From assembly GCF_009650765.1 (NCBI RefSeq), contig NZ_CP045740.1:7354001-7418000 (forward strand): 64,000 bases of DNA, in the 5' to 3' direction. The stretch is from Streptomyces sp. SUK 48 (GTDB taxonomy: Bacteria; Actinomycetota; Actinomycetes; Streptomycetales; Streptomycetaceae). A model generated the notes under the pieces. The model did not search any database, was not told where the DNA came from, and saw only the letters and a list, made by a program, of their open reading frames with translations. Shown here piece after piece: positions 1-64,000 of this stretch (positions are counted from its first letter, which is position 1; each line of letters starts with the position of its first letter). The position numbers and the translations under genes are program-made.

Positions 1-508
1 CGGCGGTGGCACGGGTGGCGGCGGCACCGGCACCTGCACCGCGGGCCAGCTGCTCGGCAACAACGGCTTCGAGTCGGGCGACACCACCTGGAGCGCGTCC
101 GGCAAGGTCATCACCAACGCCGCGGGCGAGTCGGCCCACTCGGGTTCGTACTACGCCTGGCTCGACGGCTACGGCACCGCCACCACCGACACGCTCTCCC
201 AGCCGGTGGCCGTCCCGGCGGGCTGCACCTCGGCCAAGCTGAGCTTCTACCTGCACGTCGACACGGCCGAGACCTCGACCACCACCGCCTACGACACCCT
301 CAAGGTGCAGGTGCTGAACGGCTCCGGCACGGTGCTGGGCACCCTGGCGACGTACTCGAACCTCAACGCCGGCTCGGGCTACACCCAGCGCAGCTTCGAC
401 CTCAGCGGCTACGCCGGACAGAACATCACCCTTCAGTTCACCGGCACCGAGGGCTCCAAGTACCAGACCTCGTTCGTCGTGGACGACACCGCGCTCAACG
501 TGAGCTGA
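1..508 (+). CDS. C-terminal end of a secreted protein (beta-sandwich module), start outside window
   Basis: The open frame enters from the left edge in frame 2 and stops with TGA at 506-508, so only about 168 residues are present. It opens with a Gly/Thr linker (GGTGGGTG) and then a module with N-G-F-E-S-G near its start and aromatic/Thr-rich strands ending [11 protein letters not shown]. This layout is typical of C-terminal carbohydrate- or surface-binding modules appended to secreted Streptomyces peptidases and glycosidases. The catalytic part lies off the window, so the enzyme class cannot be named. A strong hairpin follows the stop codon. Confidence is high that it is coding and low on function. 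Confidence 0.8.
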
Positions 509-522
509 GCGCCCGCGCACGC

Positions 523-556
523 GAGGGGGGTGGGTCCGGCGGGACCCACCCCCCTC
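523..556. terminator. Bidirectional hairpin terminator
   Basis: A perfect 15-bp stem (523-537 with 542-556; one arm begins GAGGGGGGTGGG) closes a 4-nt loop. It lies between two convergent stop codons (508 on plus, 558 on minus), as expected of a shared terminator without a long U-tract. Confidence 0.8.
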
Positions 557-557
557 G

Positions 558-3299
558 TCATGCCGCCGGCACGGTCCGCTGCGGGGTGTTCCACCCGGAG
601 ACCCGCACCCGCGGGGCCGCGCCGCGCAGATCGGCCGTCCGGTAGACGGCGGTCAGCGTCACCGACTCGCCCGGCCACAGCCCCACCTCGTTGTCCGACC
701 AGCGCACCGGCAGCACCGGCGCCCCGCGCCCGTCGACCAGGTGCACGTCCGTCAGCAGCGAGGGCGTCCGCCCGTCGGTGGTGTTGCGCAGGGTCACCGT
801 GGTGGTCGACGTACCGCCTCCCGAACGGGTGGTGGCGGTCGCCGCCACCGACGCCGGTGCCATCGAGGCCAGCCCGGTGAGGTCGGCGTAACCGGTCGTC
901 GGGGTGTACCACCAGGTGGTGCGCGGCCAGTCGAGCGTGTCCTGCCGGGCGGAGAGCCAGTACACGTTCCGGCTCACCTCCCGGCCGCCCGCGTCGGTCA
1001 GCACCAGCCGCAGCAGGTACGTCCGCGCCAGCCCGGGCACCGAGTCCGGCAGGGTCAGCGCGTCCGTGTGCGCCCCGTCCCCGGGCACCGACAGATCGGC
1101 GGCCGCCCCGTCGTAGCGCTGGGTGCCGTCCGGGTCGAAGAGCGTGGCCCGCGCGGTGAGACCGCGTGCCGCCCCGGGCCGGTTGTTCACCACCGTCACC
1201 GAGTGGTCGTCGTACCCGTACTGGATGTGCAGCGGCTCGTTGGCCTTCTTCGCGCCGAAGTAGGCGCCGCCCTGGTCGAGATAGCGGTCCGTCAGCTGCC
1301 AGTGCAGGGACGTCCAGCCGCTGTTGAACATCCAGTGGATCACCCCGGTCGCCGGCTGCTCGGCATCCGTCGCGTTGCGTTCGTACGCCTCGAACTGCGC
1401 CCGCACGTTCTCGTACTGGGCCAGCTGGGCCTTGCGGACGTAGTCGGCGAGGCCGGTGGGGGCGCCGTAGCGGGCGGCGAGCGCGGCGTCGTAGAGCGAG
1501 AGCGTGCCGAAGGTGGCGGACGGCGAGCGGTGGTACTGCCGGGCCCCGGGGTCCTGCCAGAGGCTGTCCAGCTCGGCCGGGGTGAGCATCCGGCGCAGGG
1601 TGTCCAGGGTGGGGATGCTCGGGCCCGCGCTGGTCTCGGAGTTGAAGCCGGTGGCGCCGCCCTCGCGCTTGGCGTACCAGTAGTCCGGCGGCACCCAGTC
1701 GTAGGGGCCGGTCATCTTCATGCCCGAACTGCCGAGCCGTGGCGAGGACTTGTCGGAGGCGGCGGAGACGACCGGGAGGTTCCAGTCGGCGGCCCGCAGC
1801 GCGTCCAGGTAGTTCTTCTCGATCGTCGCGTCGGGCGCGAAGTCGCTGCCGATCAGGAAGGAGATCACGCTCGGGTGGTCCCGCAGCCGGGCGGCCTCGG
1901 CGGCCATCGACGCCTTCGCCACCGGGTAGTCGGCCGGGGTCCACTTCTCTCCGTTCTCCGTGCCGTTGACCTGCCCCTCCCACTTGGTGCAGCACTCCCA
2001 GCCCGGCAGGGTGAGCACCCCGTACCGGTCGGCCAGCCCGAAGAACTCGTCCGGCTCCAGGTGGCCCTCCAGGCGCAGGGTGTTCAGGCCCAGGTCGACG
2101 GCGTAGCGCAGCCGGTCCTCAGCGTAGGTGCGGTCCCAGCGCAGGAACTCGTCCGGCGACCAGCCACCGCCCTTGATCAGCAGCGGGCGGCCGTTGATCC
2201 GGTACTGGCGGGCCCCCGCCGCGTTCAGCGGTGCCTGGACGTCACGGATGCCGAAGGACTCGTGCGCGGTGTCGGAGGTCGCGCCCGCCACGCGCGCGGT
2301 CAGGTCGAGGCCGTACAGCGGCTGCCCGCCCATCCCGGCCGGCCACCACACCCTGGGCGCGGCCAGGCGCAGTCCGGGCACGTCGGCGGGCGAGAAGGTG
2401 ACGGTCCGGGTCTCGTGCGCGGCGAGCCGGACCGTCCTGCCGAAGCGTGTCGCGCCGATGGCGCCGGTGACCTCGGCGGTGACGGCCGCGTCGGAGTCGT
2501 TGCGGGCCCGCGCCCGGACCGTGAGGCCGGCGGTGGCGAGGGACGGCACGGCCAGCCTCGTGACCACATGGGTGTCGCGCAGCGCCACCGGGCCGCCCCG
2601 GCGCACCAGGACGTCCCGGACGATGCCCATGTTCCGGTCGGGCGGCGGCTGGAGCCAGTCCAGCCAGCCGATGGTCAGGTCCTTGCTCGGCTCGTTGGGC
2701 CGGACCCGGAAGGCGACCGTGTTGACGCCGGGGCGCACCAGGGCGGTGACGTCCAGCTCGTGATGGGTGTAGGCGCCGGTGACGTCCCGGGCGGCGGCCA
2801 CCCGGCGGCCGTTGACGTACACGTCGGCGGCGGAGACGACCCCGCTGAAGTCGAGGTGGGTGCGGCGCGCGGTGTCGGCGACGGTGAAGTCCGAGCGGTA
2901 CCACCAGGGCACCTCGAAGTCGGCCTTCGGGATCTTCGCCAGGTTGGTGGAGCGGAACGGGTCGTCGTACACCCCGGCGGCCAGCAGCGCGGCCAGCACC
3001 GTGGAGCGCGGGCCCGCCGGGTACCAGCCGCGCGCCGCGTAGCCGGGGGAGGAGACGGCCGCGGGGGAGTCGCCCACCTTCGCCGTGGACTGGACGGCGA
3101 AGGCGGCGAGCGGGGTGGCGGTGCCGGCGGCCGAGGGCACCTGGGTGATCCGGGTGGACGCCTTCAGCTCCGCGACCGGCCGCAGCGGCGGCACGGGGAG
3201 GTGCGGGTCGGCCCAGACGCCGGTGGTGAGGTAGCCCAGCAGGGCGAGGAGCCCGGTGGCCGTGGCGAGTCGATGGCCGGGGGCGGGGCGAGGGAACAC
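558..3299 (-). CDS. csxA: Secreted GH2 exo-beta-D-glucosaminidase
   Basis: This 913-residue glycoside hydrolase family 2 protein resembles Amycolatopsis CsxA, which removes GlcN from the non-reducing end of chitosan oligomers. Residues 1-30 form a signal peptide with a hydrophobic core (LATATGLLALLGYLTTG) and a V-W-A end. A jelly-roll sugar-binding domain (about 125-240), an Ig-like domain and a TIM barrel (about 360-650) follow, then C-terminal beta domains. The candidate acid is Asp486 in GSDFAPD and the nucleophile Glu555 in FNSETSAG, the motif context of CsxA. The GTG start at 3299 has GGAGA six bases upstream. A ROK-type palindrome lies just upstream. Exo-glucosaminidase rather than mannosidase is inferred from the FNSETSAG-type motif. 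Confidence 0.85.
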   Translation of the reverse strand: MFPRPAPGHRLATATGLLALLGYLTTGVWADPHLPVPPLRPVAELKASTRITQVPSAAGTATPLAAFAVQSTAKVGDSPAAVSSPGYAARGWYPAGPRSTVLAALLAAGVYDDPFRSTNLAKIPKADFEVPWWYRSDFTVADTARRTHLDFSGVVSAADVYVNGRRVAAARDVTGAYTHHELDVTALVRPGVNTVAFRVRPNEPSKDLTIGWLDWLQPPPDRNMGIVRDVLVRRGGPVALRDTHVVTRLAVPSLATAGLTVRARARNDSDAAVTAEVTGAIGATRFGRTVRLAAHETRTVTFSPADVPGLRLAAPRVWWPAGMGGQPLYGLDLTARVAGATSDTAHESFGIRDVQAPLNAAGARQYRINGRPLLIKGGGWSPDEFLRWDRTYAEDRLRYAVDLGLNTLRLEGHLEPDEFFGLADRYGVLTLPGWECCTKWEGQVNGTENGEKWTPADYPVAKASMAAEAARLRDHPSVISFLIGSDFAPDATIEKNYLDALRAADWNLPVVSAASDKSSPRLGSSGMKMTGPYDWVPPDYWYAKREGGATGFNSETSAGPSIPTLDTLRRMLTPAELDSLWQDPGARQYHRSPSATFGTLSLYDAALAARYGAPTGLADYVRKAQLAQYENVRAQFEAYERNATDAEQPATGVIHWMFNSGWTSLHWQLTDRYLDQGGAYFGAKKANEPLHIQYGYDDHSVTVVNNRPGAARGLTARATLFDPDGTQRYDGAAADLSVPGDGAHTDALTLPDSVPGLARTYLLRLVLTDAGGREVSRNVYWLSARQDTLDWPRTTWWYTPTTGYADLTGLASMAPASVAATATTRSGGGTSTTTVTLRNTTDGRTPSLLTDVHLVDGRGAPVLPVRWSDNEVGLWPGESVTLTAVYRTADLRGAAPRVRVSGWNTPQRTVPAA

Positions 3300-3321
3300 A
3301 GACGGTCTCCAGGCTCGTAAA

Positions 3322-3340
3322 GTTAGGAAACTTTACTAAC
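3322..3340. promoter_or_regulatory. Palindromic operator, CsnR/ROK type
   Basis: The 19-bp imperfect palindrome GTTAGGAAACTTTACTAAC lies 23 bases before the GH2 start codon. It resembles the GTTAG...CTAAC sites bound by the ROK-family repressor CsnR in front of streptomycete chitosanase genes. It is AT-rich against a GC-rich background. The regulator gene is not in the window, so CsnR control is inference. Confidence 0.65.
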
Positions 3341-3473
3341 CGGGCTTAAGCTAGGTCGCCGTCCCAGGGCTGTCAACGACCGTCGCCCCAGCGCATGCTG
3401 AATATCCGTCAACCGCCGCACCCGGCGCGCGGATTCTCATAGGGTCCCCTCCCCGACGCCTCCAGGAGTCCCC

Positions 3474-4916
3474 ATGTCCGGTAGCCCGCCGCCCCCGGGC
3501 GGCCTCGTCCGCCGGGTCGGGCTGTTCCAGGCCACGGCCATCAACATGAGCCAGATGTGCGGCATCGGCCCGTTCGTCACCATCCCGCTGATGGTCGCCG
3601 CGTTCGGGGGTCCCCAGGCGGTCGTCGGGTTCGTCGCGGGCGCGGTGCTTGCGCTGTGCGACGGACTCGTCTGGGCCGAACTGGGCGCCGCGCTGCCCGG
3701 CTCCGGCGGCAGTTACGTCTATCTGCGCGAGGCGTTCCGGTACCGCACCGGCAGGCTGATGCCGTTCCTGTTCGTGTGGACGGCGATGCTGTTCGTGCCG
3801 CTGATCATGTCCACGGGCGTGGTCGGCTTCGTGCAGTACCTCGGCTATCTCCTGCCCGGCCTCGACGGCCCGGCCGGCGATCTGACCGGCCTCGGCGTCA
3901 TCGCCCTGGTCGTGCTGCTGCTGTGGCGCGGCATCGAGCACATCGCGCGGATCACGGCCGTGATGTGGACCGTGATGATCGCCTCGGTGGTCCTGGTGAT
4001 CGCCGCCGCCGCGACGGACTTCAGCCCGCGTCTCGCCTTCACCTACCCGGCGGGCGCCTTCGACCTGACCGGTGGTCACTTCTGGGCCGGCTTCGCCGCG
4101 GGCCTGACCATCGGCGTCTACGACTACCTCGGCTACAACACCACCGCCTACATGGGCGCCGAGATCAAGGACCCCGGCCGCGTGCTGCCGCGCTCCATCG
4201 TCTACTCGATCCTCGGCATCATGGCGATCTACCTGCTGCTCCAGATCGGCACGCTCGGCGTCGTCGACTGGCACCGGATGAGCGACCCGGGCGACATCGC
4301 GTCCACCTCGGTGGCCTCCGCGGTCCTGGAGCGGACCTGGGGCAGGGGCGCCGCGGACACGGTCACCGTGCTCATCCTGATCACCGCCTTCGCCTCCGTG
4401 TTCACGGGCCTGCTGGGCGGCTCCCGGGTGCCGTACGACGCCGCGCGCGACCGGGTCTTCTTCCGGCCGTACGCCAGGCTGCACCCCCGGCACCGCTTCC
4501 CCACGCTGGGCCTGGCGACCATGGGCGTGATCACCGCGGTCGGCTTCCTGATCGGCCGGCACACCGATCTGGCGACCCTGATCCAGCTGCTCACCACCGT
4601 GATGGTGATCGTGCAGGCGCTGGCCCAGATCGTCGCCCTGACGGTGCTGCGCGCCCGGCGGCCCGACCTGCGCCGCCCGTACCGCATGTGGCTCTACCCG
4701 CTGCCGTCCCTGGTGGCCTTCGCCGGCTGGTGCGTGATCTATGCCGGTGCCGACCGGAACTCACCGGGCCGGCACCCCGTCGAATGGTCCCTGGCCTGGC
4801 TGGTCCTCGGCTGCGCGGCCTTCCTGGTCTGGGCGCGGCGGGAGAAGGTCTGGCCGTTCGGGGCGAAGGAGACCGCCGAGGAGCGCCCGGCCGGACGGGA
4901 CGCCGAGACCGTATGA
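3474..4916 (+). CDS. APC-family amino acid permease
   Basis: This 480-residue polytopic membrane protein has about 12 predicted transmembrane segments. The N-terminal region is typical of the amino acid-polyamine-organocation superfamily (GLFQATAINMSQMCGIGPFV, then PGSGGSYVYLREAFR). Such carriers import amino acids or related amines by proton symport or antiport; the substrate cannot be told from sequence. The ATG at 3474 follows CCAGGAG at good spacing. The gene stands alone between the divergent GH2 gene and a downstream hairpin, and its last 25 residues are hydrophilic. Confidence 0.85.
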   Translation: MSGSPPPPGGLVRRVGLFQATAINMSQMCGIGPFVTIPLMVAAFGGPQAVVGFVAGAVLALCDGLVWAELGAALPGSGGSYVYLREAFRYRTGRLMPFLFVWTAMLFVPLIMSTGVVGFVQYLGYLLPGLDGPAGDLTGLGVIALVVLLLWRGIEHIARITAVMWTVMIASVVLVIAAAATDFSPRLAFTYPAGAFDLTGGHFWAGFAAGLTIGVYDYLGYNTTAYMGAEIKDPGRVLPRSIVYSILGIMAIYLLLQIGTLGVVDWHRMSDPGDIASTSVASAVLERTWGRGAADTVTVLILITAFASVFTGLLGGSRVPYDAARDRVFFRPYARLHPRHRFPTLGLATMGVITAVGFLIGRHTDLATLIQLLTTVMVIVQALAQIVALTVLRARRPDLRRPYRMWLYPLPSLVAFAGWCVIYAGADRNSPGRHPVEWSLAWLVLGCAAFLVWARREKVWPFGAKETAEERPAGRDAETV

Positions 4917-4949
4917 GCCTCGGGGAGCTATGATCCGAGCAGCGTCATG

Positions 4950-4988
4950 AGCCTCCCCGGCCGGACTTCAAGTCCGCCCGGGGAGGCT
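4950..4988 (+). terminator. Long hairpin that also contains the next gene's Shine-Dalgarno
   Basis: The arms 4950-4960 (AGCCTCCCCGG) and 4978-4988, plus an inner stem 4962-4968/4970-4976, form an 18-bp two-part hairpin with single-base mismatches and a 1-nt loop centred at 4969. It lies after the permease stop and could terminate it. The 3' arm holds GGGAGG (4981-4986), nine bases before the GNAT start at 4996, so folding would hide that ribosome binding site. Confidence 0.65.
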
Positions 4989-4995
4989 CTCGTTC

Positions 4996-5550
4996 ATGAC
5001 CGAGAACATGAACGAGAACGCGGACATGGACGAAGGCATGGGCGGGACGATGGCCGGGGACCTTCGGGTCCGCCCCGCGACACTCCACGACCGGCCCGCC
5101 GTCGAGCGGCTGTGGCTGATGTTCCGCCATGACATGTCCGAGTACCAGGGCGGACTGCCCGCGGCCGACGGCACGTTCCGCGGCGAGCGGGTGGCGGCCG
5201 CGTTCACCGGCGACGGCTGGGCGCCGTACCTGCTGACCTGCGGGGACCGGCTCGCCGGGTTCGCCTTCGTGCGGGGGCTCGACGGGCCGGTGCGGGTGCT
5301 GAACAGCTTCTTCGTGGTGCGGGGCGCCCGGCGCGGGGGTGTGGGGCTGCGCGCCGTACAGGAGGTGCTGCGGCGGCATCCGGGCCGCTGGGAGGTGGCC
5401 TTTCAGCGGGACAACACGGGCGGGGCGGCCTTCTGGCACCGGGTCGCGGAGAAGGTCGCGCCGGGGGAGTGGAGCCGCACCGAGCGGGCGGTGCCGGGGC
5501 GGCCGGAACTGCCCGGAGACCTGTGGCTGAGCTTCACCGTGAGGCGCTGA
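4996..5550 (+). CDS. GNAT-family N-acetyltransferase
   Basis: This 184-residue protein has a GNAT fold. The core begins near DLRVRPATLHDRPAVERLW and contains the acetyl-CoA-binding strand (VLNSFFVVRGARRGGVGLRA), a basic variant of the Q/R-x-x-G-x-G/A loop. Substrate is unknown. Its first ~15 residues are acidic and Met-rich (MTENMNENADMDEGMGG), so internal Met codons are alternative starts. I chose 4996 because GGGAGG lies nine bases upstream, inside the hairpin described above. Confidence 0.8.
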   Translation: MTENMNENADMDEGMGGTMAGDLRVRPATLHDRPAVERLWLMFRHDMSEYQGGLPAADGTFRGERVAAAFTGDGWAPYLLTCGDRLAGFAFVRGLDGPVRVLNSFFVVRGARRGGVGLRAVQEVLRRHPGRWEVAFQRDNTGGAAFWHRVAEKVAPGEWSRTERAVPGRPELPGDLWLSFTVRR

Positions 5551-5639
5551 GCGAAGCCCGGGCGGACGGGCGCGGACGCCGAACGGAGGGGCGCGGACGC
5601 GGAAGGGGAGGACCGGTCCGCTGGGCGCACCGGCCCTCC

Positions 5640-5735
5640 GTCCTTCTTCCTTCCGTGTTCTTCTTCTCTTTCTCCTTCTCGACGATCCGCTCCTTCCTCG
5701 CGCGTTCTCGTCGTTCTTCCTTCCCCGCTAGGGCC
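5640..5735. repeat. Polypyrimidine (CT-rich) tract between convergent genes
   Basis: The 5551-5727 interval has no gene. About 95 bases of it are almost only C and T on the plus strand (for example TCTTCTTCTCTTTCTCCTTC), unlike the surrounding GC-rich DNA. It lies 3' of both the GNAT gene and the SPW-repeat gene. On the minus strand it is a polypurine tract that stays open in one frame as Lys/Glu/Arg-rich sequence; I treat that as composition, not a gene. Its role is unknown. Confidence 0.7.
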
Positions 5736-6174
5736 TGGGCGTGCTCTTCGTGGCCTTCGCCGATGTCGCGGCGCAGACGATGCCGAGGAGAAGGGCCAGC
5801 GCGCCGATCACGACGTTGTTGATGATCACACCGGTGTCCGGGGCGCTCCCCACGATCCACGGGGCGATGATCATCCAGACGCCCAACGCGCACATGGCCC
5901 AGCTGAGGCCGTACATCCGCTCGGGGGCCCTGGTGAATCCCAGCGCCAGCAGCCCGATCGCGATACCCATGATCAGGTTGTGGGTCATGAGCGCCGGCTG
6001 ACCGGCGGTGTAGTGCAGGATCCAGGGCGATGCCGCGCAGTACAGGCCGAGCAGGAACACCGGCCCGTCCACGAGCGCCACATCACGGCCGCCGAGCATG
6101 CGGGCGTAGCGTTCCCGCATTTCGGGGACATCGGGGTGGGTCGACATGTCACCCCTGTGCGAGACGTTGGCCAT
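5728..6174 (-). CDS. SPW-repeat membrane protein
   Basis: The 148-residue protein has four predicted transmembrane segments arranged as two repeats, each carrying the SPW-type motif (SPWILHYT and APWIVGSA). That matches the SPW-repeat family of small actinobacterial membrane proteins of unknown function. The N-terminal ~45 residues are hydrophilic (STHPDVPEMRERYARMLGGRD). The frame is open further upstream, but ATG at 6174 has AAGGAGA at ideal spacing, so the longer start is rejected. It is convergent with the GNAT gene across a CT-rich tract. Confidence 0.85.
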   Translation of the reverse strand: MANVSHRGDMSTHPDVPEMRERYARMLGGRDVALVDGPVFLLGLYCAASPWILHYTAGQPALMTHNLIMGIAIGLLALGFTRAPERMYGLSWAMCALGVWMIIAPWIVGSAPDTGVIINNVVIGALALLLGIVCAATSAKATKSTPRP

Positions 6175-6388
6175 GACTTTCGTCTCCTTCGAATGCGCAG
6201 GCCAGACCGCTGATGGTGCGGTGTTCAGCGAACCCCGCACTACCCATCTTGCGCCTGTTCGCGGTGTATGTGTAGCGGAGGGGCGGGTTGTCGTGTATGG
6301 GGTCCGGTCATGCAGGTCCCCGAACGGCACGTCCCGGCACCGGACACACCCTCACCGCCGGGCGGGGACGCTCCGCGCGCCCGTATGA

Positions 6389-6402
6389 CTACCATCGTGT
6401 AG
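6389..6402. promoter_or_regulatory. Candidate BlaI-type operator
   Basis: CTACCATCGTGTAG is an imperfect dyad resembling the TACA-NN-TGTA class of sites bound by BlaI/MecI regulators. It lies 58 bases before the BlaI-family gene, where autorepression would act. Confidence 0.5.
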
Positions 6403-6460
6403 ACAGTCCGCACAGGATCATAGGGACCACAGGGACGACGAGGAGGGTGAGGACGTTTCC

Positions 6461-6838
6461 ATGACCGACGCCAAGGACGAACGCCGGCCGGCCGGTGGAC
6501 TGGAGGCGAGCGTCATGGCCGCGCTCTGGGCCGCCGACGGGCCCCTGACTCCCGGGCAGGTCCAGTCCGGCCTGGGCGCGGACCTGGCGCGTACGACGGT
6601 GACGACCATCCTCAGCCGCCTGCACGACAAGGGCGTGGTCGAACGGCAGCGCAGGGGCCGCGGCTTCGTGTACTTCCCGGTCCGGGAGGTCCCGGACGCC
6701 CACGGCCTCACCGCCCGCCGGATGCACACCGAGCTGGACCGGGACAGCGACCGGGAGACCGTGCTCGCCCGCTTCGTCGCCCAGCTCAACCCCGACGACG
6801 AGCGCATCCTGCGGGATCTCCTCGAATCCGACGGCTGA
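6461..6838 (+). CDS. BlaI/MecI/CopY-family transcriptional regulator
   Basis: This 125-residue winged-helix protein has the BlaI/MecI layout. A helix-turn-helix spans about residues 15-70 (GLEASVMAALWAADGPLTPGQVQ, with LARTTVTTILSRLHDKGVVERQ as recognition helix and wing) and is followed by a short dimerisation tail. Family members repress their own operon until cleaved, usually through a membrane M56 peptidase. Such a peptidase starts 17 bases downstream, so the two form an operon. A dyad upstream fits autoregulation. No beta-lactamase or penicillin-binding gene is adjacent. Confidence 0.9.
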   Translation: MTDAKDERRPAGGLEASVMAALWAADGPLTPGQVQSGLGADLARTTVTTILSRLHDKGVVERQRRGRGFVYFPVREVPDAHGLTARRMHTELDRDSDRETVLARFVAQLNPDDERILRDLLESDG

Positions 6839-6854
6839 TGAGAGCCCCCGGCCG

Positions 6855-7781
6855 ATGACCGCCCTGCTCCTGCTGCCCCTGCTGCTGCCCTGCGCGCTGC
6901 CGCCGCTGGCCCGGCAGGCCCTCGCCCGGCTGGCCCCGGCCGCCGCGCTGTGGGCCGTCACGGGCTGCGCGGTGGTGCTCGGCGGCTGCTCGCTGGCCGC
7001 GCTCGGCGCCTTCGTGCTGATCGGGCTGCTGCGGCTGCCCCTGTTCGCCGCGTTCGGCGAGTTCATCCATCCGCTGCACACCGCGCCCGCCCTGATCGTG
7101 GTGCCGGCCGCCGCCACCTCGGTCGGCGCCCTCGCCGTCTGCTGCTGGACCCTCGCGCGCTCGGTGCTGCGCCAGGGCCGTGCCTTCCGTACCGCCCGCA
7201 CCGAGGCCGGCCGGCGGCCCGCCGCCGGTGATCTGTGCGTGGTGGACTCGCCCCGCCCCGACGCCTACGCGCTGCCCGGCCGGCCGCACCGCATCGTCGT
7301 CACCACCGCGATGCTGCGCAGCCTGGACGGACCCGAGCGCGAGGCGCTGTTCGCGCACGAGCGGGCGCACAACGAGGGCGGCCACCACTACTTCCTCGCC
7401 GCCGCCGAACTCGCCGCGCACTGCCACCCCGCGCTGCGGCCGGTCCGTACGACCGTCCGGCTGGCCGCCGAGCGGGCCGCCGACGAGGCGGCCGCCGCCC
7501 GGGTGGGGGACCGCCGGCTGACCGCGCGGGCCATCGCCCGTGCCGCCCTCGCCGGGCAGGCCGACGGCACTGCCCGGCCCGACTTCGCGGCCGGGGCGAC
7601 CACGGGCCCGGTACCGCAGCGGGTCCAGGCCCTGCTGGGGGCGCCCGGTCGGCCCCGCAGGGGCCGGGCCGTCGCCGCGCTGCTCATCGCCTGCACCGCC
7701 CTGTCCGGGGCGGCCGCCGCGGCCGGGCTGGCGGACTTCCACCACCGGGTGGAGGTGGCCCAGGGCGAGGAGGCGCCCTGA
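6855..7781 (+). CDS. M56-family membrane metallopeptidase (BlaR1/MecR1-like)
   Basis: The 308-residue protein has about three N-terminal hydrophobic segments, then a cytosolic zinc peptidase domain with H168-E-R-A-H172 and a candidate downstream ligand region (AERAADEAAAARVGD). A further hydrophobic segment lies near the C-terminus (AVAALLIACTALSGAAAAAG). It lacks the extracellular penicillin-sensor domain of true BlaR1, as most streptomycete M56 proteins do. Start ATG 6855 is 17 bases after the BlaI-type gene, and the pair probably forms a signalling unit in which the peptidase inactivates the repressor. Confidence 0.85.
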   Translation: MTALLLLPLLLPCALPPLARQALARLAPAAALWAVTGCAVVLGGCSLAALGAFVLIGLLRLPLFAAFGEFIHPLHTAPALIVVPAAATSVGALAVCCWTLARSVLRQGRAFRTARTEAGRRPAAGDLCVVDSPRPDAYALPGRPHRIVVTTAMLRSLDGPEREALFAHERAHNEGGHHYFLAAAELAAHCHPALRPVRTTVRLAAERAADEAAAARVGDRRLTARAIARAALAGQADGTARPDFAAGATTGPVPQRVQALLGAPGRPRRGRAVAALLIACTALSGAAAAAGLADFHHRVEVAQGEEAP

Positions 7782-7851
7782 CGCGGCGGTGAGGGCGCGT
7801 CGATTCGGCAGGGTAGAGGCGCTCCGGCCCTTACGCGGCGGTGAGGGCGCG
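7781..7851 (+). repeat. 19-bp direct repeats after the M56 gene
   Basis: ACGCGGCGGTGAGGGCGCG occurs at 7781-7799 and again at 7833-7851. A second shared block (GGCGCTCCGGCC) follows each copy at about 7818 and 7865, so a unit of about 50 bp has been duplicated. The rest of the 7782-8102 gap holds only the 24-bp repeats and promoter listed next. Confidence 0.7.
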
Positions 7852-7956
7852 CCCGGCGCGGCGTGGCGCTCCGGCCGCCTGAGTGCCCCCCGCCCGCCTG
7901 AGTGCGCCCCGTCCGTGAGTGCCTCCCGGCGGCCTCCTCTCGATACCCGTCCGACG

Positions 7957-8004
7957 CCTCGGCGACGCGCGTAGACAACTCCTCGGCAACGCGCGTAGAC
8001 AAGA
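7957..8004 (+). repeat. Two tandem 24-bp repeats upstream of adenosine deaminase
   Basis: Units 7957-7980 and 7981-8004 differ at few positions; each carries ACGCGCGTAGACAA or a near match, with the self-complementary core ACGCGCGT. The second copy overlaps the -35 region of the predicted promoter, so they may be operator half-sites. Confidence 0.65.
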
Positions 8005-8023
8005 ATCTGGTTTTACGTATAAC
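7996..8023 (+). promoter_or_regulatory. Predicted housekeeping promoter of the adenosine deaminase gene
   Basis: TAGACA (7996-8001) and TATAAC (8018-8023) are spaced by 16 bases, close to the major vegetative sigma consensus. The start codon is 80 bases downstream, and the stretch around them is unusually AT-rich. Confidence 0.6.
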
Positions 8024-8102
8024 CTCACCGGCTAACCCACCCCGTCGGCACCGTCGGCCGTCTGATCGACCCCGGTACGAACCTGCTGAGGAACGCCCTG
8101 CC

Positions 8103-9173
8103 ATGACCGCCCCCCGCATCGACACCGACACCCTGCGCCGCCTCCCCAAGGCCGTGCTGCACGACCACCTCGACGGCGGCCTGCGCCCCGCCACCCTGGT
8201 GGAGCTGGCGGCCGAGGCCGGGCACCAGTTGCCCACCACGGACCCGGACGAGCTGGCCGCCTGGTACGTCGAGGCCGCCAACTCCGGTGACCTGGTGCGC
8301 TACATCGCCACCTTCGAGCACACCCTCGCCGTGATGCAGACCCGCGAGGGCCTGCTGCGCACCGCCGAGGAGTACGTCCTGGACCTCGCCGCCGACGGCG
8401 TGGTCTACGGCGAGGTGCGCTACGCCCCCGAGCTGAACACCCGGGGCGGGCTGAGCCTCCCGGAGGTCGTGGAGAGCGTGCAGGAGGGCCTCGCCGCCGG
8501 CATGGCGAAGGCCGCCGCCGCGGGCACCCCGGTGCGCGTCGGCACCCTGCTGTGCGGCATGCGGATGTTCGACCGCGTCGCCGAGGCCGCCGACCTGGCC
8601 GTGGCCTACCGGGACGCCGGGGTCGTCGGCTTCGACATCGCCGGTGCCGAGGACGGCTTCCCGCCCGCGGACCACCTGGCCGCCTTCGAGCACCTGCGCC
8701 GCGAGAGCGTGCCCTTCACCATCCACGCCGGCGAGGCGTACGGCCTGCCCAGCATCCACCAGGCGGTCCAGGTGTGCGGCGCCCAGCGCATCGGGCACGG
8801 CGTGCGGCTGACCGAGGACATCGTGGACGGCAAGCTCGGCCGGCTCGCCTCCTGGGTGCGCGACCGCCGGATCGCCCTGGAGATGTGCCCCACCTCCAAC
8901 CTCCAGACCGGCTGCGCCACCTCGATCGCCGAGCACCCCGTCACCGCGATGAAGGACCTCGGCTTCCGGATCACCCTGAACACCGACAACCGCCTGGTGT
9001 CGGGCACCACGATGACCCGGGAGATGGCGCTGCTCGTCGAGGAGGCCGGCTGGGGCGTCGAGGACCTGCGGACGGTCACGGTGAACGCGCTCAAGAGCGC
9101 CTTCATCCCGTTCGACGAGCGCAAGGCCCTCATCGAGGACGTGGTCGTGCCGGGCTACGCCGCCGCGCTCTGA
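8103..9173 (+). CDS. add: Adenosine deaminase
   Basis: A 356-residue TIM-barrel deaminase that converts adenosine or deoxyadenosine to inosine and ammonia in purine salvage. The N-terminal zinc motif H-x-H is in [14 protein letters not shown], with further metal and catalytic residues in TIHAGEAYG and [13 protein letters not shown] near the C-terminus replaces the usual N-T-D-D/D-P. The open frame extends about 200 bases upstream, but ATG 8103 has GAGGAA about ten bases before it and matches the family start. Two tandem repeats and a promoter precede it. Its last 44 bases overlap the convergent DinB-like gene. Confidence 0.92.
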
Positions 9174-9681
9174 GCCAGCCCCTGAGGTAGGCGGCCTGTC
9201 CGATGTGCTGGAGATCGTCGGACAGGACGCTCACCAGGCGCGCGCCGAGCGTGACCGGCGGGTCCCAGCGCTCGTCCACGATGCCTTCGAGGTCCTTGGC
9301 GGCCAGTGCGCGCAGCGCGCCCAGCGTCTGCTCGTGCACCGCGTCGTAGTACCCGCTCAGCAGGCCGGCGCTGTCCACCCGCACCTTCGCGACCTTGGCC
9401 GGGGTGTGCCCGTAGCCGGTGTCGGCGCGCGGCAGGTCGAGGCCGAACCGCTTCTCCCAGCCGTCAAAGAGCCACACCTGGTCGAGTCCGAAGGCGTCGG
9501 CGATGTGGTCGTCCTGCACCCGGGTGAGATGCCACACCAGCCAGGCGACGGTGTTGGCGCCCGGGGCCGGGCTGTGGTGCAGCTCGCCCGGTCCGAGGCC
9601 GTCGAGGGTGGCGTGGACTTCTTCCTGGATGCGGCCGTAGCCGTCGATGAGGATGTCCTTGGCATGCATACCGTCCACCAT
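9130..9681 (-). CDS. DinB-like / DUF664 four-helix protein
   Basis: A 183-residue protein of the DinB/YfiT-like superfamily, whose members include thiol-dependent transferases with a metal bound by three histidines. Candidate ligand regions are [17 protein letters not shown] and [14 protein letters not shown], plus YDAVHEQ. The middle ([22 protein letters not shown]) is typical of streptomycete members. Starts at 9681 or 9669 are both possible and neither has a strong ribosome binding site. The C-terminal Arg/Pro-rich tail is encoded antisense to the end of the adenosine deaminase gene. Function unknown. Confidence 0.8.
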
Positions 9682-9712
9682 CACAGATGGGCGGCGCGTC
9701 CGCGTCCGCACT

Positions 9713-10615
9713 TCAGGACGACCGGTACGGCGCCAGACCCTCCGACTCCAGCAGTGCCATGAGGGCACGGGCCGCGGGGCTGGTGGAGTGCTCGTGCGGC
9801 AGCAGCGCCACCGTCTCGTACTCCGCCTCGCCCGTCCCCTTGAGCGGCGGCGCGGCCAGCGTGGGCCGCTTGTGCCGGAAGTGCCGGGGCACGACCGCGA
9901 TACCCAGGTTCTCGTCCACCAGGTCCAGCAGCGTGTGCACGTCGTTGACCTCCAGCGCGACCGTGCGCCGCACCCCCGCCGCGGCGAAGGCGGCGTCGGT
10001 GGCGCGGCGCGGGCCCCAGTCCGGGTGGAAGTCGACGAAGACCTCACCGGCGAGGTCGTCCAGGCACAACAGCGCCCCGGCCGCGGCGAGCCGGTGCCGG
10101 GGGTGGCAGAGCACGGTCATCGGTTCGCTGGTGAGCGAGACCGAGCGCAGCTGGTCGCCGTCCGCCCGGGTGCGGTACGCGAAGGCCAGATCGAGGCGCC
10201 CGGCCGCGACCTCCTCCGCCAGCGCGCCCGAGCCCGCCTGGCGCAGCCGGATCTCCACGTCCGGGTGCTCGCCCCGGAACGCCGCCAGCAGCCGGGCCAC
10301 ATGCACCCCGGCGATGCACTGCTCGGTGCCCAGCGCCAGCGTGCCGCGCAGGACGCCCTGCACGGCCGCGACCGCCTCGTGCGCCGCGCGCACCTGCGCG
10401 AGGACCCGCTCGGCCTCCACCAGCAGCGCCCGTCCCGCCTCCGTCAGCGTCACCCGCCGGGTGGTGCGCACGAACAGCGGCGCCCGCAGCTCCCGCTCCA
10501 GCGCCCGGATGGACGCGGACAGGCCCGACTGGGACACCATCAGCCGCTCGGCGGCCCGGGTGAAGTGCTGGTCCTCGGCGACCGCGACGAAGTGCTGGAG
10601 ATGGCGCAGTTCCAT
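9713..10615 (-). CDS. LysR-family transcriptional regulator
   Basis: A 300-residue LysR-type regulator. The N-terminal winged helix-turn-helix (MELRHLQHFVAVAEDQHFTR, then AERLMVSQSGLSASIRALE) is followed by a periplasmic-binding-like effector domain from about residue 90. The frame is open upstream, but ATG 10615 begins the canonical LysR start. It is transcribed away from an aldo-keto reductase gene, and a 7-bp inverted repeat sits at its start codon. Control of the reductase is therefore likely, though the inducer is unknown. Confidence 0.9.
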   Translation of the reverse strand: MELRHLQHFVAVAEDQHFTRAAERLMVSQSGLSASIRALERELRAPLFVRTTRRVTLTEAGRALLVEAERVLAQVRAAHEAVAAVQGVLRGTLALGTEQCIAGVHVARLLAAFRGEHPDVEIRLRQAGSGALAEEVAAGRLDLAFAYRTRADGDQLRSVSLTSEPMTVLCHPRHRLAAAGALLCLDDLAGEVFVDFHPDWGPRRATDAAFAAAGVRRTVALEVNDVHTLLDLVDENLGIAVVPRHFRHKRPTLAAPPLKGTGEAEYETVALLPHEHSTSPAARALMALLESEGLAPYRSS

Positions 10616-10616
10616 G

Positions 10617-10639
10617 ATTGAGCAGCCTAACCGCTCAAT
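10617..10639. promoter_or_regulatory. Inverted repeat, candidate LysR autoregulatory site
   Basis: ATTGAGC (10617-10623) and GCTCAAT (10633-10639) are exact complements spaced by nine bases. They lie immediately before the LysR start codon in the divergent intergenic region. Confidence 0.6.
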
Positions 10640-10724
10640 TCCATCCGATTCTCCCATTGGACCACCGGCCGCCGACCGGGGAATCCTGGACCGGAAGATC
10701 CGTGCCCCACCCCCAGGAGTCGCG

Positions 10725-11717
10725 TTGTACACCGCATCCCCCGACCGTTACGCCGAGATGCCCTACCGGCGCACCGGACGCAGCGGCCTCAAGCTCCCCG
10801 CGCTGTCGCTCGGCCTGTGGCACAACTTCGGTCCCGACCGCCCCGTGGAGACCCAGCGGGCCATCCTGCGCCGCGCCCTCGACCTCGGCGTCACCCACTT
10901 CGACCTGGCCAACAACTACGGCCCGCCGCCCGGCGCCGCCGAGTCCGCGCTGGGCGCCGCCCTCGCCGCCGACCTCGCGCCCTACCGCGACGAGCTGGTC
11001 ATCTCGACCAAGGCCGGCTACCTGATGTGGCCGGGTCCGTACGGCGAATGGGGTTCGCGCAAGTACCTGCTCGCCTCGCTCGACCAGAGCCTTGCGCGGA
11101 TGGGCCTGGAGTACGTCGACATCTTCTACTCGCACCGCCCCGACCCGGACACTCCGCTGGAGGAGACGATGGGCGCGCTGCACACGGCCGTCCAGCAGGG
11201 CAAGGCGCTCTACGTCGGCATCTCCAACTACTCCGCCGAGCAGACCCGTGAGGCCGCCCGCATCCTGGCCGGCCTCGGCACCCCGCTCCTCATCCACCAG
11301 CCGCGCTACTCGATGCTCGACCGGCGCCCCGAGGACGAGGGCCTGCTCGACGCCCTGGACGAACTGAACGTCGGCTCCATCGTCTACTCACCCCTGGAGC
11401 AGGGCCTGCTCACCGGCCGCTATCTGCGGGGCGTCCCGGAGGGCTCCCGCGCCGCCGGCGACAGCCCCTTCCTCAAGCCCGAGGCGGTCACCGAGGACCT
11501 CGTCGGACGGCTGCGCGCGCTCCAGGAGATCGCCGGCTCCCGCGGCCAGAGCCTCGCCCAGCTGGCCCTCGCCTGGGTGCTGCGCGGCGGCCGGGTCACC
11601 TCCGCCCTGGTCGGCGCCAGCAGCCCGGGCCAGCTGGAGGACAGCGTCGGCGCCCTGCGCAACCTGGACTTCGACGCGGAGGAACTGAAGCGGATCGACG
11701 CGATCGTACGGTCGTGA
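10725..11717 (+). CDS. Aldo/keto reductase, YghZ-like
   Basis: A 330-residue (alpha/beta)8 oxidoreductase of the AKR superfamily, subgroup resembling E. coli YghZ (L-glyceraldehyde 3-phosphate reductase) or the Kv-beta-type enzymes. Recognisable parts are YRRTGRSGLKLPALSLGLWH, the Asp/Tyr catalytic segment HFDLANNYGPPPGAAE, Lys in VISTKAGYLMWPG, and the NADPH-binding end SALVGASSPGQLEDSV. TTG at 10725 has CCAGGAG six bases upstream and gives the usual length; ATG 10758 is the alternative. It is probably regulated by the divergent LysR protein. Confidence 0.88.
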   Translation: MYTASPDRYAEMPYRRTGRSGLKLPALSLGLWHNFGPDRPVETQRAILRRALDLGVTHFDLANNYGPPPGAAESALGAALAADLAPYRDELVISTKAGYLMWPGPYGEWGSRKYLLASLDQSLARMGLEYVDIFYSHRPDPDTPLEETMGALHTAVQQGKALYVGISNYSAEQTREAARILAGLGTPLLIHQPRYSMLDRRPEDEGLLDALDELNVGSIVYSPLEQGLLTGRYLRGVPEGSRAAGDSPFLKPEAVTEDLVGRLRALQEIAGSRGQSLAQLALAWVLRGGRVTSALVGASSPGQLEDSVGALRNLDFDAEELKRIDAIVRS

Positions 11718-11744
11718 CATCGCCTCTCCGCGCCGACCCCCGCA

Positions 11745-11788
11745 CGCGGCCCGGCTTCCGCCTCACCTGGGGCGGAGGCCGGGCCGCG
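11745..11788. terminator. Bidirectional hairpin terminator
   Basis: Arms 11745-11762 and 11771-11788 pair at 17 of 18 positions (CGCGGCCCGGC...) around an 8-nt loop. The hairpin sits between the convergent reductase and SnoaL-like genes. Confidence 0.75.
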
Positions 11789-11793
11789 CGCCG

Positions 11794-12177
11794 TCACGCA
11801 CCCTCGGGGACCCGGTCCAGGAACCCCATGACGTGGCGGATACGGCCCTCGCCGTCCAGGGTGACGACGTCGAACCCGGCGACCGGCGCCGAGCCGTCGG
11901 CCTCGTTCACCAGCTCCCAGCCGAAGCGCGCGATGTCGTGGTGCCCGTCCACCGCGCCGAGCGGGCGGAAGGCGAACCCCGGGAACTGCTCGTGGGCCGC
12001 GGCGATCACGGCCGCCACGCCCTCGTGCCCGCGGACGTCGGCGAGCGGGTCGGTGTAGGAGCCGTCCGCGGCCCAGGCGGCGGCGACGGCCTTGCGCAGC
12101 GCCTCCGGCTCGGTGGCGTTCCAAGCCTCGAAGTAACGCGCGGCGGCGGTCTCGTAGCGTTCGGTGTTCACGGACAT
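11794..12177 (-). CDS. SnoaL/NTF2-like protein
   Basis: A 127-residue single-domain protein with the NTF2/SnoaL cone fold pattern (RYFEAWNATEPEALRKAVAA, then DGSYTDPLADVRGHEGVAAV, with WELVNEADGSAPVAGFDVV in the later strands). Members include small-molecule isomerases, cyclases and proteins of unknown role. ATG 12177 is preceded by GGAGG. It is convergent with the aldo-keto reductase gene and its partner is unknown. Confidence 0.85.
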   Translation of the reverse strand: MSVNTERYETAAARYFEAWNATEPEALRKAVAAAWAADGSYTDPLADVRGHEGVAAVIAAAHEQFPGFAFRPLGAVDGHHDIARFGWELVNEADGSAPVAGFDVVTLDGEGRIRHVMGFLDRVPEGA

Positions 12178-12503
12178 GGCGAATCAGCCTCCAACGGAGT
12201 CGTCTGTGCTGGTCGGACACCGGATCGGGGTTCCGCCGACCCGGTGGAACCACCATGCCCGAGAGGTGCCCGAGGGGTCGATTACCTCCGGGGTCATGCT
12301 CGTACCGCCTTGACGGGCCCCGTCATTTCCACCGAAAAGGGTGGGGAATATGCCAGCAGAGTGGCCGGAAAGTCGTGGTGACAGTGTTTCGGCCGTGGCG
12401 ATACTCGAACAGCGAGGGGCACTGAGGGGCACTTCACCGCACGGAGCCGCACGGAGAGCGAGGTCCGCCCGGCACACCCGGACGAGGCGACGGGGAGTGA
12501 TAC
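12178..12503. other. 326-base divergent intergenic region
   Basis: This stretch separates the SnoaL-like gene (minus) from a small hypothetical gene (plus). I see no convincing coding sequence and no strong hairpin. It contains AT-richer patches near 12310-12350 that could be promoters, but no clear consensus. Confidence 0.5.
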
Positions 12504-12914
12504 GTGCACGACGAATTCCTGTGCCATGTCACGGCATACGGGGTGTGCGGCGGTCGGCGCATCGGCGTACCGCTCGGCACCTACCGCGCGCCGACCCTGG
12601 CACTGGCCCTGTGGTGGCTGCGCGACCGCGCGTCCTGGATCGCCGAACGCCTCGACCCCAGTCCGGAGGCCGTCCCCTTCCCGGCGGGGGCGCTGGTGCC
12701 GGTCGCCGAGACGGTCGCCGACGTTCCCACGCTGCTGCGCGCCTGGTGCGCCGACGACGGCCAGCAGGAACGCGTGGCCGAGCAGCTGGCCCAGGGGCGG
12801 CTGGTGCGGATCGCGGCGTACGACGACACCACCGAGTACGAACTGCTCGCCGAGTCGGTCGACGCCCTACGGATGCAGCGCACCATTCCCGCGCTCGTGG
12901 TGCCCATCGGGTGA
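12504..12914 (+). CDS. Hypothetical protein, about 136 residues
   Basis: I do not recognise this protein. It begins with GTG at 12504 after GGGGAG, is acidic in its middle, and has a Trp-rich helix (LALALWWLRDRASWIAERLD) and no transmembrane segment or signal peptide. Codon use matches its neighbours. The last 48 bases overlap the convergent streptophobe gene, so their 3' ends are mutually antisense. Confidence 0.65.
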   Translation: MHDEFLCHVTAYGVCGGRRIGVPLGTYRAPTLALALWWLRDRASWIAERLDPSPEAVPFPAGALVPVAETVADVPTLLRAWCADDGQQERVAEQLAQGRLVRIAAYDDTTEYELLAESVDALRMQRTIPALVVPIG

Positions 12915-14165
12915 GCGGCGGCGGCGCACCGGCCGGGCGAGCAGACCGCCGAGGAACCCGGCGAGCAGCCCCCACAGCGCGCCCAGCCCCACCGCCTGCC
13001 AGATCCGCGGCCGCAGCAGCAGCTCCCCGGACAGCCCGCCGCCCAGATCGCCGATGCCGAACAGGGACAGCCCGCAGTGCGCGGAGATCCGGCACAGCAG
13101 GCAGATCGCGAGCTGGGTGAGGGCGAGCGCGACGGCGAGGCGCACGGCGTGCAGCCACAGCGGGGTCCGGGGCGGTGAGCGCAGGGCCGCGCGGACCGCG
13201 ACCGCGAGCAGCAGCACCCCGGCCGCCACCGGCAGCCAGGCCATCCGGCCGTCGTACTCCGTCAGGGTGCGCAGATCGACCTCGGAGACGTCCGGGGTGC
13301 GCAGCAGCGCGTCCAGGATGTGCGGGACCGGCAGCCCGAAGGGGCCGTCCACCCGGCCGTCCCAGGTCGCGCCGAGCCCGACGGTCAGCGCGGGCCAGAC
13401 CAGGTTGGGCAGGCCGAGCAGGATCAGCGCGAAGGTCGTCCGCGCGTGCCCCCGGCCGACCGCCGTGACCAGTGCCACCACGAGGCCCACGGCGACCGCG
13501 GCCAGCAGCAGCTCCACCATCGCCCGGGAGACGGGGCGCGCCCCCTCCCGCCGGTGCGGCAGCCGACCCGGCAGCGGCACCCGGCGCGTGACCAGCAGCG
13601 CCACCACCAGCACCCCGGCCAGCCACAGCAGCGCGAACAGCACGGTCTCCGGCACGTCCGCGGCGAACCCGATCCGCGGCTCCGCCTCGAACAGCGAGGT
13701 CAGATCGTTGAGGGTGCCGCTGCCCACGTCCACCGCGAACGTGTCCCGGGCCGCGAGGGCCAGCCCGGTCAGCGCCAGGAGCCACAGGACGGCGATCCGC
13801 CCGGCCCACCGGGCCAGTTCCGCGGCCGAGGCGACCGTCCGGTGCCGCAGCGGGCGCAGGAATTCCGCGCCGATCACCAGGGCGCCCGCCAACGCCACCG
13901 ACAGAGGGAGTACGGTGATCCCGGCCTCGGTCCTGGCCAGGGCGCCGGCGTCACCGGCGAGCCGGACGCTGCCGCCGACCGCCGTCACCACGGTCGCCGC
14001 CAGCACCCGGGGGAACGCGCCGTCCGGCAGTCCCGCCGCACCCGCCGCCCACAGCCCGGCCGCGGCCACCAGCACCATCACCGCGAGCCCGGTCAGCACC
14101 ACGGCCAGCGCCTGGGGCCAGCCGTGCCGGGCGGCGGGCCGCGCGGAGACGGTCAGGGGGCTCAC
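12867..14165 (-). CDS. Streptophobe-family multi-pass membrane protein
   Basis: A 432-residue protein with about nine to ten predicted transmembrane helices in pairs separated by short polar loops (for example ALAVVLTGLAVMVLVAAAGL and VLWLLALTGLALAARDTFAV). It matches the pattern of the streptophobe family, a Streptomyces-enriched membrane family of unknown function. Several in-frame starts exist. GTG 14165 is preceded at about seven bases by TAGCGT, which fits a leaderless mRNA, and no Shine-Dalgarno is visible. The C-terminal tail is Arg-rich. Confidence 0.75.
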   Translation of the reverse strand: MSPLTVSARPAARHGWPQALAVVLTGLAVMVLVAAAGLWAAGAAGLPDGAFPRVLAATVVTAVGGSVRLAGDAGALARTEAGITVLPLSVALAGALVIGAEFLRPLRHRTVASAAELARWAGRIAVLWLLALTGLALAARDTFAVDVGSGTLNDLTSLFEAEPRIGFAADVPETVLFALLWLAGVLVVALLVTRRVPLPGRLPHRREGARPVSRAMVELLLAAVAVGLVVALVTAVGRGHARTTFALILLGLPNLVWPALTVGLGATWDGRVDGPFGLPVPHILDALLRTPDVSEVDLRTLTEYDGRMAWLPVAAGVLLLAVAVRAALRSPPRTPLWLHAVRLAVALALTQLAICLLCRISAHCGLSLFGIGDLGGGLSGELLLRPRIWQAVGLGALWGLLAGFLGGLLARPVRRRRSPDGHHERGNGALHP

Positions 14166-14382
14166 GTCTGCCACGCTATGCAGCGGCCGGGCACCTTGCC
14201 CGCCGGGTGGTCCGTCCGCGCCGGGCCGGCCCGGTACCGTGATCCCAGCCCGGCTCGGTACCGTGACGCTCGCCACTGTGCGCGGTCGGCGAACGCCTGG
14301 ACTGCGGGGCGCGGCCCGGGGTAGGAGGACTGGTGCGAATACGGCCGAACGGACCGGGCCCGCGGCCCGCGAGAGAGACAGC

Positions 14383-14835
14383 ATGACCGAGCATCTGGGC
14401 GGGGCAGTGATACCGACCGGTTTCGACGTACCCGTCGAGCCGCTGAGACGCGCGACGCATTTCACCGGCGAACCCGGCTGCATCGCCGAGGCGAGGGCCT
14501 TCGCGGCCCAGTTCCTGGAACAGCTGCGCACCGAGTGGTGCGCCACCATCGACCGCGGCGCGGACGGCGAGCTGCTCCTGCTGGTGAGCGAGCTGGTCAC
14601 CAACGCGGACCGGCACAGCGACGGCCCCTACATCCTGGAGCTGGAGGGCACGGACACCGCCGTGACGGTCTCCGTCTGCGACAGCAGTACGGCGCTGCCC
14701 CAGCTCTTCCCGAAGAACCCGCAGCGCATCGGGCGGCACGGCCTGGAGATCGTGCACGCGCTCGCCACCGAGGTCGCCGTCGAGCGCGTCCCGGTCGGCA
14801 AGCGGGTGATCGCCCGCTTCGCGCTGACACGCTGA
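14383..14835 (+). CDS. RsbW-like ATP-binding regulator (HATPase_c_2)
   Basis: A 150-residue single-domain histidine-kinase-like ATPase of the anti-sigma/serine kinase type. The N box is in LLLVSELVTNADRHSDGPY, the G1-like segment in VTVSVCDSSTALPQ, and the later glycine motif in RIGRHGLEIVHALA. Such proteins bind SigB-type sigma factors or phosphorylate anti-anti-sigma proteins. It faces, tail to tail, a SigB/F/G-type sigma gene, and the two share a strong hairpin terminator. Partnership with that sigma factor is inference. Confidence 0.82.
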   Translation: MTEHLGGAVIPTGFDVPVEPLRRATHFTGEPGCIAEARAFAAQFLEQLRTEWCATIDRGADGELLLLVSELVTNADRHSDGPYILELEGTDTAVTVSVCDSSTALPQLFPKNPQRIGRHGLEIVHALATEVAVERVPVGKRVIARFALTR

Positions 14836-14872
14836 ACGCCCGGACCGCATCGGTGCCGGGCGTTCAGCGTGT
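14827..14872. terminator. Very strong bidirectional terminator overlapping a stop codon
   Basis: Arms 14827-14843 and 14856-14872 form a perfect 17-bp stem (ACACGCTGAACGCCCGG and its complement), and the loop holds an inner ACCG/CGGT stem. The 5' arm includes the last codons and TGA stop of the ATPase gene. Confidence 0.85.
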
Positions 14873-14908
14873 GCTTCTTCAAAATCTCCGCTTCGTCCGC
14901 CTCGCGGC

Positions 14909-15796
14909 TCAGGCGCAGCCCAGCTCGCCCAGCATCCCCTGACGCAGCCGGGTGATGATCCGCTTGATCAGCCGGGAGACGTGCATCTGGGAGCAGCCGA
15001 GCTGTTCCCCGATCTCCGCCTGGGTGGCCTCCTCCACGAACCGCAGATGGATGATCCGGCGGTCCCGCTCGCTCAGCTCCGCCATCAGCGGCGCCAGCGC
15101 GTGGAAGTCCTCCACCAGGCGCAGACCCTCCTCCTCCACCCCGATGAAGTCGGCGAGCACCGCCTCGCCGTCCTCCGGGCCGTCGCCCGTGAGGGCCGCG
15201 TCCAGCGAGGAGGAGTTGTAGCCGTTGGCGGCGAGCTGCCCCTCCAGCACCTGTTCCTCGGAGAGGTTCATCAAGGTGGCCAGCTCGGCGACGGTCGGAT
15301 CGCGGTCGAGGCGGCTGGACAGTTCCTCGCGCGCCTTGGCCAGCTCGACCCGCAGCTCCTGGAGCCGCCGGGGCACGTGCACCGCCCAGGTGGTGTCGCG
15401 GAAGAACCGCTTGATCTCGCCGACGATGTAGGGCAGCGCGAAGGAGGTGAACTCCACCTCCCGGGACAGCTCGAACCGGTCGATGGCCTTGATCAGCCCG
15501 ATCATGCCGGTCTGGACGATGTCCTCCATGTCGTCGCCGCGGCCCCGGAAACGGCCGGCCGCGAACCGCACGAGCGACATGTTCATCTCGATGAGGGTGT
15601 TCCGCGCGTACTGGTGCTCGTGGGTCCCCTCCTCCAGCTCGGTCAGCCGGCGGAAGAACTGGCGGGACAGCTGGCGCGCGTCCCGGGGGGCCACGGAGGT
15701 GGGGTCCGCGATGCCGGGCAGGGTCCCCGTGTCCGTGCCGTCCTGCTCGGTCTTCTCGACGACCACTGTCTGCGACCGCATCACGGCGGTTTCCAT
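14909..15796 (-). CDS. SigB/SigF/SigG-family RNA polymerase sigma factor
   Basis: A 295-residue alternative sigma-70 factor with region 2 (LIEMNMSLVRFAAGRFRGRG, then DIVQTGMIGLIKAIDRFEL), region 3 (WAVHVPRRLQELRVELAKAR) and region 4 helix-turn-helix (TQAEIGEQLGCSQMHVSRLI). The MHVSRL motif marks the SigB/F/G group that controls osmotic, oxidative and developmental responses. ATG 15796 has GGGAGAGG directly upstream, so the open frame beyond it is ignored. A SigB-type promoter lies upstream, so it may sit in a sigma cascade. The neighbourhood recalls S. coelicolor sigL, not verified. Confidence 0.92.
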   Translation of the reverse strand: METAVMRSQTVVVEKTEQDGTDTGTLPGIADPTSVAPRDARQLSRQFFRRLTELEEGTHEHQYARNTLIEMNMSLVRFAAGRFRGRGDDMEDIVQTGMIGLIKAIDRFELSREVEFTSFALPYIVGEIKRFFRDTTWAVHVPRRLQELRVELAKAREELSSRLDRDPTVAELATLMNLSEEQVLEGQLAANGYNSSSLDAALTGDGPEDGEAVLADFIGVEEEGLRLVEDFHALAPLMAELSERDRRIIHLRFVEEATQAEIGEQLGCSQMHVSRLIKRIITRLRQGMLGELGCA

Positions 15797-15879
15797 TACC
15801 TCTCCCACGAAAGTCACGGTTCGACGTCTGCCCTTTTCGGCCTCTGCGTCCGATCCCTACGCTGTTGTGTTCTGCGCGT

Positions 15880-15904
15880 GTACCCGGTTTTCGGCAGATC
15901 ATTC
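15880..15904 (-). promoter_or_regulatory. SigB-type promoter of the sigma factor gene
   Basis: On the minus strand GAAT (15904-15901) is followed after 15 bases by GGGTAC (15885-15880). This fits the streptomycete SigB consensus GNNT-N14-16-GGGTAC/T. The predicted transcription start is about 75 bases before the start codon. Confidence 0.65.
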
Positions 15905-16274
15905 CTGCCGGTCCGGACCGCTCACGGCTCGAGTACCCCCGGTGACTCGGCGCATGCCCGCCGTATACGGCACTGGCTTGAAATCGCCGTTCCTCTCAGG
16001 TCGGCGCGCTCCCGCCCGCCCGCCGGGAAACCCCGGAGCCGCGCCGTCATTTCCCTTGTGGTGCCCGGAAGAACGCCCACCCGCCCCCGGCCGGCGGCTG
16101 CGGCTCCGCCACCGCCATGAATCGACCGGTCGGCCGAATCCCGCTCTGTCGCGCGAGGCGGCCACGCGCCGGATGCCGGGGCCTGTCCGGGGTCCCGGGC
16201 GGGCCGGGCCGATGAGTTTCCGCTCGCGTGCCGGTCTGCACCCCGAATCGTGTTTCCCCCTCCAGGAGGTGCTC
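15905..16274. other. 370-base intergenic stretch, no gene seen
   Basis: Between the sigma promoter and the VOC-like gene I find no convincing coding sequence or strong repeat. The last bases carry CCAGGAGGTG, the ribosome binding site of the next gene; an upstream promoter must lie here but has no clear consensus. Confidence 0.5.
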
Positions 16275-16757
16275 ATGACCACCGACGGTTTCACCACATG
16301 CCTCTGGTTCGACGGCCAGGCGGAGGAGGCCGCGCACTACTACGTGTCGATCTTCAAGAACTCCCGCGTGGAGCGCGTCGGCCGGCACACCGAGGCGGGG
16401 CCCGGCCCGGCGGGTTCCGTGCTGGCCGTCGAGTTCACGGCCAACGGCCAGCGGTTCATGGCGCTCAACGGCGGCCCCCAGTTCACCTTCAACGAGTCGG
16501 TCTCCTTCCAGATCTTCTGCTCCGACCAGCAGGAGATCGACCACTACTGGAACCGGCTCACCGAGAACGGCGGCGAGGGCGGCTCCTGCAGCTGGCTCAA
16601 GGACAGGTACGGCGTGTCCTGGCAGGTCGTCTACGACCGGCTGCTCCCCATGCTGAGCGACCCGGACCCGGAGAAGGCCACCCGGGTGGCCCGCGCCATG
16701 ATGAGCATGGGCAAACTGGACGTCGCCGCCCTGGAGAGCGCCTACGCGGGCGGGTGA
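16275..16757 (+). CDS. VOC-family protein, PhnB/3-demethylubiquinone methyltransferase-like
   Basis: A 160-residue vicinal-oxygen-chelate fold protein with the PhnB-like signature (TTCLWFDGQAEEAAHYYVSI at the N-terminus, then FMALNGGPQFTFNESVSFQI and GVSWQVVYDRL). The family was once named for 3-demethylubiquinone methyltransferase, but most members have no proven reaction. ATG 16275 follows a near-perfect AGGAGGT. Only 14 bases separate its stop from the convergent phosphotransferase pseudogene. Confidence 0.85.
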   Translation: MTTDGFTTCLWFDGQAEEAAHYYVSIFKNSRVERVGRHTEAGPGPAGSVLAVEFTANGQRFMALNGGPQFTFNESVSFQIFCSDQQEIDHYWNRLTENGGEGGSCSWLKDRYGVSWQVVYDRLLPMLSDPDPEKATRVARAMMSMGKLDVAALESAYAGG

Positions 16758-16771
16758 CACGGAGACCGTCC

Positions 16772-17671
16772 CTACCCGGCCTCGGCGAGGATCTCGGCGA
16801 TCACCCGCCGGGAGTTCTCCGCCAGGGCCGGGTTGCTGTCCCAGTAGTACGGCAGCTGGATCAGCGCGACCGACAGCGCCCAGCCCCGCCCCCGCGCCCA
16901 CTCGGCGTCGCCCGCGCCGGCCGCCTCCCGGAAGACGCCCCGGGCCGGGGCGGGCAGCAGGTTCCACGCCGGCATGAGATCCGCCGCCGGATCGCCCGTC
17001 CCCGCACAGCCGAAGTCGATGACCGCGCCGAGCCGCCCGCCCTGGACCAGCACATTGCCGGGGGACAGATCGCCGTGCGCCCACCGGGCCGGCCCGCCGT
17101 GCTCCGGGGCGGCCAGCGCCCGCTCCCACAGCTCCGTGACCGCCCGCGCGTCCACCCGGTCGCCCAGCTCGGCGACGGCCGCGCGGGTGGGCCCGTCCCG
17201 CTCGCGCAGCGGCCCGCCCCGGTAGCCGGCCGGCGCCCCGGCCGCCTCGACGCGGCGCAGCGCCCGCACGAACAGCCCCAGCTCCCGGGCCGGCCCCTCG
17301 GGCCGGCCCACCGCCCCGGCCACCGGATTGGCCCCGGCGAGCCAGCGGTAGACGGACCACGGCCACGGCTAGCCCTCGTCCGCCTCGCCCGCGCCCACCG
17401 GCTCCGGTACGGCCACCGGGAGCAGCGGTCCCAGCAGGGGCAGCCAGCGCCGCTCGTGCGCCAGGTCCGGCACCGCCCCGGGATGCCGGGGGAGCCGTAC
17501 CACCGGCTCGGTGCCCAGCCGGAACATGGCGTTCTCGGTGCCGAAGGAGGCGAGCCGGCGTACCGGCAGCGCGGACCAGTGCGGGAAGCGGCGGGCGATC
17601 AGACGCCGCACCAGTGGGGCGTCCAGGTCCAGCTCGTCGGCGTGCATCCCCAATGTGTTCACGGCAGCCAT
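16772..17671 (-). pseudogene. Aminoglycoside phosphotransferase-family gene with internal amber stop
   Basis: One continuous frame spans 300 codons but is cut at codon 101 by TAG (17369-17371). Upstream is the N-lobe (RRFPHWSALPVRRLASFGTE); downstream, in the same frame, come PWPWSVYRWLAG, the catalytic HGDLSPGNVLV and the metal-binding VIDFG. Family members usually have Gly-Tyr before Pro-Trp-Pro-Trp-Ser-Val-Tyr, so one TAC-to-TAG change explains the break. The other parts look intact, which suggests a recent mutation, a sequence error or amber readthrough. An internal start near 17323 could give a C-terminal fragment. Substrate unknown. Confidence 0.85.
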
Positions 17672-17706
17672 CCGAGCGCCCCGGACCCCTTGCCGGCGAG
17701 CGGATT

Positions 17707-18717
17707 TCAGTGCTCGGGCACCAGCACCGCCGCGCCGTCGAAGCGGCCCGCCTTCAGATCGCGCAGCGCCTCAGGGGCCCGGTCGAGCGGATAGGGGTGG
17801 GTGGTCGAGCGGACTCCGTAGCGGGCCGCCAGGGTGAGGAACTCCCGTCCGTCCGCACGGGTGTTGGCGGTGACGCTGCGCAGCTCCTTCTCGTAGAACA
17901 GATCCGTCTCGTAGCGCAGCGGCGGTACGTCGCTGAGGTGGATGCCCGCCACCGCCAGCACCCCGCCCCGGTCCAGGGCGCGCAGCGCGACCGGCACCAG
18001 ATCGCCGACCGGCGCGAAGAGGATCGCCGCGTCCAGCGGCTCCGGCGGCCGCTCGTCCAGGTCCCGCGCGGAGGCCGCGCCCAGCTCCAGGGCGAGCCGC
18101 CGCGCGACCTCGTCCCGGGTGACCACATGCACGGTGGCGCCCTCGGCGAGCGCGACCTGCGCGCACAGATGGGCGCTGCCCCCGAAGCCGTACAGGCCCA
18201 GGCGTCCGCCGGGCGGCGGCGCGGCGCGGCGCAGCGCGCGGAAGCCGATGATCCCGGCGCACAGCAGGGGCGCCGCCGACACGTCGTCCAGCGCCTCGGG
18301 CAGCCGGTAGGCGAAGGCGGCCGGCACGGTCGTGTACTGGGCGTAGCCGCCGTCCGCGTCCCAGCCCGTGTACCGGGAGCGCGGGCACAGGTTCTCGGCG
18401 CCCCGCGCACAGTAGGCGCACACCCCGTCGGTGCGGCGCAGCCAGGCCACGCCCACCCGGTCGCCCGGCGCGAAACCGAAGACCTGCGCGCCGAGCCCCG
18501 CCACCTCGCCGACCACCTCGTGCCCGGGCGTCACCCCCGCCCGGCGCACCGGCAGCTCGCCCTCGGTGACATGCAGATCGGTCCGGCACACCCCGCACGC
18601 CCGCACCCGCACCAGCAGTTCGTCCGCGCCGGGGACGGGCACCGGCCGCTCCACCAGCTCCAGCGGCTCGCCCTCGACCGGTCCCGGCGCCACCACCGAC
18701 CACGCCCGCATCGTCAT
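17707..18717 (-). CDS. Zinc-dependent medium-chain alcohol dehydrogenase
   Basis: A 336-residue MDR-superfamily dehydrogenase. The catalytic zinc ligands are expected at Cys44 ([10 protein letters not shown]) and His66 (TPGHEVVG). The structural zinc loop has Cys100, Cys103 and Cys111 ([13 protein letters not shown]), while the usual first cysteine position is Asp97. The Rossmann fold follows ([20 protein letters not shown]). The substrate is probably an alcohol or aldehyde. ATG 18717 has GAAAGGG upstream. It is divergent from a VOC-family gene. Confidence 0.88.
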
Positions 18718-18850
18718 CGCCCACGCCCTTTCCGCAGAGCAGACGGCCTCTCCCCAGTGTCCGGCAGCGCCCCGCTCGGCGCGCGGCCCGGCCGGGCGCT
18801 GGCTAGCGTGAGCAGGCGGGGGCCGCGACGAATCCAGGAGGGCGGCGAGC

Positions 18851-19654
18851 ATGCCCGTACACCCCGAGGGAACGCCCTGCTGGGCCGATGCGATGTTCAC
18901 CGACCTGGAGGGCGCCAAGAGGTTCTACGGCGAGGTCCTCGGCTGGACCTTCGGGGACTCCACGGCGCGCTACGGCCACTACACCCAGGCAACCGTGGAC
19001 GGCCGGGCCGTCGCCGCCGTCGTGCCGCCCATGCCCGGCCAGGAGGGGCAGTCGCGGTGGTGCCTGTACTTCGCCTCGCCGGACGCCGCCGCCACGGCCG
19101 GGAAGGTACGGCGAAACGGCGGTGACGTGCTGATGGAGCCGATGCGGGTCGGGGACTTCGGCACCATGTGCCTGGCCCGCGAGCCCAGCGGGGCCGTGTT
19201 CGGGGTGTGGCAGGCGGACACCCACGAGGGCTTCGAGGAGACGGCCGTACCCGGCGCCTACTGCTGGGCCGAGGTGTTCACCCGCGAACCCGAGAAGGCG
19301 GACGCCTTCTTCCGCGCGGTCTTCCCGTACCGCACGAAGGACATCGTGGACGACGCGGACGACGCGGTGGACTTCCGGATGTTCGCCGTCGGCGAGGACA
19401 CCGTGCTCGGGCGGATGCGGATGACCGAGGACTTCCCGCCCGAGGTGCCCTCGTACCTCAACGTCTACTTCACCGTCGCCGACTGCGACACGGCCGTCGC
19501 CGCGGCGACCCGGCTCGGCGGCGTCGTCCGCTTCGGACCGATGAGCAGCCCCTTCGGCCGGTTCGCGGCGCTCAGCGATCCGCAGGGCGCCGACTTCTCG
19601 GTGATCGACATCACGACCACCGAGGGCGAGCTGCCCCGGATCGAGGACGCCTGA
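18851..19654 (+). CDS. Two-domain VOC/glyoxalase-like protein
   Basis: The 267 residues form two tandem vicinal-oxygen-chelate modules: residues about 5-125 ([20 protein letters not shown] ... [13 protein letters not shown]) and about 135-260 ([20 protein letters not shown] ... [13 protein letters not shown]). This resembles streptomycete hydroxylase- or glyoxalase-like proteins of mostly unknown reaction. ATG 18851 follows CCAGGAGG. It stands between a divergent dehydrogenase and the RNase H gene, with no clear shared pathway. Confidence 0.85.
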
Positions 19655-19711
19655 GTGAGGGTCCCGCCGGCCCGGTCGGGGCACCGGCGCCGTCATGGGA
19701 TGATCGTGCGC

Positions 19712-20398
19712 ATGCGTGAACGAGTGGTGGCCGCGTGCGACGGGGCTTCGAAGGGGAACCCCGGACCGGCCGGATGGGCGTGGGTGGTCTCCGCCGACGA
19801 CGAGCGGACGCCCGCTCGCTGGGAGGCGGGCCCGCTGGGCCGGGCCACCAACAACGTCGCCGAACTCACCGCCCTGGAGCGGCTGCTGAGCTCCGTCGAT
19901 CCCGGCGTCGAGCTGGAGATCCGGATGGACTCCCAGTACGCGATGAAGGCCGTCACCACCTGGCTGCCCGGCTGGAAGCGCAACGGCTGGAAGACCTCCG
20001 GCGGCAAGCCGGTCGCGAACCAGGAGCTGGTGGTCGGTATCGACGCCCTCCTGGAGGGCCGCTCGGTGGAGTTCCGCTACGTCCCGGCGCACCAGGTCGA
20101 CGGCGACCCGCTCAACGACTTCGCCGACCGCGCGGCCAGCCAGGCCGCCGTCGTGCAGGAGCCGGCGGGCAGCGAGCTGGGCTCGCCGGTGCCGCCGCCC
20201 TCGCCCGACACGCCCAAGTCGGGCGCCCCGCGCAAGAAGACGGCCCGCCGCACCGGGGGCGCGTCCTCCTCGTCGCGCACCATCAAGGCGAAGTTCGCGG
20301 GGCGCTGCCTGTGCGGCCGCTCCTACGCGGCGGGCGAGTCCATCGCCAAGAACGCGCAGGGCTGGGGCCACCCGGAGTGCCGCACGGCCGAGGTCTGA
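19712..20398 (+). CDS. Ribonuclease HI with a C-terminal Cys/His module
   Basis: A 228-residue type I ribonuclease H, which cuts RNA in RNA-DNA hybrids. The active-site acids are Asp10 (CDGASKGNPG), Glu51 (NNVAELTAL), Asp73 (MDSQYAM) and Asp136 (PLNDFADRAA). After residue 150 comes a disordered Pro/Ser/basic linker, then a short module with C-L-C and H-P-E-C (GRCLCGRSYAAGES...GWGHPECR) that could bind one zinc. This layout resembles the short RNase HI of S. coelicolor (SCO7284, recalled). ATG 19700 is an alternative start; neither has a strong Shine-Dalgarno. Confidence 0.88.
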   Translation: MRERVVAACDGASKGNPGPAGWAWVVSADDERTPARWEAGPLGRATNNVAELTALERLLSSVDPGVELEIRMDSQYAMKAVTTWLPGWKRNGWKTSGGKPVANQELVVGIDALLEGRSVEFRYVPAHQVDGDPLNDFADRAASQAAVVQEPAGSELGSPVPPPSPDTPKSGAPRKKTARRTGGASSSSRTIKAKFAGRCLCGRSYAAGESIAKNAQGWGHPECRTAEV

Positions 20399-20438
20399 GC
20401 GGCCCATCGCCGCCCCGCCGTCCCGCCGTCCCGAGCGG

Positions 20439-20468
20439 CCCGGCGCTCCCGTGGGAGCGGGCGCCGGG
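20439..20468 (+). terminator. Hairpin after the RNase H gene
   Basis: CGCTCCC (20444-20450) pairs with GGGAGCG (20453-20459) around a 2-nt loop, and outer GC arms extend it. It falls between the RNase H stop and the next gene's start region. Confidence 0.55.
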
Positions 20469-20483
20469 TGGCAGACTGCCGTC

Positions 20484-21467
20484 ATGGACGAACGGGTAAT
20501 CGACAGGTGGGGTCAGTGGGCGTCGGTGGTCGGACTCGGCACCTGGCAGCTGGGCGCGGACTGGGGCGACGTGGCCGACCAGGACGCGCCGGCCGTCCTG
20601 GAGGCCGCCGCCGAGTCCGGGGTCACCTTCTTCGACACCGCCGACGTCTACGGTGACGGGCGCAGCGAGCAGACCATCGCCGCCTTCCTGGGCGGCCGCC
20701 CCGATCTGCATGTCCTGGTGGCCACCAAGATGGGCCGCCGCGTGGACCAGGTTCCCGAGAACTACGTCCTCGACAACTTCCGCGCCTGGAACGACCGTTC
20801 GCGGCGCAACCTCGGCGTCGACCGGATCGACCTGGTGCAGCTGCACTGCCCGCCCGCCTCCGTCTACTCCACCGACGCGGTGTACGACGCGCTGGACACC
20901 CTGGTCGAGGAGGAGCGCGTCGCCGCGTACGGCGTGAGCGTGGAGACCTGCGCGGAGGCGCTGGCCGCGATCGCCCGGCCGAACGTGGCCAGCGTGCAGA
21001 TCATCCTCAATCCGTTCCGGATGAAGCCGCTGCGCGAGGTGCTGCCCGCCGCCCGCGCCGCCGGTGTCGGCGTCATCGCCCGGGTGCCGCTCGCCTCCGG
21101 GCTGCTGTCCGGCAAGTACACCAAGGACACCGTCTTCGCCGCGAACGACCACCGCACCTTCAACCGGCACGGCGAGGCGTTCGACCAGGGCGAGACCTTC
21201 TCCGGAGTCGACTACGGGACCGGCGTGGAGGCGGCCGCCGAGTTCGCGGCGCTCGCCCCCGAGGGCTGCTCCCCGGCCCAGCTGGCGCTGCGCTGGATCA
21301 TCGAGCAGGACGGCGTCACCACGGTCATCCCCGGCGCCCGCGACCCCGAGCAGGCCCGCGCCAACGCGGCCGCCGCGAAGCTGCCCCCGCTGGAGCCGGA
21401 GACGTCCGCCGCGATCCGGGACCTGTACGAGCGGCGGATCGCGGAGCAGGTCGAACACCGCTGGTAG
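20484..21467 (+). CDS. Aldo/keto reductase
   Basis: A 327-residue NADPH-dependent AKR-fold oxidoreductase. Visible features are the N-terminal SVVGLGTWQLGADWG, the Asp/Tyr segment FFDTADVYGDGRSEQTIAAF, Lys in VATKMGRR, and the C-terminal cofactor loop TTVIPGARDPEQARANA. The YdhF/Tas-like subgroup is likely, but the substrate is unknown. ATG 20484 is preceded only by a G-rich region. The downstream gene starts 52 bases on and may share its transcript. Confidence 0.87.
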   Translation: MDERVIDRWGQWASVVGLGTWQLGADWGDVADQDAPAVLEAAAESGVTFFDTADVYGDGRSEQTIAAFLGGRPDLHVLVATKMGRRVDQVPENYVLDNFRAWNDRSRRNLGVDRIDLVQLHCPPASVYSTDAVYDALDTLVEEERVAAYGVSVETCAEALAAIARPNVASVQIILNPFRMKPLREVLPAARAAGVGVIARVPLASGLLSGKYTKDTVFAANDHRTFNRHGEAFDQGETFSGVDYGTGVEAAAEFAALAPEGCSPAQLALRWIIEQDGVTTVIPGARDPEQARANAAAAKLPPLEPETSAAIRDLYERRIAEQVEHRW

Positions 21468-21519
21468 CCGCGCCGCGGCCCATCGTTTGAAGAAACGGCC
21501 GGGCGGTTACCAGCACCGC

Positions 21520-22014
21520 ATGACAGACGACCGCCGCAAGGGGCGCGACGAGACCAAGGAGGAACGGGCCGACCGGATGTGGGGTGAACTCGTCCAGGAG
21601 GTCCGCATCGCCCAGACGGGGGTGCAGATCCTGTTCGGCTTCCTGCTGACCGTCGTCTTCTACCCGAAATACACCACGCTGTCCGACACCAACCAGCACA
21701 TCTACATCGTCACCGTGGTGCTCGGCGCCTGCACCACCGGCGCCCTCATCGGACCGGTCTCGCTGCACCGCCTGGTCTCCGGACACCGGGTCAAGCCCCA
21801 GGCGGTGCGGCTCGCCGCCCGGCTGACCTTCCTCGGCCTGGTGCTGCTGCTGGTCACGATGGCCTCGGCCCTGCTGCTCATCCTGCGGGTGGCCACGCAC
21901 GACGGCTATGTGCCCTGGCTGATCGCGGCCGTCGTCGCCTGGTACCTGGTGTGCTGGTTCGGCCTCCCGCTGTGGGCCCGGCACCGGCACACCGTCGGCC
22001 CGGAAAACGAGTAA
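21520..22014 (+). CDS. DUF6328-like four-helix membrane protein
   Basis: A 164-residue membrane protein with a charged N-terminus (DRRKGRDETKEERADRMWGE) and four predicted transmembrane helices arranged as two hairpins. The segment ELVQEVRIAQTGVQILFGFL followed by LTVVFYPKYTTLSD is the hallmark I associate with DUF6328. Function unknown. ATG 21520 lacks a strong Shine-Dalgarno, and no upstream in-frame Met fits better. Confidence 0.8.
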   Translation: MTDDRRKGRDETKEERADRMWGELVQEVRIAQTGVQILFGFLLTVVFYPKYTTLSDTNQHIYIVTVVLGACTTGALIGPVSLHRLVSGHRVKPQAVRLAARLTFLGLVLLLVTMASALLLILRVATHDGYVPWLIAAVVAWYLVCWFGLPLWARHRHTVGPENE

Positions 22015-22047
22015 CGGCCCGGCGGACGGGCCGCGTAGGGTCCCGCC

Positions 22048-22349
22048 ATGCCCGAGCTGCAACCGCTGCGCCCCGACCACGCCCCAGCCCTGCTCGCGGC
22101 GGCGCCGGCCTCGGCTACCGGATCGCCGAGCGGGCGACGGGCCGGGGGCTCGCGACCTGGGCCGTGCGGGAGCTGTGCGCGCGGGCCGCGGAGGTGTACG
22201 GGCTGACCTTCCTGACGGCCGCGAGCAGGGTGGAGAACCTGGCCTCGCGGGCCGTGCTGGCGCGCACCGGCTTCACCGTGGTCGGCGAGACCCGGCTGTC
22301 CGGGCTGCCGGGCCTCACCTTTCGCCGCGCGCTGACGGGCGCCCGGTGA
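22048..22349 (+). pseudogene. GNAT acetyltransferase remnant with internal deletion and frame change
   Basis: The ATG at 22048 opens a typical GNAT N-terminus (MPELQPLRPDHAPALLA), but after about 16 codons this frame loses similarity. In another frame from about 22100, a typical RimJ-like C-terminal half appears (GLGYRIAERATGRGLATWAV and NLASRAVLARTGFTVVGE) and runs to TGA at 22347-22349. The two halves are joined out of frame with about 75-80 residues missing, judged against the usual 170-180 residues. The coenzyme A-binding half is incomplete, so the product should be inactive. Confidence 0.75.
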
Positions 22350-22373
22350 CGGACGCCCGGTGACGCCGGCCGC

Positions 22374-22799
22374 TCATCCGGCGGCGAGGATGTTCGCCAA
22401 CAGCTCGTCCACGGGAGCGTGTTCACGGCCCGGCGGCACGATCTCCCGGGTCTCGCGCAGGAACATGGCCACGGCCGGCGCCCAGGCGTACACCACCGCG
22501 CGCTGTCGCCCGCCGTCCGGGCGCGGCTCCCCGAGGAACTCCAGGCGCAGTTCGTGCCACATCCCCGTGTCGGCGGGCCGCAGCCGTACGTCACCGACGC
22601 CGACCGGCCGGTTCAGTCCCTCGGCGAGCATCTCCCGGTCGAGGCGCCACTGGGCCAGCACATGGCCGTCATGGGCGAAGACGACGGTGACGGCGAACGG
22701 GTCGTCGGCGTCGTAGCCGAGATGGGCGAGGACCGGGAAGCGGCCGGTGCCGGGGGCGTGGAGCTGCACCACCAGGGACTTGTGCACGAAGGTGTTCAC
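22374..22799 (-). CDS. SsgA-like protein (SALP), sporulation and cell division regulator
   Basis: A 141-residue SsgA-family protein. Recognisable family segments are HLGYDADDPFAVTVVF, WRLDREMLAEGLNRPVGVGDVRL and the C-terminal VPPGREHAPVDELLANIL. SALPs occur only in sporulating actinomycetes and help position septa and remodel peptidoglycan during sporulation. Which paralogue this is cannot be settled here. Its 5' end lies 70 bases from the downstream end of the F420 oxidoreductase pseudogene on the same strand. Confidence 0.92.
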   Translation of the reverse strand: MNTFVHKSLVVQLHAPGTGRFPVLAHLGYDADDPFAVTVVFAHDGHVLAQWRLDREMLAEGLNRPVGVGDVRLRPADTGMWHELRLEFLGEPRPDGGRQRAVVYAWAPAVAMFLRETREIVPPGREHAPVDELLANILAAG

Positions 22800-22868
22800 G
22801 CTGGGAACCTCCCGGGACGATCGGCGTATTGAGACCCCTGTACCCCGTTCGCCCCGGTCGAGCCCCGG

Positions 22869-23839
22869 TCAGCCGAACGCCTCCCGCAGCGCGGGCAGCA
22901 GGGTCTTCGCCGACCAGTCGAGGAACTCCGGCTGGGTGTCACCGCCGATCTGCACCAGGGCGACCTCGTCGAACCCGGCCTGCGCGTACGGTCGAACGGC
23001 CTCCACGAAGGCGTCCGGGTCGTCGCCGCACGGAAGGGAGGCGGCCACGTCCTCGGGGGTGACGAACCGGGTCGCGGACTCGAAGGAGTCGGGGTGGGGC
23101 AGTTCGGCGTTCACCTTCCAGCCGAGGCCGAACCAGCGGAACTGCGCGTGGGCGCGCTTGATCGCGGTGTCCCGGTCGGGGTCGTAGCTCACCGGCAGCT
23201 GGCCGACGCGGGGCTTGCCGCGGCCGCCGTGGCGGTCGAACGCGGTCAGCAGGTCGGGCTTCGGCTCGGTCGCGATCACCAGGTCGCCGAGGCGTCCCGC
23301 GAGCCGGCAGGACTGCTCGCCGGAGACCGCGATACCGATCGGCGGGGGCGGCTCCGGCACGTCCCACAGCCGGGCCGACTCCACCTGGTAGTGCCGGCCG
23401 TGCCGGGTGACGTGCTCGCCCCCGAACAGCGCGCGGATGATGTCCACGGCCTCTTCCAGCATCTCGTGGCGCACGTCCACCGGGGCCAGCCGCCGCCCAC
23501 CACATGCTCGTTCAGGTTCTCGCCCGCGCCGAGCCCGAGCCGGAACCGGCCCTCGGACAGCAGTTGCACGGTCGCCGCCTTCTGCGCCACGACGGCCGGG
23601 TGGTAGCGCCGGATGGGACAGGTCACGTAGGTCATCAGCGGGATGCGCGAGGTGGCCTGCGCGGCGGCGCCCAGCACGGCCCACGCGTAGGGGGAGTGGC
23701 CCTGCGCCCGCAGCCACGGAAAGTAGTGGTCCGAGGTCACCGAGAAGTCGAACCCCGCCTCCTCGGCCCCCACCACGTGCTGCACCAGCTCCCGGGGCCC
23801 GGCCTGCTCGGTCATCATCGTGTATCCGATTCGCACCAT
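22869..23839 (-). pseudogene. F420-dependent LLM-class oxidoreductase, frameshifted
   Basis: The N-terminal 120 residues (MVRIGYTMMTEQAG to GLGAGENLNEHVVGGGW) are in one frame from ATG 23839. The rest, starting PVDVRHEMLEEAVDIIRALF, is in the next frame down to 22869. The join lies at a four-base G run on the plus strand (23482-23485). Restoring one C on the coding strand gives W-P-P-V-D-V and a 323-residue protein, the usual length of the TIGR03557-type F420 group. Both halves look conserved, so the event is recent or a homopolymer sequence error. The substrate of the parent family is unknown. Confidence 0.85.
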
Positions 23840-23925
23840 AGGTGCCGAGTCCCCGGCCTGCCGTCCGTGAAAACGGCGGGGCCCGCCGAAGCCCGGAGGC
23901 CCGGGCCCGCCGGGCCCGCCACCCC

Positions 23926-24888
23926 CTACTCCAGCCCGAACCGCTCCGCCCAGCCTGTGACCTCTGCCAGGGTCGTGTTGCCGCCGCACACCACGAGGCC
24001 CAGACGGGCGCCGGGGCCGACGCGGGAGAGGACCTCGCGGGCGGCCGGCAGCAGGCAGCCCGCGGCGGGTTCCGCCCAGAGTTTGGCGTGGGTGGCGAGG
24101 TCCAGGCAGCCGCGCACGGCCTCGCGGTCGGGGACCACCAGGACGTCCTCGACCAGCTTGGCGGTGTGGTCGTAGGTCAGCCGGCAGACCGCGGGCGCGC
24201 TGAGGGTGGTGACCAGGGAGGACAGCGGGACCGGCACCGGGCCGCCCGCCTTCAGCGCGGCCGACATCGCCTCGGCGCCCGCCGTCTCCACGCCCCACAC
24301 CCGCACCCCGGGCCGCCGCTCCCGCAGCGCCGCCGCGATGCCCGAGATCAGGCCGCCCCCGCCGACGCTGACGACGACGTCCGTGAGCTCCTCGGCGGCG
24401 TCCTCGGCCAGTTCGAGGCCGACCGTGCCCTGCCCGGCCAGCACGGTGGGGTCGTCGAACGGGTGGACCAGTGTCAGCCCCTCCGCCGCGAGCCGCGTCC
24501 CCAGCTCGAAGGCGCCGTCCATGCCGTCGGTCAGCCGCAGCGCCGCCCCGGCCTCCTCGGCGAGCGCGAGCGAACGCGCGGGCGCGGTGCGGGGCATCAC
24601 CACGGTCGCCTTCACGTCGAGGGCCGCCGCCATCACCGCGAGCGCGATCCCGTGGTTGCCGCCGCTGACCGCGACCACGCCCGCCGCCCGCTCCGCCTCG
24701 CTCAGCGACAGCAGCTTCGCCGCCGCCCCGCGCGCCTTGAACGAGCCGGTGCGCTGGAGCAGTTCGAGCTTGGCCGTGACCGGGGCGCCGAGCAGCGCGC
24801 CGAGCCCGGGGCTCGCCACGGTCGGCGTCCGCACCACATGCGGGGCGATCAGCTCGGCCGCGGCCTCGATCTCGGAGATGCCGATCAC
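23926..24888 (-). CDS. PLP-dependent threonine/serine dehydratase-like enzyme
   Basis: A 320-residue fold-type II PLP enzyme. The cofactor lysine is in the segment LQRTGSFKARGA, the phosphate-binding glycine loop is SVGGGGLISG, and the substrate loop is AVSGGNHGIALA. It resembles catabolic threonine ammonia-lyase (2-oxobutanoate formation) or serine racemase-like dehydratases and has no C-terminal ACT regulatory domain. GTG 24888 has AAAGGTGG seven bases upstream. It starts 19 bases after the AIM24-like gene on the same strand, so they may be cotranscribed. Confidence 0.87.
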   Translation of the reverse strand: MIGISEIEAAAELIAPHVVRTPTVASPGLGALLGAPVTAKLELLQRTGSFKARGAAAKLLSLSEAERAAGVVAVSGGNHGIALAVMAAALDVKATVVMPRTAPARSLALAEEAGAALRLTDGMDGAFELGTRLAAEGLTLVHPFDDPTVLAGQGTVGLELAEDAAEELTDVVVSVGGGGLISGIAAALRERRPGVRVWGVETAGAEAMSAALKAGGPVPVPLSSLVTTLSAPAVCRLTYDHTAKLVEDVLVVPDREAVRGCLDLATHAKLWAEPAAGCLLPAAREVLSRVGPGARLGLVVCGGNTTLAEVTGWAERFGLE

Positions 24889-24907
24889 GGTCTGCCACCT
24901 TTCCCGT

Positions 24908-25585
24908 TCAGTGCTGCTGCGGCTTGTGCGGGGTCAGCTCGCTCGGACGGACGACGACCACGCCCTCGCCCCGGAGCATCAGCTGTACGGCCTCGCCGGA
25001 GCCGCCGCGCAGCATCGACCCTACCGACTGCGAGCGGTGCAGCGAGGTCTCCAGCGCCTCGCTCCAGCCGACCACCGCGTCCGTGTCGACGTACACCGGG
25101 TGCTCCGCCGTGACCGGGATGACCAGCGGCTCGCCGTCACAGACCAGACCGAGCCGGCCGCTGCCGCCGAACACGCTGTTGAACAGGCCGCCCGCGGTGA
25201 CGCCGGAGCCCTTGACCGTGCGGATCTCGTACGACAGCGACGGGTCGAAGCACAGCACATGCCGGCCGCCCACGGTGAACCGGTCGCCGGGCTCCAGTTC
25301 CACGACGAAGCAGTTCCGCGCCTCGTGCGCGAGCCAGACCTCGCCCCGCCCGCGCACCGCCATCAACGGCAGCCCCTCCCCGGTGACCGCCCGTTTGAGC
25401 ATGCCCCCGACGCCCTGCCCCTTGCGCTCGAACCGCAGGTCTCCGCGGTGGGCGACCATCGCGCCCTGCCGGGCGTACATCTCGCCGTCCACCGCGTACC
25501 TGAGGCACTTGGCGTTCTCGACGGACATCCCGGGCCCGGTGGCCGCCCGCACCAGGTGCCGGCCGGAAAAGAGATCACCCTTCAT
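24908..25585 (-). CDS. AIM24-family protein
   Basis: A 225-residue AIM24/DUF124 protein built mainly of beta strands. Typical segments are MYARQGAMVAHRGDLRFERK, VWLAHEARNCFVVELEPGD and GLFNSVFGGSGRLGLVCDGE. The family is common in bacteria and its yeast namesake is mitochondrial; the bacterial role is unknown. The frame is open upstream, but ATG 25585 with AGGA eight bases before it fits the family start. It is upstream of the dehydratase on the same strand. Confidence 0.87.
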   Translation of the reverse strand: MKGDLFSGRHLVRAATGPGMSVENAKCLRYAVDGEMYARQGAMVAHRGDLRFERKGQGVGGMLKRAVTGEGLPLMAVRGRGEVWLAHEARNCFVVELEPGDRFTVGGRHVLCFDPSLSYEIRTVKGSGVTAGGLFNSVFGGSGRLGLVCDGEPLVIPVTAEHPVYVDTDAVVGWSEALETSLHRSQSVGSMLRGGSGEAVQLMLRGEGVVVVRPSELTPHKPQQH

Positions 25586-25640
25586 GCGGGCATCCTGACC
25601 CGGCGGCACGCCTTCTGCCAAGATCAGGACGCCCGGTTTC

Positions 25641-27114
<1,474 letters not shown>

Positions 27115-28899
27115 TTGCGTAAACCGCACATACGCTCAGTGGCGATCGCGGTCGCGGTGGCGACCGCCGCCACGGGTCTGGCCGGTACGGCCTTCGCAGG
27201 TCCCACGACGGGGGAGGCGCGCTCCGTCGCGTCCGTCACCGACTCCGGCGCCGTGGTGACCGCGGCCCGCACCGCGGCCTTCGCGCACGCGTCCGCGACC
27301 GGTGTCTCCACGGGTGACGAACTCCAGGCCCAGGACGTCATGCTGGACCCCGAGGGCGCCCGCCACGTCCGCTTCGAGCGCACCCACAACGGCCTGCCGG
27401 TGCTCGGCGGCGACCTCGTGGTCCACCTCGACCACCAGCTCGCCTACACGGGCGTGACCCGCGCCGCCGGCCAGGCCGTCAAGCCGGCCGCCGCCGCCAA
27501 GGCCAAGCTGACCGCCGGTCAGGCCGCCGCCAAGGCCGCCCAGGCGGCCAAGGGCGAGGCCGGTACCGCCCAGCTCGTCGTGGATGCCCGCGACGGCGCC
27601 TCCGCGCTCGCCTACCAGGTGACCGTGACCGACCAGGACGGCACCAACACCGTCGTGGTCGACGCCGTCACCGGCAAGGTGCGCAGCAACACGCCCGACA
27701 GCGACCAGTTCCTGTCGCCGAAGCTCGTCAAGAGCCTCCAGAAGAGCGGCGTGACGGCCACCCCGGCCACGGGTGACGCCCGCGCCGCCGCCCTCGGCCG
27801 CGCCGGCGCCCCCACCGGCGCCAAGACGTCCTACCCGTCCGCCGCCAGCGGCACGGGCAAGACCCTCTACGTCGGCAGCGTCGGTCTCACCACCACGCAG
27901 ACCTCGCGCGGCCACTACCAGCTCGCCGACCCGAGCCGGTACGGCACCGAGGTGCGCGACGCCAAGGGCGGCAAGACGGAGAACTTCAACTCCGGTACGA
28001 AGTTCACCACCACCACCAACGTGTGGGGCAACGGCGCGACCTCCAACCGCGCCAGCGCCGCCGCGGACGCCCAGTACGGCATCACCAAGACGCTGGACTT
28101 CTACAAGAAGACCTTCGGCCGCAAGGGCATCGCCGACAACGGCAAGGCCGCCCACGGCCTGGTGCACTGGGGCAGCAAGGTCGCCAACGCCTTCTGGGAC
28201 CCGACCTGCACCTGCATGCTGTACGGCGACGGTGACGGGCAGACCTTCAAGAAGCCGCTGGTCGTCCTCGACGTCACCGGTCACGAGCTGACCCACGGCG
28301 TGGTGGACGCGACCGCCAAGCTGGAGCCGACCTACGTCGACGCGGACGGCAACCAGTACGGCGAGCCGGGTGCGCTCAACGAGTCGCTGGCGGACATCTT
28401 CGGCTCCAACGTCGAGTTCTACGCCAACAACAAGCAGGACACGCCCGACTACCTGATCGGCGAGAAGCTGGGCCTCGCGCAGAAGTTCCTGCGCCGCCTG
28501 GACCACCCCTCGCTGGACAAGCTCGAGGGCACGATCGACTACTGGACGCCGGACACCTACTACACCGAGGTGCACGCCGGTTCCGGTGTCTCGTCGCACG
28601 CCTACTACCTCCTCGCGGAGGGCAGCGGCAAGAAGACGATCAACGGCGTGGCGTACGACTCGCCGACGTACGACAAGTCCACGGTGAAGGGCATCGGCCG
28701 CACCAAGGCCACCGCCATCTTCTACCGTGCGCTGACCCGCTACATGGTGTCCACGACCGACTTCCACGACGCGCGTGTCGCGACGCTCCAGGCGGCCAAG
28801 GACCTGTACGGCGCGAACAGCACCGAGTACAAGACGGTGAACCAGGCGTGGGCGGCGGTCGATGTGACCGCCGCGAACGCGCCGGCCGCCAAGCACTGA
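27115..28899 (+). CDS. Secreted M4 (thermolysin-family) metalloprotease
   Basis: A 594-residue preproprotease. Residues 1-29 form a signal peptide with a basic n-region, ending T-A-F-A. A propeptide (FTP and PepSY-like parts, about 60-200) ends before a mature domain starting near residue 235. Zinc ligands are His390 and His394 with catalytic Glu391 (VTGHELTHGVVDA), and Glu423 (GALNESLADIFGS). There is no C-terminal add-on domain. The start is TTG 27115 with AGAAGGAA about 12 bases upstream; the downstream GTG would lose the basic n-region. A hairpin terminator follows. Confidence 0.9.
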   Translation: MRKPHIRSVAIAVAVATAATGLAGTAFAGPTTGEARSVASVTDSGAVVTAARTAAFAHASATGVSTGDELQAQDVMLDPEGARHVRFERTHNGLPVLGGDLVVHLDHQLAYTGVTRAAGQAVKPAAAAKAKLTAGQAAAKAAQAAKGEAGTAQLVVDARDGASALAYQVTVTDQDGTNTVVVDAVTGKVRSNTPDSDQFLSPKLVKSLQKSGVTATPATGDARAAALGRAGAPTGAKTSYPSAASGTGKTLYVGSVGLTTTQTSRGHYQLADPSRYGTEVRDAKGGKTENFNSGTKFTTTTNVWGNGATSNRASAAADAQYGITKTLDFYKKTFGRKGIADNGKAAHGLVHWGSKVANAFWDPTCTCMLYGDGDGQTFKKPLVVLDVTGHELTHGVVDATAKLEPTYVDADGNQYGEPGALNESLADIFGSNVEFYANNKQDTPDYLIGEKLGLAQKFLRRLDHPSLDKLEGTIDYWTPDTYYTEVHAGSGVSSHAYYLLAEGSGKKTINGVAYDSPTYDKSTVKGIGRTKATAIFYRALTRYMVSTTDFHDARVATLQAAKDLYGANSTEYKTVNQAWAAVDVTAANAPAAKH

Positions 28900-28916
28900 C
28901 GGCCTCGCGCACGACC

Positions 28917-28943
28917 GGATGCCCCGCCCCGCGCGGGGCATCC
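28917..28943 (+). terminator. Hairpin terminator of the M4 protease gene
   Basis: GGATGCCCCGC (28917-28927) pairs perfectly with 28933-28943 across a 5-nt loop, 17 bases after the stop codon. The arm sequence GCGGGGCATCC recurs at about 28960. Confidence 0.75.
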
Positions 28944-29029
28944 GCATGTCCGGACCGGTGCGGGGCATCCGGACCTCTCGACACCGCCGCGATCATGGAC
29001 GGCGGCGAGCCGACGAGGGAGGGGAACGG

Positions 29030-30376
29030 ATGACGGCCCACCGAGGTGCGGACCGGGGCTGGTGGCGGGACCATGTCCTGCGTGGGACACGCGGATACGG
29101 CCGCGGGGGTCCGGCCGGCCGGCGACCGGCCGGGCGTCTCGTGAACGGCCGGTTCGGGCGCGGCTGCCGCGTCGCCGCCGCCCTGCTGACGGTCGCCGCC
29201 TGCCAGGCCGGGCCCACCCGCGCGGTCCTTCATCCGCCGAGTGCCCCGGGCCGCGCCTCTGGCGTGCTGACCTGGGCGGCGAGCGCCGAACGCATGGGCC
29301 CGGGCGTCGCGGGCGCGCAGTACCGGATGATCGTGCACCTCAGCGTCGGCGGCAGCGCGCCGCGCATCCGCTTCACCAACGCCTTCGGCGACCGGCCGCT
29401 GGTCCTCGACCACGTCTACGCGGGCCCGCGCGCCCGGGGCGCCGCCCTGCGCCCCGGCGGCAACCACGCCCTGACCTTCGGCGGCGCCCACCGCGTCACC
29501 GTCCCCGCCGGCTCCGTGGCCTGGAGCGATCCGCTGCCCGGCCGGGTGCCCGCCGGTGCCGATCTCGCGGTGAGCCTGCGCACCCCGCTGGCCGGGGGCC
29601 CGGCCAGCGGCCACGAGCTGGCGCTCCAGACGTCGTACACGGCGCTGGGCGGCGATCTGACCGCCGAGGACGGCGGCGCGCGCTGGACGCGGACCACCGG
29701 CGCCTGGTGGTACGTCGACGCCGTCGCCGTACGTCCCGACCGGCCGGCCGGCGGTGCCGTGGCCGCGCTCGGCGACTCCCTCACCGACGGCTGGCAGTCC
29801 ACCGCCGACCGCAACCGCCGCTGGCCCGACTACCTGGCCCGGCGCCTGCACGCGGCCCGAGGCGCCCTCCAGGGCGTGGCCGACGAGGGCATATCCGGCG
29901 ACAAGCTGCTCGCGGACGGCACCGGGGACGGCGCCGGGCAGAGCATGCTGCACCGGCTGGACCGGGATGTGCTGTCCCAGCCCGGGGTGCGCACCGTCGT
30001 CCTCTTCGCGGGCGTCAACGACCTCAAGGCCCACACCGGTGTCACCGCCGCCGAACTGATCGCCGGATACCGCACGTTGGTCCACCGCGCGCACGCGGCC
30101 CATCTGTGCGTGATGGGCGCCACCATCGGCCCGTTCAAGGGCTGGCCGGAGTGGGACCACGCCGCCGAGGCCGTACGCCGCGAGGTCAACCACCACCTGC
30201 GCACGAGCGGGGACTTCGACGCCGTCGCCGACTTCGACCGGACGCTGCGCGACCCCCGCGACCCCGAGCGCCTGCGGCCGGGGTACGACGGCGGCGACCA
30301 TCTGCACCCCGGCGACCGGGGCATGCGCGCCCTCGCCGGCACCGTCGACCTGAAGCGGCTCGACTGCCGGCGCTGA
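29030..30376 (+). CDS. Exported SGNH/GDSL esterase
   Basis: A 448-residue GDSL-type esterase. The catalytic Ser is in AALGDSLTDGW, the block III Asn is in FAGVNDL, and the C-terminal Asp/His pair is in GGDHLHPGDRG. A beta-rich domain (about 90-265) precedes the SGNH core. Near residue 77 a hydrophobic stretch ends in a lipobox-like LLTVAAC, so it may be a lipoprotein. If so, the in-frame GTG at 29141 would give a more normal signal peptide; 29030 has the better Shine-Dalgarno (GGAGGGGAA). Substrate unknown. Confidence 0.82.
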   Translation: MTAHRGADRGWWRDHVLRGTRGYGRGGPAGRRPAGRLVNGRFGRGCRVAAALLTVAACQAGPTRAVLHPPSAPGRASGVLTWAASAERMGPGVAGAQYRMIVHLSVGGSAPRIRFTNAFGDRPLVLDHVYAGPRARGAALRPGGNHALTFGGAHRVTVPAGSVAWSDPLPGRVPAGADLAVSLRTPLAGGPASGHELALQTSYTALGGDLTAEDGGARWTRTTGAWWYVDAVAVRPDRPAGGAVAALGDSLTDGWQSTADRNRRWPDYLARRLHAARGALQGVADEGISGDKLLADGTGDGAGQSMLHRLDRDVLSQPGVRTVVLFAGVNDLKAHTGVTAAELIAGYRTLVHRAHAAHLCVMGATIGPFKGWPEWDHAAEAVRREVNHHLRTSGDFDAVADFDRTLRDPRDPERLRPGYDGGDHLHPGDRGMRALAGTVDLKRLDCRR

Positions 30377-30399
30377 GGCTCGGCCCGCGGTTCAGCGGC

Positions 30400-30750
30400 T
30401 CACCCCAGGGTCCGCGCCCAGTCCCGCGGCACCCGCCCCGCGGGGCCCGGCACCGGCTGGTCGGCCGGATGCCCGGCCGGCGGGGCGAGTGCGGGCCCCT
30501 CGGCGCTCAGCTCCTCGGTGGCGAAGTTCCAGAACCACGCCTCGTCCGGCTCGAAGCTGCGGATCACCGGATGCCCGGTGGCCCGGTAGTGCGCGGTGGC
30601 GTGCTTGGCGGGCGAGTCGTCGCAGCAGCCGATGTGCCCGCACTGGGCGCAGCGCCGCAGATGGAACCACCACCCGCCCGCCGCCTCGCACTCCACGCAA
30701 CCGGTGCCGCTCGGCGGGACGTTCGTGTCGATGCCCTCGGTGCCGCTCAT
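30400..30750 (-). CDS. ZnF-UBP domain protein
   Basis: The 116-residue protein is almost entirely a UBP-type zinc finger. Candidate ligands are Cys18 and Cys21 (GCVECEAAGG), Cys34 and Cys37 (RRCAQCGHIGCC), Cys42/Cys43, His50, His54 and His60 (ATAHYRATGHPV). In eukaryotes this fold binds the free C-terminal Gly-Gly of ubiquitin; bacterial versions have no settled role. Its ATG overlaps the kinase stop by ATGA (30747-30750), so the genes are translationally coupled. It is the last gene of a three-gene operon. The C-terminal 40 residues are Pro/Gly-rich. Confidence 0.88.
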   Translation of the reverse strand: MSGTEGIDTNVPPSGTGCVECEAAGGWWFHLRRCAQCGHIGCCDDSPAKHATAHYRATGHPVIRSFEPDEAWFWNFATEELSAEGPALAPPAGHPADQPVPGPAGRVPRDWARTLG

Positions 30751-32234
30751 ACGGCCTCCTCCGATCGTTCGCCGGCCGGTCCGGGCGGTCCGGCCGGCTC
30801 GGGTGGTCCGGCGGTCAGCGGCAGCAGCACCTGGAAGCGGGTGTCACCGGGCTCCGAGTCGACCCGCAGCGTGCCGTGGTGCTTGTCGACGACGATCCGC
30901 CAGGAGATGTCCAGACCGAGCCCGGTGCCCTCGCCGACCGGCTTGGTGGTGAAGAACGGGTCGAAGATCCGGTCCTCGATCTCCGCCGGGATGCCCGGCC
31001 CGGTGTCCCGGAACTCCACCAGCACCCGGTCGTGGTCGCGCGCGGTGCGCACCGTCAGGGTGCCCTCGCCGCCCGAACTCCGCATCGCGGAGACGGCGTT
31101 GTCGATCAGGTTGGTCCACACCTGGTTCAGCTCCGCCGGATAGGCGGGCACCGGCGGGAGCGTCCGGTCGTACTCCTTGACCACCCGGATGCCGGAGCCG
31201 AACTTGGCCGACAGCATCAGCAGCGTGCTCTCCAGGAGTTCGTGCACGTCCACCGCGCGGTACGGCGCCCGGTCCAGCTGCGCGTACTGCTTGGCCGCGT
31301 CCACCAGATGCGAGATGCGGGCGGTGGAGTCCTCGATCTCGGTCATCAGCAGCTCGGTCTCCACCGTGTAGTTGAGCCAGCCGATCGCACCCGGCAAAAT
31401 CTCCTCGTCCACGGCCGCCGCGACCTGCTCCAGCCAGTCGGCGTCGAGTCCCGCCTGGACGAAGGTCGGTGCCAGCCGCCAGCCGTCCGCGATGCCGTGG
31501 TCCTCCAGCCAGTCCCCGAGCAGATCCTCCCGGTCGGCGGCCTCCAGCGGACCGAGCGCCGGGGCCTTCGCCACCCGCTCGGCGGTGCGCTCCTGGATCT
31601 CGACCAGGCTCGCCAACGCGTCCCGGGAGAACGGCCCTTCGGCGATCACGGCCAGCTTGCGCCGCATCTTCGCCACCCGCTCCCGCAGCGTGGCGGTGGC
31701 CCGCACGGCCGCGGCCGCCGGGTTGTTCAGCTCATGGGTGAGCCCCGCCGACAGCGAGCCGAGCGCCAGCAGCCGCTCCCGCTGCCCGATCGCCGCCTGA
31801 GTGGTCTTCGAGCCGAAGAACAGGCCCTCCAGCAGATGCACCGCCATCGGGAACCACGCGTGCATCACGTCCGCGAACAGATCGGCGGGCAGCACGAAGA
31901 ACCGCGTCGGCTCGGTGGCCCGCAGCGAGTTGGTGTACACCTGCCGCACCCGGTCGCCCAGATACGCCTGCATGGCGCCGCCGTACACCCCGCGCTGCGA
32001 GGTCCGGGTGACCTCCACGTCGTCCGCGCCGACCCGGCGCGAGATCACCACCGTCCCCTCGACCATCACGAAGAAGCAGGTCGCGGGAGAGCCCTCGGTG
32101 TACACCGGACCCGGCGGGAACAGCTCCACCCGCCCCTCGGCGCACAGCCGCCCCAGCTGCTCGGGGGCGAGCTTCTCGAAGAGGAACAGCGACCGGATCT
32201 CCTTCGGGTCGCACGGCATGATCTGCCCGCTCAT
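30747..32234 (-). CDS. Cyclic-nucleotide-type domain fused to a histidine kinase
   Basis: A 495-residue soluble protein. Residues about 10-130 are a Crp-like sensor domain (IRSLFLFEKLAPEQL, TCFFVMVEGTVVISRRVGAD), with a poorly conserved phosphate cassette (YGGAMQAYLGD). The kinase part has the phosphoacceptor His167 in LSAGLTHELNNPAAA and ATP-binding motifs NLIDNAVSAM, DTGPGIP and GEGTGLGLDIS. No receiver domain is attached, but the upstream overlapping gene encodes one. ATG 32234 overlaps that gene's stop (ATGA), and its own stop overlaps the ZnF-UBP start. It probably phosphorylates the neighbouring flavoprotein. Confidence 0.9.
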   Translation of the reverse strand: MSGQIMPCDPKEIRSLFLFEKLAPEQLGRLCAEGRVELFPPGPVYTEGSPATCFFVMVEGTVVISRRVGADDVEVTRTSQRGVYGGAMQAYLGDRVRQVYTNSLRATEPTRFFVLPADLFADVMHAWFPMAVHLLEGLFFGSKTTQAAIGQRERLLALGSLSAGLTHELNNPAAAAVRATATLRERVAKMRRKLAVIAEGPFSRDALASLVEIQERTAERVAKAPALGPLEAADREDLLGDWLEDHGIADGWRLAPTFVQAGLDADWLEQVAAAVDEEILPGAIGWLNYTVETELLMTEIEDSTARISHLVDAAKQYAQLDRAPYRAVDVHELLESTLLMLSAKFGSGIRVVKEYDRTLPPVPAYPAELNQVWTNLIDNAVSAMRSSGGEGTLTVRTARDHDRVLVEFRDTGPGIPAEIEDRIFDPFFTTKPVGEGTGLGLDISWRIVVDKHHGTLRVDSEPGDTRFQVLLPLTAGPPEPAGPPGPAGERSEEAV

Positions 32235-33940
32235 GACTGCTCCAGATACCGGTGGACGAGCATGACGGCCATCGCACCCTCGCCGACGGCGGAGGCGACG
32301 CGCTTCGCGGACTCGGCGCGCGCGTCGCCCGCCACGAACACGCCGGGCACGCTGGTCTCCAGGTGGTAGGGCGGCCGGTCCAGCTCCCAGCCGGCCGGGG
32401 GCCGCCCGTCGGCGGTCAGATCCGGCCCGGCGAGGATGAAGCCGCGCTCGTCGCGCCGCACGCCCTCGCCGAGCCAGTCGGTCAGCGGGGCCGCGCCGAT
32501 GAACACGAACATCCACTGGGCGTCGACCCGTTCGGTCTCCCCGGTCGCCGTGTCACGCAGGGTCAGCCGCTCCAGCCGCTCCGCGCCGTGGGCCGCGTCC
32601 ACCACCGTGCGGCAGCGCACCTCGATGTTCGGCGCCTCGGCGATCTGCTGGACCAGGTAGTACGACATCGACGCCGCCAGATCCGCGCCGCGCACCAGCA
32701 GCGTCACCGACTTGGCGCCCCGGGCGAGGTACATCGCCGCCTGACCCGCCGAGTTGGCGCCGCCGACGATGTACACGTCCTGGCCCTGGCAGCCGGCCGC
32801 CTCGGTCAGCGCGGAGCCGTAGTACACCCCGCAGCCGGTGAGGTCCGCGCAGCCCTGGGCGTCGAGTTGCCGGTACTGCACGCCGGTCGCCAGGATGACG
32901 CTGTGCGCGGCGATCGCCGTACCGTCCGCGAACCGTACGACCCGGGCGGCGCCACATGTCTCCAGGGCCGTCACCTCGCGCGCGGTCAGGATCTCGGCAC
33001 CGAACCGGGCCGCCTGCCGCCGCGCCCGGTCGGTGAGCTGGGCGCCGGAGACACCGTCCGGGAAGCCCAGGTAGTTCTCGATGCGGGAACTCTGCCCGGC
33101 TTGCCCGCCGGTCGCCGAGCGCTCCACCAGCACCGTGCGCAGCCCCTCCGAGGCCCCGTACACGGCCGCGCCGAGCCCGGCCGGGCCGCCGCCGATCACC
33201 ACCAGGTCGTAGAAGTCGGCCGTGGGTGTCGTGGCGAGGCCCACCCGCGCGGCCAGTTCGGGTGCCTCGGGCTCGACCAGCGCCGAGCCGTCCGGGGTGA
33301 TCACCACCGGCAGCCGCTGCCCGTCCAGCCCGGCCGCCGCCAGCAGCCGCTGCCCCTCCGGCTCCTCCACGGAGTACCAGCGGTACGGCACCTGGTTGCG
33401 GGCCAGGAACTCCCGCACCCGCGACGACGGCGCCGACCAGCGGTGCCCGACCACCTTGGTGCTCGGCACCGGCTTGTGGTCGCTGGCGCGCCACGCCGTC
33501 AGGAGATCGTCCAGCACCGGATAGAGCTTCTCCTCCGGCGGGTCCCAGGGCTTGAGCAGATAGTGGTCGAGGTCCACCACGTTGATCGCGTCGATCGCCG
33601 CGTTCGTGTCCGCGTACGCGGTCAGCAGCACCCGCCGCGCCCCCGGGTACACGTCGAGCGCCTGCTCCAGGAACTCGATGCCGTTCATCCGGGGCATCCG
33701 GTAGTCGGCCAGGATCACCGCCACCAGATCGCCGCGCAGCTTCAGCTCGCGCAGCGCCTCCAGCGCGGACGGCCCGGACTCGGCGCGCACGATCCGGTAC
33801 GACGCTCCGTAGCGGCGCCTGAGATCACGGGCGACGGCGCGGGAGACCCCTGGGTCGTCGTCCACGGTCAGGATGACGGTCCGCGTCGCGTCGGCGGCCG
33901 GTGCCGTCGGGGGCGGTGTCCTGGGCGCGGCCTGTGTCAT
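32231..33940 (-). CDS. Receiver / glutaredoxin-like / thioredoxin-reductase-like fusion flavoprotein
   Basis: The 569-residue protein has three parts. Residues 20-150 are a response-regulator receiver with acid pocket D27-D29, phosphoacceptor Asp79 (ILADYRMPRMNG), Thr107 and Lys130. Residues 160-236 look glutaredoxin-like (KVVGHRWSAPSSRVREFL, then LPVVITPDGSAL), with serines where the CxxC would be. From 245 a thioredoxin-reductase fold has FAD loop GGGPAG (250-255), NAD(P) loop GGANSAG (393-399) and VFVAGDARAE. The CATC site is replaced by VYYGSAL. ATG 33940 has GGGAG five bases upstream. First gene of the operon, divergent from a Usp gene. Confidence 0.88.
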   Translation of the reverse strand: MTQAAPRTPPPTAPAADATRTVILTVDDDPGVSRAVARDLRRRYGASYRIVRAESGPSALEALRELKLRGDLVAVILADYRMPRMNGIEFLEQALDVYPGARRVLLTAYADTNAAIDAINVVDLDHYLLKPWDPPEEKLYPVLDDLLTAWRASDHKPVPSTKVVGHRWSAPSSRVREFLARNQVPYRWYSVEEPEGQRLLAAAGLDGQRLPVVITPDGSALVEPEAPELAARVGLATTPTADFYDLVVIGGGPAGLGAAVYGASEGLRTVLVERSATGGQAGQSSRIENYLGFPDGVSGAQLTDRARRQAARFGAEILTAREVTALETCGAARVVRFADGTAIAAHSVILATGVQYRQLDAQGCADLTGCGVYYGSALTEAAGCQGQDVYIVGGANSAGQAAMYLARGAKSVTLLVRGADLAASMSYYLVQQIAEAPNIEVRCRTVVDAAHGAERLERLTLRDTATGETERVDAQWMFVFIGAAPLTDWLGEGVRRDERGFILAGPDLTADGRPPAGWELDRPPYHLETSVPGVFVAGDARAESAKRVASAVGEGAMAVMLVHRYLEQS

Positions 33941-34177
33941 GGATCTCCCACCCCGAGCGTCGGAATCCCGCGGCGCGGTGGCACGGGCGCCCTCGCACCG
34001 GTACGCGCCCATCGTATGTTCGATCGCCCGGCTTCGCCCCGGCGTCCGGTTCCACCCAGCGCCCCGGCGTCCGGGGTCCGCCCCCGCGCCGCGGAGGGCC
34101 GGGGTCCGGCCGGGGCGCGCCGTGTCCGATAGTGGGCATCGGCAGCACGAACGGTCGGCACGACGAGGAGGCCACGG

Positions 34178-35047
34178 ATGACACGGGCGATCACGGCAGG
34201 GCTCGACGGCACGCAGGAGAGCCTGGCCGCGCTGGACTGGGCGGCCAGGGAGGCCGTACGCCGGGGGCTGCCCCTGCGGGTCCTGCACGCGTGGCACCAC
34301 GCCGAGAAGCTCGCGGGAGCCGCCGACCGGGACACCCAGCGGGGGTGGGCCGAGGAGGGCGTCGCACAGGCGGTGCGCCAGGTCGCCGAGCGGCATCCGG
34401 AGCTCACGGTGAGCGTCGACGTGGCCGAGGGGGACGCCGGCGAGGTACTGGGCCGCGCGGCCCGGGACGCTCAGATGCTGGTCCTGGGCTCGCGCGGGCA
34501 CGGCCCGGTCGTCGGCTTCCTGCTGGGCTCGGTGGGCCGGCGCGTCATCGCCGAGGCCGCCCGGCCCGTGGTGCTCGTGCGCGCCGGCGACCGCGCCGCC
34601 CTGGAGGCCGCCGGGCGCGAGGTGGTGGTCGGCCAGGACGGCGACGCCGAGGACAGCGCGGCCGCGCTGCGCTTCGCCTTCGAGACGGCGGCGGCCCGCG
34701 GCGCCACCGTGCGCGCCATACGGGCCTGGACCCTGCCGCCGGTCTTCGCCTACAGCCCCGGCTCGCTCAGGCTGCTGGACGAGGCCGGGGGCCTGGAGCC
34801 GTACGAGAAGCAGGCGCTGGCCGATGCGCTGCGGCCCTGGCGCGAGCGGTTCCCCGACGTGCCGGTGGCCGAGCAGGTGGAGATGGGCAGCGCGGGGCAG
34901 GTGCTGCTGTCGCTCGTCGGCCGCGCCCAGCTGATGGTCGTCGGCCGCCGGGCCCGCCGCACCGCCGTGGGCGCCCGCATCGGCTCGGTCGCGCACGGGG
35001 TGCTGCACCACGCGGACTGCCCGGTGGCGGTGGTCCCGCACGACTGA
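34178..35047 (+). CDS. Universal stress protein, two Usp domains
   Basis: The 289 residues form two UspA folds: 1-140 with the ATP-loop pattern GSRGHGPVVGFLLGSVGRRV, and 145-289 with VVGRRARRTAVGARIGSVAH. The first motif agrees with G-2x-G-9x-G-S ATP-binding Usps; the second is degenerate. Tandem Usps are common in actinobacterial dormancy and redox responses. GAGGAGG lies upstream of ATG 34178. It is divergent from the flavoprotein-kinase operon across 237 bases, which suggests shared regulation but does not prove it. Confidence 0.9.
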   Translation: MTRAITAGLDGTQESLAALDWAAREAVRRGLPLRVLHAWHHAEKLAGAADRDTQRGWAEEGVAQAVRQVAERHPELTVSVDVAEGDAGEVLGRAARDAQMLVLGSRGHGPVVGFLLGSVGRRVIAEAARPVVLVRAGDRAALEAAGREVVVGQDGDAEDSAAALRFAFETAAARGATVRAIRAWTLPPVFAYSPGSLRLLDEAGGLEPYEKQALADALRPWRERFPDVPVAEQVEMGSAGQVLLSLVGRAQLMVVGRRARRTAVGARIGSVAHGVLHHADCPVAVVPHD

Positions 35048-35054
35048 CCCGGCG

Positions 35055-35828
35055 TCAACCCGCCTTGGACGTGCGGGACTTACCGGTGGCCCGGTCCCGG
35101 GCCTGTTCGGCGGCGGCGCGCACCGCGCCCCGGTGGACCGGTCCGTGGCCGGGCAGCAGGGTGTCGCCGTCGAGCCCGGCGATCAGGTCGAGGGAGGCCA
35201 CGACCCGGGCGCGGTCGTGGTCGAAGAAGCCGGGCAGCAGTTGCGGCCCCTTGGTCCAGGACACGGCGTGCCCGCTGACCAGGGCGTCCCCGGAGATCAC
35301 GATGCCGGTCTCCGGCAGGTGGTAGACGCAGTGCCCGTCGGTGTGGCCGGGGGTGTGCACGGGCACCGGGCGGCCCGGCAGGTCGAGCGCGCCCGCTCCG
35401 GGGAACGGCTCCGGCGCGGTGACCGGGTTGTGCTCCATGCCGCCCACCTTGATGACATGCGCGGCCCACGGCAGCATGCCCGGCCGCCAGACGTTGCGGA
35501 CGACGTCGCCGAGGGTGGCCTGGTGCAGGAACTCCCGCCGGGCGTGCGGGACTTCGGCCGGGTGGAGGTAGACCGGCGTGCCGTACGTCGAGCGCAGGTA
35601 CTCGGCCGAGCCCAGATGGTCGTTGTGCGCGTGGGTGATCAGCACGGCGGAGACCGCCTCCGGTGAACCGCCCACCGCGGCGAGGGACTCCAGGATTCCC
35701 GGCCGGTCCCCGGGATACCCGGTGTCGATCAGGGTGAGGGCGTCCCCGTCCTTCAGGATCACCCAGTTGACGTTGTTGCCGTGCACCAGGTAGGTGCCGT
35801 CGGCGACTTGGTGTACCTCTGCCCGCAT
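35055..35828 (-). CDS. MBL-fold metallohydrolase
   Basis: A 257-residue metallo-beta-lactamase-fold hydrolase. The binuclear metal site is visible as H-x-H-x-D-H (LITHAHNDHLGSAEYL), His in VHTPGHTDGHCVYHL, Asp in VISGDALVSGH and the last His in LLPGHGPVH. This resembles glyoxalase II-like or lactonase-like members; no substrate is implied. The frame is open upstream but ATG 35828 follows GGAGAGACC. It ends eight bases from the convergent Usp stop codon. Confidence 0.87.
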   Translation of the reverse strand: MRAEVHQVADGTYLVHGNNVNWVILKDGDALTLIDTGYPGDRPGILESLAAVGGSPEAVSAVLITHAHNDHLGSAEYLRSTYGTPVYLHPAEVPHARREFLHQATLGDVVRNVWRPGMLPWAAHVIKVGGMEHNPVTAPEPFPGAGALDLPGRPVPVHTPGHTDGHCVYHLPETGIVISGDALVSGHAVSWTKGPQLLPGFFDHDRARVVASLDLIAGLDGDTLLPGHGPVHRGAVRAAAEQARDRATGKSRTSKAG

Positions 35829-35917
35829 GGTCTCTCCGCGCCCGAGTGCCAATGATCTTCGAGGAGACAGCCAACCAGATCCGCAACCGTGGGGCGCAAG
35901 GGGGCGGGCGGGACCGC

Positions 35918-36547
35918 TCAGCGCACGCCGTGCGGGCGGAACTGCACGCTGATCCGCGGTCCCGCCGCCCGAGCCGTCTTGGGCACGCAGTGCTCCCAGG
36001 TGCGCTGGCAGGCCCCGCCCATCACGATCAGATCGCCGTGCCCGAGCGGCCGCCGTACCACCGGGCCGCCCCCGCCCGCCGGGCGCAGCAGCAGATCGCG
36101 GGGCTCGCCCACGGAGAGGATCGCGACCATGGTGTCCTCGCGGGCGCCCTTCCCGGACCGGTCGCCGTGCCAGGCCACGCTGTCCCGGCCGTCGCGGTAG
36201 TAGCACAGCCCGGCGGTGGTGAACGGCTCGCCCAGCTCCCTCGCGTAGTGCCGGGACAGGGCGGCGCGGGCCTCGTCCAGGACGGGGTGGGGGAGGGGGT
36301 CCGCGGCGCCGTAGAAGGCCAGCAGGCGGGGTACGGCGACGACGTTGTCGTACATCTTCCGCCGCTCGGCGCGCCAGGGGACCTCCGCCGCGAGCCGTTC
36401 GAACAGGGCGTCCGCGCCGGTCAGCCAGCCGGGCAGCACGTCGATCCAGGCGCCGGCGCCGAGCACGGTCCGGCGCAGTCCGCGCAGGGGGCCCGGGCGC
36501 AGCTCGTCGGTCTGGTCGAACAGGGAGCCCTGGAGGTGCGTGGCCAT
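35918..36547 (-). CDS. alkB: AlkB-type Fe(II)/2-oxoglutarate dioxygenase
   Basis: A 209-residue AlkB-family protein that would reverse alkylation damage on DNA or RNA bases by oxidative demethylation. Iron ligands are in WHGDRSG (H-x-D) and TWEHCVPK (His), and the 2-oxoglutarate-binding Arg is in PRISVQFR. YYRDGRDSVAWH and DLIVMGG are typical of bacterial members. ATG 36547 is preceded by AGGAG at a slightly long distance. It is divergent from a TetR regulator, and the shared region holds tandem repeats and a large palindrome, so joint regulation is possible. Confidence 0.88.
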   Translation of the reverse strand: MATHLQGSLFDQTDELRPGPLRGLRRTVLGAGAWIDVLPGWLTGADALFERLAAEVPWRAERRKMYDNVVAVPRLLAFYGAADPLPHPVLDEARAALSRHYARELGEPFTTAGLCYYRDGRDSVAWHGDRSGKGAREDTMVAILSVGEPRDLLLRPAGGGGPVVRRPLGHGDLIVMGGACQRTWEHCVPKTARAAGPRISVQFRPHGVR

Positions 36548-36590
36548 GGAGCCAGCGTACTCCTGATTCGAAAATACGTTCCCATCCGAT

Positions 36591-36660
36591 CGGGCGAGGC
36601 ACGGCGAGGCACGGCGAGGCGCGGCGATGCCGGGTGGTCTCGGGTGGCGCTCGGCGATGC
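36591..36660 (+). repeat. Degenerate 10-bp tandem repeat
   Basis: Four adjoining decamers (CGGGCGAGGC, ACGGCGAGGC twice, GCGGCGATGC) at 36591-36630 are followed by three more diverged 10-bp units up to 36660. The array lies between the alkB and TetR genes, upstream of the operator. Confidence 0.65.
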
Positions 36661-36679
36661 CCGCTGGTGCCTCGGCCCT

Positions 36680-36718
36680 TTCGATGCATCGGTGTATCGG
36701 ATACATTCGCGTATCGAA
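36680..36718. promoter_or_regulatory. Nested palindromic operator, TetR type
   Basis: TGTATC-G-GATACA (36693-36705) is a perfect 13-bp palindrome. It sits exactly at the centre of outer arms TTCGAT (36680-36685) and ATCGAA (36713-36718). It is AT-rich and lies 13 bases before the TetR start codon, fitting autorepression. Confidence 0.75.
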
Positions 36719-36730
36719 GGGGGTGCCGTC

Positions 36731-37426
36731 ATGCAGGAGTCCGCCAGACGCGTCACCCGGCGCCGGGCCGAGACCCGTGCCCGGCTGCTCGACGCCGCGT
36801 TCGGAGTGTTCGCGGCCAAGGGGTTCGGACGGGTCTCCATCGAGGAGGTCTGCGAGGCGGCCGGGTACAGCCGGGGCGCCTTCTACTCGAACTTCGCCAC
36901 CCTGGACGAGCTGTTCTTCGCCCTCTACCAGGAGCGCGCCGACCTCATCGCCGCCCAGGTCGCGGACGCCCTCGCCGAGGACGGCCCCGGCCTCGACGTA
37001 CCGGCCGCCGTGGACCGCGTCACCGAGGTGCTGCTGCTCGACGTGGACTGGCTGCTGGTGAAGACCGACTTCCTGGTGCACGCGGCCCGCGACCCGGAGG
37101 TCGCCCGTGTCCTGCTCGGCCACCGCGCCCGGCTCCGGGAGGCCGTCGCCGACCGCCTCTTCCGGTCCCGGGGCCACACCGGACTCCCCGCCGTGCTCGG
37201 TGACACGGCCGGCGCCGCGCACGCCGTGGTCGCGGCCTACGACGGCGTCACCACCCAGCTGCTGCTGGACAAGGACATCGAGCACGCGCGGAGCTGGCTC
37301 AAGCAGCTGCTCACCGCGCTGCTCACGGACGGCGGCGGGCGCGCCGGCCACCCCCTCGACCCCGCGCTGACCCCTCGGCCATGCGCTGACCCCTTGGTCA
37401 CGCACGGATTCCCGGCCACGTACTGA
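36731..37426 (+). CDS. TetR-family transcriptional regulator
   Basis: A 231-residue TetR regulator. The N-terminal helix-turn-helix domain (RAETRARLLDAAFGVFAAKG, then VSIEEVCEAAGYSRGAFYSNF) is followed by an all-helical ligand domain. The ATG at 36731 lies 13 bases after the nested palindrome. The C-terminal 30 residues (HPLDPALTPRPCADPLVTHG) look repetitive at the DNA level and may be a recent extension. The downstream FAD dehydrogenase gene starts 56 bases on, so both are probably cotranscribed and the dehydrogenase substrate may be the inducer. Confidence 0.9.
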   Translation: MQESARRVTRRRAETRARLLDAAFGVFAAKGFGRVSIEEVCEAAGYSRGAFYSNFATLDELFFALYQERADLIAAQVADALAEDGPGLDVPAAVDRVTEVLLLDVDWLLVKTDFLVHAARDPEVARVLLGHRARLREAVADRLFRSRGHTGLPAVLGDTAGAAHAVVAAYDGVTTQLLLDKDIEHARSWLKQLLTALLTDGGGRAGHPLDPALTPRPCADPLVTHGFPATY

Positions 37427-37481
37427 CCCCTCCACCACGAACTGACTCTCGACAACGCACTGAGGAAGGAACCTCCACGCC

Positions 37482-39155
37482 ATGGACGCGGACGTCATCG
37501 TCGTCGGAGCGGGCCTCGCCGGCCTGGTCGCGGCTCATGAACTCACCAGCCGGGGACGCCGGGTGGCCCTGGTCGACCAGGAGAACGCCGCCAACCTCGG
37601 CGGCCAGGCGTACTGGTCCTTCGGCGGCCTCTTCCTCGTGGACTCGCCCGAACAGCGCCGGATCGGCGTCAAGGACTCCTTCGAACTGGCCTGGAGCGAC
37701 TGGCGCGGCAGCGCGCGGTTCGACCGGATCGAGGACGAGGACTCCTGGGCGGTGCGCTGGGCCCGCGCCTATGTGGAGTTCGCGGCCGGCGAGAAGCGGT
37801 CCTGGCTCCAGGGGCACGGCATCGAGCTGCTGCCCACCGTCGGCTGGGCCGAGCGCGGCGACCTCAGGGCCGACGGGCACGGCAACTCCGTGCCCCGCTT
37901 CCACATCGCCTGGGGCACCGGCACCGGAGTCGTCGAACCCTTCGTCCGCCACGCCCGGCAGGCCGCCCGGGACGGACTGCTGACCTTCCACCACCGCCAC
38001 CAGGTGGACGACCTGGTCATCGAGGACGGCACCGCCCGCGGTGTGCGCGGCACGGTGCTCGCCCCCGACGACGCCCCGCGCGGCGTCGCCTCCAGCCGCG
38101 AGCGCGTCGGCGACTTCGAACTCACCGCCCAGGCCGTCGTCGTCACCACCGGCGGCATCGGCGCGAACCACGACATCGTGCGCCGCTACTGGCCCGAGCG
38201 GCTCGGCACGCCCCCCGCCGAGATGGTCACCGGCGTCCCCGCCCACGTGGACGGCCGGATGCTCGACATCAGCGCGGCGGCGGGCGTCCGCCTGGTCAAC
38301 CGGGACCGGATGTGGCACTACACGGAGGGCCTCCAGAACTGGAACCCGGTCTGGCCCGGCCACGGCATCCGCATCCTGCCCGGCCCCTCCGCCGTCTGGC
38401 TGGACGCCCTCGGCCGCCGGCTGCCCGACCCCTGCCTGCCCGGGTACGACACCCTCGGCACGCTCAAGTACCTGCGCACCACCGAGGACATCGCGGGCTA
38501 CGACCACTCCTGGTTCCTCCTCACCCGGAAGATCATCGAGAAGGAGTTCGCGCTCTCCGGCTCCGAGCAGAACCCCGACATCACCGCCAAGGACCGCAAG
38601 GCCGTGGTGCGCAGCCGGCTCGTCGGCAAGGGCGCGCCGGCGCCGGTGCGGGCGTTCCTCGACAAGGGCGCCGACTTCGTCACCGCGGACAGCCTGGAGC
38701 GGCTGGTCGAGAAGATGAACGCTCTCACCGGGCAGCCGCTGCTGGACGCGGCCGGGGTGCGCCGCCAGATCGAGGCCCGCGACCTCCAGATGACCAACCC
38801 GTACAGCAAGGACTCCCAGGTCCAGGGCATCCGCAACGCCCGCCGCTACCTCGGCGACCGGCTCGGCCGGGTGGCCGCGCCGCACCGCCTCCTGGACCCG
38901 GCCGCGGGCCCGCTGATCGGCGTACGGATGCGTGTGCTGACCCGCAAGACGCTCGGCGGCATCCAGACCGACCTCGACTCACGCGCCCTCGGCGCCGACG
39001 GGACGCCGATCGAGGGGCTGTACGCGGCCGGCGAGGTGGCCGGGTTCGGCGGCGGCGGGGTGCACGGCTACAACTCCCTGGAGGGCACCTTCCTCGGCGG
39101 CTGCCTCTTCTCGGGCCGCGCCGCGGGCCGGCACGCGGCCCGGCACACCGGCTGA
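37482..39155 (+). CDS. FAD-binding dehydrogenase, ketosteroid-dehydrogenase-like
   Basis: A 557-residue flavoprotein of the fumarate reductase/3-ketosteroid 1-dehydrogenase superfamily. The FAD dinucleotide motif opens the protein (MDADVIVVGAGLAGLVAAHE), and the C-terminal FAD-binding GLYAAGEVAGFGGGGVHGYN matches streptomycete FAD-binding dehydrogenases. QAYWSFGGLFLVDSPEQRRI is characteristic of this subgroup. The substrate is unknown; a hydrophobic ketone or steroid-like compound is only a guess. ATG 37482 follows GAGGAAGGAAC. TetR control is likely from the operon layout. Confidence 0.87.
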   Translation: MDADVIVVGAGLAGLVAAHELTSRGRRVALVDQENAANLGGQAYWSFGGLFLVDSPEQRRIGVKDSFELAWSDWRGSARFDRIEDEDSWAVRWARAYVEFAAGEKRSWLQGHGIELLPTVGWAERGDLRADGHGNSVPRFHIAWGTGTGVVEPFVRHARQAARDGLLTFHHRHQVDDLVIEDGTARGVRGTVLAPDDAPRGVASSRERVGDFELTAQAVVVTTGGIGANHDIVRRYWPERLGTPPAEMVTGVPAHVDGRMLDISAAAGVRLVNRDRMWHYTEGLQNWNPVWPGHGIRILPGPSAVWLDALGRRLPDPCLPGYDTLGTLKYLRTTEDIAGYDHSWFLLTRKIIEKEFALSGSEQNPDITAKDRKAVVRSRLVGKGAPAPVRAFLDKGADFVTADSLERLVEKMNALTGQPLLDAAGVRRQIEARDLQMTNPYSKDSQVQGIRNARRYLGDRLGRVAAPHRLLDPAAGPLIGVRMRVLTRKTLGGIQTDLDSRALGADGTPIEGLYAAGEVAGFGGGGVHGYNSLEGTFLGGCLFSGRAAGRHAARHTG

Positions 39156-39168
39156 CCTGGGGCGCCCC

Positions 39169-39251
39169 TAGGTCCTCTCGTTTGGATCTTGCCGGGCTCG
39201 CGGGGTCTGGCACCGCTTTCTGATCCGGCCTGATCCAGACGAAAGACCCTA
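39169..39251. mobile_element. MITE-like 79-bp element with TA target duplication
   Basis: The element 39171-39249 has imperfect terminal inverted repeats (GGTCCTCTCGTTTGGATC left; GATCCAGACGAAAGACCC right) and is flanked by TA on both sides (39169-39170 and 39250-39251). It is too short to encode a transposase. This form fits a non-autonomous IS630/Tc1-type miniature element. Its right edge supplies one base of the stop codon of the adjacent DUF488 gene. Confidence 0.65.
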
Positions 39252-39605
39252 GCCGTCGGCGCACCCGAGCAGCTCCAGGAGCACCTGGGCGTGGCTGCGC
39301 TCCGGCAGCTTGCGCGCCGTCAGCAGGGTCACCGGGCCCGCGCGGACCGACTCCCGCAGGCCGTCGAGCAGCTCGGCGGCCTCGGGGGCGGCCAGTTCCG
39401 CCTCGTACAGGGCGCGGAAGCCCTCGTACGACCCGCCGCCGTGGTACCAGGTGCGCAGCTTCGCCGAGGGGGTGAGCCCCTTGGGCCACTCGTCCACGTG
39501 CGCGGCCTCCTTGGTCACGCCCCGCGGCCACAGCCGGTCGACCAGCACCCGCAGCCCGTCGTCGGGCTCGGGCGGTTCATAGATCCGGCGCACGCGCACG
39601 CTCAT
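39249..39605 (-). CDS. DUF488-family protein
   Basis: A 118-residue DUF488 protein with the family core VRRIYEPPEPDDGLRVLVDR, LWPRGVTKEAAHVDEW and LRTWYHGGGSYEGFRALYEA. Function is unknown. The frame is open upstream, but ATG 39605 with AGGAAGGGG upstream gives the family length. The TAG stop is formed at the edge of a MITE-like element: T and A from the flanking target and G from the element. The protein end (LLELLGCADG) looks complete, so the insertion seems to have preserved it. Confidence 0.87.
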   Translation of the reverse strand: MSVRVRRIYEPPEPDDGLRVLVDRLWPRGVTKEAAHVDEWPKGLTPSAKLRTWYHGGGSYEGFRALYEAELAAPEAAELLDGLRESVRAGPVTLLTARKLPERSHAQVLLELLGCADG

Positions 39606-39828
39606 GACCGGACCCCTTCCTGCGCGACGGCGGCCACCTCCGGCGAGCGTACTGCGCGGGCCGCGGGGGCGCCGGTCGGCGGCCCGGCCGCCCGGAACCC
39701 GCCACTCACCCGCCTCCACCCCCGCCGAGCAGCGATCTCGCCACCACCTGGCCAGAATGAAACCGGAGACCCGGAGCCACCGGCGCCTCTAGTCTGTGGG
39801 CCAGCCGACCACCTCAAGAGGAGCGCAC

Positions 39829-41250
39829 GTGACGTCACCCCGCAGACAGCCCGCCCGCCGCCGTACCACGGTCCTCGGCCGCCGGGCGGTGCTCGCCACC
39901 GTGCCCGTCGCCGTGGCCGCGCTCGTCGGTGCCGCCGGACCGGCCGGCGCGGGCACCATCGGCGCGGCCGGCGCGGGCGACCCCTACTTCCCGCTCAGCG
40001 GCAACGGCGGCTACCACGTGCGCCACTACGACCTGACGCTGCGCTACCAGAAGGACGGCCGCCTGGACGGCACCGCGGTCCTCAGCGCCCGCGCCACCCA
40101 GCCGCTCACCCGCTTCGACCTCGACTTCAAGGGACTGACGGTCGGCGGCGTCAAGGTCGACCGCGGCGCCGCGGGCGTCAAGCGCTCCGGGCAGGAACTC
40201 GTCGTCACCCCGCGCCACGCCCTGCGCGCGGGCCAGGACTTCACGGTCACCGTCACCTATCACGGCACGCCCAAGCCGGTCACCGACCCCGACGGCTCGG
40301 CGGACGGCTGGATCGCCACCGACGACGGCGCGTTCGTCGCCAATGAGCCCCAGGGCGCCATGACCTGGTTCCCGGGGAACGCCCACCCCAAGGACAAGTC
40401 GTCGTACGACTTCACCCTCACCGTGCCCAAGGGCCGCACCGCCGTCGCCAACGGGAACCTGCTCGGACAGCGCACCGTCGGGAACGAGACCACCTTCCGC
40501 TGGCGCGAGACCCGGCCCATGGCCGCCTACCTGGCCACCGCCACCATCGGCACCTTCCAGGTCAGGCAGTACACCACCCGCGACGGCATCCGGGTCTACG
40601 ACGCCGTCGACCCGCGTGAGGCCAAGGCCGCGGCCCCGGTGCTCAAGCAACTGCCGTCGGTCCTGGAGTGGGAGAGCAAGCTCTTCGGGCCCTACCCGTT
40701 CACGTCGGCCGGCTCCATCGTGGACCACGCGAAGGTCGGCTACGCCCTGGAGACGCAGACCCGCCCGCTCTACGACTCCGCGCCCGACATCCTCACCCTG
40801 GTGCACGAGAGCGCCCACCAGTGGTTCGGCGACTCGGTGTCGCTGACCTCCTGGAAGGACATCTGGCTGAACGAGGGCTTCGCGACCTACGCGGAGTGGC
40901 TCTACTCCGAGCAGCACGGCGGCGCGAGCGCCCAGCACACCTTCGACGAGCTCGACGCCCGCCCGGCGGGCAACGAGCTGTGGGCCTACCCGCCCGGCGA
41001 CCCGGGCAGCGGCGAGAACATCTTCGGCACGCCCGTCTACGACCGCGGCGCGATGGCCCTGCACGAGCTGCGCAAGGCGGTCGGGGACCGGACGTTCTTC
41101 GCGATCCTGCGCGCCTGGGCCGCCGAGCACCGGGACGGACACGGCACCACCGCGCAGTTCGTCCGGCTCGCCGAGAAGAAGTCCCAGAAGCCGCTGGACT
41201 CCCTCTTCCACACCTGGCTGTTCACGAAGGGCAAGCCGAACCGGGCCTGA
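39829..41250 (+). CDS. Secreted M1-family metallopeptidase
   Basis: A 473-residue zinc peptidase of the aminopeptidase N type but short. The N-terminus carries a basic twin-Arg-containing signal (RRRTTVLGRRAVLATVPVAV), possibly Tat-dependent, ending near A-G-A-G. Zinc ligands are His326 and His330 with catalytic Glu327 (LVHESAHQWFG), and Glu349 (WLNEGFATYAEW). The usual GAMEN is replaced by YALETQ, as in other short streptomycete M1 members. It lacks the large C-terminal domains of PepN. GTG 39829 follows AGAGGAG. Confidence 0.88.
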   Translation: MTSPRRQPARRRTTVLGRRAVLATVPVAVAALVGAAGPAGAGTIGAAGAGDPYFPLSGNGGYHVRHYDLTLRYQKDGRLDGTAVLSARATQPLTRFDLDFKGLTVGGVKVDRGAAGVKRSGQELVVTPRHALRAGQDFTVTVTYHGTPKPVTDPDGSADGWIATDDGAFVANEPQGAMTWFPGNAHPKDKSSYDFTLTVPKGRTAVANGNLLGQRTVGNETTFRWRETRPMAAYLATATIGTFQVRQYTTRDGIRVYDAVDPREAKAAAPVLKQLPSVLEWESKLFGPYPFTSAGSIVDHAKVGYALETQTRPLYDSAPDILTLVHESAHQWFGDSVSLTSWKDIWLNEGFATYAEWLYSEQHGGASAQHTFDELDARPAGNELWAYPPGDPGSGENIFGTPVYDRGAMALHELRKAVGDRTFFAILRAWAAEHRDGHGTTAQFVRLAEKKSQKPLDSLFHTWLFTKGKPNRA

Positions 41251-41292
41251 GTTCTTACCAATTCCACATAACTGTCGGCGAAGCTCGACGGC

Positions 41293-42027
41293 ATGATCAA
41301 CCGCAGAACCGCTCTTCCCCTCCTCGCCTCCCCGCTGCTGCTCACCGGCTGCGGCGGGAGCGGCGGGGAGGCCGGGCACCGGGCGCGGCCCACCCGGCCC
41401 GCGCCCGCGTCCGGCACCACCTCGCAGGCCGAACAGGCCCCCCACGCGATACCCGGGCTCGGCCCCACCAGGACGGCGGCGATACCGGAGCAGTGCACCC
41501 AGGCCGTCGTCGCCACCGGGCGCGGCCCCGACTCCCCGCAGTGCACGGTCGTCCTGCACCAGCGCACCGCCGACGGCTGGCAGGCGGGCCCGAGCTGGCC
41601 CGCGCACAACGCGCTCAAGGGCTGGAGCGCCCACCACATGCTGGGCGACCTGCGCTCCCCGCTCGGCGTGTACACCCTCTCCGACGCCGGAGGACTGCTG
41701 CCCGACCCCGGCAGCAGACTGCCGTACCACGAGTCCGCCGGATTCCACTCGCCCGGCACCGGTTTCGAGGGCGAACCCCTGGACGGCTGCTTCGACTACG
41801 TCATCGCCATAAACTACAACCGCAAGCCCGGCACCTCCCCGCTGGACTGGACCCGCCCCCTCGGCCCCCGGCGCGGCGGGGGAGTCTGGCTGCACGTCGA
41901 CCACGGCGGCCCCACCCACGGCTGCGTCAGCGTCGCCAAGGCGCACATGAAGGACCTGCTGCGCACCCTCGACCCGGCCCGGCACCCGGTCGTCGCGATG
42001 GGGTACGCCGACTGGCTCGCGGCCTGA
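41293..42027 (+). CDS. L,D-transpeptidase-like lipoprotein
   Basis: A 244-residue protein with a lipoprotein signal; the lipidated Cys20 is in LLLTGCGG. The C-terminal YkuD-type domain has the catalytic motif HGGPTHGCVSV with His209 and Cys211. Such enzymes form or edit 3-3 peptidoglycan cross-links outside the membrane, though streptomycete short forms may have other acyl-transfer roles. The following two-component system begins 20 bases downstream and may share a cell-envelope role. Confidence 0.82.
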   Translation: MINRRTALPLLASPLLLTGCGGSGGEAGHRARPTRPAPASGTTSQAEQAPHAIPGLGPTRTAAIPEQCTQAVVATGRGPDSPQCTVVLHQRTADGWQAGPSWPAHNALKGWSAHHMLGDLRSPLGVYTLSDAGGLLPDPGSRLPYHESAGFHSPGTGFEGEPLDGCFDYVIAINYNRKPGTSPLDWTRPLGPRRGGGVWLHVDHGGPTHGCVSVAKAHMKDLLRTLDPARHPVVAMGYADWLAA

Positions 42028-42033
42028 GCCGCT

Positions 42034-42039
42034 TAGTAT
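42034..42039 (+). promoter_or_regulatory. -10 element for a leaderless response-regulator mRNA
   Basis: TAGTAT ends eight bases before the GTG start at 42048, and no Shine-Dalgarno is present. This is the spacing expected when transcription starts at the first base of the start codon. No clear -35 is seen. Confidence 0.55.
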
Positions 42040-42047
42040 CCGCGATT

Positions 42048-42752
42048 GTGTGCGCACATGTGCTGGTCGCCGAGGACGACGAGAAGCAGGCCGAACTGAT
42101 CCGCCGCTCCCTGCTGGCCGAGGGACACACCGCGACGGTGGTGCACGACGGCGGGGCCGCGCTCGAAACGGCCCGCCGGCTGCGGCCCGACCTCCTCGTC
42201 CTCGATCTGATGCTGCCGGTCCTGGACGGCTTCGGCGTCTGCCGCGGACTGCGCGGCGAGGACGGTGAGCTGGACGTCCCCGTGGTGATACTCACCGCCC
42301 GCTCCGGCGAGGACGACGTGCTGCTCGGCCTCGAACTGGGCGCCGACGACTACCTCACCAAGCCGTACAGCCCGCGCGAACTGATGGCCCGCGTCCGCAC
42401 GGTGCTGCGACGCAGCGGCCGGGCCGCCGGCGCCCGCGGCGACGACCCGGCGGTGCGGGCCGCCGGGCTCAGCGTCGACCCGGTACGGCACGAGGTGCGC
42501 TGCGAGGGACTGCCGGTGGACGTCACCCCGGCCGAGTTCCAGATCCTGCTGGCGATGGCGGCCGAACCGGAGCGGGTGTTCACCCGGCGCCAACTCCTCC
42601 AGTGCACCCGGGGGTTCGACCGGTCCTCCACCGAACGGGCCGTCGACGTCCACATCATGAACCTGCGCCGCAAGATAGAGGCCGACTCCCGGCGTCCGGT
42701 ACGGCTGCTCACCGTGTTCGGCGTCGGCTACAAGCTCAGCGGCCGGCCGTGA
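42048..42752 (+). CDS. OmpR-family response regulator
   Basis: A 234-residue two-component regulator. The receiver has the acid pair near residues 9-11 (VAEDDEKQAE), phosphoacceptor Asp53 (LLVLDLMLPVLDG), Thr in ILTARSGEDD and Lys in DYLTKPYSPREL. The winged-helix output domain follows (VTPAEFQILLAMAAEPERVF, then SSTERAVDVHIMNLRRKIE). GTG 42048 looks leaderless; GTG 42060 is an alternative. The stop overlaps the sensor kinase start by GTGA, so the pair is translationally coupled. Confidence 0.9.
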   Translation: MCAHVLVAEDDEKQAELIRRSLLAEGHTATVVHDGGAALETARRLRPDLLVLDLMLPVLDGFGVCRGLRGEDGELDVPVVILTARSGEDDVLLGLELGADDYLTKPYSPRELMARVRTVLRRSGRAAGARGDDPAVRAAGLSVDPVRHEVRCEGLPVDVTPAEFQILLAMAAEPERVFTRRQLLQCTRGFDRSSTERAVDVHIMNLRRKIEADSRRPVRLLTVFGVGYKLSGRP

Positions 42753-44752
42753 GGTCCCGGCCGGGGCGGGGGAGCGGGGGCCGGGGCGCCCGGCGCCGGA
42801 TACCGCTGCGCAAGCGGCTGCTGGTCCGGCTGCTGTCCGTCTCCGCGCTGATCGCCGTCTGCTCGGTGGCGGCCACCGCCTGGCTCGCGGTGACCACCAC
42901 CACCAGCGCCCTCAAGGAGGAACAGGGCCAGGACCTCGCCGCCGACAACAGCATCCTCGCCCAGCTCAGCGGGTACGCGGCCACCCACTCCGACTGGTCC
43001 GGCGTCCAGCGGTCCGTGCGCGACCTGGCGGCGCGGACCGGGCGGCGGATCGCGCTCACCACCCCCGACCGCACCCTCGTCGCCGACTCCGCGCCGCGCG
43101 GCACCCCGCTGCCGCCCCGGCCCGCCGCCGGCGTGGACCCGCTGCGCACCGACACCTACAGCGAGACCGGCGCCCAGCTCAGCGGCATCGACCCGCGCGC
43201 CGTCGGCCCCTACCGGCTGCCCGCGAAGGAACGCGCCGCACTGGAGTCGCTGGCCGCCCGGGACCGGCGATGCTATGCCCGCTACGGCCTGCGGACCACG
43301 GTGCGGGCAACGCCCAGCGGACGCCCCGTGCTCGCCGGCGGCGACGGCGCCGACCCGTCCGGCTACGGCGTGGCGGGGTGCGGGACCGAGGGGCTCGACG
43401 CCCCGACGCCCACCGAGACCCGGGCCCTGGACACGCTGTCCCAGCTCGCCCGCCCCTGTCTGCGGCAGGCGGGCCTGGACGCCGGCGGCGGCCCGCTGTT
43501 CCTCGCCTACGACCCGGGGGCCAAGGACCACTTCGGCGGTGGCCCCCTGCTCGCCAAGGTCGCGGGCAAGGACCGGGAGGCCACTGTGCGTTCGGCCCAG
43601 ACCTGTGTGCTCGGCGCGCGCCGCGCCCAGCTGGAGCCCTATGTCGCCCCGGCCGCCGACCTGTTCCTCGGCATCGGCGACCAGAACCCGTCCCGCTTCG
43701 ACATGTCACCGGCGAACAAGTCCAAGGTGGTGTCCGCGGCCGGGCTGGTCCTCGCCGTCACCGTCGCGGTGACCGCCGCCGTCGCCATCCGGCTGGTACG
43801 GCCGCTGCGCGCGCTGACCGAGGCCGCGCAGGCGCCGCCCGAGCGGCATGTCCGGGTGCCCGTGACCACCCGGGACGAGACCGGCATCCTCGCGGAGGCG
43901 TTCAACGAACTCACCGAGCGCCGCGAACGCCTGGAGGCCCAGCGCAAGGCCATGGTCAGCGACATCGCGCACGAACTGCGCAGCCCGCTCACCAACATCC
44001 GGGGCTGGCTTGAGGTGATGCGCGACGGCGTGGTCGAACCGGATCCGGGCCTGCTGGACTCCCTGCACGAGGAGGCGCTCGTCCTCCAGCGGATCATCGA
44101 CGATCTCCAGGACCTGGCCGCCGCCGACGCGGGCACCCTGCGCCTGCACCGCGAACCGCTGCCCGCGGGCGAACTGCTGGGCCAGGTCGCCGCCGCCCAC
44201 CGGGTGGCCGCCGACGCGGCCGGGGTCGCGCTGGTGACCGGGGCCGACCCGGCGCTCTGGCTGGACGCCGACCCGGTACGGATGCGGCAGGTGCTCGGCA
44301 ACCTCGTCTCCAACGCGCTGCGGCACACCCCGGCCGACGGCACGGTCACCCTGACGGCCCGCCGGGACGGCACCGACGCCGTGCTCACCGTCGCCGACAC
44401 CGGCTCGGGCATCGCCGCCGAGGATCTGCCGCAGGTCTTCGAACGGTTCTGGCGGGCCGAGAAGTCGCGCAGCCGCCGCACCGGAGGCAGTGGTCTCGGG
44501 CTCCCGATCGTCCGCCAGCTGCTGGCCGCGCACGGGGGTACGGCGCATGCCACCAGCGAGTCCGGAGAGGGCGCGGTGTTCACCCTGCGGCTGCCGGCCA
44601 CGCCGGCACCGGGGGAGGAGCCGTGGGGGAGCCGACCGAGAAGTCGTGAGCCACCGTGCCGGGTTCAGCCCGAACGCGAGTGGGAGCGGGCCCGGCGGCG
44701 CAGCCTGCGGCGCTCCACCTCGGTGGTGCCGCCCCAGACGCCGATGCCTTGA
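42749..44752 (+). CDS. Membrane sensor histidine kinase
   Basis: A 667-residue kinase. TM1 (about 24-48) and TM2 (about 328-352) flank a large extracytoplasmic domain of about 280 residues with several Cys. A HAMP region, His408 (SDIAHELRSPLTN), N box NLVSNALRHTP, DTGSGIA and GGSGLGLPIV follow. Start GTG 42749 overlaps the regulator stop. The last ~35 residues (Arg/Ser-rich) run antisense into the WhiB-family gene. A five-G run at 44625-44629 is followed in another frame by a natural ending E-P-T-E-K-S-stop, so the true 3' end may be near 44650 if a base is missing. Confidence 0.87.
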   Translation: MRSRPGRGSGGRGARRRIPLRKRLLVRLLSVSALIAVCSVAATAWLAVTTTTSALKEEQGQDLAADNSILAQLSGYAATHSDWSGVQRSVRDLAARTGRRIALTTPDRTLVADSAPRGTPLPPRPAAGVDPLRTDTYSETGAQLSGIDPRAVGPYRLPAKERAALESLAARDRRCYARYGLRTTVRATPSGRPVLAGGDGADPSGYGVAGCGTEGLDAPTPTETRALDTLSQLARPCLRQAGLDAGGGPLFLAYDPGAKDHFGGGPLLAKVAGKDREATVRSAQTCVLGARRAQLEPYVAPAADLFLGIGDQNPSRFDMSPANKSKVVSAAGLVLAVTVAVTAAVAIRLVRPLRALTEAAQAPPERHVRVPVTTRDETGILAEAFNELTERRERLEAQRKAMVSDIAHELRSPLTNIRGWLEVMRDGVVEPDPGLLDSLHEEALVLQRIIDDLQDLAAADAGTLRLHREPLPAGELLGQVAAAHRVAADAAGVALVTGADPALWLDADPVRMRQVLGNLVSNALRHTPADGTVTLTARRDGTDAVLTVADTGSGIAAEDLPQVFERFWRAEKSRSRRTGGSGLGLPIVRQLLAAHGGTAHATSESGEGAVFTLRLPATPAPGEEPWGSRPRSREPPCRVQPEREWERARRRSLRRSTSVVPPQTPMP

Positions 44753-44916
44753 CCGGTGTCCAACGCCCAGTCGAGGCACTGCTCTCGGACCGGGCACCCC
44801 TCGCACACCATCTTGGCCTGCTCGGCCTGCACCTGCGCGGGCCCGGTACTGCCGATGGGGAAGAACAGATCGGGGTCCTCGTGACGGCATGCGGCCTGTT
44901 CGCGCCAGTTCTCCAT
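44665..44916 (-). CDS. WhiB-family iron-sulfur transcription factor, WblE-like
   Basis: An 83-residue WhiB-like protein with the four invariant cysteines Cys10, Cys38, Cys41 and Cys47 (ACRHEDPDLFFP, then VCEGCPVREQC), which hold a [4Fe-4S] cluster. GVWGG precedes a basic C-terminus (ERRRLRRRARSHSRSG). The IGSTGPAQVQAEQAK stretch is most like WblE-type paralogues. Wbl proteins bind the principal sigma factor and control development, redox responses or antibiotic resistance. GGGAGG lies upstream of ATG 44916. The 3' end overlaps the kinase tail on the other strand. Confidence 0.92.
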   Translation of the reverse strand: MENWREQAACRHEDPDLFFPIGSTGPAQVQAEQAKMVCEGCPVREQCLDWALDTGQGIGVWGGTTEVERRRLRRRARSHSRSG

Positions 44917-45066
44917 GGAAGCCTCCCAGGTCGGATCGGAGTCGTCCGCGTCGGGCGGACGTGTGTCTCGTCATCGGGTGACCGGTCGGCGCGCCATGAA
45001 ACGGCGTAGACCGGTAAGAGAGGTGAATTCGGCCACGGTGCGGCGGACTTCGGCCATTCTTCGGTC

Positions 45067-45948
45067 TCAGTCGCGCAGCGTCTCCGCCGCGGTCGCCGTC
45101 ACCGCCTCCGCCAGCGCGGCCAGCGCGGGGGAGTCGAGCTTCCACTGCTGCCAGTACAGGGTGACGTCCATCCACGCGCCGGGCGCGAGCAGGGACAGCC
45201 GGCCGTCGGCCAGCAGGGGGCGGGCCTGGACCTCCGGGACCATGCCCCAGCCGAGGCCCGAGGCGACGGCGTCGAGGAAGCCCTCCGAGGTGGGCACGTA
45301 ATGGCGCAGCGGGGCGGCCGAGGCGCCGCCCAATCGGCGGACGTAGCCGTCCTGGAAGTCGTCCTTGCGGTCGAAGACGATCACGGGCTCCGTGGCGAGG
45401 GCGTCCGGCAGGGGGCGGCCGGCGATCCGGGCGCGGGCGAACTCCGGTTCCGCGACCGGGAGATAGCGCATCCGGCCGAGCGGACGCGCCGTGCAGCCGG
45501 GCACCGGGTCCGGCGAGGAGGTCACCGCCGCCATCACCAGGCCCTCGCGCAGCAGGACCGCCGTATGCCCCTCGTCCTCGCGGCGCAGCTCGAAGCAGAG
45601 CCCCGGCACCCGGCCGAGCGCGGGCAGGAACCAGGTCGCCAGCGAGTCCGCGTTCACCGCGACCGACACCCGGGTGGGCTCCCCGGCGCCGCTGAGCCCC
45701 AATTCGCCCCAGGCGTCCCGCTCCAGCCGGGCGAGCTGACGGGCGTAGCGCACCAGCACCGCGCCCGACTCCGTGGGCCGGACCGGCTTGGTGCGCTGGA
45801 GCAGCACCCGCCCGGTGCGCTGCTCGAGGGCCTTGACCCGCTGGCTCACCGCCGACGGCGTCACATGCAGGGCGGCGGCCGCCGCGTCGAAGGTGCCCTC
45901 GTCCACCACCGCGAGCAGCGTCCGCACCTGGTCCAGGGGAAGATCCAT
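45067..45948 (-). CDS. argP: LysR-family regulator ArgP/LysG
   Basis: A 293-residue LysR regulator. The DNA-binding domain LDQVRTLLAVVDEGTFDAAA, then LHVTPSAVSQRVKALEQ, and the pairing with a divergent LysE exporter identify it as ArgP/LysG, which activates the exporter in response to Lys, Arg or related basic amino acids. Starts GTG 45951 and ATG 45948 adjoin. The intergenic region has three related half-sites. Effector identity is inferred from the family. Confidence 0.88.
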   Translation of the reverse strand: MDLPLDQVRTLLAVVDEGTFDAAAAALHVTPSAVSQRVKALEQRTGRVLLQRTKPVRPTESGAVLVRYARQLARLERDAWGELGLSGAGEPTRVSVAVNADSLATWFLPALGRVPGLCFELRREDEGHTAVLLREGLVMAAVTSSPDPVPGCTARPLGRMRYLPVAEPEFARARIAGRPLPDALATEPVIVFDRKDDFQDGYVRRLGGASAAPLRHYVPTSEGFLDAVASGLGWGMVPEVQARPLLADGRLSLLAPGAWMDVTLYWQQWKLDSPALAALAEAVTATAAETLRD

Positions 45949-45966
45949 CACGAGTCCATCACGAGC

Positions 45967-46020
45967 GCTAAGGATACGTAAGAATCTTTAGCTGTACTTG
46001 AGCGGCGAGGTGTCCTTAGC
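45967..46020. promoter_or_regulatory. ArgP/LysE divergent control region
   Basis: GCTAAGGA (45967-45974) is matched by its exact complement TCCTTAGC (46013-46020), and a third related element TCTTTAGC lies at about 45985-45992. The region is AT-rich and spans most of the 80-base gap between the divergent genes, as expected for LysR-type activation. Confidence 0.55.
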
Positions 46021-46028
46021 TTCGAGCC

Positions 46029-46649
46029 ATGAACCACACCGCCCTGACCGCCGCGGTCGCCGGCTTCGGCACCGGCCTGTCCCTGATCGTCGCCATCGGC
46101 GCCCAGAACGCCTTCGTCCTGCGCCAGGGGGTGCGCCGGGACGCCGTACTCGCCGTGGTCGGCATCTGCGCCCTGTCCGACGCGCTGCTCATCGCGCTCG
46201 GCGTGGGCGGCGTCGGCGCGGTCGTGGTGGCCTGGCCGGGCGCGGTCCGGGCGGTCGGCATCGTCGGCGGCGTCTTCCTGCTCTGCTACGGCGTGCTGGC
46301 CGCCCGCCGTGTCGTGCGGCCCTCCGGGACCGGACTGGCCGCGGCGGGCGACGCGGCCGGGTCGCTGCGCCGGGCCGTGCTCACCTGTCTCGCCATGACC
46401 TGGCTCAATCCGCACGTCTACCTGGACACCGTCTTCCTGCTGGGCTCGCTCGCCGCCGACCGAGGTCCGCTGCGCTGGACCTTCGGGCTCGGCGCCGCGT
46501 TCGCCAGCCTGTGCTGGTTCACCGCGCTCGGCTTCGGCGCTCGGCTGCTCGGCCGCTGGCTGGCCCGGCCCGGCGCCTGGCGGCTCCTGGACGGTCTGGT
46601 GGCTCTCACCATGCTCGTCCTGGGCGTCTCCCTGCTCGTCGGAGGCTGA
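46029..46649 (+). CDS. LysE/ArgO-family basic amino acid exporter
   Basis: A 206-residue membrane protein with five to six predicted helices. The family signature GFGTGLSLIVAIGAQNAFVL is at the N-terminus, and MTWLNPHVYLDTVFLLGSLA in the middle is the conserved NPH segment of LysE/ArgO. Members export lysine, arginine or analogues such as canavanine to prevent toxic build-up. It is divergent from argP and presumably activated by it. ATG 46029 has no strong Shine-Dalgarno. Confidence 0.9.
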   Translation: MNHTALTAAVAGFGTGLSLIVAIGAQNAFVLRQGVRRDAVLAVVGICALSDALLIALGVGGVGAVVVAWPGAVRAVGIVGGVFLLCYGVLAARRVVRPSGTGLAAAGDAAGSLRRAVLTCLAMTWLNPHVYLDTVFLLGSLAADRGPLRWTFGLGAAFASLCWFTALGFGARLLGRWLARPGAWRLLDGLVALTMLVLGVSLLVGG

Positions 46650-46730
46650 GAACGGATGCCGGTCCGGGGGTCGGGTCCGGAGGCCGGGATCCGTCTGCCG
46701 AACCGAGGCGTTCTCCCGCCGGTGCGATGA

Positions 46731-46749
46731 GATAGTTAGGCTCTCGAAT
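46731..46749. promoter_or_regulatory. Weak candidate iron box
   Basis: AGTTAGGCTCTCG matches 9 of 13 positions of the core of the DmdR-type iron box (GGTTAGGCTAACC). It lies 32-50 bases before the MFS exporter gene. Half of the dyad is degraded, so this is tentative. Confidence 0.35.
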
Positions 46750-46780
46750 CGAAAAGATGTAACGAGCAACCAGGACATCC

Positions 46781-48079
46781 GTGAACACCAGCGAGAGCAG
46801 TACCGAGACCGGCGACGACGCCCCGGCGGCCGAGCCCCCGCCCCACCGCGGCTGGCGCCGCTGGGCGATGGACACCCGCCCGCTGCGCATCCCCGCCTAC
46901 CGGCGCCTGTGGTCCTCGACCATCGTGACCTCCGTCGGCAGCCAGCTCACCGCCGTCGCCGTGCCCAAGCAGATCTACGACATCACGCACTCCTCCGCCT
47001 GGGTCGGCTACGCCAGCCTCGCCGGGCTCGTGCCCATGGTGCTGTTCGCGCTGTGGGGCGGCGCGGTGGCGGACACCGTCGACCGGCGCAAGCTGCTGCT
47101 GTGGACCAACATCGGGATCGCGGTCACCTCGCTGCTGTTCTGGGCGCAGGCCGCCACCAAGCTGGACTCCGTGGTGGTCCTGATGGTGCTGCTCGCGCTC
47201 CAGCAGGCGTTCTTCGGCCTGAACGCCCCGGCCCGCAACGCCTCCATCGCCCGGCTGGTCCCGGCCGCGGAACTGCCCGCGGCCAACGCGCTCAGCTCCA
47301 CCGTGATGCAGACCGGCCTGGTGGCGGGCCCGCTGCTGGCCGGTGTGCTCATCCCGGTCATCGGCCTGCCCGAGCTGTACCTCATCGACGCCCTCGCGCT
47401 GTGCGTCACCGTGTGGGCCGTCTTCCGGCTGCCCGCGCTGCCCCCGCTCGGCGACGCCCCCACGCGCCGCGCCGGGGTGCGCGAGATAGCCGAGGGCTTC
47501 CGCTACATATCCCGGCACAAGGTGCTGCTGCTGTCCTTCCTCGCCGACATCGTCGCCATGGTGTTCGGCATGCCCCGTGCCCTGTTCCCGCAGCTGGCCG
47601 CGCAGACCTACCACGCCTGGGGCGCGGGCCTCGCGCTCGGTGTGCTGTTCGCCGGCATCCCGGTCGGCGCGGTGCTCGGCGGCCTGTTCTCGGGCGCCTT
47701 CTCCCGCGCCCGGCGGCACGGCTGGATGGTCATCGGGGCCGTCGTCGCCTGGGGCGCGGCCATCGCCTGCTTCGGGCTCAGCGGCAACCTCTGGCTCGCC
47801 CTCGCCTTCCTCGCCGCGGCCGGTGTCGCCGACATGGTCTCCATGGTGTTCCGCGGCGCGATCCTGCTGTCCGCCGCGACCGACGAGATGCGCGGCCGGA
47901 TGCAGGGCGTGTTCACGGTCGTGGTGGCCGGCGGCCCCCGCCTCGCGGACGTGCTGCACGGCACCGCCGGCGCCGTGTTCGGACCGCGCGGGGCGGTGGC
48001 GGGCGGCGGCGTGCTGGTCGTCGTCCTGATGCTGGCCCTGGCGGCGGCGGTGCCCGCGCTGCGGCGCTACCGGATCTGA
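46781..48079 (+). CDS. MFS exporter, EntS-like
   Basis: A 432-residue major facilitator protein with about 12 transmembrane helices. The N-terminal RIPAYRRLWSSTIVTSVGSQ and LTAVAVPKQIYDITHSSAW are typical of the EntS/MefA-type exporters that expel siderophores or drugs. LNAPARNASIARLVPAAELP is a conserved cytoplasmic loop. GTG 46781 has CCAGGA upstream. A weak iron-box-like site upstream hints at siderophore export, but no siderophore biosynthesis gene is adjacent. Confidence 0.86.
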   Translation: MNTSESSTETGDDAPAAEPPPHRGWRRWAMDTRPLRIPAYRRLWSSTIVTSVGSQLTAVAVPKQIYDITHSSAWVGYASLAGLVPMVLFALWGGAVADTVDRRKLLLWTNIGIAVTSLLFWAQAATKLDSVVVLMVLLALQQAFFGLNAPARNASIARLVPAAELPAANALSSTVMQTGLVAGPLLAGVLIPVIGLPELYLIDALALCVTVWAVFRLPALPPLGDAPTRRAGVREIAEGFRYISRHKVLLLSFLADIVAMVFGMPRALFPQLAAQTYHAWGAGLALGVLFAGIPVGAVLGGLFSGAFSRARRHGWMVIGAVVAWGAAIACFGLSGNLWLALAFLAAAGVADMVSMVFRGAILLSAATDEMRGRMQGVFTVVVAGGPRLADVLHGTAGAVFGPRGAVAGGGVLVVVLMLALAAAVPALRRYRI

Positions 48080-48108
48080 GCGAGCGGCGGTCCGCCGCGC
48101 CCGTCGGC

Positions 48109-48564
48109 CTACAGCGGGCTGCGGCGGCCCAGCGTGTACTGGTCCATCAGCTTGCCGCGGGTGGTCTCCAGGCGGTGGGCGAGGATCTCGGCGACCGAGC
48201 GCACCAGGGACAGCCCGAGCAGCGGGTCCTCCACGCACAGCGCGAGCACGGAGGGCCCGTCGAACTCGTAGGCCCGCACATTGGAGAAGGCCACCGAGCC
48301 GAAGTCCCACTGGTACGGCGGGAAGAGCCAGGACCAGCCGAGCAGGTCGCCCGCGCCGAGCGTGGCCACGGTCACCCGCTGCCGCGAGGTGACCTGCTGG
48401 TCCAGATGGACCGCCCCCGAGCGGATCACCCAGAACCGGTCGGCCGTGCCGCCCGCCTCGAAGATGCGGCTGTCCTCCGCGAAGGACACCTCCTCGGCCA
48501 GCTCCATCAGGCGTTCGCGCTGCGCCTGGGGCAGGGCGGTCAGCAGTTTTATCGCTTTGGTCAT
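48109..48564 (-). CDS. Stand-alone cyclic-nucleotide-type (Crp-like) sensor domain
   Basis: A 151-residue protein that is only the effector domain of a Crp/Fnr protein (RIFEAGGTADRFWVIRSGAV, then VATLGAGDLLGWSWLFPPYQ), followed by the dimer helix (SLVRSVAEILAHRLETTRGK). The DNA-binding helix-turn-helix is missing. The phosphate cassette is atypical, so the ligand may not be cAMP. The frame is open upstream, but ATG 48564 with GGAG nine bases before is the best start. Partner unknown. Confidence 0.85.
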   Translation of the reverse strand: MTKAIKLLTALPQAQRERLMELAEEVSFAEDSRIFEAGGTADRFWVIRSGAVHLDQQVTSRQRVTVATLGAGDLLGWSWLFPPYQWDFGSVAFSNVRAYEFDGPSVLALCVEDPLLGLSLVRSVAEILAHRLETTRGKLMDQYTLGRRSPL

Positions 48565-48710
48565 GGCGCGGGCTCCTCGCCGGCGACGGTTCGGGTGCTG
48601 CGGTGCCTCGTAGGGGGCCGGTGCGTTGCGTACACCCATTTCAGCCGCTGGCGGCGGGCAGGGCACCTCGAAGGAAGCTGATTTCTCGCGGCCGGCCGTC
48701 GTCCGGGCAG

Positions 48711-48748
48711 AAAAAAGCCCTGGCTGGACGGGGGAAGCCAGCCAGGGC
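48711..48748 (-). terminator. Intrinsic terminator with U-tract, minus strand
   Basis: Arms 48717-48727 and 48738-48748 form a perfect 11-bp stem (GCCCTGGCTGG) with a 10-nt loop. On the minus strand the hairpin is followed by six T residues (48716-48711), a canonical Rho-independent terminator and rare in such GC-rich DNA. It lies about 100 bases after the small coiled-coil gene at 48847. Confidence 0.85.
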
Positions 48749-48846
48749 CGCTGAGGGTGACACGGCGGGCTCCGAGGCCCAGGCCGCCATCACGTATGGA
48801 TGAACGATAAACCATTCGAGGGTCGTTCCGGCAACCGGACACCGGT

Positions 48847-49125
48847 CTAGGTGACCCGTCTCACGCCGTCCTCCTCCACCGGATGCTCCACCGCAGGCGT
48901 CACCGGCTGCTCCACCGGACGCGCGCCCGGCCGCACGATCTCGTCCAGCACCCGCAGCACGGCCTCGTACGCCCGCGCGCCGGCCGCGGCGTCCCGGGCA
49001 CGGTCCGGCTCGGTCGCCGCGAGATCCCGCGCGCGGTCCGCCCAGCGTGCCTGCTCCTCGGCCGCGCGGTCCCGGCCCCGCCGGATGCGCCGCAGCAGTT
49101 CGTCCGCGTCCACGACATCGGTCAT
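48847..49125 (-). CDS. Small hypothetical protein, helical
   Basis: I do not recognise this 92-residue protein. It is rich in Ala, Arg, Glu and Asp and looks like one long helix or helical pair (ADELLRRIRRGRDRAAEEQA, then ARAYEAVLRVLDEIVRPG), with a repetitive C-terminal tail of Pro-Val-Glu-x-Pro-Val pattern. The frame is open beyond ATG 49125 but no upstream start is better; a ribosome binding site is weak. A clear U-tract terminator downstream supports a real transcript. Confidence 0.6.
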   Translation of the reverse strand: MTDVVDADELLRRIRRGRDRAAEEQARWADRARDLAATEPDRARDAAAGARAYEAVLRVLDEIVRPGARPVEQPVTPAVEHPVEEDGVRRVT

Positions 49126-49216
49126 GGGGCGCGGGTACCCCGTCCGGGCGCGGTGATGACTTCCGTACACACGGTGTTTGAGGGCGCCGCTGGTGGTCAG
49201 CCGAAGAGGGAGAGAA

Positions 49217-49260
49217 CGCGACTCCGGCACCGTCCGGGGCTCGCGACTCCGGCACCGTCC
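49217..49260 (+). repeat. 19-bp direct repeat in the leader of the ATPase gene
   Basis: CGCGACTCCGGCACCGTCC occurs at 49217-49235 and 49242-49260, a 25-bp period, directly before the ribosome binding site of the next gene. Confidence 0.7.
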
Positions 49261-49273
49261 AGGGAGGGAAGGG

Positions 49274-49690
49274 ATGCCAGAAACGTACTCCATACCCGTC
49301 GGCGAGGCCCACCACCGGCCGCCGTGCCGACCGGCCGACGCCCGTCGCACGGTACGGCGCGTGGTCGCCGAACGCTGCCGGGCCCGTCACCAGCCGCTCG
49401 GCCCGGGAGCCATGGACGACGCGCTCCTGGTCACCTCCGAGCTCACCACCAACGCGATCCTGCACGGCGGCGGCATCACCGGCTTCGACGTCGACGTCGA
49501 CTCCGCCGGGGTCCGGGTCTCGGTCAGCGACCACAGCACCGACCTCCCGGTCATGCGGACGCCCGCGCCCGGCCATGTCCAGCGCCACGGCCGGGGCTGG
49601 CCGATCGTCTGCCACCTCGCCCGCGACGTACGGGTCAGCGAACTGCCCTGCGGCGGCAAGCGCATCACCGCGGTGGTCCCGCTGGCGTGA
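49274..49690 (+). CDS. RsbW-like ATP-binding regulator (HATPase_c_2)
   Basis: A 138-residue anti-sigma/serine kinase-type ATPase. The N box is LLVTSELTTNAILHGGGITG, the next motif VRVSVSDHSTDLPV, and the glycine motif GRGWPIVCHLA. The Asp in VSDHS and the Gly-rich lid are retained. It lies 284 bases upstream of, and codirectional with, a SigB-type sigma gene, so it may regulate that factor. AGGGAGGGAAGGG precedes ATG 49274. Confidence 0.84.
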   Translation: MPETYSIPVGEAHHRPPCRPADARRTVRRVVAERCRARHQPLGPGAMDDALLVTSELTTNAILHGGGITGFDVDVDSAGVRVSVSDHSTDLPVMRTPAPGHVQRHGRGWPIVCHLARDVRVSELPCGGKRITAVVPLA

Positions 49691-49974
49691 GCCCGCGCGT
49701 CACCCCTCACTTGTGGCTCTCACACCCCTGTGACCTCGGCCTTCACCCCGCTCACCGGATTCCTTCCGACAAGGGTGTTTGCCCCCGGGGCGACGGGCAG
49801 ACGGAATCTCGTGCTTCGGACCGGAGGCGCAAGCCCAGCGGGTGCTCCGACCGCTGGGGCCCCCTCCGGGCGGTCCCGGCATACCCGCGGCGAACCTGAC
49901 AAGAACCGTTCGGGCCTCGACCGGAATCCCCTTTTCCGGCGGCGCCCCGACACCACGTTCAGGAGCGATTCCGC

Positions 49975-50814
49975 ATGCTGACCGATATGTCGACAGGCCG
50001 TCCCGGCACGCCCGACCCCGCCCCTCACACCGCGCGCCGGAGCCATGACGACGCCCCGGAGACCGCGGAACTGTTCACCCGTCTCGCCGATCTGGACGAG
50101 GGTCCCGAGCGGGACGCCCTGCGCGATGAACTGGTCGCCGCCTGGCTGCCCATGGCGCACCGCATCGCCGGCCGGTTCCGCGATCGCGGCGAGTCCGTGG
50201 AGGATCTGCGCCAGGTGGCGGCGCTGGGCCTGGTCAAGGCCGTCGACCGGTACGACCCCTCGCGCGGCGCCTTCGAGAGCTATGCCGTGCCGACCATCAC
50301 CGGCGAGGTCAAGCGCCACTTCCGGGACCGGATGTGGGCGCTGCGGGTGCCCCGCCGGGTGCAGGAACTGCGCAACCGGGTGCGGGTGGCCCGCCGGGAG
50401 CTGACCCAGAACCCGGGCAGCCCCGAACCCACCAATGCCGCGATCGCCGCCCACACCGGGCTCACCGAGGACGAGGTCGCCGCGGGCCTGGAGGCGCTGG
50501 AGAGCTTCAGCACCCTGTCGCTGGACGCCGAACTGGCCACCGGCGACGACGGCTACAGCCTCGCCGACACCCTGGGCGCCACCGACACGTCGTACGACAT
50601 CGTCGTCGACCGGGAGGCCGCCAAGGAGGGCCTGCGCCGGCTGCCCGAGCGTGAGCGGGCCATCCTCTACATGCGTTTCTTCGAGGACATGACGCAGAGC
50701 CGCATCGCCGATCAGCTGGGCATCTCCCAGATGCATGTCTCCCGGCTGATCAGCCGCAGCTGCGCCCGCGTCCGCGACGAGGCGGTGGGCCGCCGCTCCG
50801 GCGGCGCCGAGTGA
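49975..50814 (+). CDS. SigB/SigF/SigG-family RNA polymerase sigma factor
   Basis: A 279-residue stress-type sigma factor. Region 2 is AWLPMAHRIAGRFRDRGESV and DLRQVAALGLVKAVDRYDPS; region 3 is WALRVPRRVQELRNRVRVAR; region 4 is MTQSRIADQLGISQMHVSRL. It is close in pattern to S. coelicolor SigB/SigM-type factors (recalled). ATG 49975 follows AGGAG at nine bases. The upstream gap is 284 bases; I find no convincing SigB-type promoter in it. It is preceded by an RsbW-like ATPase gene. Confidence 0.92.
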   Translation: MLTDMSTGRPGTPDPAPHTARRSHDDAPETAELFTRLADLDEGPERDALRDELVAAWLPMAHRIAGRFRDRGESVEDLRQVAALGLVKAVDRYDPSRGAFESYAVPTITGEVKRHFRDRMWALRVPRRVQELRNRVRVARRELTQNPGSPEPTNAAIAAHTGLTEDEVAAGLEALESFSTLSLDAELATGDDGYSLADTLGATDTSYDIVVDREAAKEGLRRLPERERAILYMRFFEDMTQSRIADQLGISQMHVSRLISRSCARVRDEAVGRRSGGAE

Positions 50815-50848
50815 GCGCCCGCCGGGCCGACGTCCGCCGGGTGACCCG

Positions 50849-53107
50849 TCACCGCTTCTTCGCGGGCGATGCCTCCGGTCGCAGCCCCAGCGGGCGCGCG
50901 AGACCGGAGACCGCCTCGTCCAGGCGTTGCAGATGCCGCAGCACCCGGTCGGTCACCCGGCCGTAGCGCGGTGTGCGCAGGGTCCCCGGCTCCAGCATCG
51001 AGGCGATGCTGGAGCCGGTCTCGATCTCCCCCTCCGCGCGCGGGTCCGCCACCTGGGCGGCGATCGTCTCGATGTTCCGCACGATCCGCGCGGTCGCCGC
51101 GCGCAGCCGGGGGTCCGCCGCGATCGAGGGGTGCGTGGGCAGCAGCTCCGCCGTCGCCGCGAGGGACCGTCCGTGGTAGGCGCAGGTCTCCAGCAGTGCC
51201 ACCACATAGCGGGCGGTGTTGCGCCGGGCCCGCATCGGGGTGATCGGATGCGTCAGCGGCTGGGTGGCGGAGCGCAGATCGGCCAGTGCCTGGTCCAACT
51301 CCCGCGCCTGTTCCACCAGATCGCCGCCCCACCCGCCGCTGAGCTGGTCCACCGCGCCCCGGGTGACCTGCGCGAGATGGTCGAGGACCTCGACCAGCAG
51401 CTCGTTCGTCCGCCGGTCCGTGTGGATCGGCAGCACCACCGCGGCCGCGATCACGCCGCAGGCCGCGCCCAGCGCCGTCTCCTCGATCCGCAGCACCAGC
51501 ACGGCCGCGGTGTAGGTGTTCAGCAGCGTGTACAGCAGGCCCAGCGCGGCCGTCACGAAGAACGACATCAGCGTGTACGACAGCGGCGCGGTGTAGAACA
51601 TCGCGAACACCAGCAGCAGCACCAGCGCGAACGCCGTCCAGGTGTGGTGCCCGACCAGACCGGCGAGCCCGATACCGGCGATCACACCGAGGACCGTACC
51701 GAGCAGCCGCCGGTAGCCCTTGACCAGGATCTCCCCGGTGGACGCGGTGTTGATGAACACGATCCAGCAGGTCAGCACCGCCCAGTACCAGCGCTGGCTG
51801 GACAGCAGCTCGCCACCGAGGATGGCCAGCGAGGAGCCGACGGCGATCTGCACGGCGGCCCGGGTGGTGGGCCGGCGCAGCCCGCCCGGCTCCGTCTCCT
51901 TGGGCTGGATCTCCTCGCTGATCTCGATCGCGACGTCCTCCGCGTCCAGCTCCTCACGGGAGCGGGCGGTGGCGGGGGAGTCCTCGGAATCGTCCTGCGG
52001 CCCGTCGAGCGCGAGCCGCAGGCCCAGCGCGGCACGCGCCGTCTCACCGAGGCCGCGGAAGACGTCCTGCACGGCCGGGGCGGCCTGCGGCAGGTTCTCC
52101 TCCTCGCGATAGCCGAGCAGCCGGTTGCGTACATGCGCGAGCGCGGTGCCCGCGGCCTCGCCGGCCGGGCGCAGCGCCAGCAGCCGCAGCGCCTTGAGAT
52201 CCCGGCGCAGTTCGGCCCTGGCCTCGTCCCGCACCGGCAGCTCGCCGCCCGAGGGCAGCGGGGCGCCCGGCAGATGCAGTGTGAGGGTGTCCGTGCGCTC
52301 GGCGCTGCGGGCCGTGAGCAGCAGCAGACCGAGCCGTTCCGCGGCGATCTCGGCGTCCGCGATCCGGCGCTGGAGCAGCCGGGCCATCGTCTCGTCGGAG
52401 GTGCCGTCCTCCAGCCGGCCCTGGATCAGCAGCGCCGTCTCGTGCAGCCGCGCGGTGCCGGTGCGCAGCTCCTCCAGGACCTTCTCCGCGTCCTCGGGCC
52501 CCGCGTCCAGCAGCTCGATCTGGGTGTCGATCAGCTGCGCGAGCCGGGCCCGGAACGCCTGCCGCAGCCGGTCAAGGGTGCCCGCCGGGGTCTGCGGCAG
52601 CAGCACGAACCGGGCCAGCGCGGCGCAGCCGAACGCCGCCGCGACGACGCCGTACAGCTGCGGCAGCAGCTCCGGGGTCGCGTGCACGAACAGGGAGAGG
52701 AAGTACGTCTGGAAGCCGATCAGCCCGAGCGCGTGACCGCGGTCGCCGAACCGGCGGCTGTAGACCGCGCTGAACATGAGGGCGACGAAGAACAGGTCAC
52801 CCACGACGACGTACCGGCTCAGCAGGGTGCCCAGGGTGACCGAGACGAGCGCCACCGGCAGCCCGATCGCGAGCGTGAGGGCCTGCTGGTGGCGTTGCTT
52901 CTCGCGGATCGCGAACGTGGCGACCATCGCCGCGATGGCCCCGGCGACCAGCAGCGGCACCGGGGCGCCGAACGCGGCGAGCACGGCGAGGGTGAGGGCG
53001 ATCGAGACGACCGTGCGCAGCCCCGCGGTCAGTCTGATCAGCCCGGGATCCCATGCCGCGACCCGGTCCCAGATCCGTACCCGCCCCGACCGTCCCGCTG
53101 CCCTCAC
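50849..53107 (-). CDS. FUSC-family membrane transporter
   Basis: A 752-residue protein with two halves, each a block of about five to six transmembrane helices (residues about 20-185 and 420-560) plus a long cytosolic helical region. This matches the FUSC/YccS/aromatic acid exporter family. RAAVQIAVGSSLAILGGELL and RRLLGTVLGVIAGIGLAGLV are conserved second-half segments. The substrate is unknown. GTG 53107 with GGGAG upstream is the likeliest start; the frame is open about 100 bases further. A 13-bp perfect hairpin (50988-51016) falls inside the gene and encodes IASML. Confidence 0.83.
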   Translation of the reverse strand: MRAAGRSGRVRIWDRVAAWDPGLIRLTAGLRTVVSIALTLAVLAAFGAPVPLLVAGAIAAMVATFAIREKQRHQQALTLAIGLPVALVSVTLGTLLSRYVVVGDLFFVALMFSAVYSRRFGDRGHALGLIGFQTYFLSLFVHATPELLPQLYGVVAAAFGCAALARFVLLPQTPAGTLDRLRQAFRARLAQLIDTQIELLDAGPEDAEKVLEELRTGTARLHETALLIQGRLEDGTSDETMARLLQRRIADAEIAAERLGLLLLTARSAERTDTLTLHLPGAPLPSGGELPVRDEARAELRRDLKALRLLALRPAGEAAGTALAHVRNRLLGYREEENLPQAAPAVQDVFRGLGETARAALGLRLALDGPQDDSEDSPATARSREELDAEDVAIEISEEIQPKETEPGGLRRPTTRAAVQIAVGSSLAILGGELLSSQRWYWAVLTCWIVFINTASTGEILVKGYRRLLGTVLGVIAGIGLAGLVGHHTWTAFALVLLLVFAMFYTAPLSYTLMSFFVTAALGLLYTLLNTYTAAVLVLRIEETALGAACGVIAAAVVLPIHTDRRTNELLVEVLDHLAQVTRGAVDQLSGGWGGDLVEQARELDQALADLRSATQPLTHPITPMRARRNTARYVVALLETCAYHGRSLAATAELLPTHPSIAADPRLRAATARIVRNIETIAAQVADPRAEGEIETGSSIASMLEPGTLRTPRYGRVTDRVLRHLQRLDEAVSGLARPLGLRPEASPAKKR

Positions 53108-53245
53108 GCCGCCGCGCTCTCCCGTCCGTGCACCCGTGCCAGATCCGATCTTTGCTCCAGCATCGCACGTGGGTCCGGATCGGCCGCCCTCGGCCAGGGC
53201 GGCCACCGGCGCGTCGGCATGCGGTTCTCGGTGATCCGGGTCACA

Positions 53246-54610
53246 TCAGGGGCTGTTGACGCCGCCCTCCACCCGGGCCCGTACCTGCTCCGGCGTCAGA
53301 TACGAGTCCGTGAACTCGAAGTCCTTCAGCCGGGCGGGCTTGCGGGCCTGGAAGCCGGTGCGCACGAAATCGTCGCCGGCCAGCGCGTTCAGCGTCCAGT
53401 TGGTCATCACCCGGGCCTTGGCCACGCCGGTGCGCAGCGCCGACCAGTGGTAGCCGCGGGCCACCGCCTGCGCCGGCATCCCGCGCAGCTCGATACCGAG
53501 CGGCTTGGACACGGCGTCCTTGCCACCGAGGTCCACGACCAGGCCCAGATCCTTGTGGTGGTACGGCTGGAGGGGCTCGCCGCGCAGGGTCGCGATGACG
53601 TTCTCGGCGACCCGCTTGCCCTGACGCGAGGCGTGCTGCGCGGTCGGCGGGCAGACCGCGCCCTCCTGGCCCTTGGCGAGATCGGGCACGGCGGCCGAGT
53701 CGCCGAGCGCGAACACCCCGTCCTGCCCGGGCACGGTCAGCTCGGGATCGACGGCGAGCCGGCCGCGGACCGTCTCCGCGCCCAGCGTGGCGATCAGCGG
53801 GCTGGCCACCACCCCGGCGGTCCAGATCAGGGTGTGCGTCGGCACCACCCGGCCGTCGGTGAAGGTGACCTCCTCCGCCCCGGCCTTCTCGATCGACACC
53901 CCGAGGGACACGTCGATGCCGCGCCGCCGCAGGATCTCCTGCGCGCTGCGGCCGAGCTTGTCGCCCAGTTCGGGCATCAGCCTGGGCGCGATGTCGATCA
54001 GATGCCAGCGGATCAGCCCGGGGTCCAGGCGGGGATAGCGCCGTACGGCGGCGTGCGTGAGCCGCTGGAGGCAGGCGGCGGTCTCGGTGCCGGCGTACCC
54101 GCCGCCGACCACCACGAACTGGAGCCGCGCGGCCCGTTCGGCCGGGTCGTCGCTGGCGTCGGCGAGGTCCAGCTGGGAGATGACGTGGTCGCGGATGTAC
54201 GCCGCCTCGGCGAGCGTCTTCATGCCGAAGGCGTGCTCGGTCAGGCCCGGGATGTCGAAGGTGCGGGTTACGCTGCCCGGGGCCAGCACGATGTAGTCGT
54301 ACGGCTCGTTGACGATCTTGTCGGTGATGGTGCGCACGACACAGACCTTGGCCTTCAGGTCCACGCCGATCGCGCCGCCCGGCAGGATGCGGGTGCGGTA
54401 CCGGCGGCTGCGGCGCAGGGAGAGCGCGATCGACTGCGGTGTCAGCACACCGGAGGCGACCTGGGGCAGCAGGGGCAGATAGAGCTGGTAGGAGAGGGGC
54501 GTCACCAGGGTGACGTCGGCCTCGTCGGGGGCGAGCTTCCGCTCCAGGCGGCGAACGCACTCGACTCCGGCGAAGCCTGCGCCGACCACCAGGATCCTGG
54601 GTCGTGTCAC
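53246..54610 (-). CDS. ndh: Type II NADH dehydrogenase-like FAD oxidoreductase
   Basis: A 454-residue two-dinucleotide-binding flavoprotein. FAD binding is at RILVVGAGFAGVECVRRLE, NADH binding at LQFVVVGGGYAGTETAACL, and the C-terminal FAD segment is GQDGVFALGDSAAVPD followed by PPTAQHASRQGKRVAENV. It would pass electrons from NADH to quinone without proton pumping; the C-terminal membrane-contact region is present. GTG 54610 has AAAGGG nine bases upstream, and ATG 54619 is the alternative. A GGGTAT element upstream suggests SigB-type control. Confidence 0.87.
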   Translation of the reverse strand: MTRPRILVVGAGFAGVECVRRLERKLAPDEADVTLVTPLSYQLYLPLLPQVASGVLTPQSIALSLRRSRRYRTRILPGGAIGVDLKAKVCVVRTITDKIVNEPYDYIVLAPGSVTRTFDIPGLTEHAFGMKTLAEAAYIRDHVISQLDLADASDDPAERAARLQFVVVGGGYAGTETAACLQRLTHAAVRRYPRLDPGLIRWHLIDIAPRLMPELGDKLGRSAQEILRRRGIDVSLGVSIEKAGAEEVTFTDGRVVPTHTLIWTAGVVASPLIATLGAETVRGRLAVDPELTVPGQDGVFALGDSAAVPDLAKGQEGAVCPPTAQHASRQGKRVAENVIATLRGEPLQPYHHKDLGLVVDLGGKDAVSKPLGIELRGMPAQAVARGYHWSALRTGVAKARVMTNWTLNALAGDDFVRTGFQARKPARLKDFEFTDSYLTPEQVRARVEGGVNSP

Positions 54611-54665
54611 GGTGTCCATCCCTTTCTGCGGTTCCGGGCGGTGGTCCGACTCGACGCCGTTCGCA

Positions 54666-54692
54666 TACCCCGGAGCGCGGCGCACCAACTCC
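54666..54692 (-). promoter_or_regulatory. Possible SigB-type promoter of the NADH dehydrogenase gene
   Basis: On the minus strand GAGT (54692-54689) is followed after 17 bases by GGGTAT (54671-54666). The -10 is perfect for SigB-type factors, but the spacing is one base above the usual 14-16. Confidence 0.4.
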
Positions 54693-54779
54693 GATACCAC
54701 CGTGAGCCGGGTCGCCGCGCCAGCCGGGTGCGGCACGCGGTGGAGTAACCGGTCGACGCCGGGTTACACCTCGCGGCCC

Positions 54780-55214
54780 TCACCAGGGCAGGAACACATG
54801 GATGTCCTTGCCGGCGTCGTGCACCACCACACTGACCTGGCTGCACAGCGTGTGCACCAGGTGCCAGCCGATGCCGCCGCCGCCCGTGCGCGGGTGGAAG
54901 GGCCGGGGTTCTGGTCTGGTGGTGCTGGTGTCGCGCATCGTCACATGCACCCCGTCGAAGGTGCGCCGCATCCGCAGATCGAACGGGCCGGGCGCGTACT
55001 GGATGACGTTGGCGGCGAGTTCGGTCACCACCAGCAGGATGTCGTCCCAGTATTCGTGCTCGCCGGGCGGCGCGACCCGGGCCAGTGCGCCCAGGAAGTC
55101 CTCCGCGGCGAGCCGCGCCTCCGTGACGTTGCGCAGTTCACCCGCGAAGGAGAACTCACGCTCGTACGTCTCCTCCGAAGGCGGTGTCTCGTCCCCACGC
55201 GGCTCCGTCGTCAT
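54780..55214 (-). CDS. RsbW-like ATP-binding regulator (HATPase_c_2)
   Basis: A 144-residue ATPase of the anti-sigma type. The N box is ILLVVTELAANVIQYAPGPF, followed by VHVTMRDTSTTRPEP and the glycine-rich lid TGGGGIGWHLVHTLCSQVSV. It ends with IHVFLPW. ATG 55214 has a G-rich upstream stretch. It is the third such ATPase in the window and lies upstream of the NADH dehydrogenase on the same strand. Its client sigma or anti-anti-sigma protein is not adjacent. Confidence 0.84.
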   Translation of the reverse strand: MTTEPRGDETPPSEETYEREFSFAGELRNVTEARLAAEDFLGALARVAPPGEHEYWDDILLVVTELAANVIQYAPGPFDLRMRRTFDGVHVTMRDTSTTRPEPRPFHPRTGGGGIGWHLVHTLCSQVSVVVHDAGKDIHVFLPW

Positions 55215-55524
55215 CTCCGCATCCCCCGGCCTCGGCCACAAGGGGCCCCTGTGCTGCCCCTGCGGCCAGGACGGTCGTCGTCGCTGATCTCTCGCTGCGC
55301 TGCGGGTTCCCACAGCCGGGCCGGATATCCGTCCGGCGATCCGTCCGTCTGATCGCCTCATGGCACGGCTTCACCGGCTGCGAACAGCCCGTCGCGCGGC
55401 GCGAACGGCTCCGCAGGACACCGTAGACCCTGCGGCCCCCGGCGCGGCACACCGCCCTGTCGGCCGCCGCGACGGGCCGTGCGCAGGATTGGTGAGGTGG
55501 GCGCCCGGTGGGGACTCGGGGGGC
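55215..55524. other. 310-base divergent intergenic region
   Basis: It separates the ATPase gene (minus) from a small membrane protein (plus). I see GC-rich dyads near 55235-55265 but no clear promoter consensus and no convincing gene. Confidence 0.45.
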
Positions 55525-55770
55525 ATGAGTGCAGACATGAGCCATGTGAGCCCCGATCCGGATCCCGAGAGCACCACCGGACTCGAACCCGGTGGCTCGG
55601 TGCCGCCCGGCGAGACCCCGCCCGCGGAGAGCAGCATGCCCCAGGCCGCCGTGCGCGAGCGGGGCGCCACCCAGCGCGGCTGGGCCAAGGCCCCGCTGGC
55701 GCTGATCCTGACGCTCGTGGTGCTGTTCGCCGCGTTCTTCCTGGTGTACGCCCTGATCCTGATCCGCTGA
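55525..55770 (+). CDS. DUF6480-like small membrane protein
   Basis: An 81-residue protein with an acidic/proline-rich N-terminus (SPDPDPESTTGLEPGGSVPP, then GETPPAESSMPQA) and one C-terminal transmembrane helix (LALILTLVVLFAAFFLVYAL). That layout matches my recollection of DUF6480. Function unknown. ATG 55525 follows a G6 run; a downstream ATG would shorten it slightly. It is followed by an 18-bp tandem repeat array. Confidence 0.75.
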   Translation: MSADMSHVSPDPDPESTTGLEPGGSVPPGETPPAESSMPQAAVRERGATQRGWAKAPLALILTLVVLFAAFFLVYALILIR

Positions 55771-55788
55771 CCGATCCTGACCCCACCG

Positions 55789-55878
55789 ACCGCTCGGGTT
55801 CCACCGAGTGATCGGGTTCCACCGACCGGTCCGGTTCCCTTGACCGATCCGGTTCCCTTGACCGGCCCGGCCCGGTCG
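55789..55878 (+). repeat. 18-bp tandem repeat (four units plus a decayed fifth)
   Basis: Units start at 55789, 55807, 55825 and 55843. They come as two pairs: the first two end CGGGTTCCACCG and the last two end CCGGTTCCCTTG. A fifth decayed unit covers 55861-55878. Each unit is six codons long, but no gene is convincing here. Confidence 0.8.
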
Positions 55879-55914
55879 GCAGCCCGGCGCCCACGGAGCG
55901 ATCCGGCGGGCCGC

Positions 55915-57003
55915 TCACTCCTGCGTGGAGCGCACGCACTCCGTGACGACGTCCCGCAGGGTGCCGCCGCCCTCCACGATCCGCCGCTGCTCGCGCGCGC
56001 CGTTGCCGTGCCGGAGCAGATCCTCCACGCCCTTCTCGGCGCGGTCCGTGTCCCCGTAGGCGTCGAGCGCGTCCCCGACGGTGTCCAGCAGCGCGTACAG
56101 CACCCGCGCGGCGGGCCGGGGCCGCAGGGAAACGGGATCGAGCAGCTTCTCGTCGAGTCCCGAACGCGCCGCCTGCCAGGAGGCGAGCCGCAAAAGGCTC
56201 ACGCTGCGGTCGGGCGCCGGCCGTCCCGCCCGCCAGTCCCGGGCGGCGGTCTCCACCAGGCCCCGGGTCAGGGTCGCGACGAGCAGCGCGGTGTCCGCGC
56301 GCAGACACACGTCCGAGACCCGGACCTCGACCGTCGGATATCTCGCCGACAGCCGCGCGTCGAAGTAGACCATGCCCTCGTCCAGGATCACCCCGGTCGC
56401 CACCATGTCCGCCACCCGCCGGTGATAGCCCTCCGGCGAGCCGAACAGCTCGGTCGGTCCGGCCGAGGGCCAGCGCGACCACACCCGGCTGCGATAGCTC
56501 TCGTAGCCGCTGTCATGGCCTTGCCAGAAGGGGGAGTTGGCGCTGATCGCGGTGAGCACCGGGAGCCAGGGCCGCAGCCGGTCCAGGACCGCGGCGCCCT
56601 CCTCGTCGGACTCCACCGACACATGCACATGGCAGCCGCAGACCAACTGGTCACGGGCGCCGATGCCATAGCGCTCGGACAGCCACTGATAGCGCTCGTT
56701 CACGGTGAGGGAGGGGCTCACCGGCAGCGGCGAGGTGGCGAGCGCGGCGACCGCGCAGCCGATCTGCCCGGCGTGCCGGGCCGCCTCCTTGCGGCAGCGC
56801 ACGATCTCGTCGCCGAGGTCCGCCATGTCCGACTGCGGATGAGTGGCGAACTCCAGCATCTGCCCGAACAGTTCCTTCTCGAACACGTCCTGCCCGGGAT
56901 CGTCCCGGTCGGCCCGTGCCAGCACGGGCGCCGCCAGCGCCTTCGGGTCGCCGCTGTCCGGATCGACCAGAAGAAGCTCCTCCTCCACTCCGACCGTGCG
57001 CAC
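55915..57003 (-). CDS. GCS2-family carboxylate-amine ligase (YbdK-like)
   Basis: A 362-residue glutamate-cysteine ligase 2-type enzyme. The N-terminus VGVEEELLLVDPDSG and the metal/ATP region GCHVHVSVESDEEG are diagnostic, with VEVRVSDVCLRADTALLVAT later. Members join Glu to Cys or another amine. In actinobacteria some act in ergothioneine synthesis (EgtA), but no ergothioneine genes are near, so the substrate is open. GTG 57003 has GGAGAGG nine bases upstream. It follows the glucan operon on the same strand after a small hairpin. Confidence 0.86.
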   Translation of the reverse strand: MRTVGVEEELLLVDPDSGDPKALAAPVLARADRDDPGQDVFEKELFGQMLEFATHPQSDMADLGDEIVRCRKEAARHAGQIGCAVAALATSPLPVSPSLTVNERYQWLSERYGIGARDQLVCGCHVHVSVESDEEGAAVLDRLRPWLPVLTAISANSPFWQGHDSGYESYRSRVWSRWPSAGPTELFGSPEGYHRRVADMVATGVILDEGMVYFDARLSARYPTVEVRVSDVCLRADTALLVATLTRGLVETAARDWRAGRPAPDRSVSLLRLASWQAARSGLDEKLLDPVSLRPRPAARVLYALLDTVGDALDAYGDTDRAEKGVEDLLRHGNGAREQRRIVEGGGTLRDVVTECVRSTQE

Positions 57004-57041
57004 TCGGTGCCGCCTCTCCGCCCTGTGACCAGGAGCAGCCA

Positions 57042-57058
57042 GGGTTCTTCATGAACCC
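57042..57058 (-). terminator. Small hairpin between glgB and the GCS2 gene
   Basis: GGGTTC (57042-57047) and GAACCC (57053-57058) form a 6-bp stem with a 5-nt loop, about 40 bases after the glgB stop. It is short, so it may be a weak terminator only. Confidence 0.4.
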
Positions 57059-57094
57059 CGACTGCCCCTGCGGCGGACGCCGACACCTGTGCCT

Positions 57095-59302
57095 TCAGCG
57101 CGCGGGGCCCAGGAACACGGTGGCCAGCGGCGGAAGCGTGAGCCGCAGCCCGCCGTCGGCCGGTTTCAGCGCCCCGGGCGCGCCGACCGGGATGCCGCCG
57201 CCCCCGTAGCCGACGTCGTCGGTGTTCAGCAGCTCCCGCCAGGCCGGCACCTCCCCGGGAACCGGCAGCCGGTAGTCCTCCCGGACCACGGGCGAGAAGT
57301 TCGACACCGCGAGCAGCGGGGCGCCGTCGGCCGCGTACCGCAGGAACGCGAAGACGTTGTCCTCCGCCCTGTCGCCCAGCACCCAGCTGAAGCCGGCCGG
57401 GTCGGTGTCCCGCTGCCACAGCGCGGGCGTCGCCCGGTACAGCGCGTTCAGGTCCCGCACCAGCGCCCGCACGCCCCGGTGGTCACCGGCGGAGTGGTAG
57501 TCGTCGGCCAGCAGCCACCACTCGGGCCCCTGCTGCTCCGCCCACTCGGAGCCCTGCGCGAACTCCTGCCCCATGAACAGCAGTTGCTTGCCCGGATGGG
57601 CCCACATGAAGCCCAGATAGGCACGGTGGTCGGCGCGCCGCTGCCACCAGTCGCCCGGCATCTTCGACACCAGCGCCTGCTTGCCGTGCACCACCTCGTC
57701 GTGCGAGATGGGCAGCACGTAGTTCTCGCTGTAGGCGTACACCATCGAGAAGGTCATCTCGTTGTGGTGGTACTTGCGGTGCACGGGCTCCTTCTGGATG
57801 TACTGGAGCGAGTCGTGCATCCAGCCCATGTTCCACTTCAGCCCGAACCCGAGCCCGCCGCTGTCGGTCGGCCGGGTCACCCCGTCCCAGGCGGTGGACT
57901 CCTCGGCGATGGTCACCACACCCGGGCAGCGCCGGTAGACCGTGGCGTTCATCTCCTGGAGGAACGCCACCGCGTCCAGGTCCTCGCGCCCGCCGAACAC
58001 GTTCGGCTCCCACTGCCCGGAGTCCCGGGAGTAGTCGAGGTAGAGCATGGAGGCGACCGCGTCCACCCGCAGGCCGTCGATGTGGAACTCCTCGCACCAG
58101 TACACGGCGTTGGCCACGAGGAAGTTGCGCACCTCGGTGCGGCCCAGGTCGAACTCGTACGTCCCCCAGTCGGGGTGCTCGGCGCGCGTCGCGTTCCCGG
58201 GCTCGTACAGCGGGTCCCCGTCGAACCGGGCCAGCGCCCAGTCGTCCTTGGGGAAGTGCGCCGGCACCCAGTCCATGATCACGCCGATGCCCGCCCGGTG
58301 CAGCGCGTCCACCAGGTACCGGAAGTCGTCCGGCGAGCCGAGCCGGGGGGTGGGCGCGTAGTACGAGGTGACCTGGTAGCCCCAGGAGCCGCTGAACGGA
58401 TGCCCGGCCACCGGCATCAGCTCCACATGCGTGAAGCCCATCTCCGCCACGTACGCGGGCAGTTCGTCCGCCAGCTGACGATACGTCAGTCCTGGTCGCC
58501 AGGACGGCAGATGCACCTCGTACACGGAGAACGGCGCCTCGTGCACGGGGAGGTCACCGCGGTGCGCCATCCACCGCTCGTCGCCCCACGCGTAGTGCGA
58601 GACCGTCACCACCGACGCGGTGTCCGGCGGCACCTCGGTGCGCCGGGCCATCGGGTCCGCCTTGAGGAAGCGGTGGCCGTGGCGGGAGGTGATCTCGAAC
58701 TTGTAGCGGTCGCCCTCGCCGATCCCGGGCAGGAACAGCTCCCACACCCCGGACGCGCCGAGCGAGCGCATCGGGTACTGCGTGCCGTCCCAGTACGTGA
58801 AGTCCCCGGCCACCCGCACCCCTCGGGCGTTCGGCGCCCACACGGTGAACCGGGTGCCGGCCACGCCCTCATGGGTCATCGGCTCGGCGCCGAGCGCCTG
58901 CCACAGCTGTTCGTGCCGGCCCTCGCGGATCAGGTGCAGGTCCAGTTCGCCGAGGGCGGGCAGGAAGCGGTACGGGTCGTGCACCTCCCGCTCGTCCTCG
59001 TCGTACGTCACCAGCAGGGTGTACGGCGGGATCTCCGGGTAGGGCAGCACGGCCGCGAACAGCCCGCCGCCCTCGGAGACGAGCGGGTTGGCCATCCCGT
59101 CGACCAGGACGCTCACCGCCCGCGCGTTCGGGCGCAGCGCCCGGAACAGGGTGCCGCCCGGCACCGGGTGGGCGCCCAGCAGGGCGTGCGGATCGTGGTG
59201 CGCCCCGGCCAGCAGCCGGTCACGCTCGGCGGGGTCCAGCGCGGTGGCCGCGGCCTGTCCGGGGCCCGCGGTCTCGGGCGGCGAGGTGTCGCGCAGTGCC
59301 AT
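57095..59302 (-). CDS. glgB: 1,4-alpha-glucan branching enzyme
   Basis: A 735-residue GH13 branching enzyme. CBM48-like modules occupy the N-terminal ~230 residues (the second with [20 protein letters not shown]). The barrel has nucleophile Asp414 ([13 protein letters not shown]), acid Glu467 ([13 protein letters not shown]) and Asp535 ([11 protein letters not shown]). It adds alpha-1,6 branches to the glucan made by GlgE. The length is normal. ATG 59302 lies four bases after the maltokinase stop, so it is the last gene of the operon. An accessory GlgE-type pathway role is inferred from context. Confidence 0.93.
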
Positions 59303-59306
59303 GTCC

Positions 59307-60671
59307 TCAGCCTCCCCACACCGCGAGCCGCTTGATCGCGGCCATCGGTACCGGCAGCCAGTCCGGCCGGTGTCTCGCCTCGTACAGCACCTCGTACACC
59401 GCCCTGTCCGTCTCGTGCGCGCGCAGCAGCGCGTGCTTCTTGCGTGGGTCCCAGCCCGCGCGGGCCGCGTAGCCCGCGCAGAACGCCTCCCGGCAGCGGC
59501 GCGCCCACTCGGGTCGCCAGGGGCGGCGCTGCCGGGCCGCGTAGTCGAAGGAGCGCAGCATTCCCGCCACGTCCCGCACCGGGGACTGCGGGGCCCGCCG
59601 CTCGGTCAGCGGTCTGGAGGGCTCGCCCTCGAAGTCGATGACGAACCAGTCGCGGCCCGCCCGCAGCACCTGCCCGAGGTGCAGATCGCCGTGGATGCGC
59701 TGGGCGGGCGGCCCGGTGTCGCAGGTGGCGAGCGCCCCGAACGCGGCCCGCAGGCCGGGCACGAACGGCTTCAGGCCCGGTACGGCGTGCGCGGCGGCTT
59801 CGAGGCGGGCGCACATCGCCTCGGCGGTACGGCCGTTCTCGCCGGGCCCGGCCGGCGGGAACGCCTCGGCCAGCGCGAGGTGCACCTCGGCCATGGCGCG
59901 GCCCAGTTCGCGGGCCTCGGCGGTGAAGTCGTCACCCGCGGCGAGCGCGCCCAGCGCCAGTGTCCAGCCGTCGGTGGCGTCCGGCAGGAACGGCTGGAGC
60001 ACGCCGAGCGTGGCCGGGCGCGGCGCGCCGGTGCTGAACCAGGCGACCGGCGCGGGCACCCGGGTGCAGCCCTGCGCGGCGAGCGCCGCCGAGACCTCCA
60101 GGTCGGGGTTGACGCCCGGTTGGATACGGCGGAAGAGCTTCAGGATGTACGCGTCGCCGTAGACCAGCGAGGTGTTGGACTGCTCGGCGTCCAGCAGCCG
60201 GGGCGGCAGGCCCCCGGGCACCAGGGCGGCGGGGTCCGCCTCGAAGCGCAGCGGGCCGGCGCCGCCCGGCCGGCGCAGCCGCTCCAGGAGCAGGCTCGCC
60301 GAGCGGGGGTCGTAGAGCGCGTCGTAGACCGCGAGCCCGGCCAGCGGGCCCGCGGTGGCCCGCCCGATGAACGCCCGCTCCAGGCGCGGCGCGAGCTGTT
60401 CGCGCACCCCGAGCAGCAGCTGGTAGCAGTCGCCCGGCGGGGGAGTGCCGCCGGGGGCGGGCACCGGCGCGTGCGAGGCGTGCACCAGCAGATGCAGACA
60501 CCCGGGGAACAGCTCGGTCACACTGAGCACCGACAGATCGGTCACGGGCCGGTCCTTGCCCGCGAACCAGCGCTGGCGCGGCAGCCACTCGCGCAGCAGC
60601 CCGCCGAGCGAGGCGAGGGGGCCGTCGGCTCCGGCCGCGGTTCTCGGCCGGAGGGTGATGGTCTTCGGCAT
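59307..60671 (-). CDS. pep2: Maltokinase (Pep2/Mak)
   Basis: A 454-residue maltokinase that phosphorylates maltose to maltose 1-phosphate using ATP. Its actinobacterial N-cap is recognisable ([20 protein letters not shown]), and the phosphotransferase core has [14 protein letters not shown] and [13 protein letters not shown] for catalysis and metal binding. The frame is open upstream, but ATG 60671 has AAAGGACG. It lies between treS and glgB with gaps of 31 and 4 bases, so the three are one transcription unit. Confidence 0.92.
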
Positions 60672-60702
60672 GGTGACGCGTCCTTTCCTCGGCGCCGTGC
60701 GC

Positions 60703-64000
<3,298 letters not shown>

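Follow-up and report, generated by a model that had tools for sequence, protein, structure and literature searches.

The 64,000-nucleotide window that we analyzed, from Streptomyces sp. SUK 48, contains three genes on the minus strand that overlap by ATGA at each junction. The first encodes a flavoprotein of 569 aa (positions 32231 to 33940) with a receiver domain at residues 23 to 135, a degenerate glutaredoxin (Grx)-like domain at about 160 to 235, and a thioredoxin reductase (TrxR)-fold FAD/NAD(P)H core at 244 to 566. It is followed by a histidine kinase of 495 aa (30747 to 32234), comprising a degenerate cyclic nucleotide-binding domain (CNBD; residues ~12 to 125), an H-box, a putative insertion of about 100 aa in the DHp region, and HATPase_c (367 to 474), and then by a protein of 116 aa with a UBP-type zinc finger (ZnF-UBP; 30400 to 30750). 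A first-pass annotation had read these genes as one coupled operon, which we confirm, and its domain calls are borne out by Pfam (Response_reg, Pyr_redox_2, cNMP_binding, HATPase_c, zf-UBP, and two Usp stretches). The last of these belong to a divergent tandem universal stress protein (Usp) gene on the plus strand (34178 to 35047), which is context only and lies outside the conserved unit. A PADLOC defence-system search with the three operon proteins returned no match.

The kinase gene lies directly downstream of the flavoprotein gene in all 80 named loci, and the zinc finger gene follows in 70 of them, with all three genes in order, which places the arrangement beyond chance. Conservation outside the source strain was a point on which the original proposal had been made to depend, and the order indeed extends far beyond that strain. 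The 4-base start-stop overlap is possible at the flavoprotein/kinase junction (32231 to 32234 in the window) in 59/80 named loci and at the kinase/zinc finger junction (30747 to 30750) in 63 of the 70 that have the zinc finger gene. Flavoprotein/kinase pairs without it occur in Deinococcus, in the Burkholderiaceae Caballeronia and Paraburkholderia, and in the cyanobacterium Gloeothece. We also used a phylum set, consisting of loci that we selected among the flavoprotein matches in 149 actinobacterial genomes and fetched. Since the zinc finger is missing from all four non-actinobacterial pairs examined (L076, L077, L079, and L083) and adjoins in only 6 of the 18 kinase-bearing phylum genomes (some contigs are short), the core does not depend on it. 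A further flavoprotein match of 50% identity outside the fetched loci (G028:C731) has no kinase match on its contig.

Kinase, receiver, and input domain

The receiver matches Response_reg with 53.8 bits, and the flavoprotein carries no DNA-binding domain, as previously proposed. The phospho-acceptor Asp79 (codon 33704 to 33706) and the phospho-donor His167 of the kinase (codon 31734 to 31736) are both where the first-pass annotation had placed them. D27, D28, D79, T107, and K130 are each present in all 78 readable rows of the 80 aligned named loci, supplying the acidic pocket, Asp, Thr/Ser, and Lys of a two-component response regulator. His167, within the motif HELNNP, is likewise conserved in 79/79 readable rows of the named loci and in all 33 aligned kinases, and this H-box His together with HATPase_c (88.1 bits) identifies a two-component histidine kinase. 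A search of the kinase with PF00512 (HisKA) at E 0.001 gave no match, and the Pfam scan agrees with the earlier claim that the kinase has no receiver of its own. Residues ~185 to 290 (31365 to 31682, minus strand) would form a conserved insertion that separates the H-box helix from the second helix of DHp: the kinase alignment gives a His167-to-Asn379 spacing of 201 to 224 residues in 33/33 kinases, and for most of the listed PDB kinases the alignment does not begin before profile position 277, with one aligning from 205. No family passed its cutoff in a Pfam scan of the insertion, and the best match, PspA_IM30, at 17.7 bits versus a cutoff of 33.9, was taken as coiled-coil noise.

The proposed pairing of kinase and receiver is supported by their co-degeneration. 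In the phylum set, the D/D/T/K receiver set is intact in all 18 kinase-linked loci, one of which has Glu for the first Asp, and in none of the 14 flavoproteins without an adjacent kinase match, two of which (L052 and L067) have less than 1 kb of downstream sequence. A receiver match was found by tblastn in 10 of the 14 kinase-less loci. This pattern, like the adjacency of the two genes in 80/80 named loci, argues indirectly for phosphotransfer from the kinase to the receiver, but the nine receiver-degenerate proteins in our tree form one clade, so loss of the kinase and the Asp may represent one event rather than fourteen. Pairwise distances of the flavoprotein and the kinase are correlated over 23 pairs (r=0.94, with 0/2000 permutations as high), in a mirror-tree comparison uncorrected for the species tree, in which operon co-inheritance alone would yield such a correlation.

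The kinase had also been assigned a cyclic nucleotide-type input, which its binding pocket does not favor. The cNMP_binding match (residues 44 to 124) is marginal, at 29.1 bits versus a cutoff of 27.5. CNBDs that bind cAMP or cGMP have a phosphate-binding cassette of the form GE...R[ST]A, whereas that of the kinase reads RGVYGGAMQAYLGDRVRQVYTNSLRA, which has neither the expected Glu nor the expected Arg. Across the 80 named loci, the cassette Glu position (87) is Ala in 74, Ser in 5, and a gap in 1, and the canonical pattern occurs in only 3 of 33 kinases (L048, L049, and L050). We therefore find it rather unlikely that the domain has kept the ability to bind cAMP or some other cyclic nucleotide and so sets kinase activity in a form of cyclic nucleotide-dependent redox signaling; such a role would fit the three canonical cassettes, a family match that does pass its Pfam cutoff, L060 and L061, where cNMP domains are fused straight to this TrxR-like core, and a prediction of such signaling that is said to have been made in 2011 for bacterial ZF-UBP systems. 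The sensor domain of the actinobacterial lineage has probably traded cyclic nucleotide binding for redox or metal sensing through cysteines, as suggested by the conservation of Cys8, Cys31, and usually Cys53 in kinases of the host's lineage. Among the 20 phylum kinases, 6 have Cys8 and 7 have Cys31, making these cysteines a clade trait.

Flavoprotein core and direction of signaling

The core matches Pyr_redox_2 (residues 244 to 555, 108.7 bits) and keeps the fold and motifs for FAD and NAD(P)H, with G250, G252, G393, and D539 invariant across alignment A2. Both of its thiol centers are lost. Ser169-Ala-Pro-Ser172 (33425 to 33436, minus strand) stands at the CxxC position of the Grx-like domain, as aligned with the CxxC-bearing Grx-TrxR proteins L063, L072, and L073, and Gly375-Ser-Ala-Leu378 (32807 to 32818, minus strand), part of the conserved GVYYGSALTEA, stands at the TrxR CATC position. 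Both CxxC centers are missing from all 37 family members in A2 and present in 3/3 Grx-TrxR relatives. A wider alignment gives the same picture (34 flavoproteins without CxxC versus 5 with), and the CxxC-less proteins fall on one side of a branch with a support of 100/100. The redox-active CxxC of the NADPH domain is kept in all 11 TrxB proteins compared (the host's own and 10 more), and the host genome has a normal TrxB with CATC and a thioredoxin gene beside it. The Grx-like region, devoid of its cysteines, scores 13.6 bits against Pfam Glutaredoxin, below the cutoff of 22.9; two relatives that share its layout but carry CxxC score above that cutoff (41.5 and 40.2 bits). Near the lost CATC site, Cys384 is kept in 78/78 readable named rows; it is a single cysteine and is not kept across the whole flavoprotein family. 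Judged by its sequence, the flavoprotein is no thioredoxin reductase. The view that the phosphorelay ends on an enzyme consequently needs qualifying: the receiver has no DNA-binding domain, but the TrxR-like protein to which it is fused retains neither thiol redox center.

The operon is probably a redox signaling unit that acts otherwise than through DNA, and on balance we favor a soluble two-component system with a redox flavoprotein, instead of a transcription factor, as its output. The kinase, whose sensor domain is of an old cyclic nucleotide type, would autophosphorylate His167 and pass the phosphate to Asp79 of the flavoprotein-fused receiver, which would then shift against the TrxR-fold FAD/NAD(P)H core. 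A core without both dithiol relays would not carry out the usual reduction of thioredoxin or glutaredoxin; it may instead serve as a redox switch based on NAD(P)H and flavin, or be an oxidoreductase whose acceptor is not a thiol. More tentatively, we propose the full combination: a widespread type of two-component system ending in a redox state, in which phosphorylation gates a thiol-dead TrxR fold that senses or consumes NAD(P)H via its flavin alone, with a former cyclic nucleotide domain as cysteine-based redox-sensor input in actinobacteria and a ubiquitin-independent zinc finger tether.

Signals could also flow in reverse, with the flavoprotein sensing redox and its FAD/NAD(P)H state tuning the receiver as a taker or sink of phosphate, so that the output would be another receiver or a partner bound by the zinc finger. 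A sensor would keep its flavin and nucleotide sites and dispense with thiol chemistry, as observed, and the three kinase paralogues behind one flavoprotein in G130 (L043) are hub-like. However, L060 and L061 have a cNMP domain in the receiver's place on the same TrxR-like core, adjoined by the zinc finger. The N-terminal receiver thus occupies the slot of an input-type domain, which suggests that it is an input to the core and not an output, and we find reverse flow rather improbable compared with a phosphorelay running from the kinase to the flavoprotein.

Usp neighbor and zinc finger

The Usp gene had been taken to indicate a stress or dormancy setting. S. fungicidicus shares the Usp/operon order of the source strain, but a Usp gene is upstream in only 30/80 named loci (28 of the 77 that are long enough downstream; 8/80 have less than 2.5 kb upstream), all of them Streptomyces. 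A DevR/OsdR-like box matches 9/85 upstream stretches at 2 mismatches and none better, which is no more than in shuffled sequence (176/1700 at 2 or fewer), and, apart from the operon genes with their shadow frames, no recurrent neighbor that might point to a substrate emerged from a crude gene caller, none being shared by more than three genus labels. We consider it unlikely that this is a stress or dormancy operon tied to its Usp neighbor under a DevR/OsdR-type regulator. The original interpretation stands as to the coupled operon, receiver, kinase, and gene order, is not supported as to the cyclic nucleotide input, needs the qualification given above as to the enzyme, and is weak in its Usp inference.

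The zinc finger matches zf-UBP at residues 18 to 79 (47.8 bits versus a cutoff of 22.7) and has the fold and Cys/His zinc ligands of a ZnF-UBP domain, the ligands being kept in 69 to 70 of 70 named loci. Its closest solved structure by sequence is PDB 2ida (E 1.5e-26), which we take to be an RPA1320-type ZnF-UBP; the entry is titled "Hypothetical protein," a name that gives no function. In addition, one G097 open reading frame joins cNMP, HATPase, and zf-UBP domains, with its HisKA below the cutoff. The strength of the fold match and the conservation of the aromatic residues W27, W28, and W72 (69 to 70 of 70) might suggest that the finger recognizes the C-terminal end of some ubiquitin-like modifier, such as Pup, linking the system to protein tagging. 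Ubiquitin-binding ZnF-UBP domains such as that of USP5 have an Arg after CG, which we take to be R221, contacting the ubiquitin C-terminus; the residue aligned with it is His39 in 70/70 named loci. Relatives of the protein are carried on plasmids of Rhizobium, Burkholderia, Nostoc, and others, lineages that are not known to have Pup. His39 and this distribution make a role in reading Pup or ubiquitin very unlikely. In the phosphorelay that we favor, the finger would be a third subunit or an adaptor that docks the kinase or the flavoprotein to a partner, probably without ubiquitin.

Significance and known systems

The flavoprotein family numbers at least 8000 scored candidates at E <= 1e-60, with CxxC checked only in the aligned ones. 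If our reading is right, a large family partly named as thioredoxin-disulfide reductases would consist of pseudo-reductases under phosphorelay control, bacteria would have a signaling route with flavin redox chemistry, rather than DNA, as its endpoint, and a domain familiar from deubiquitinases would have a bacterial role that needs no ubiquitin.

The first-pass annotation knew of no characterized system of this form, which holds for experiments in the literature searched: open-licence PMC titles and abstract starts, and passages of PMC4506424, PMC2602986, and PMC5847659, yielded no description of the operon. Response regulators with enzymatic output include a predicted REC-thioredoxin reductase from archaeal metagenomes (PMC5847659, J Bacteriol 2018). 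Like the flavoprotein, it joins a receiver to a predicted thioredoxin reductase output; the likeness is by description only, and the relevant passages of that paper present no kinase/ZnF operon.

Two NCBI names describe relatives. "Fused response regulator/thioredoxin-disulfide reductase" denotes the same protein family, and the disulfide reductase activity that it asserts is contradicted by the sequence. It is scarcely credible that the operon encodes a genuine reductase of thioredoxin or glutaredoxin under the control of phosphorylation, as this name, borne by several close relatives, and the best family match (TIGR01292 thioredoxin reductase, 216.7 bits) would have it, because that match is below its cutoff of 343.45, neither CxxC survives in any of the 37 members, normal TrxB and thioredoxin genes exist elsewhere in the genome, and Cys384 is neither paired nor family-wide. 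"Cyclic nucleotide-binding domain-containing thioredoxin-disulfide reductase" denotes proteins with a related Grx-like/TrxR-like core and the same partner, a UBP zinc finger, adjacent; rows so named are 46 to 49% identical to the flavoprotein over ~72%. In the phylum set, L060 and L061 are of this kind; like the flavoprotein, they have neither CxxC center, but they have the cNMP domain instead of a receiver, and no kinase was seen.

Besides these names, a computational prediction qualifies the claim of novelty. Burroughs, Iyer and Aravind (Mol Biosyst 2011) reportedly linked bacterial ZF-UBP proteins to "cyclic nucleotide-dependent redox signaling" independent of ubiquitin. The operon is a predicted but apparently uncharacterized system, and what is new here is the sequence evidence on its mechanism. 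The 2011 systems reportedly combine a bacterial zf-UBP domain and a cNMP-type domain in a redox context, a linkage that the operon shares, although dependence on a cyclic nucleotide is doubtful for this kinase. The differences are that here a histidine kinase carries the cNMP-type domain and the flavoprotein carries a receiver, that the pocket looks unfit for a cyclic nucleotide, and that both dithiols are lost.

Gene order and its conservation

The window spans 7.354-7.418 Mb in a genome of 8.34 Mb on a single contig. The three minus-strand genes (window 30400..33940), with ATGA overlaps at both junctions, match the description in the first-pass annotation exactly, and a codon-level check places His167 of the kinase and Asp79 of the receiver where it had put them. 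Pfam and NCBIfam both bear out its domain assignments, with receiver and pyridine-nucleotide oxidoreductase for the flavoprotein, cNMP-type and HATPase for the kinase, and zf-UBP; the cNMP match in the kinase is marginal (29.1 bits against a cut-off of 27.5). Absent from that account is a glutaredoxin (Grx)-like domain between the receiver and the core of the flavoprotein, which falls below threshold in the window protein (13.6 bits) and is clear, at 41.5 and 40.2 bits, in two CxxC-bearing relatives that share this layout.

The flavoprotein, the kinase and zf-UBP were each searched in the same 149 actinobacterial genomes, and 38 wider flavoprotein stretches were fetched, hand-picked from the flavoprotein matches. 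The kinase was found in 18 of the 149 genomes (E <= 1e-50). Eighteen full-length flavoproteins (at least 52% identity) occur in 16 genomes, the window included, and a kinase adjoins all 18. In two further kinase-bearing genomes, G042 and G141, the kinase and flavoprotein pieces lie side by side as placed by search coordinates, these positions falling outside the fetched stretches. A flavoprotein match at 50% (G028:C731), likewise read from search coordinates outside the fetched stretches, lies on a contig where the kinase search matched nothing.

Scanning named genomes gave 583 confirmed loci, of which the best 80, including 46 from Streptomyces, were analyzed; the closest flavoprotein among the matches listed is that of Streptomyces griseofuscus (95%). 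Streptomyces coelicolor may have the operon as well, judging from a close relative of it (locus L129). The gene order extends beyond one strain, as the earlier reading required: among these best 80 of 583 loci, the kinase directly follows the flavoprotein in 80, and the zinc finger (ZnF) follows in 70, a rate biased upward because these are the most similar loci. The fairer phylum-wide figure, though itself lowered by short contigs, is 6 of 18 kinase-bearing genomes with a ZnF beside the pair (the window, G023, G128, G100, G097 and G045). A 4-base start-stop overlap is possible at 59/80 flavoprotein/kinase and 63/70 kinase/ZnF junctions of the same best 80 loci. The pair also occurs without a ZnF outside the actinobacteria, in Deinococcus aetherius, Caballeronia, Paraburkholderia and Gloeothece, and Nostoc edaphicum has a kinase-like gene about 2.6 kb from the flavoprotein, with other genes between. 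The plasmid matches examined comprise 60 of the 110 records with the flavoprotein and 60 of the 87 with the ZnF; at least 19 records are common to both listed sets, and in 19/19 the genes are no more than about 1.5 kb apart. The operon is real and conserved, and it is probably a signaling unit.

Thiol sites of the flavoprotein

Judged by sequence, the TrxR-like flavoprotein is a pseudo-reductase. Both the CxxC of the Grx-like domain and the CATC of TrxR are missing in all 37 family members of the flavoprotein-family alignment, where the former CATC site mostly reads GVYYGxA..EA and three Grx-TrxR relatives keep both CxxC sites. A wider alignment that includes rows omitted from the first has the sites missing in 34 and present in 5. 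Among the 78 readable rows of the best 80 of 583 named loci, Cys occupies the first Grx-site position in none and the second in five. The 37 members form one side of a branch in the core tree with 100/100 support, the other side holding 11 TrxB and the 3 Grx-TrxR proteins. The glycines for FAD and nucleotide binding are retained in the family. Cys384 is conserved in 78/78 readable rows of the best 80 of 583 named loci but is not kept across the whole family alignment. The host genome encodes a separate TrxB with CATC, with a thioredoxin gene beside it.

Receiver, kinase and kinase input

Receiver integrity follows the presence of the kinase. The full D/D/T/K receiver set is found in 18/18 kinase-linked loci of the phylum, one with Glu replacing the first Asp, and in 0/14 loci that have a receiver-position N-terminus but no kinase match, two of which (L052 and L067) have less than 1 kb of sequence downstream. 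A receiver match is still obtained by tblastn in 10 of the 14. The nine that were placed in the core tree form one clade, so the loss of receiver residues and kinase reflects few events rather than fourteen. Pairwise distances of flavoproteins and kinases correlate at r=0.94 over 23 pairs, kinship between species being uncorrected.

The His167-to-Asn379 spacing is 201-224 residues in 33 kinases, and the classical spacing for histidine kinases is roughly half that distance. Most PDB kinases listed align only from profile position 277 onward, and one aligns from 205. A conserved insertion of about 100 residues (window 31365-31682, minus strand), in which no Pfam family exceeds its cut-off, thus appears to split the dimerization domain. 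At one locus (L043, G130:C106:46000-58000, 856-5161, minus strand), a single flavoprotein is followed by three tandem kinase paralogs.

The first-pass annotation had the cyclic-nucleotide-type domain set the input. Cyclic nucleotide phosphate is bound by a phosphate-binding cassette, whose motif served here as the canonical pattern; the cassette is canonical in only 3/33 kinases and not in the window kinase, which speaks against that role. Cys8 and Cys31 each occur in 78/79 readable kinase rows of the best 80 of 583 named loci and Cys53 in 70/79, while the 20 kinases of the phylum set have them in 6, 7 and 8 cases, respectively. We infer a cysteine-based redox or metal sensor as the kinase input. 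Two loci, L060 and L061, carry a cNMP domain at the receiver position, directly on the same flavoprotein core, so that this branch may still take cyclic nucleotide as its input.

Zinc finger, neighborhood and prior work

Across the ZnF loci among the best 80 of 583, the Cys/His positions, W27/W28, HLRR, D44, S46-P47, E67-P68 and W72 are conserved in 69-70 of 70. His39 is present in 70/70, aligned with the Arg after CG in USP5 chains, which we take to have a role in ubiquitin binding. A single ORF in G097 combines cNMP, HATPase_c and zf-UBP; its HisKA match scores 18.0 bits, below the threshold of 26.9. In Deinococcus sp. KNUC1210 (L080), a Na+/H+ exchanger that carries a TrkA_N domain terminates in a zf-UBP. 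The host genome has a second zf-UBP gene (L069, G000:C1:2965000-2974000, frame 4112-4567, plus strand) opposite a Na+/H+ exchanger gene (frame 2656-4476, minus strand). The two fusions and this pairing point to zf-UBP as an adaptor or regulatory tail in common use, and the exchanger cases suggest that it also regulates cation/proton antiporters. Within the operon, the ZnF is predicted to contact the kinase at its C-terminus, the place of the fusion in G097. A third zf-UBP gene (L068, G000:C1:204000-212000, about 3808-4026, minus strand) has no flavoprotein or kinase of the operon's families in the 8 kb fetched.

Of the best 80 of 583 named loci, 30 carry Usp upstream (28 when only the 77 with enough downstream sequence are counted), every one of them in Streptomyces; the upstream sequence falls short of 2.5 kb in 8 of the 80. 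A crude gene caller gave no other neighbor common to more than three genus labels in the named loci, shadow frames aside, and no DevR-like operator stands out upstream. The stress or dormancy setting earlier proposed from the divergent Usp gene is thus unproven. Adjoining Usp in the window, long minus-strand frames hold an MBL-fold hydrolase (35055-36689) and an AlkB-type 2OG-Fe(II) oxygenase (35918-37498); S. fungicidicus has the same order near Usp with a DUF4032 gene inserted. A TetR-type regulator (Pfam TetR_N match at about 36785-36925, frame 35846-37426, plus strand) is divergent from the AlkB-type gene. An M4 (thermolysin) metallopeptidase (27115-28899) and a GDSL-like lipase/acylhydrolase (28919-30376) follow one another on the plus strand. 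In Tsukamurella tyrosinosolvens (L075, 8547-10255), the ZnF gene is directly followed by genes for S-(hydroxymethyl)mycothiol dehydrogenase and an MBL-fold hydrolase, a possible link to thiol metabolism in that lineage.

A 2011 paper in Mol Biosyst by Burroughs, Iyer and Aravind reportedly assigned bacterial ZF-UBP domains to a new redox signaling system dependent on cyclic nucleotides. The operon would thus have been predicted before in outline; the open-licence literature searched yielded no experimental study or characterization of it. Several close flavoprotein relatives bear the NCBI name "fused response regulator/thioredoxin-disulfide reductase," and some sister-type proteins that of "cyclic nucleotide-binding domain-containing thioredoxin-disulfide reductase." For archaeal metagenomes, PMC5847659 mentions response regulators predicted to carry a thioredoxin reductase domain. 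Relative to the literature searched, the apparently new elements are the double thiol-site loss as a clade-wide trait, the degenerate cyclic-nucleotide pocket with lineage-specific cysteines, the loss of receiver residues where the kinase is absent, and the kinase-ZnF fusion.
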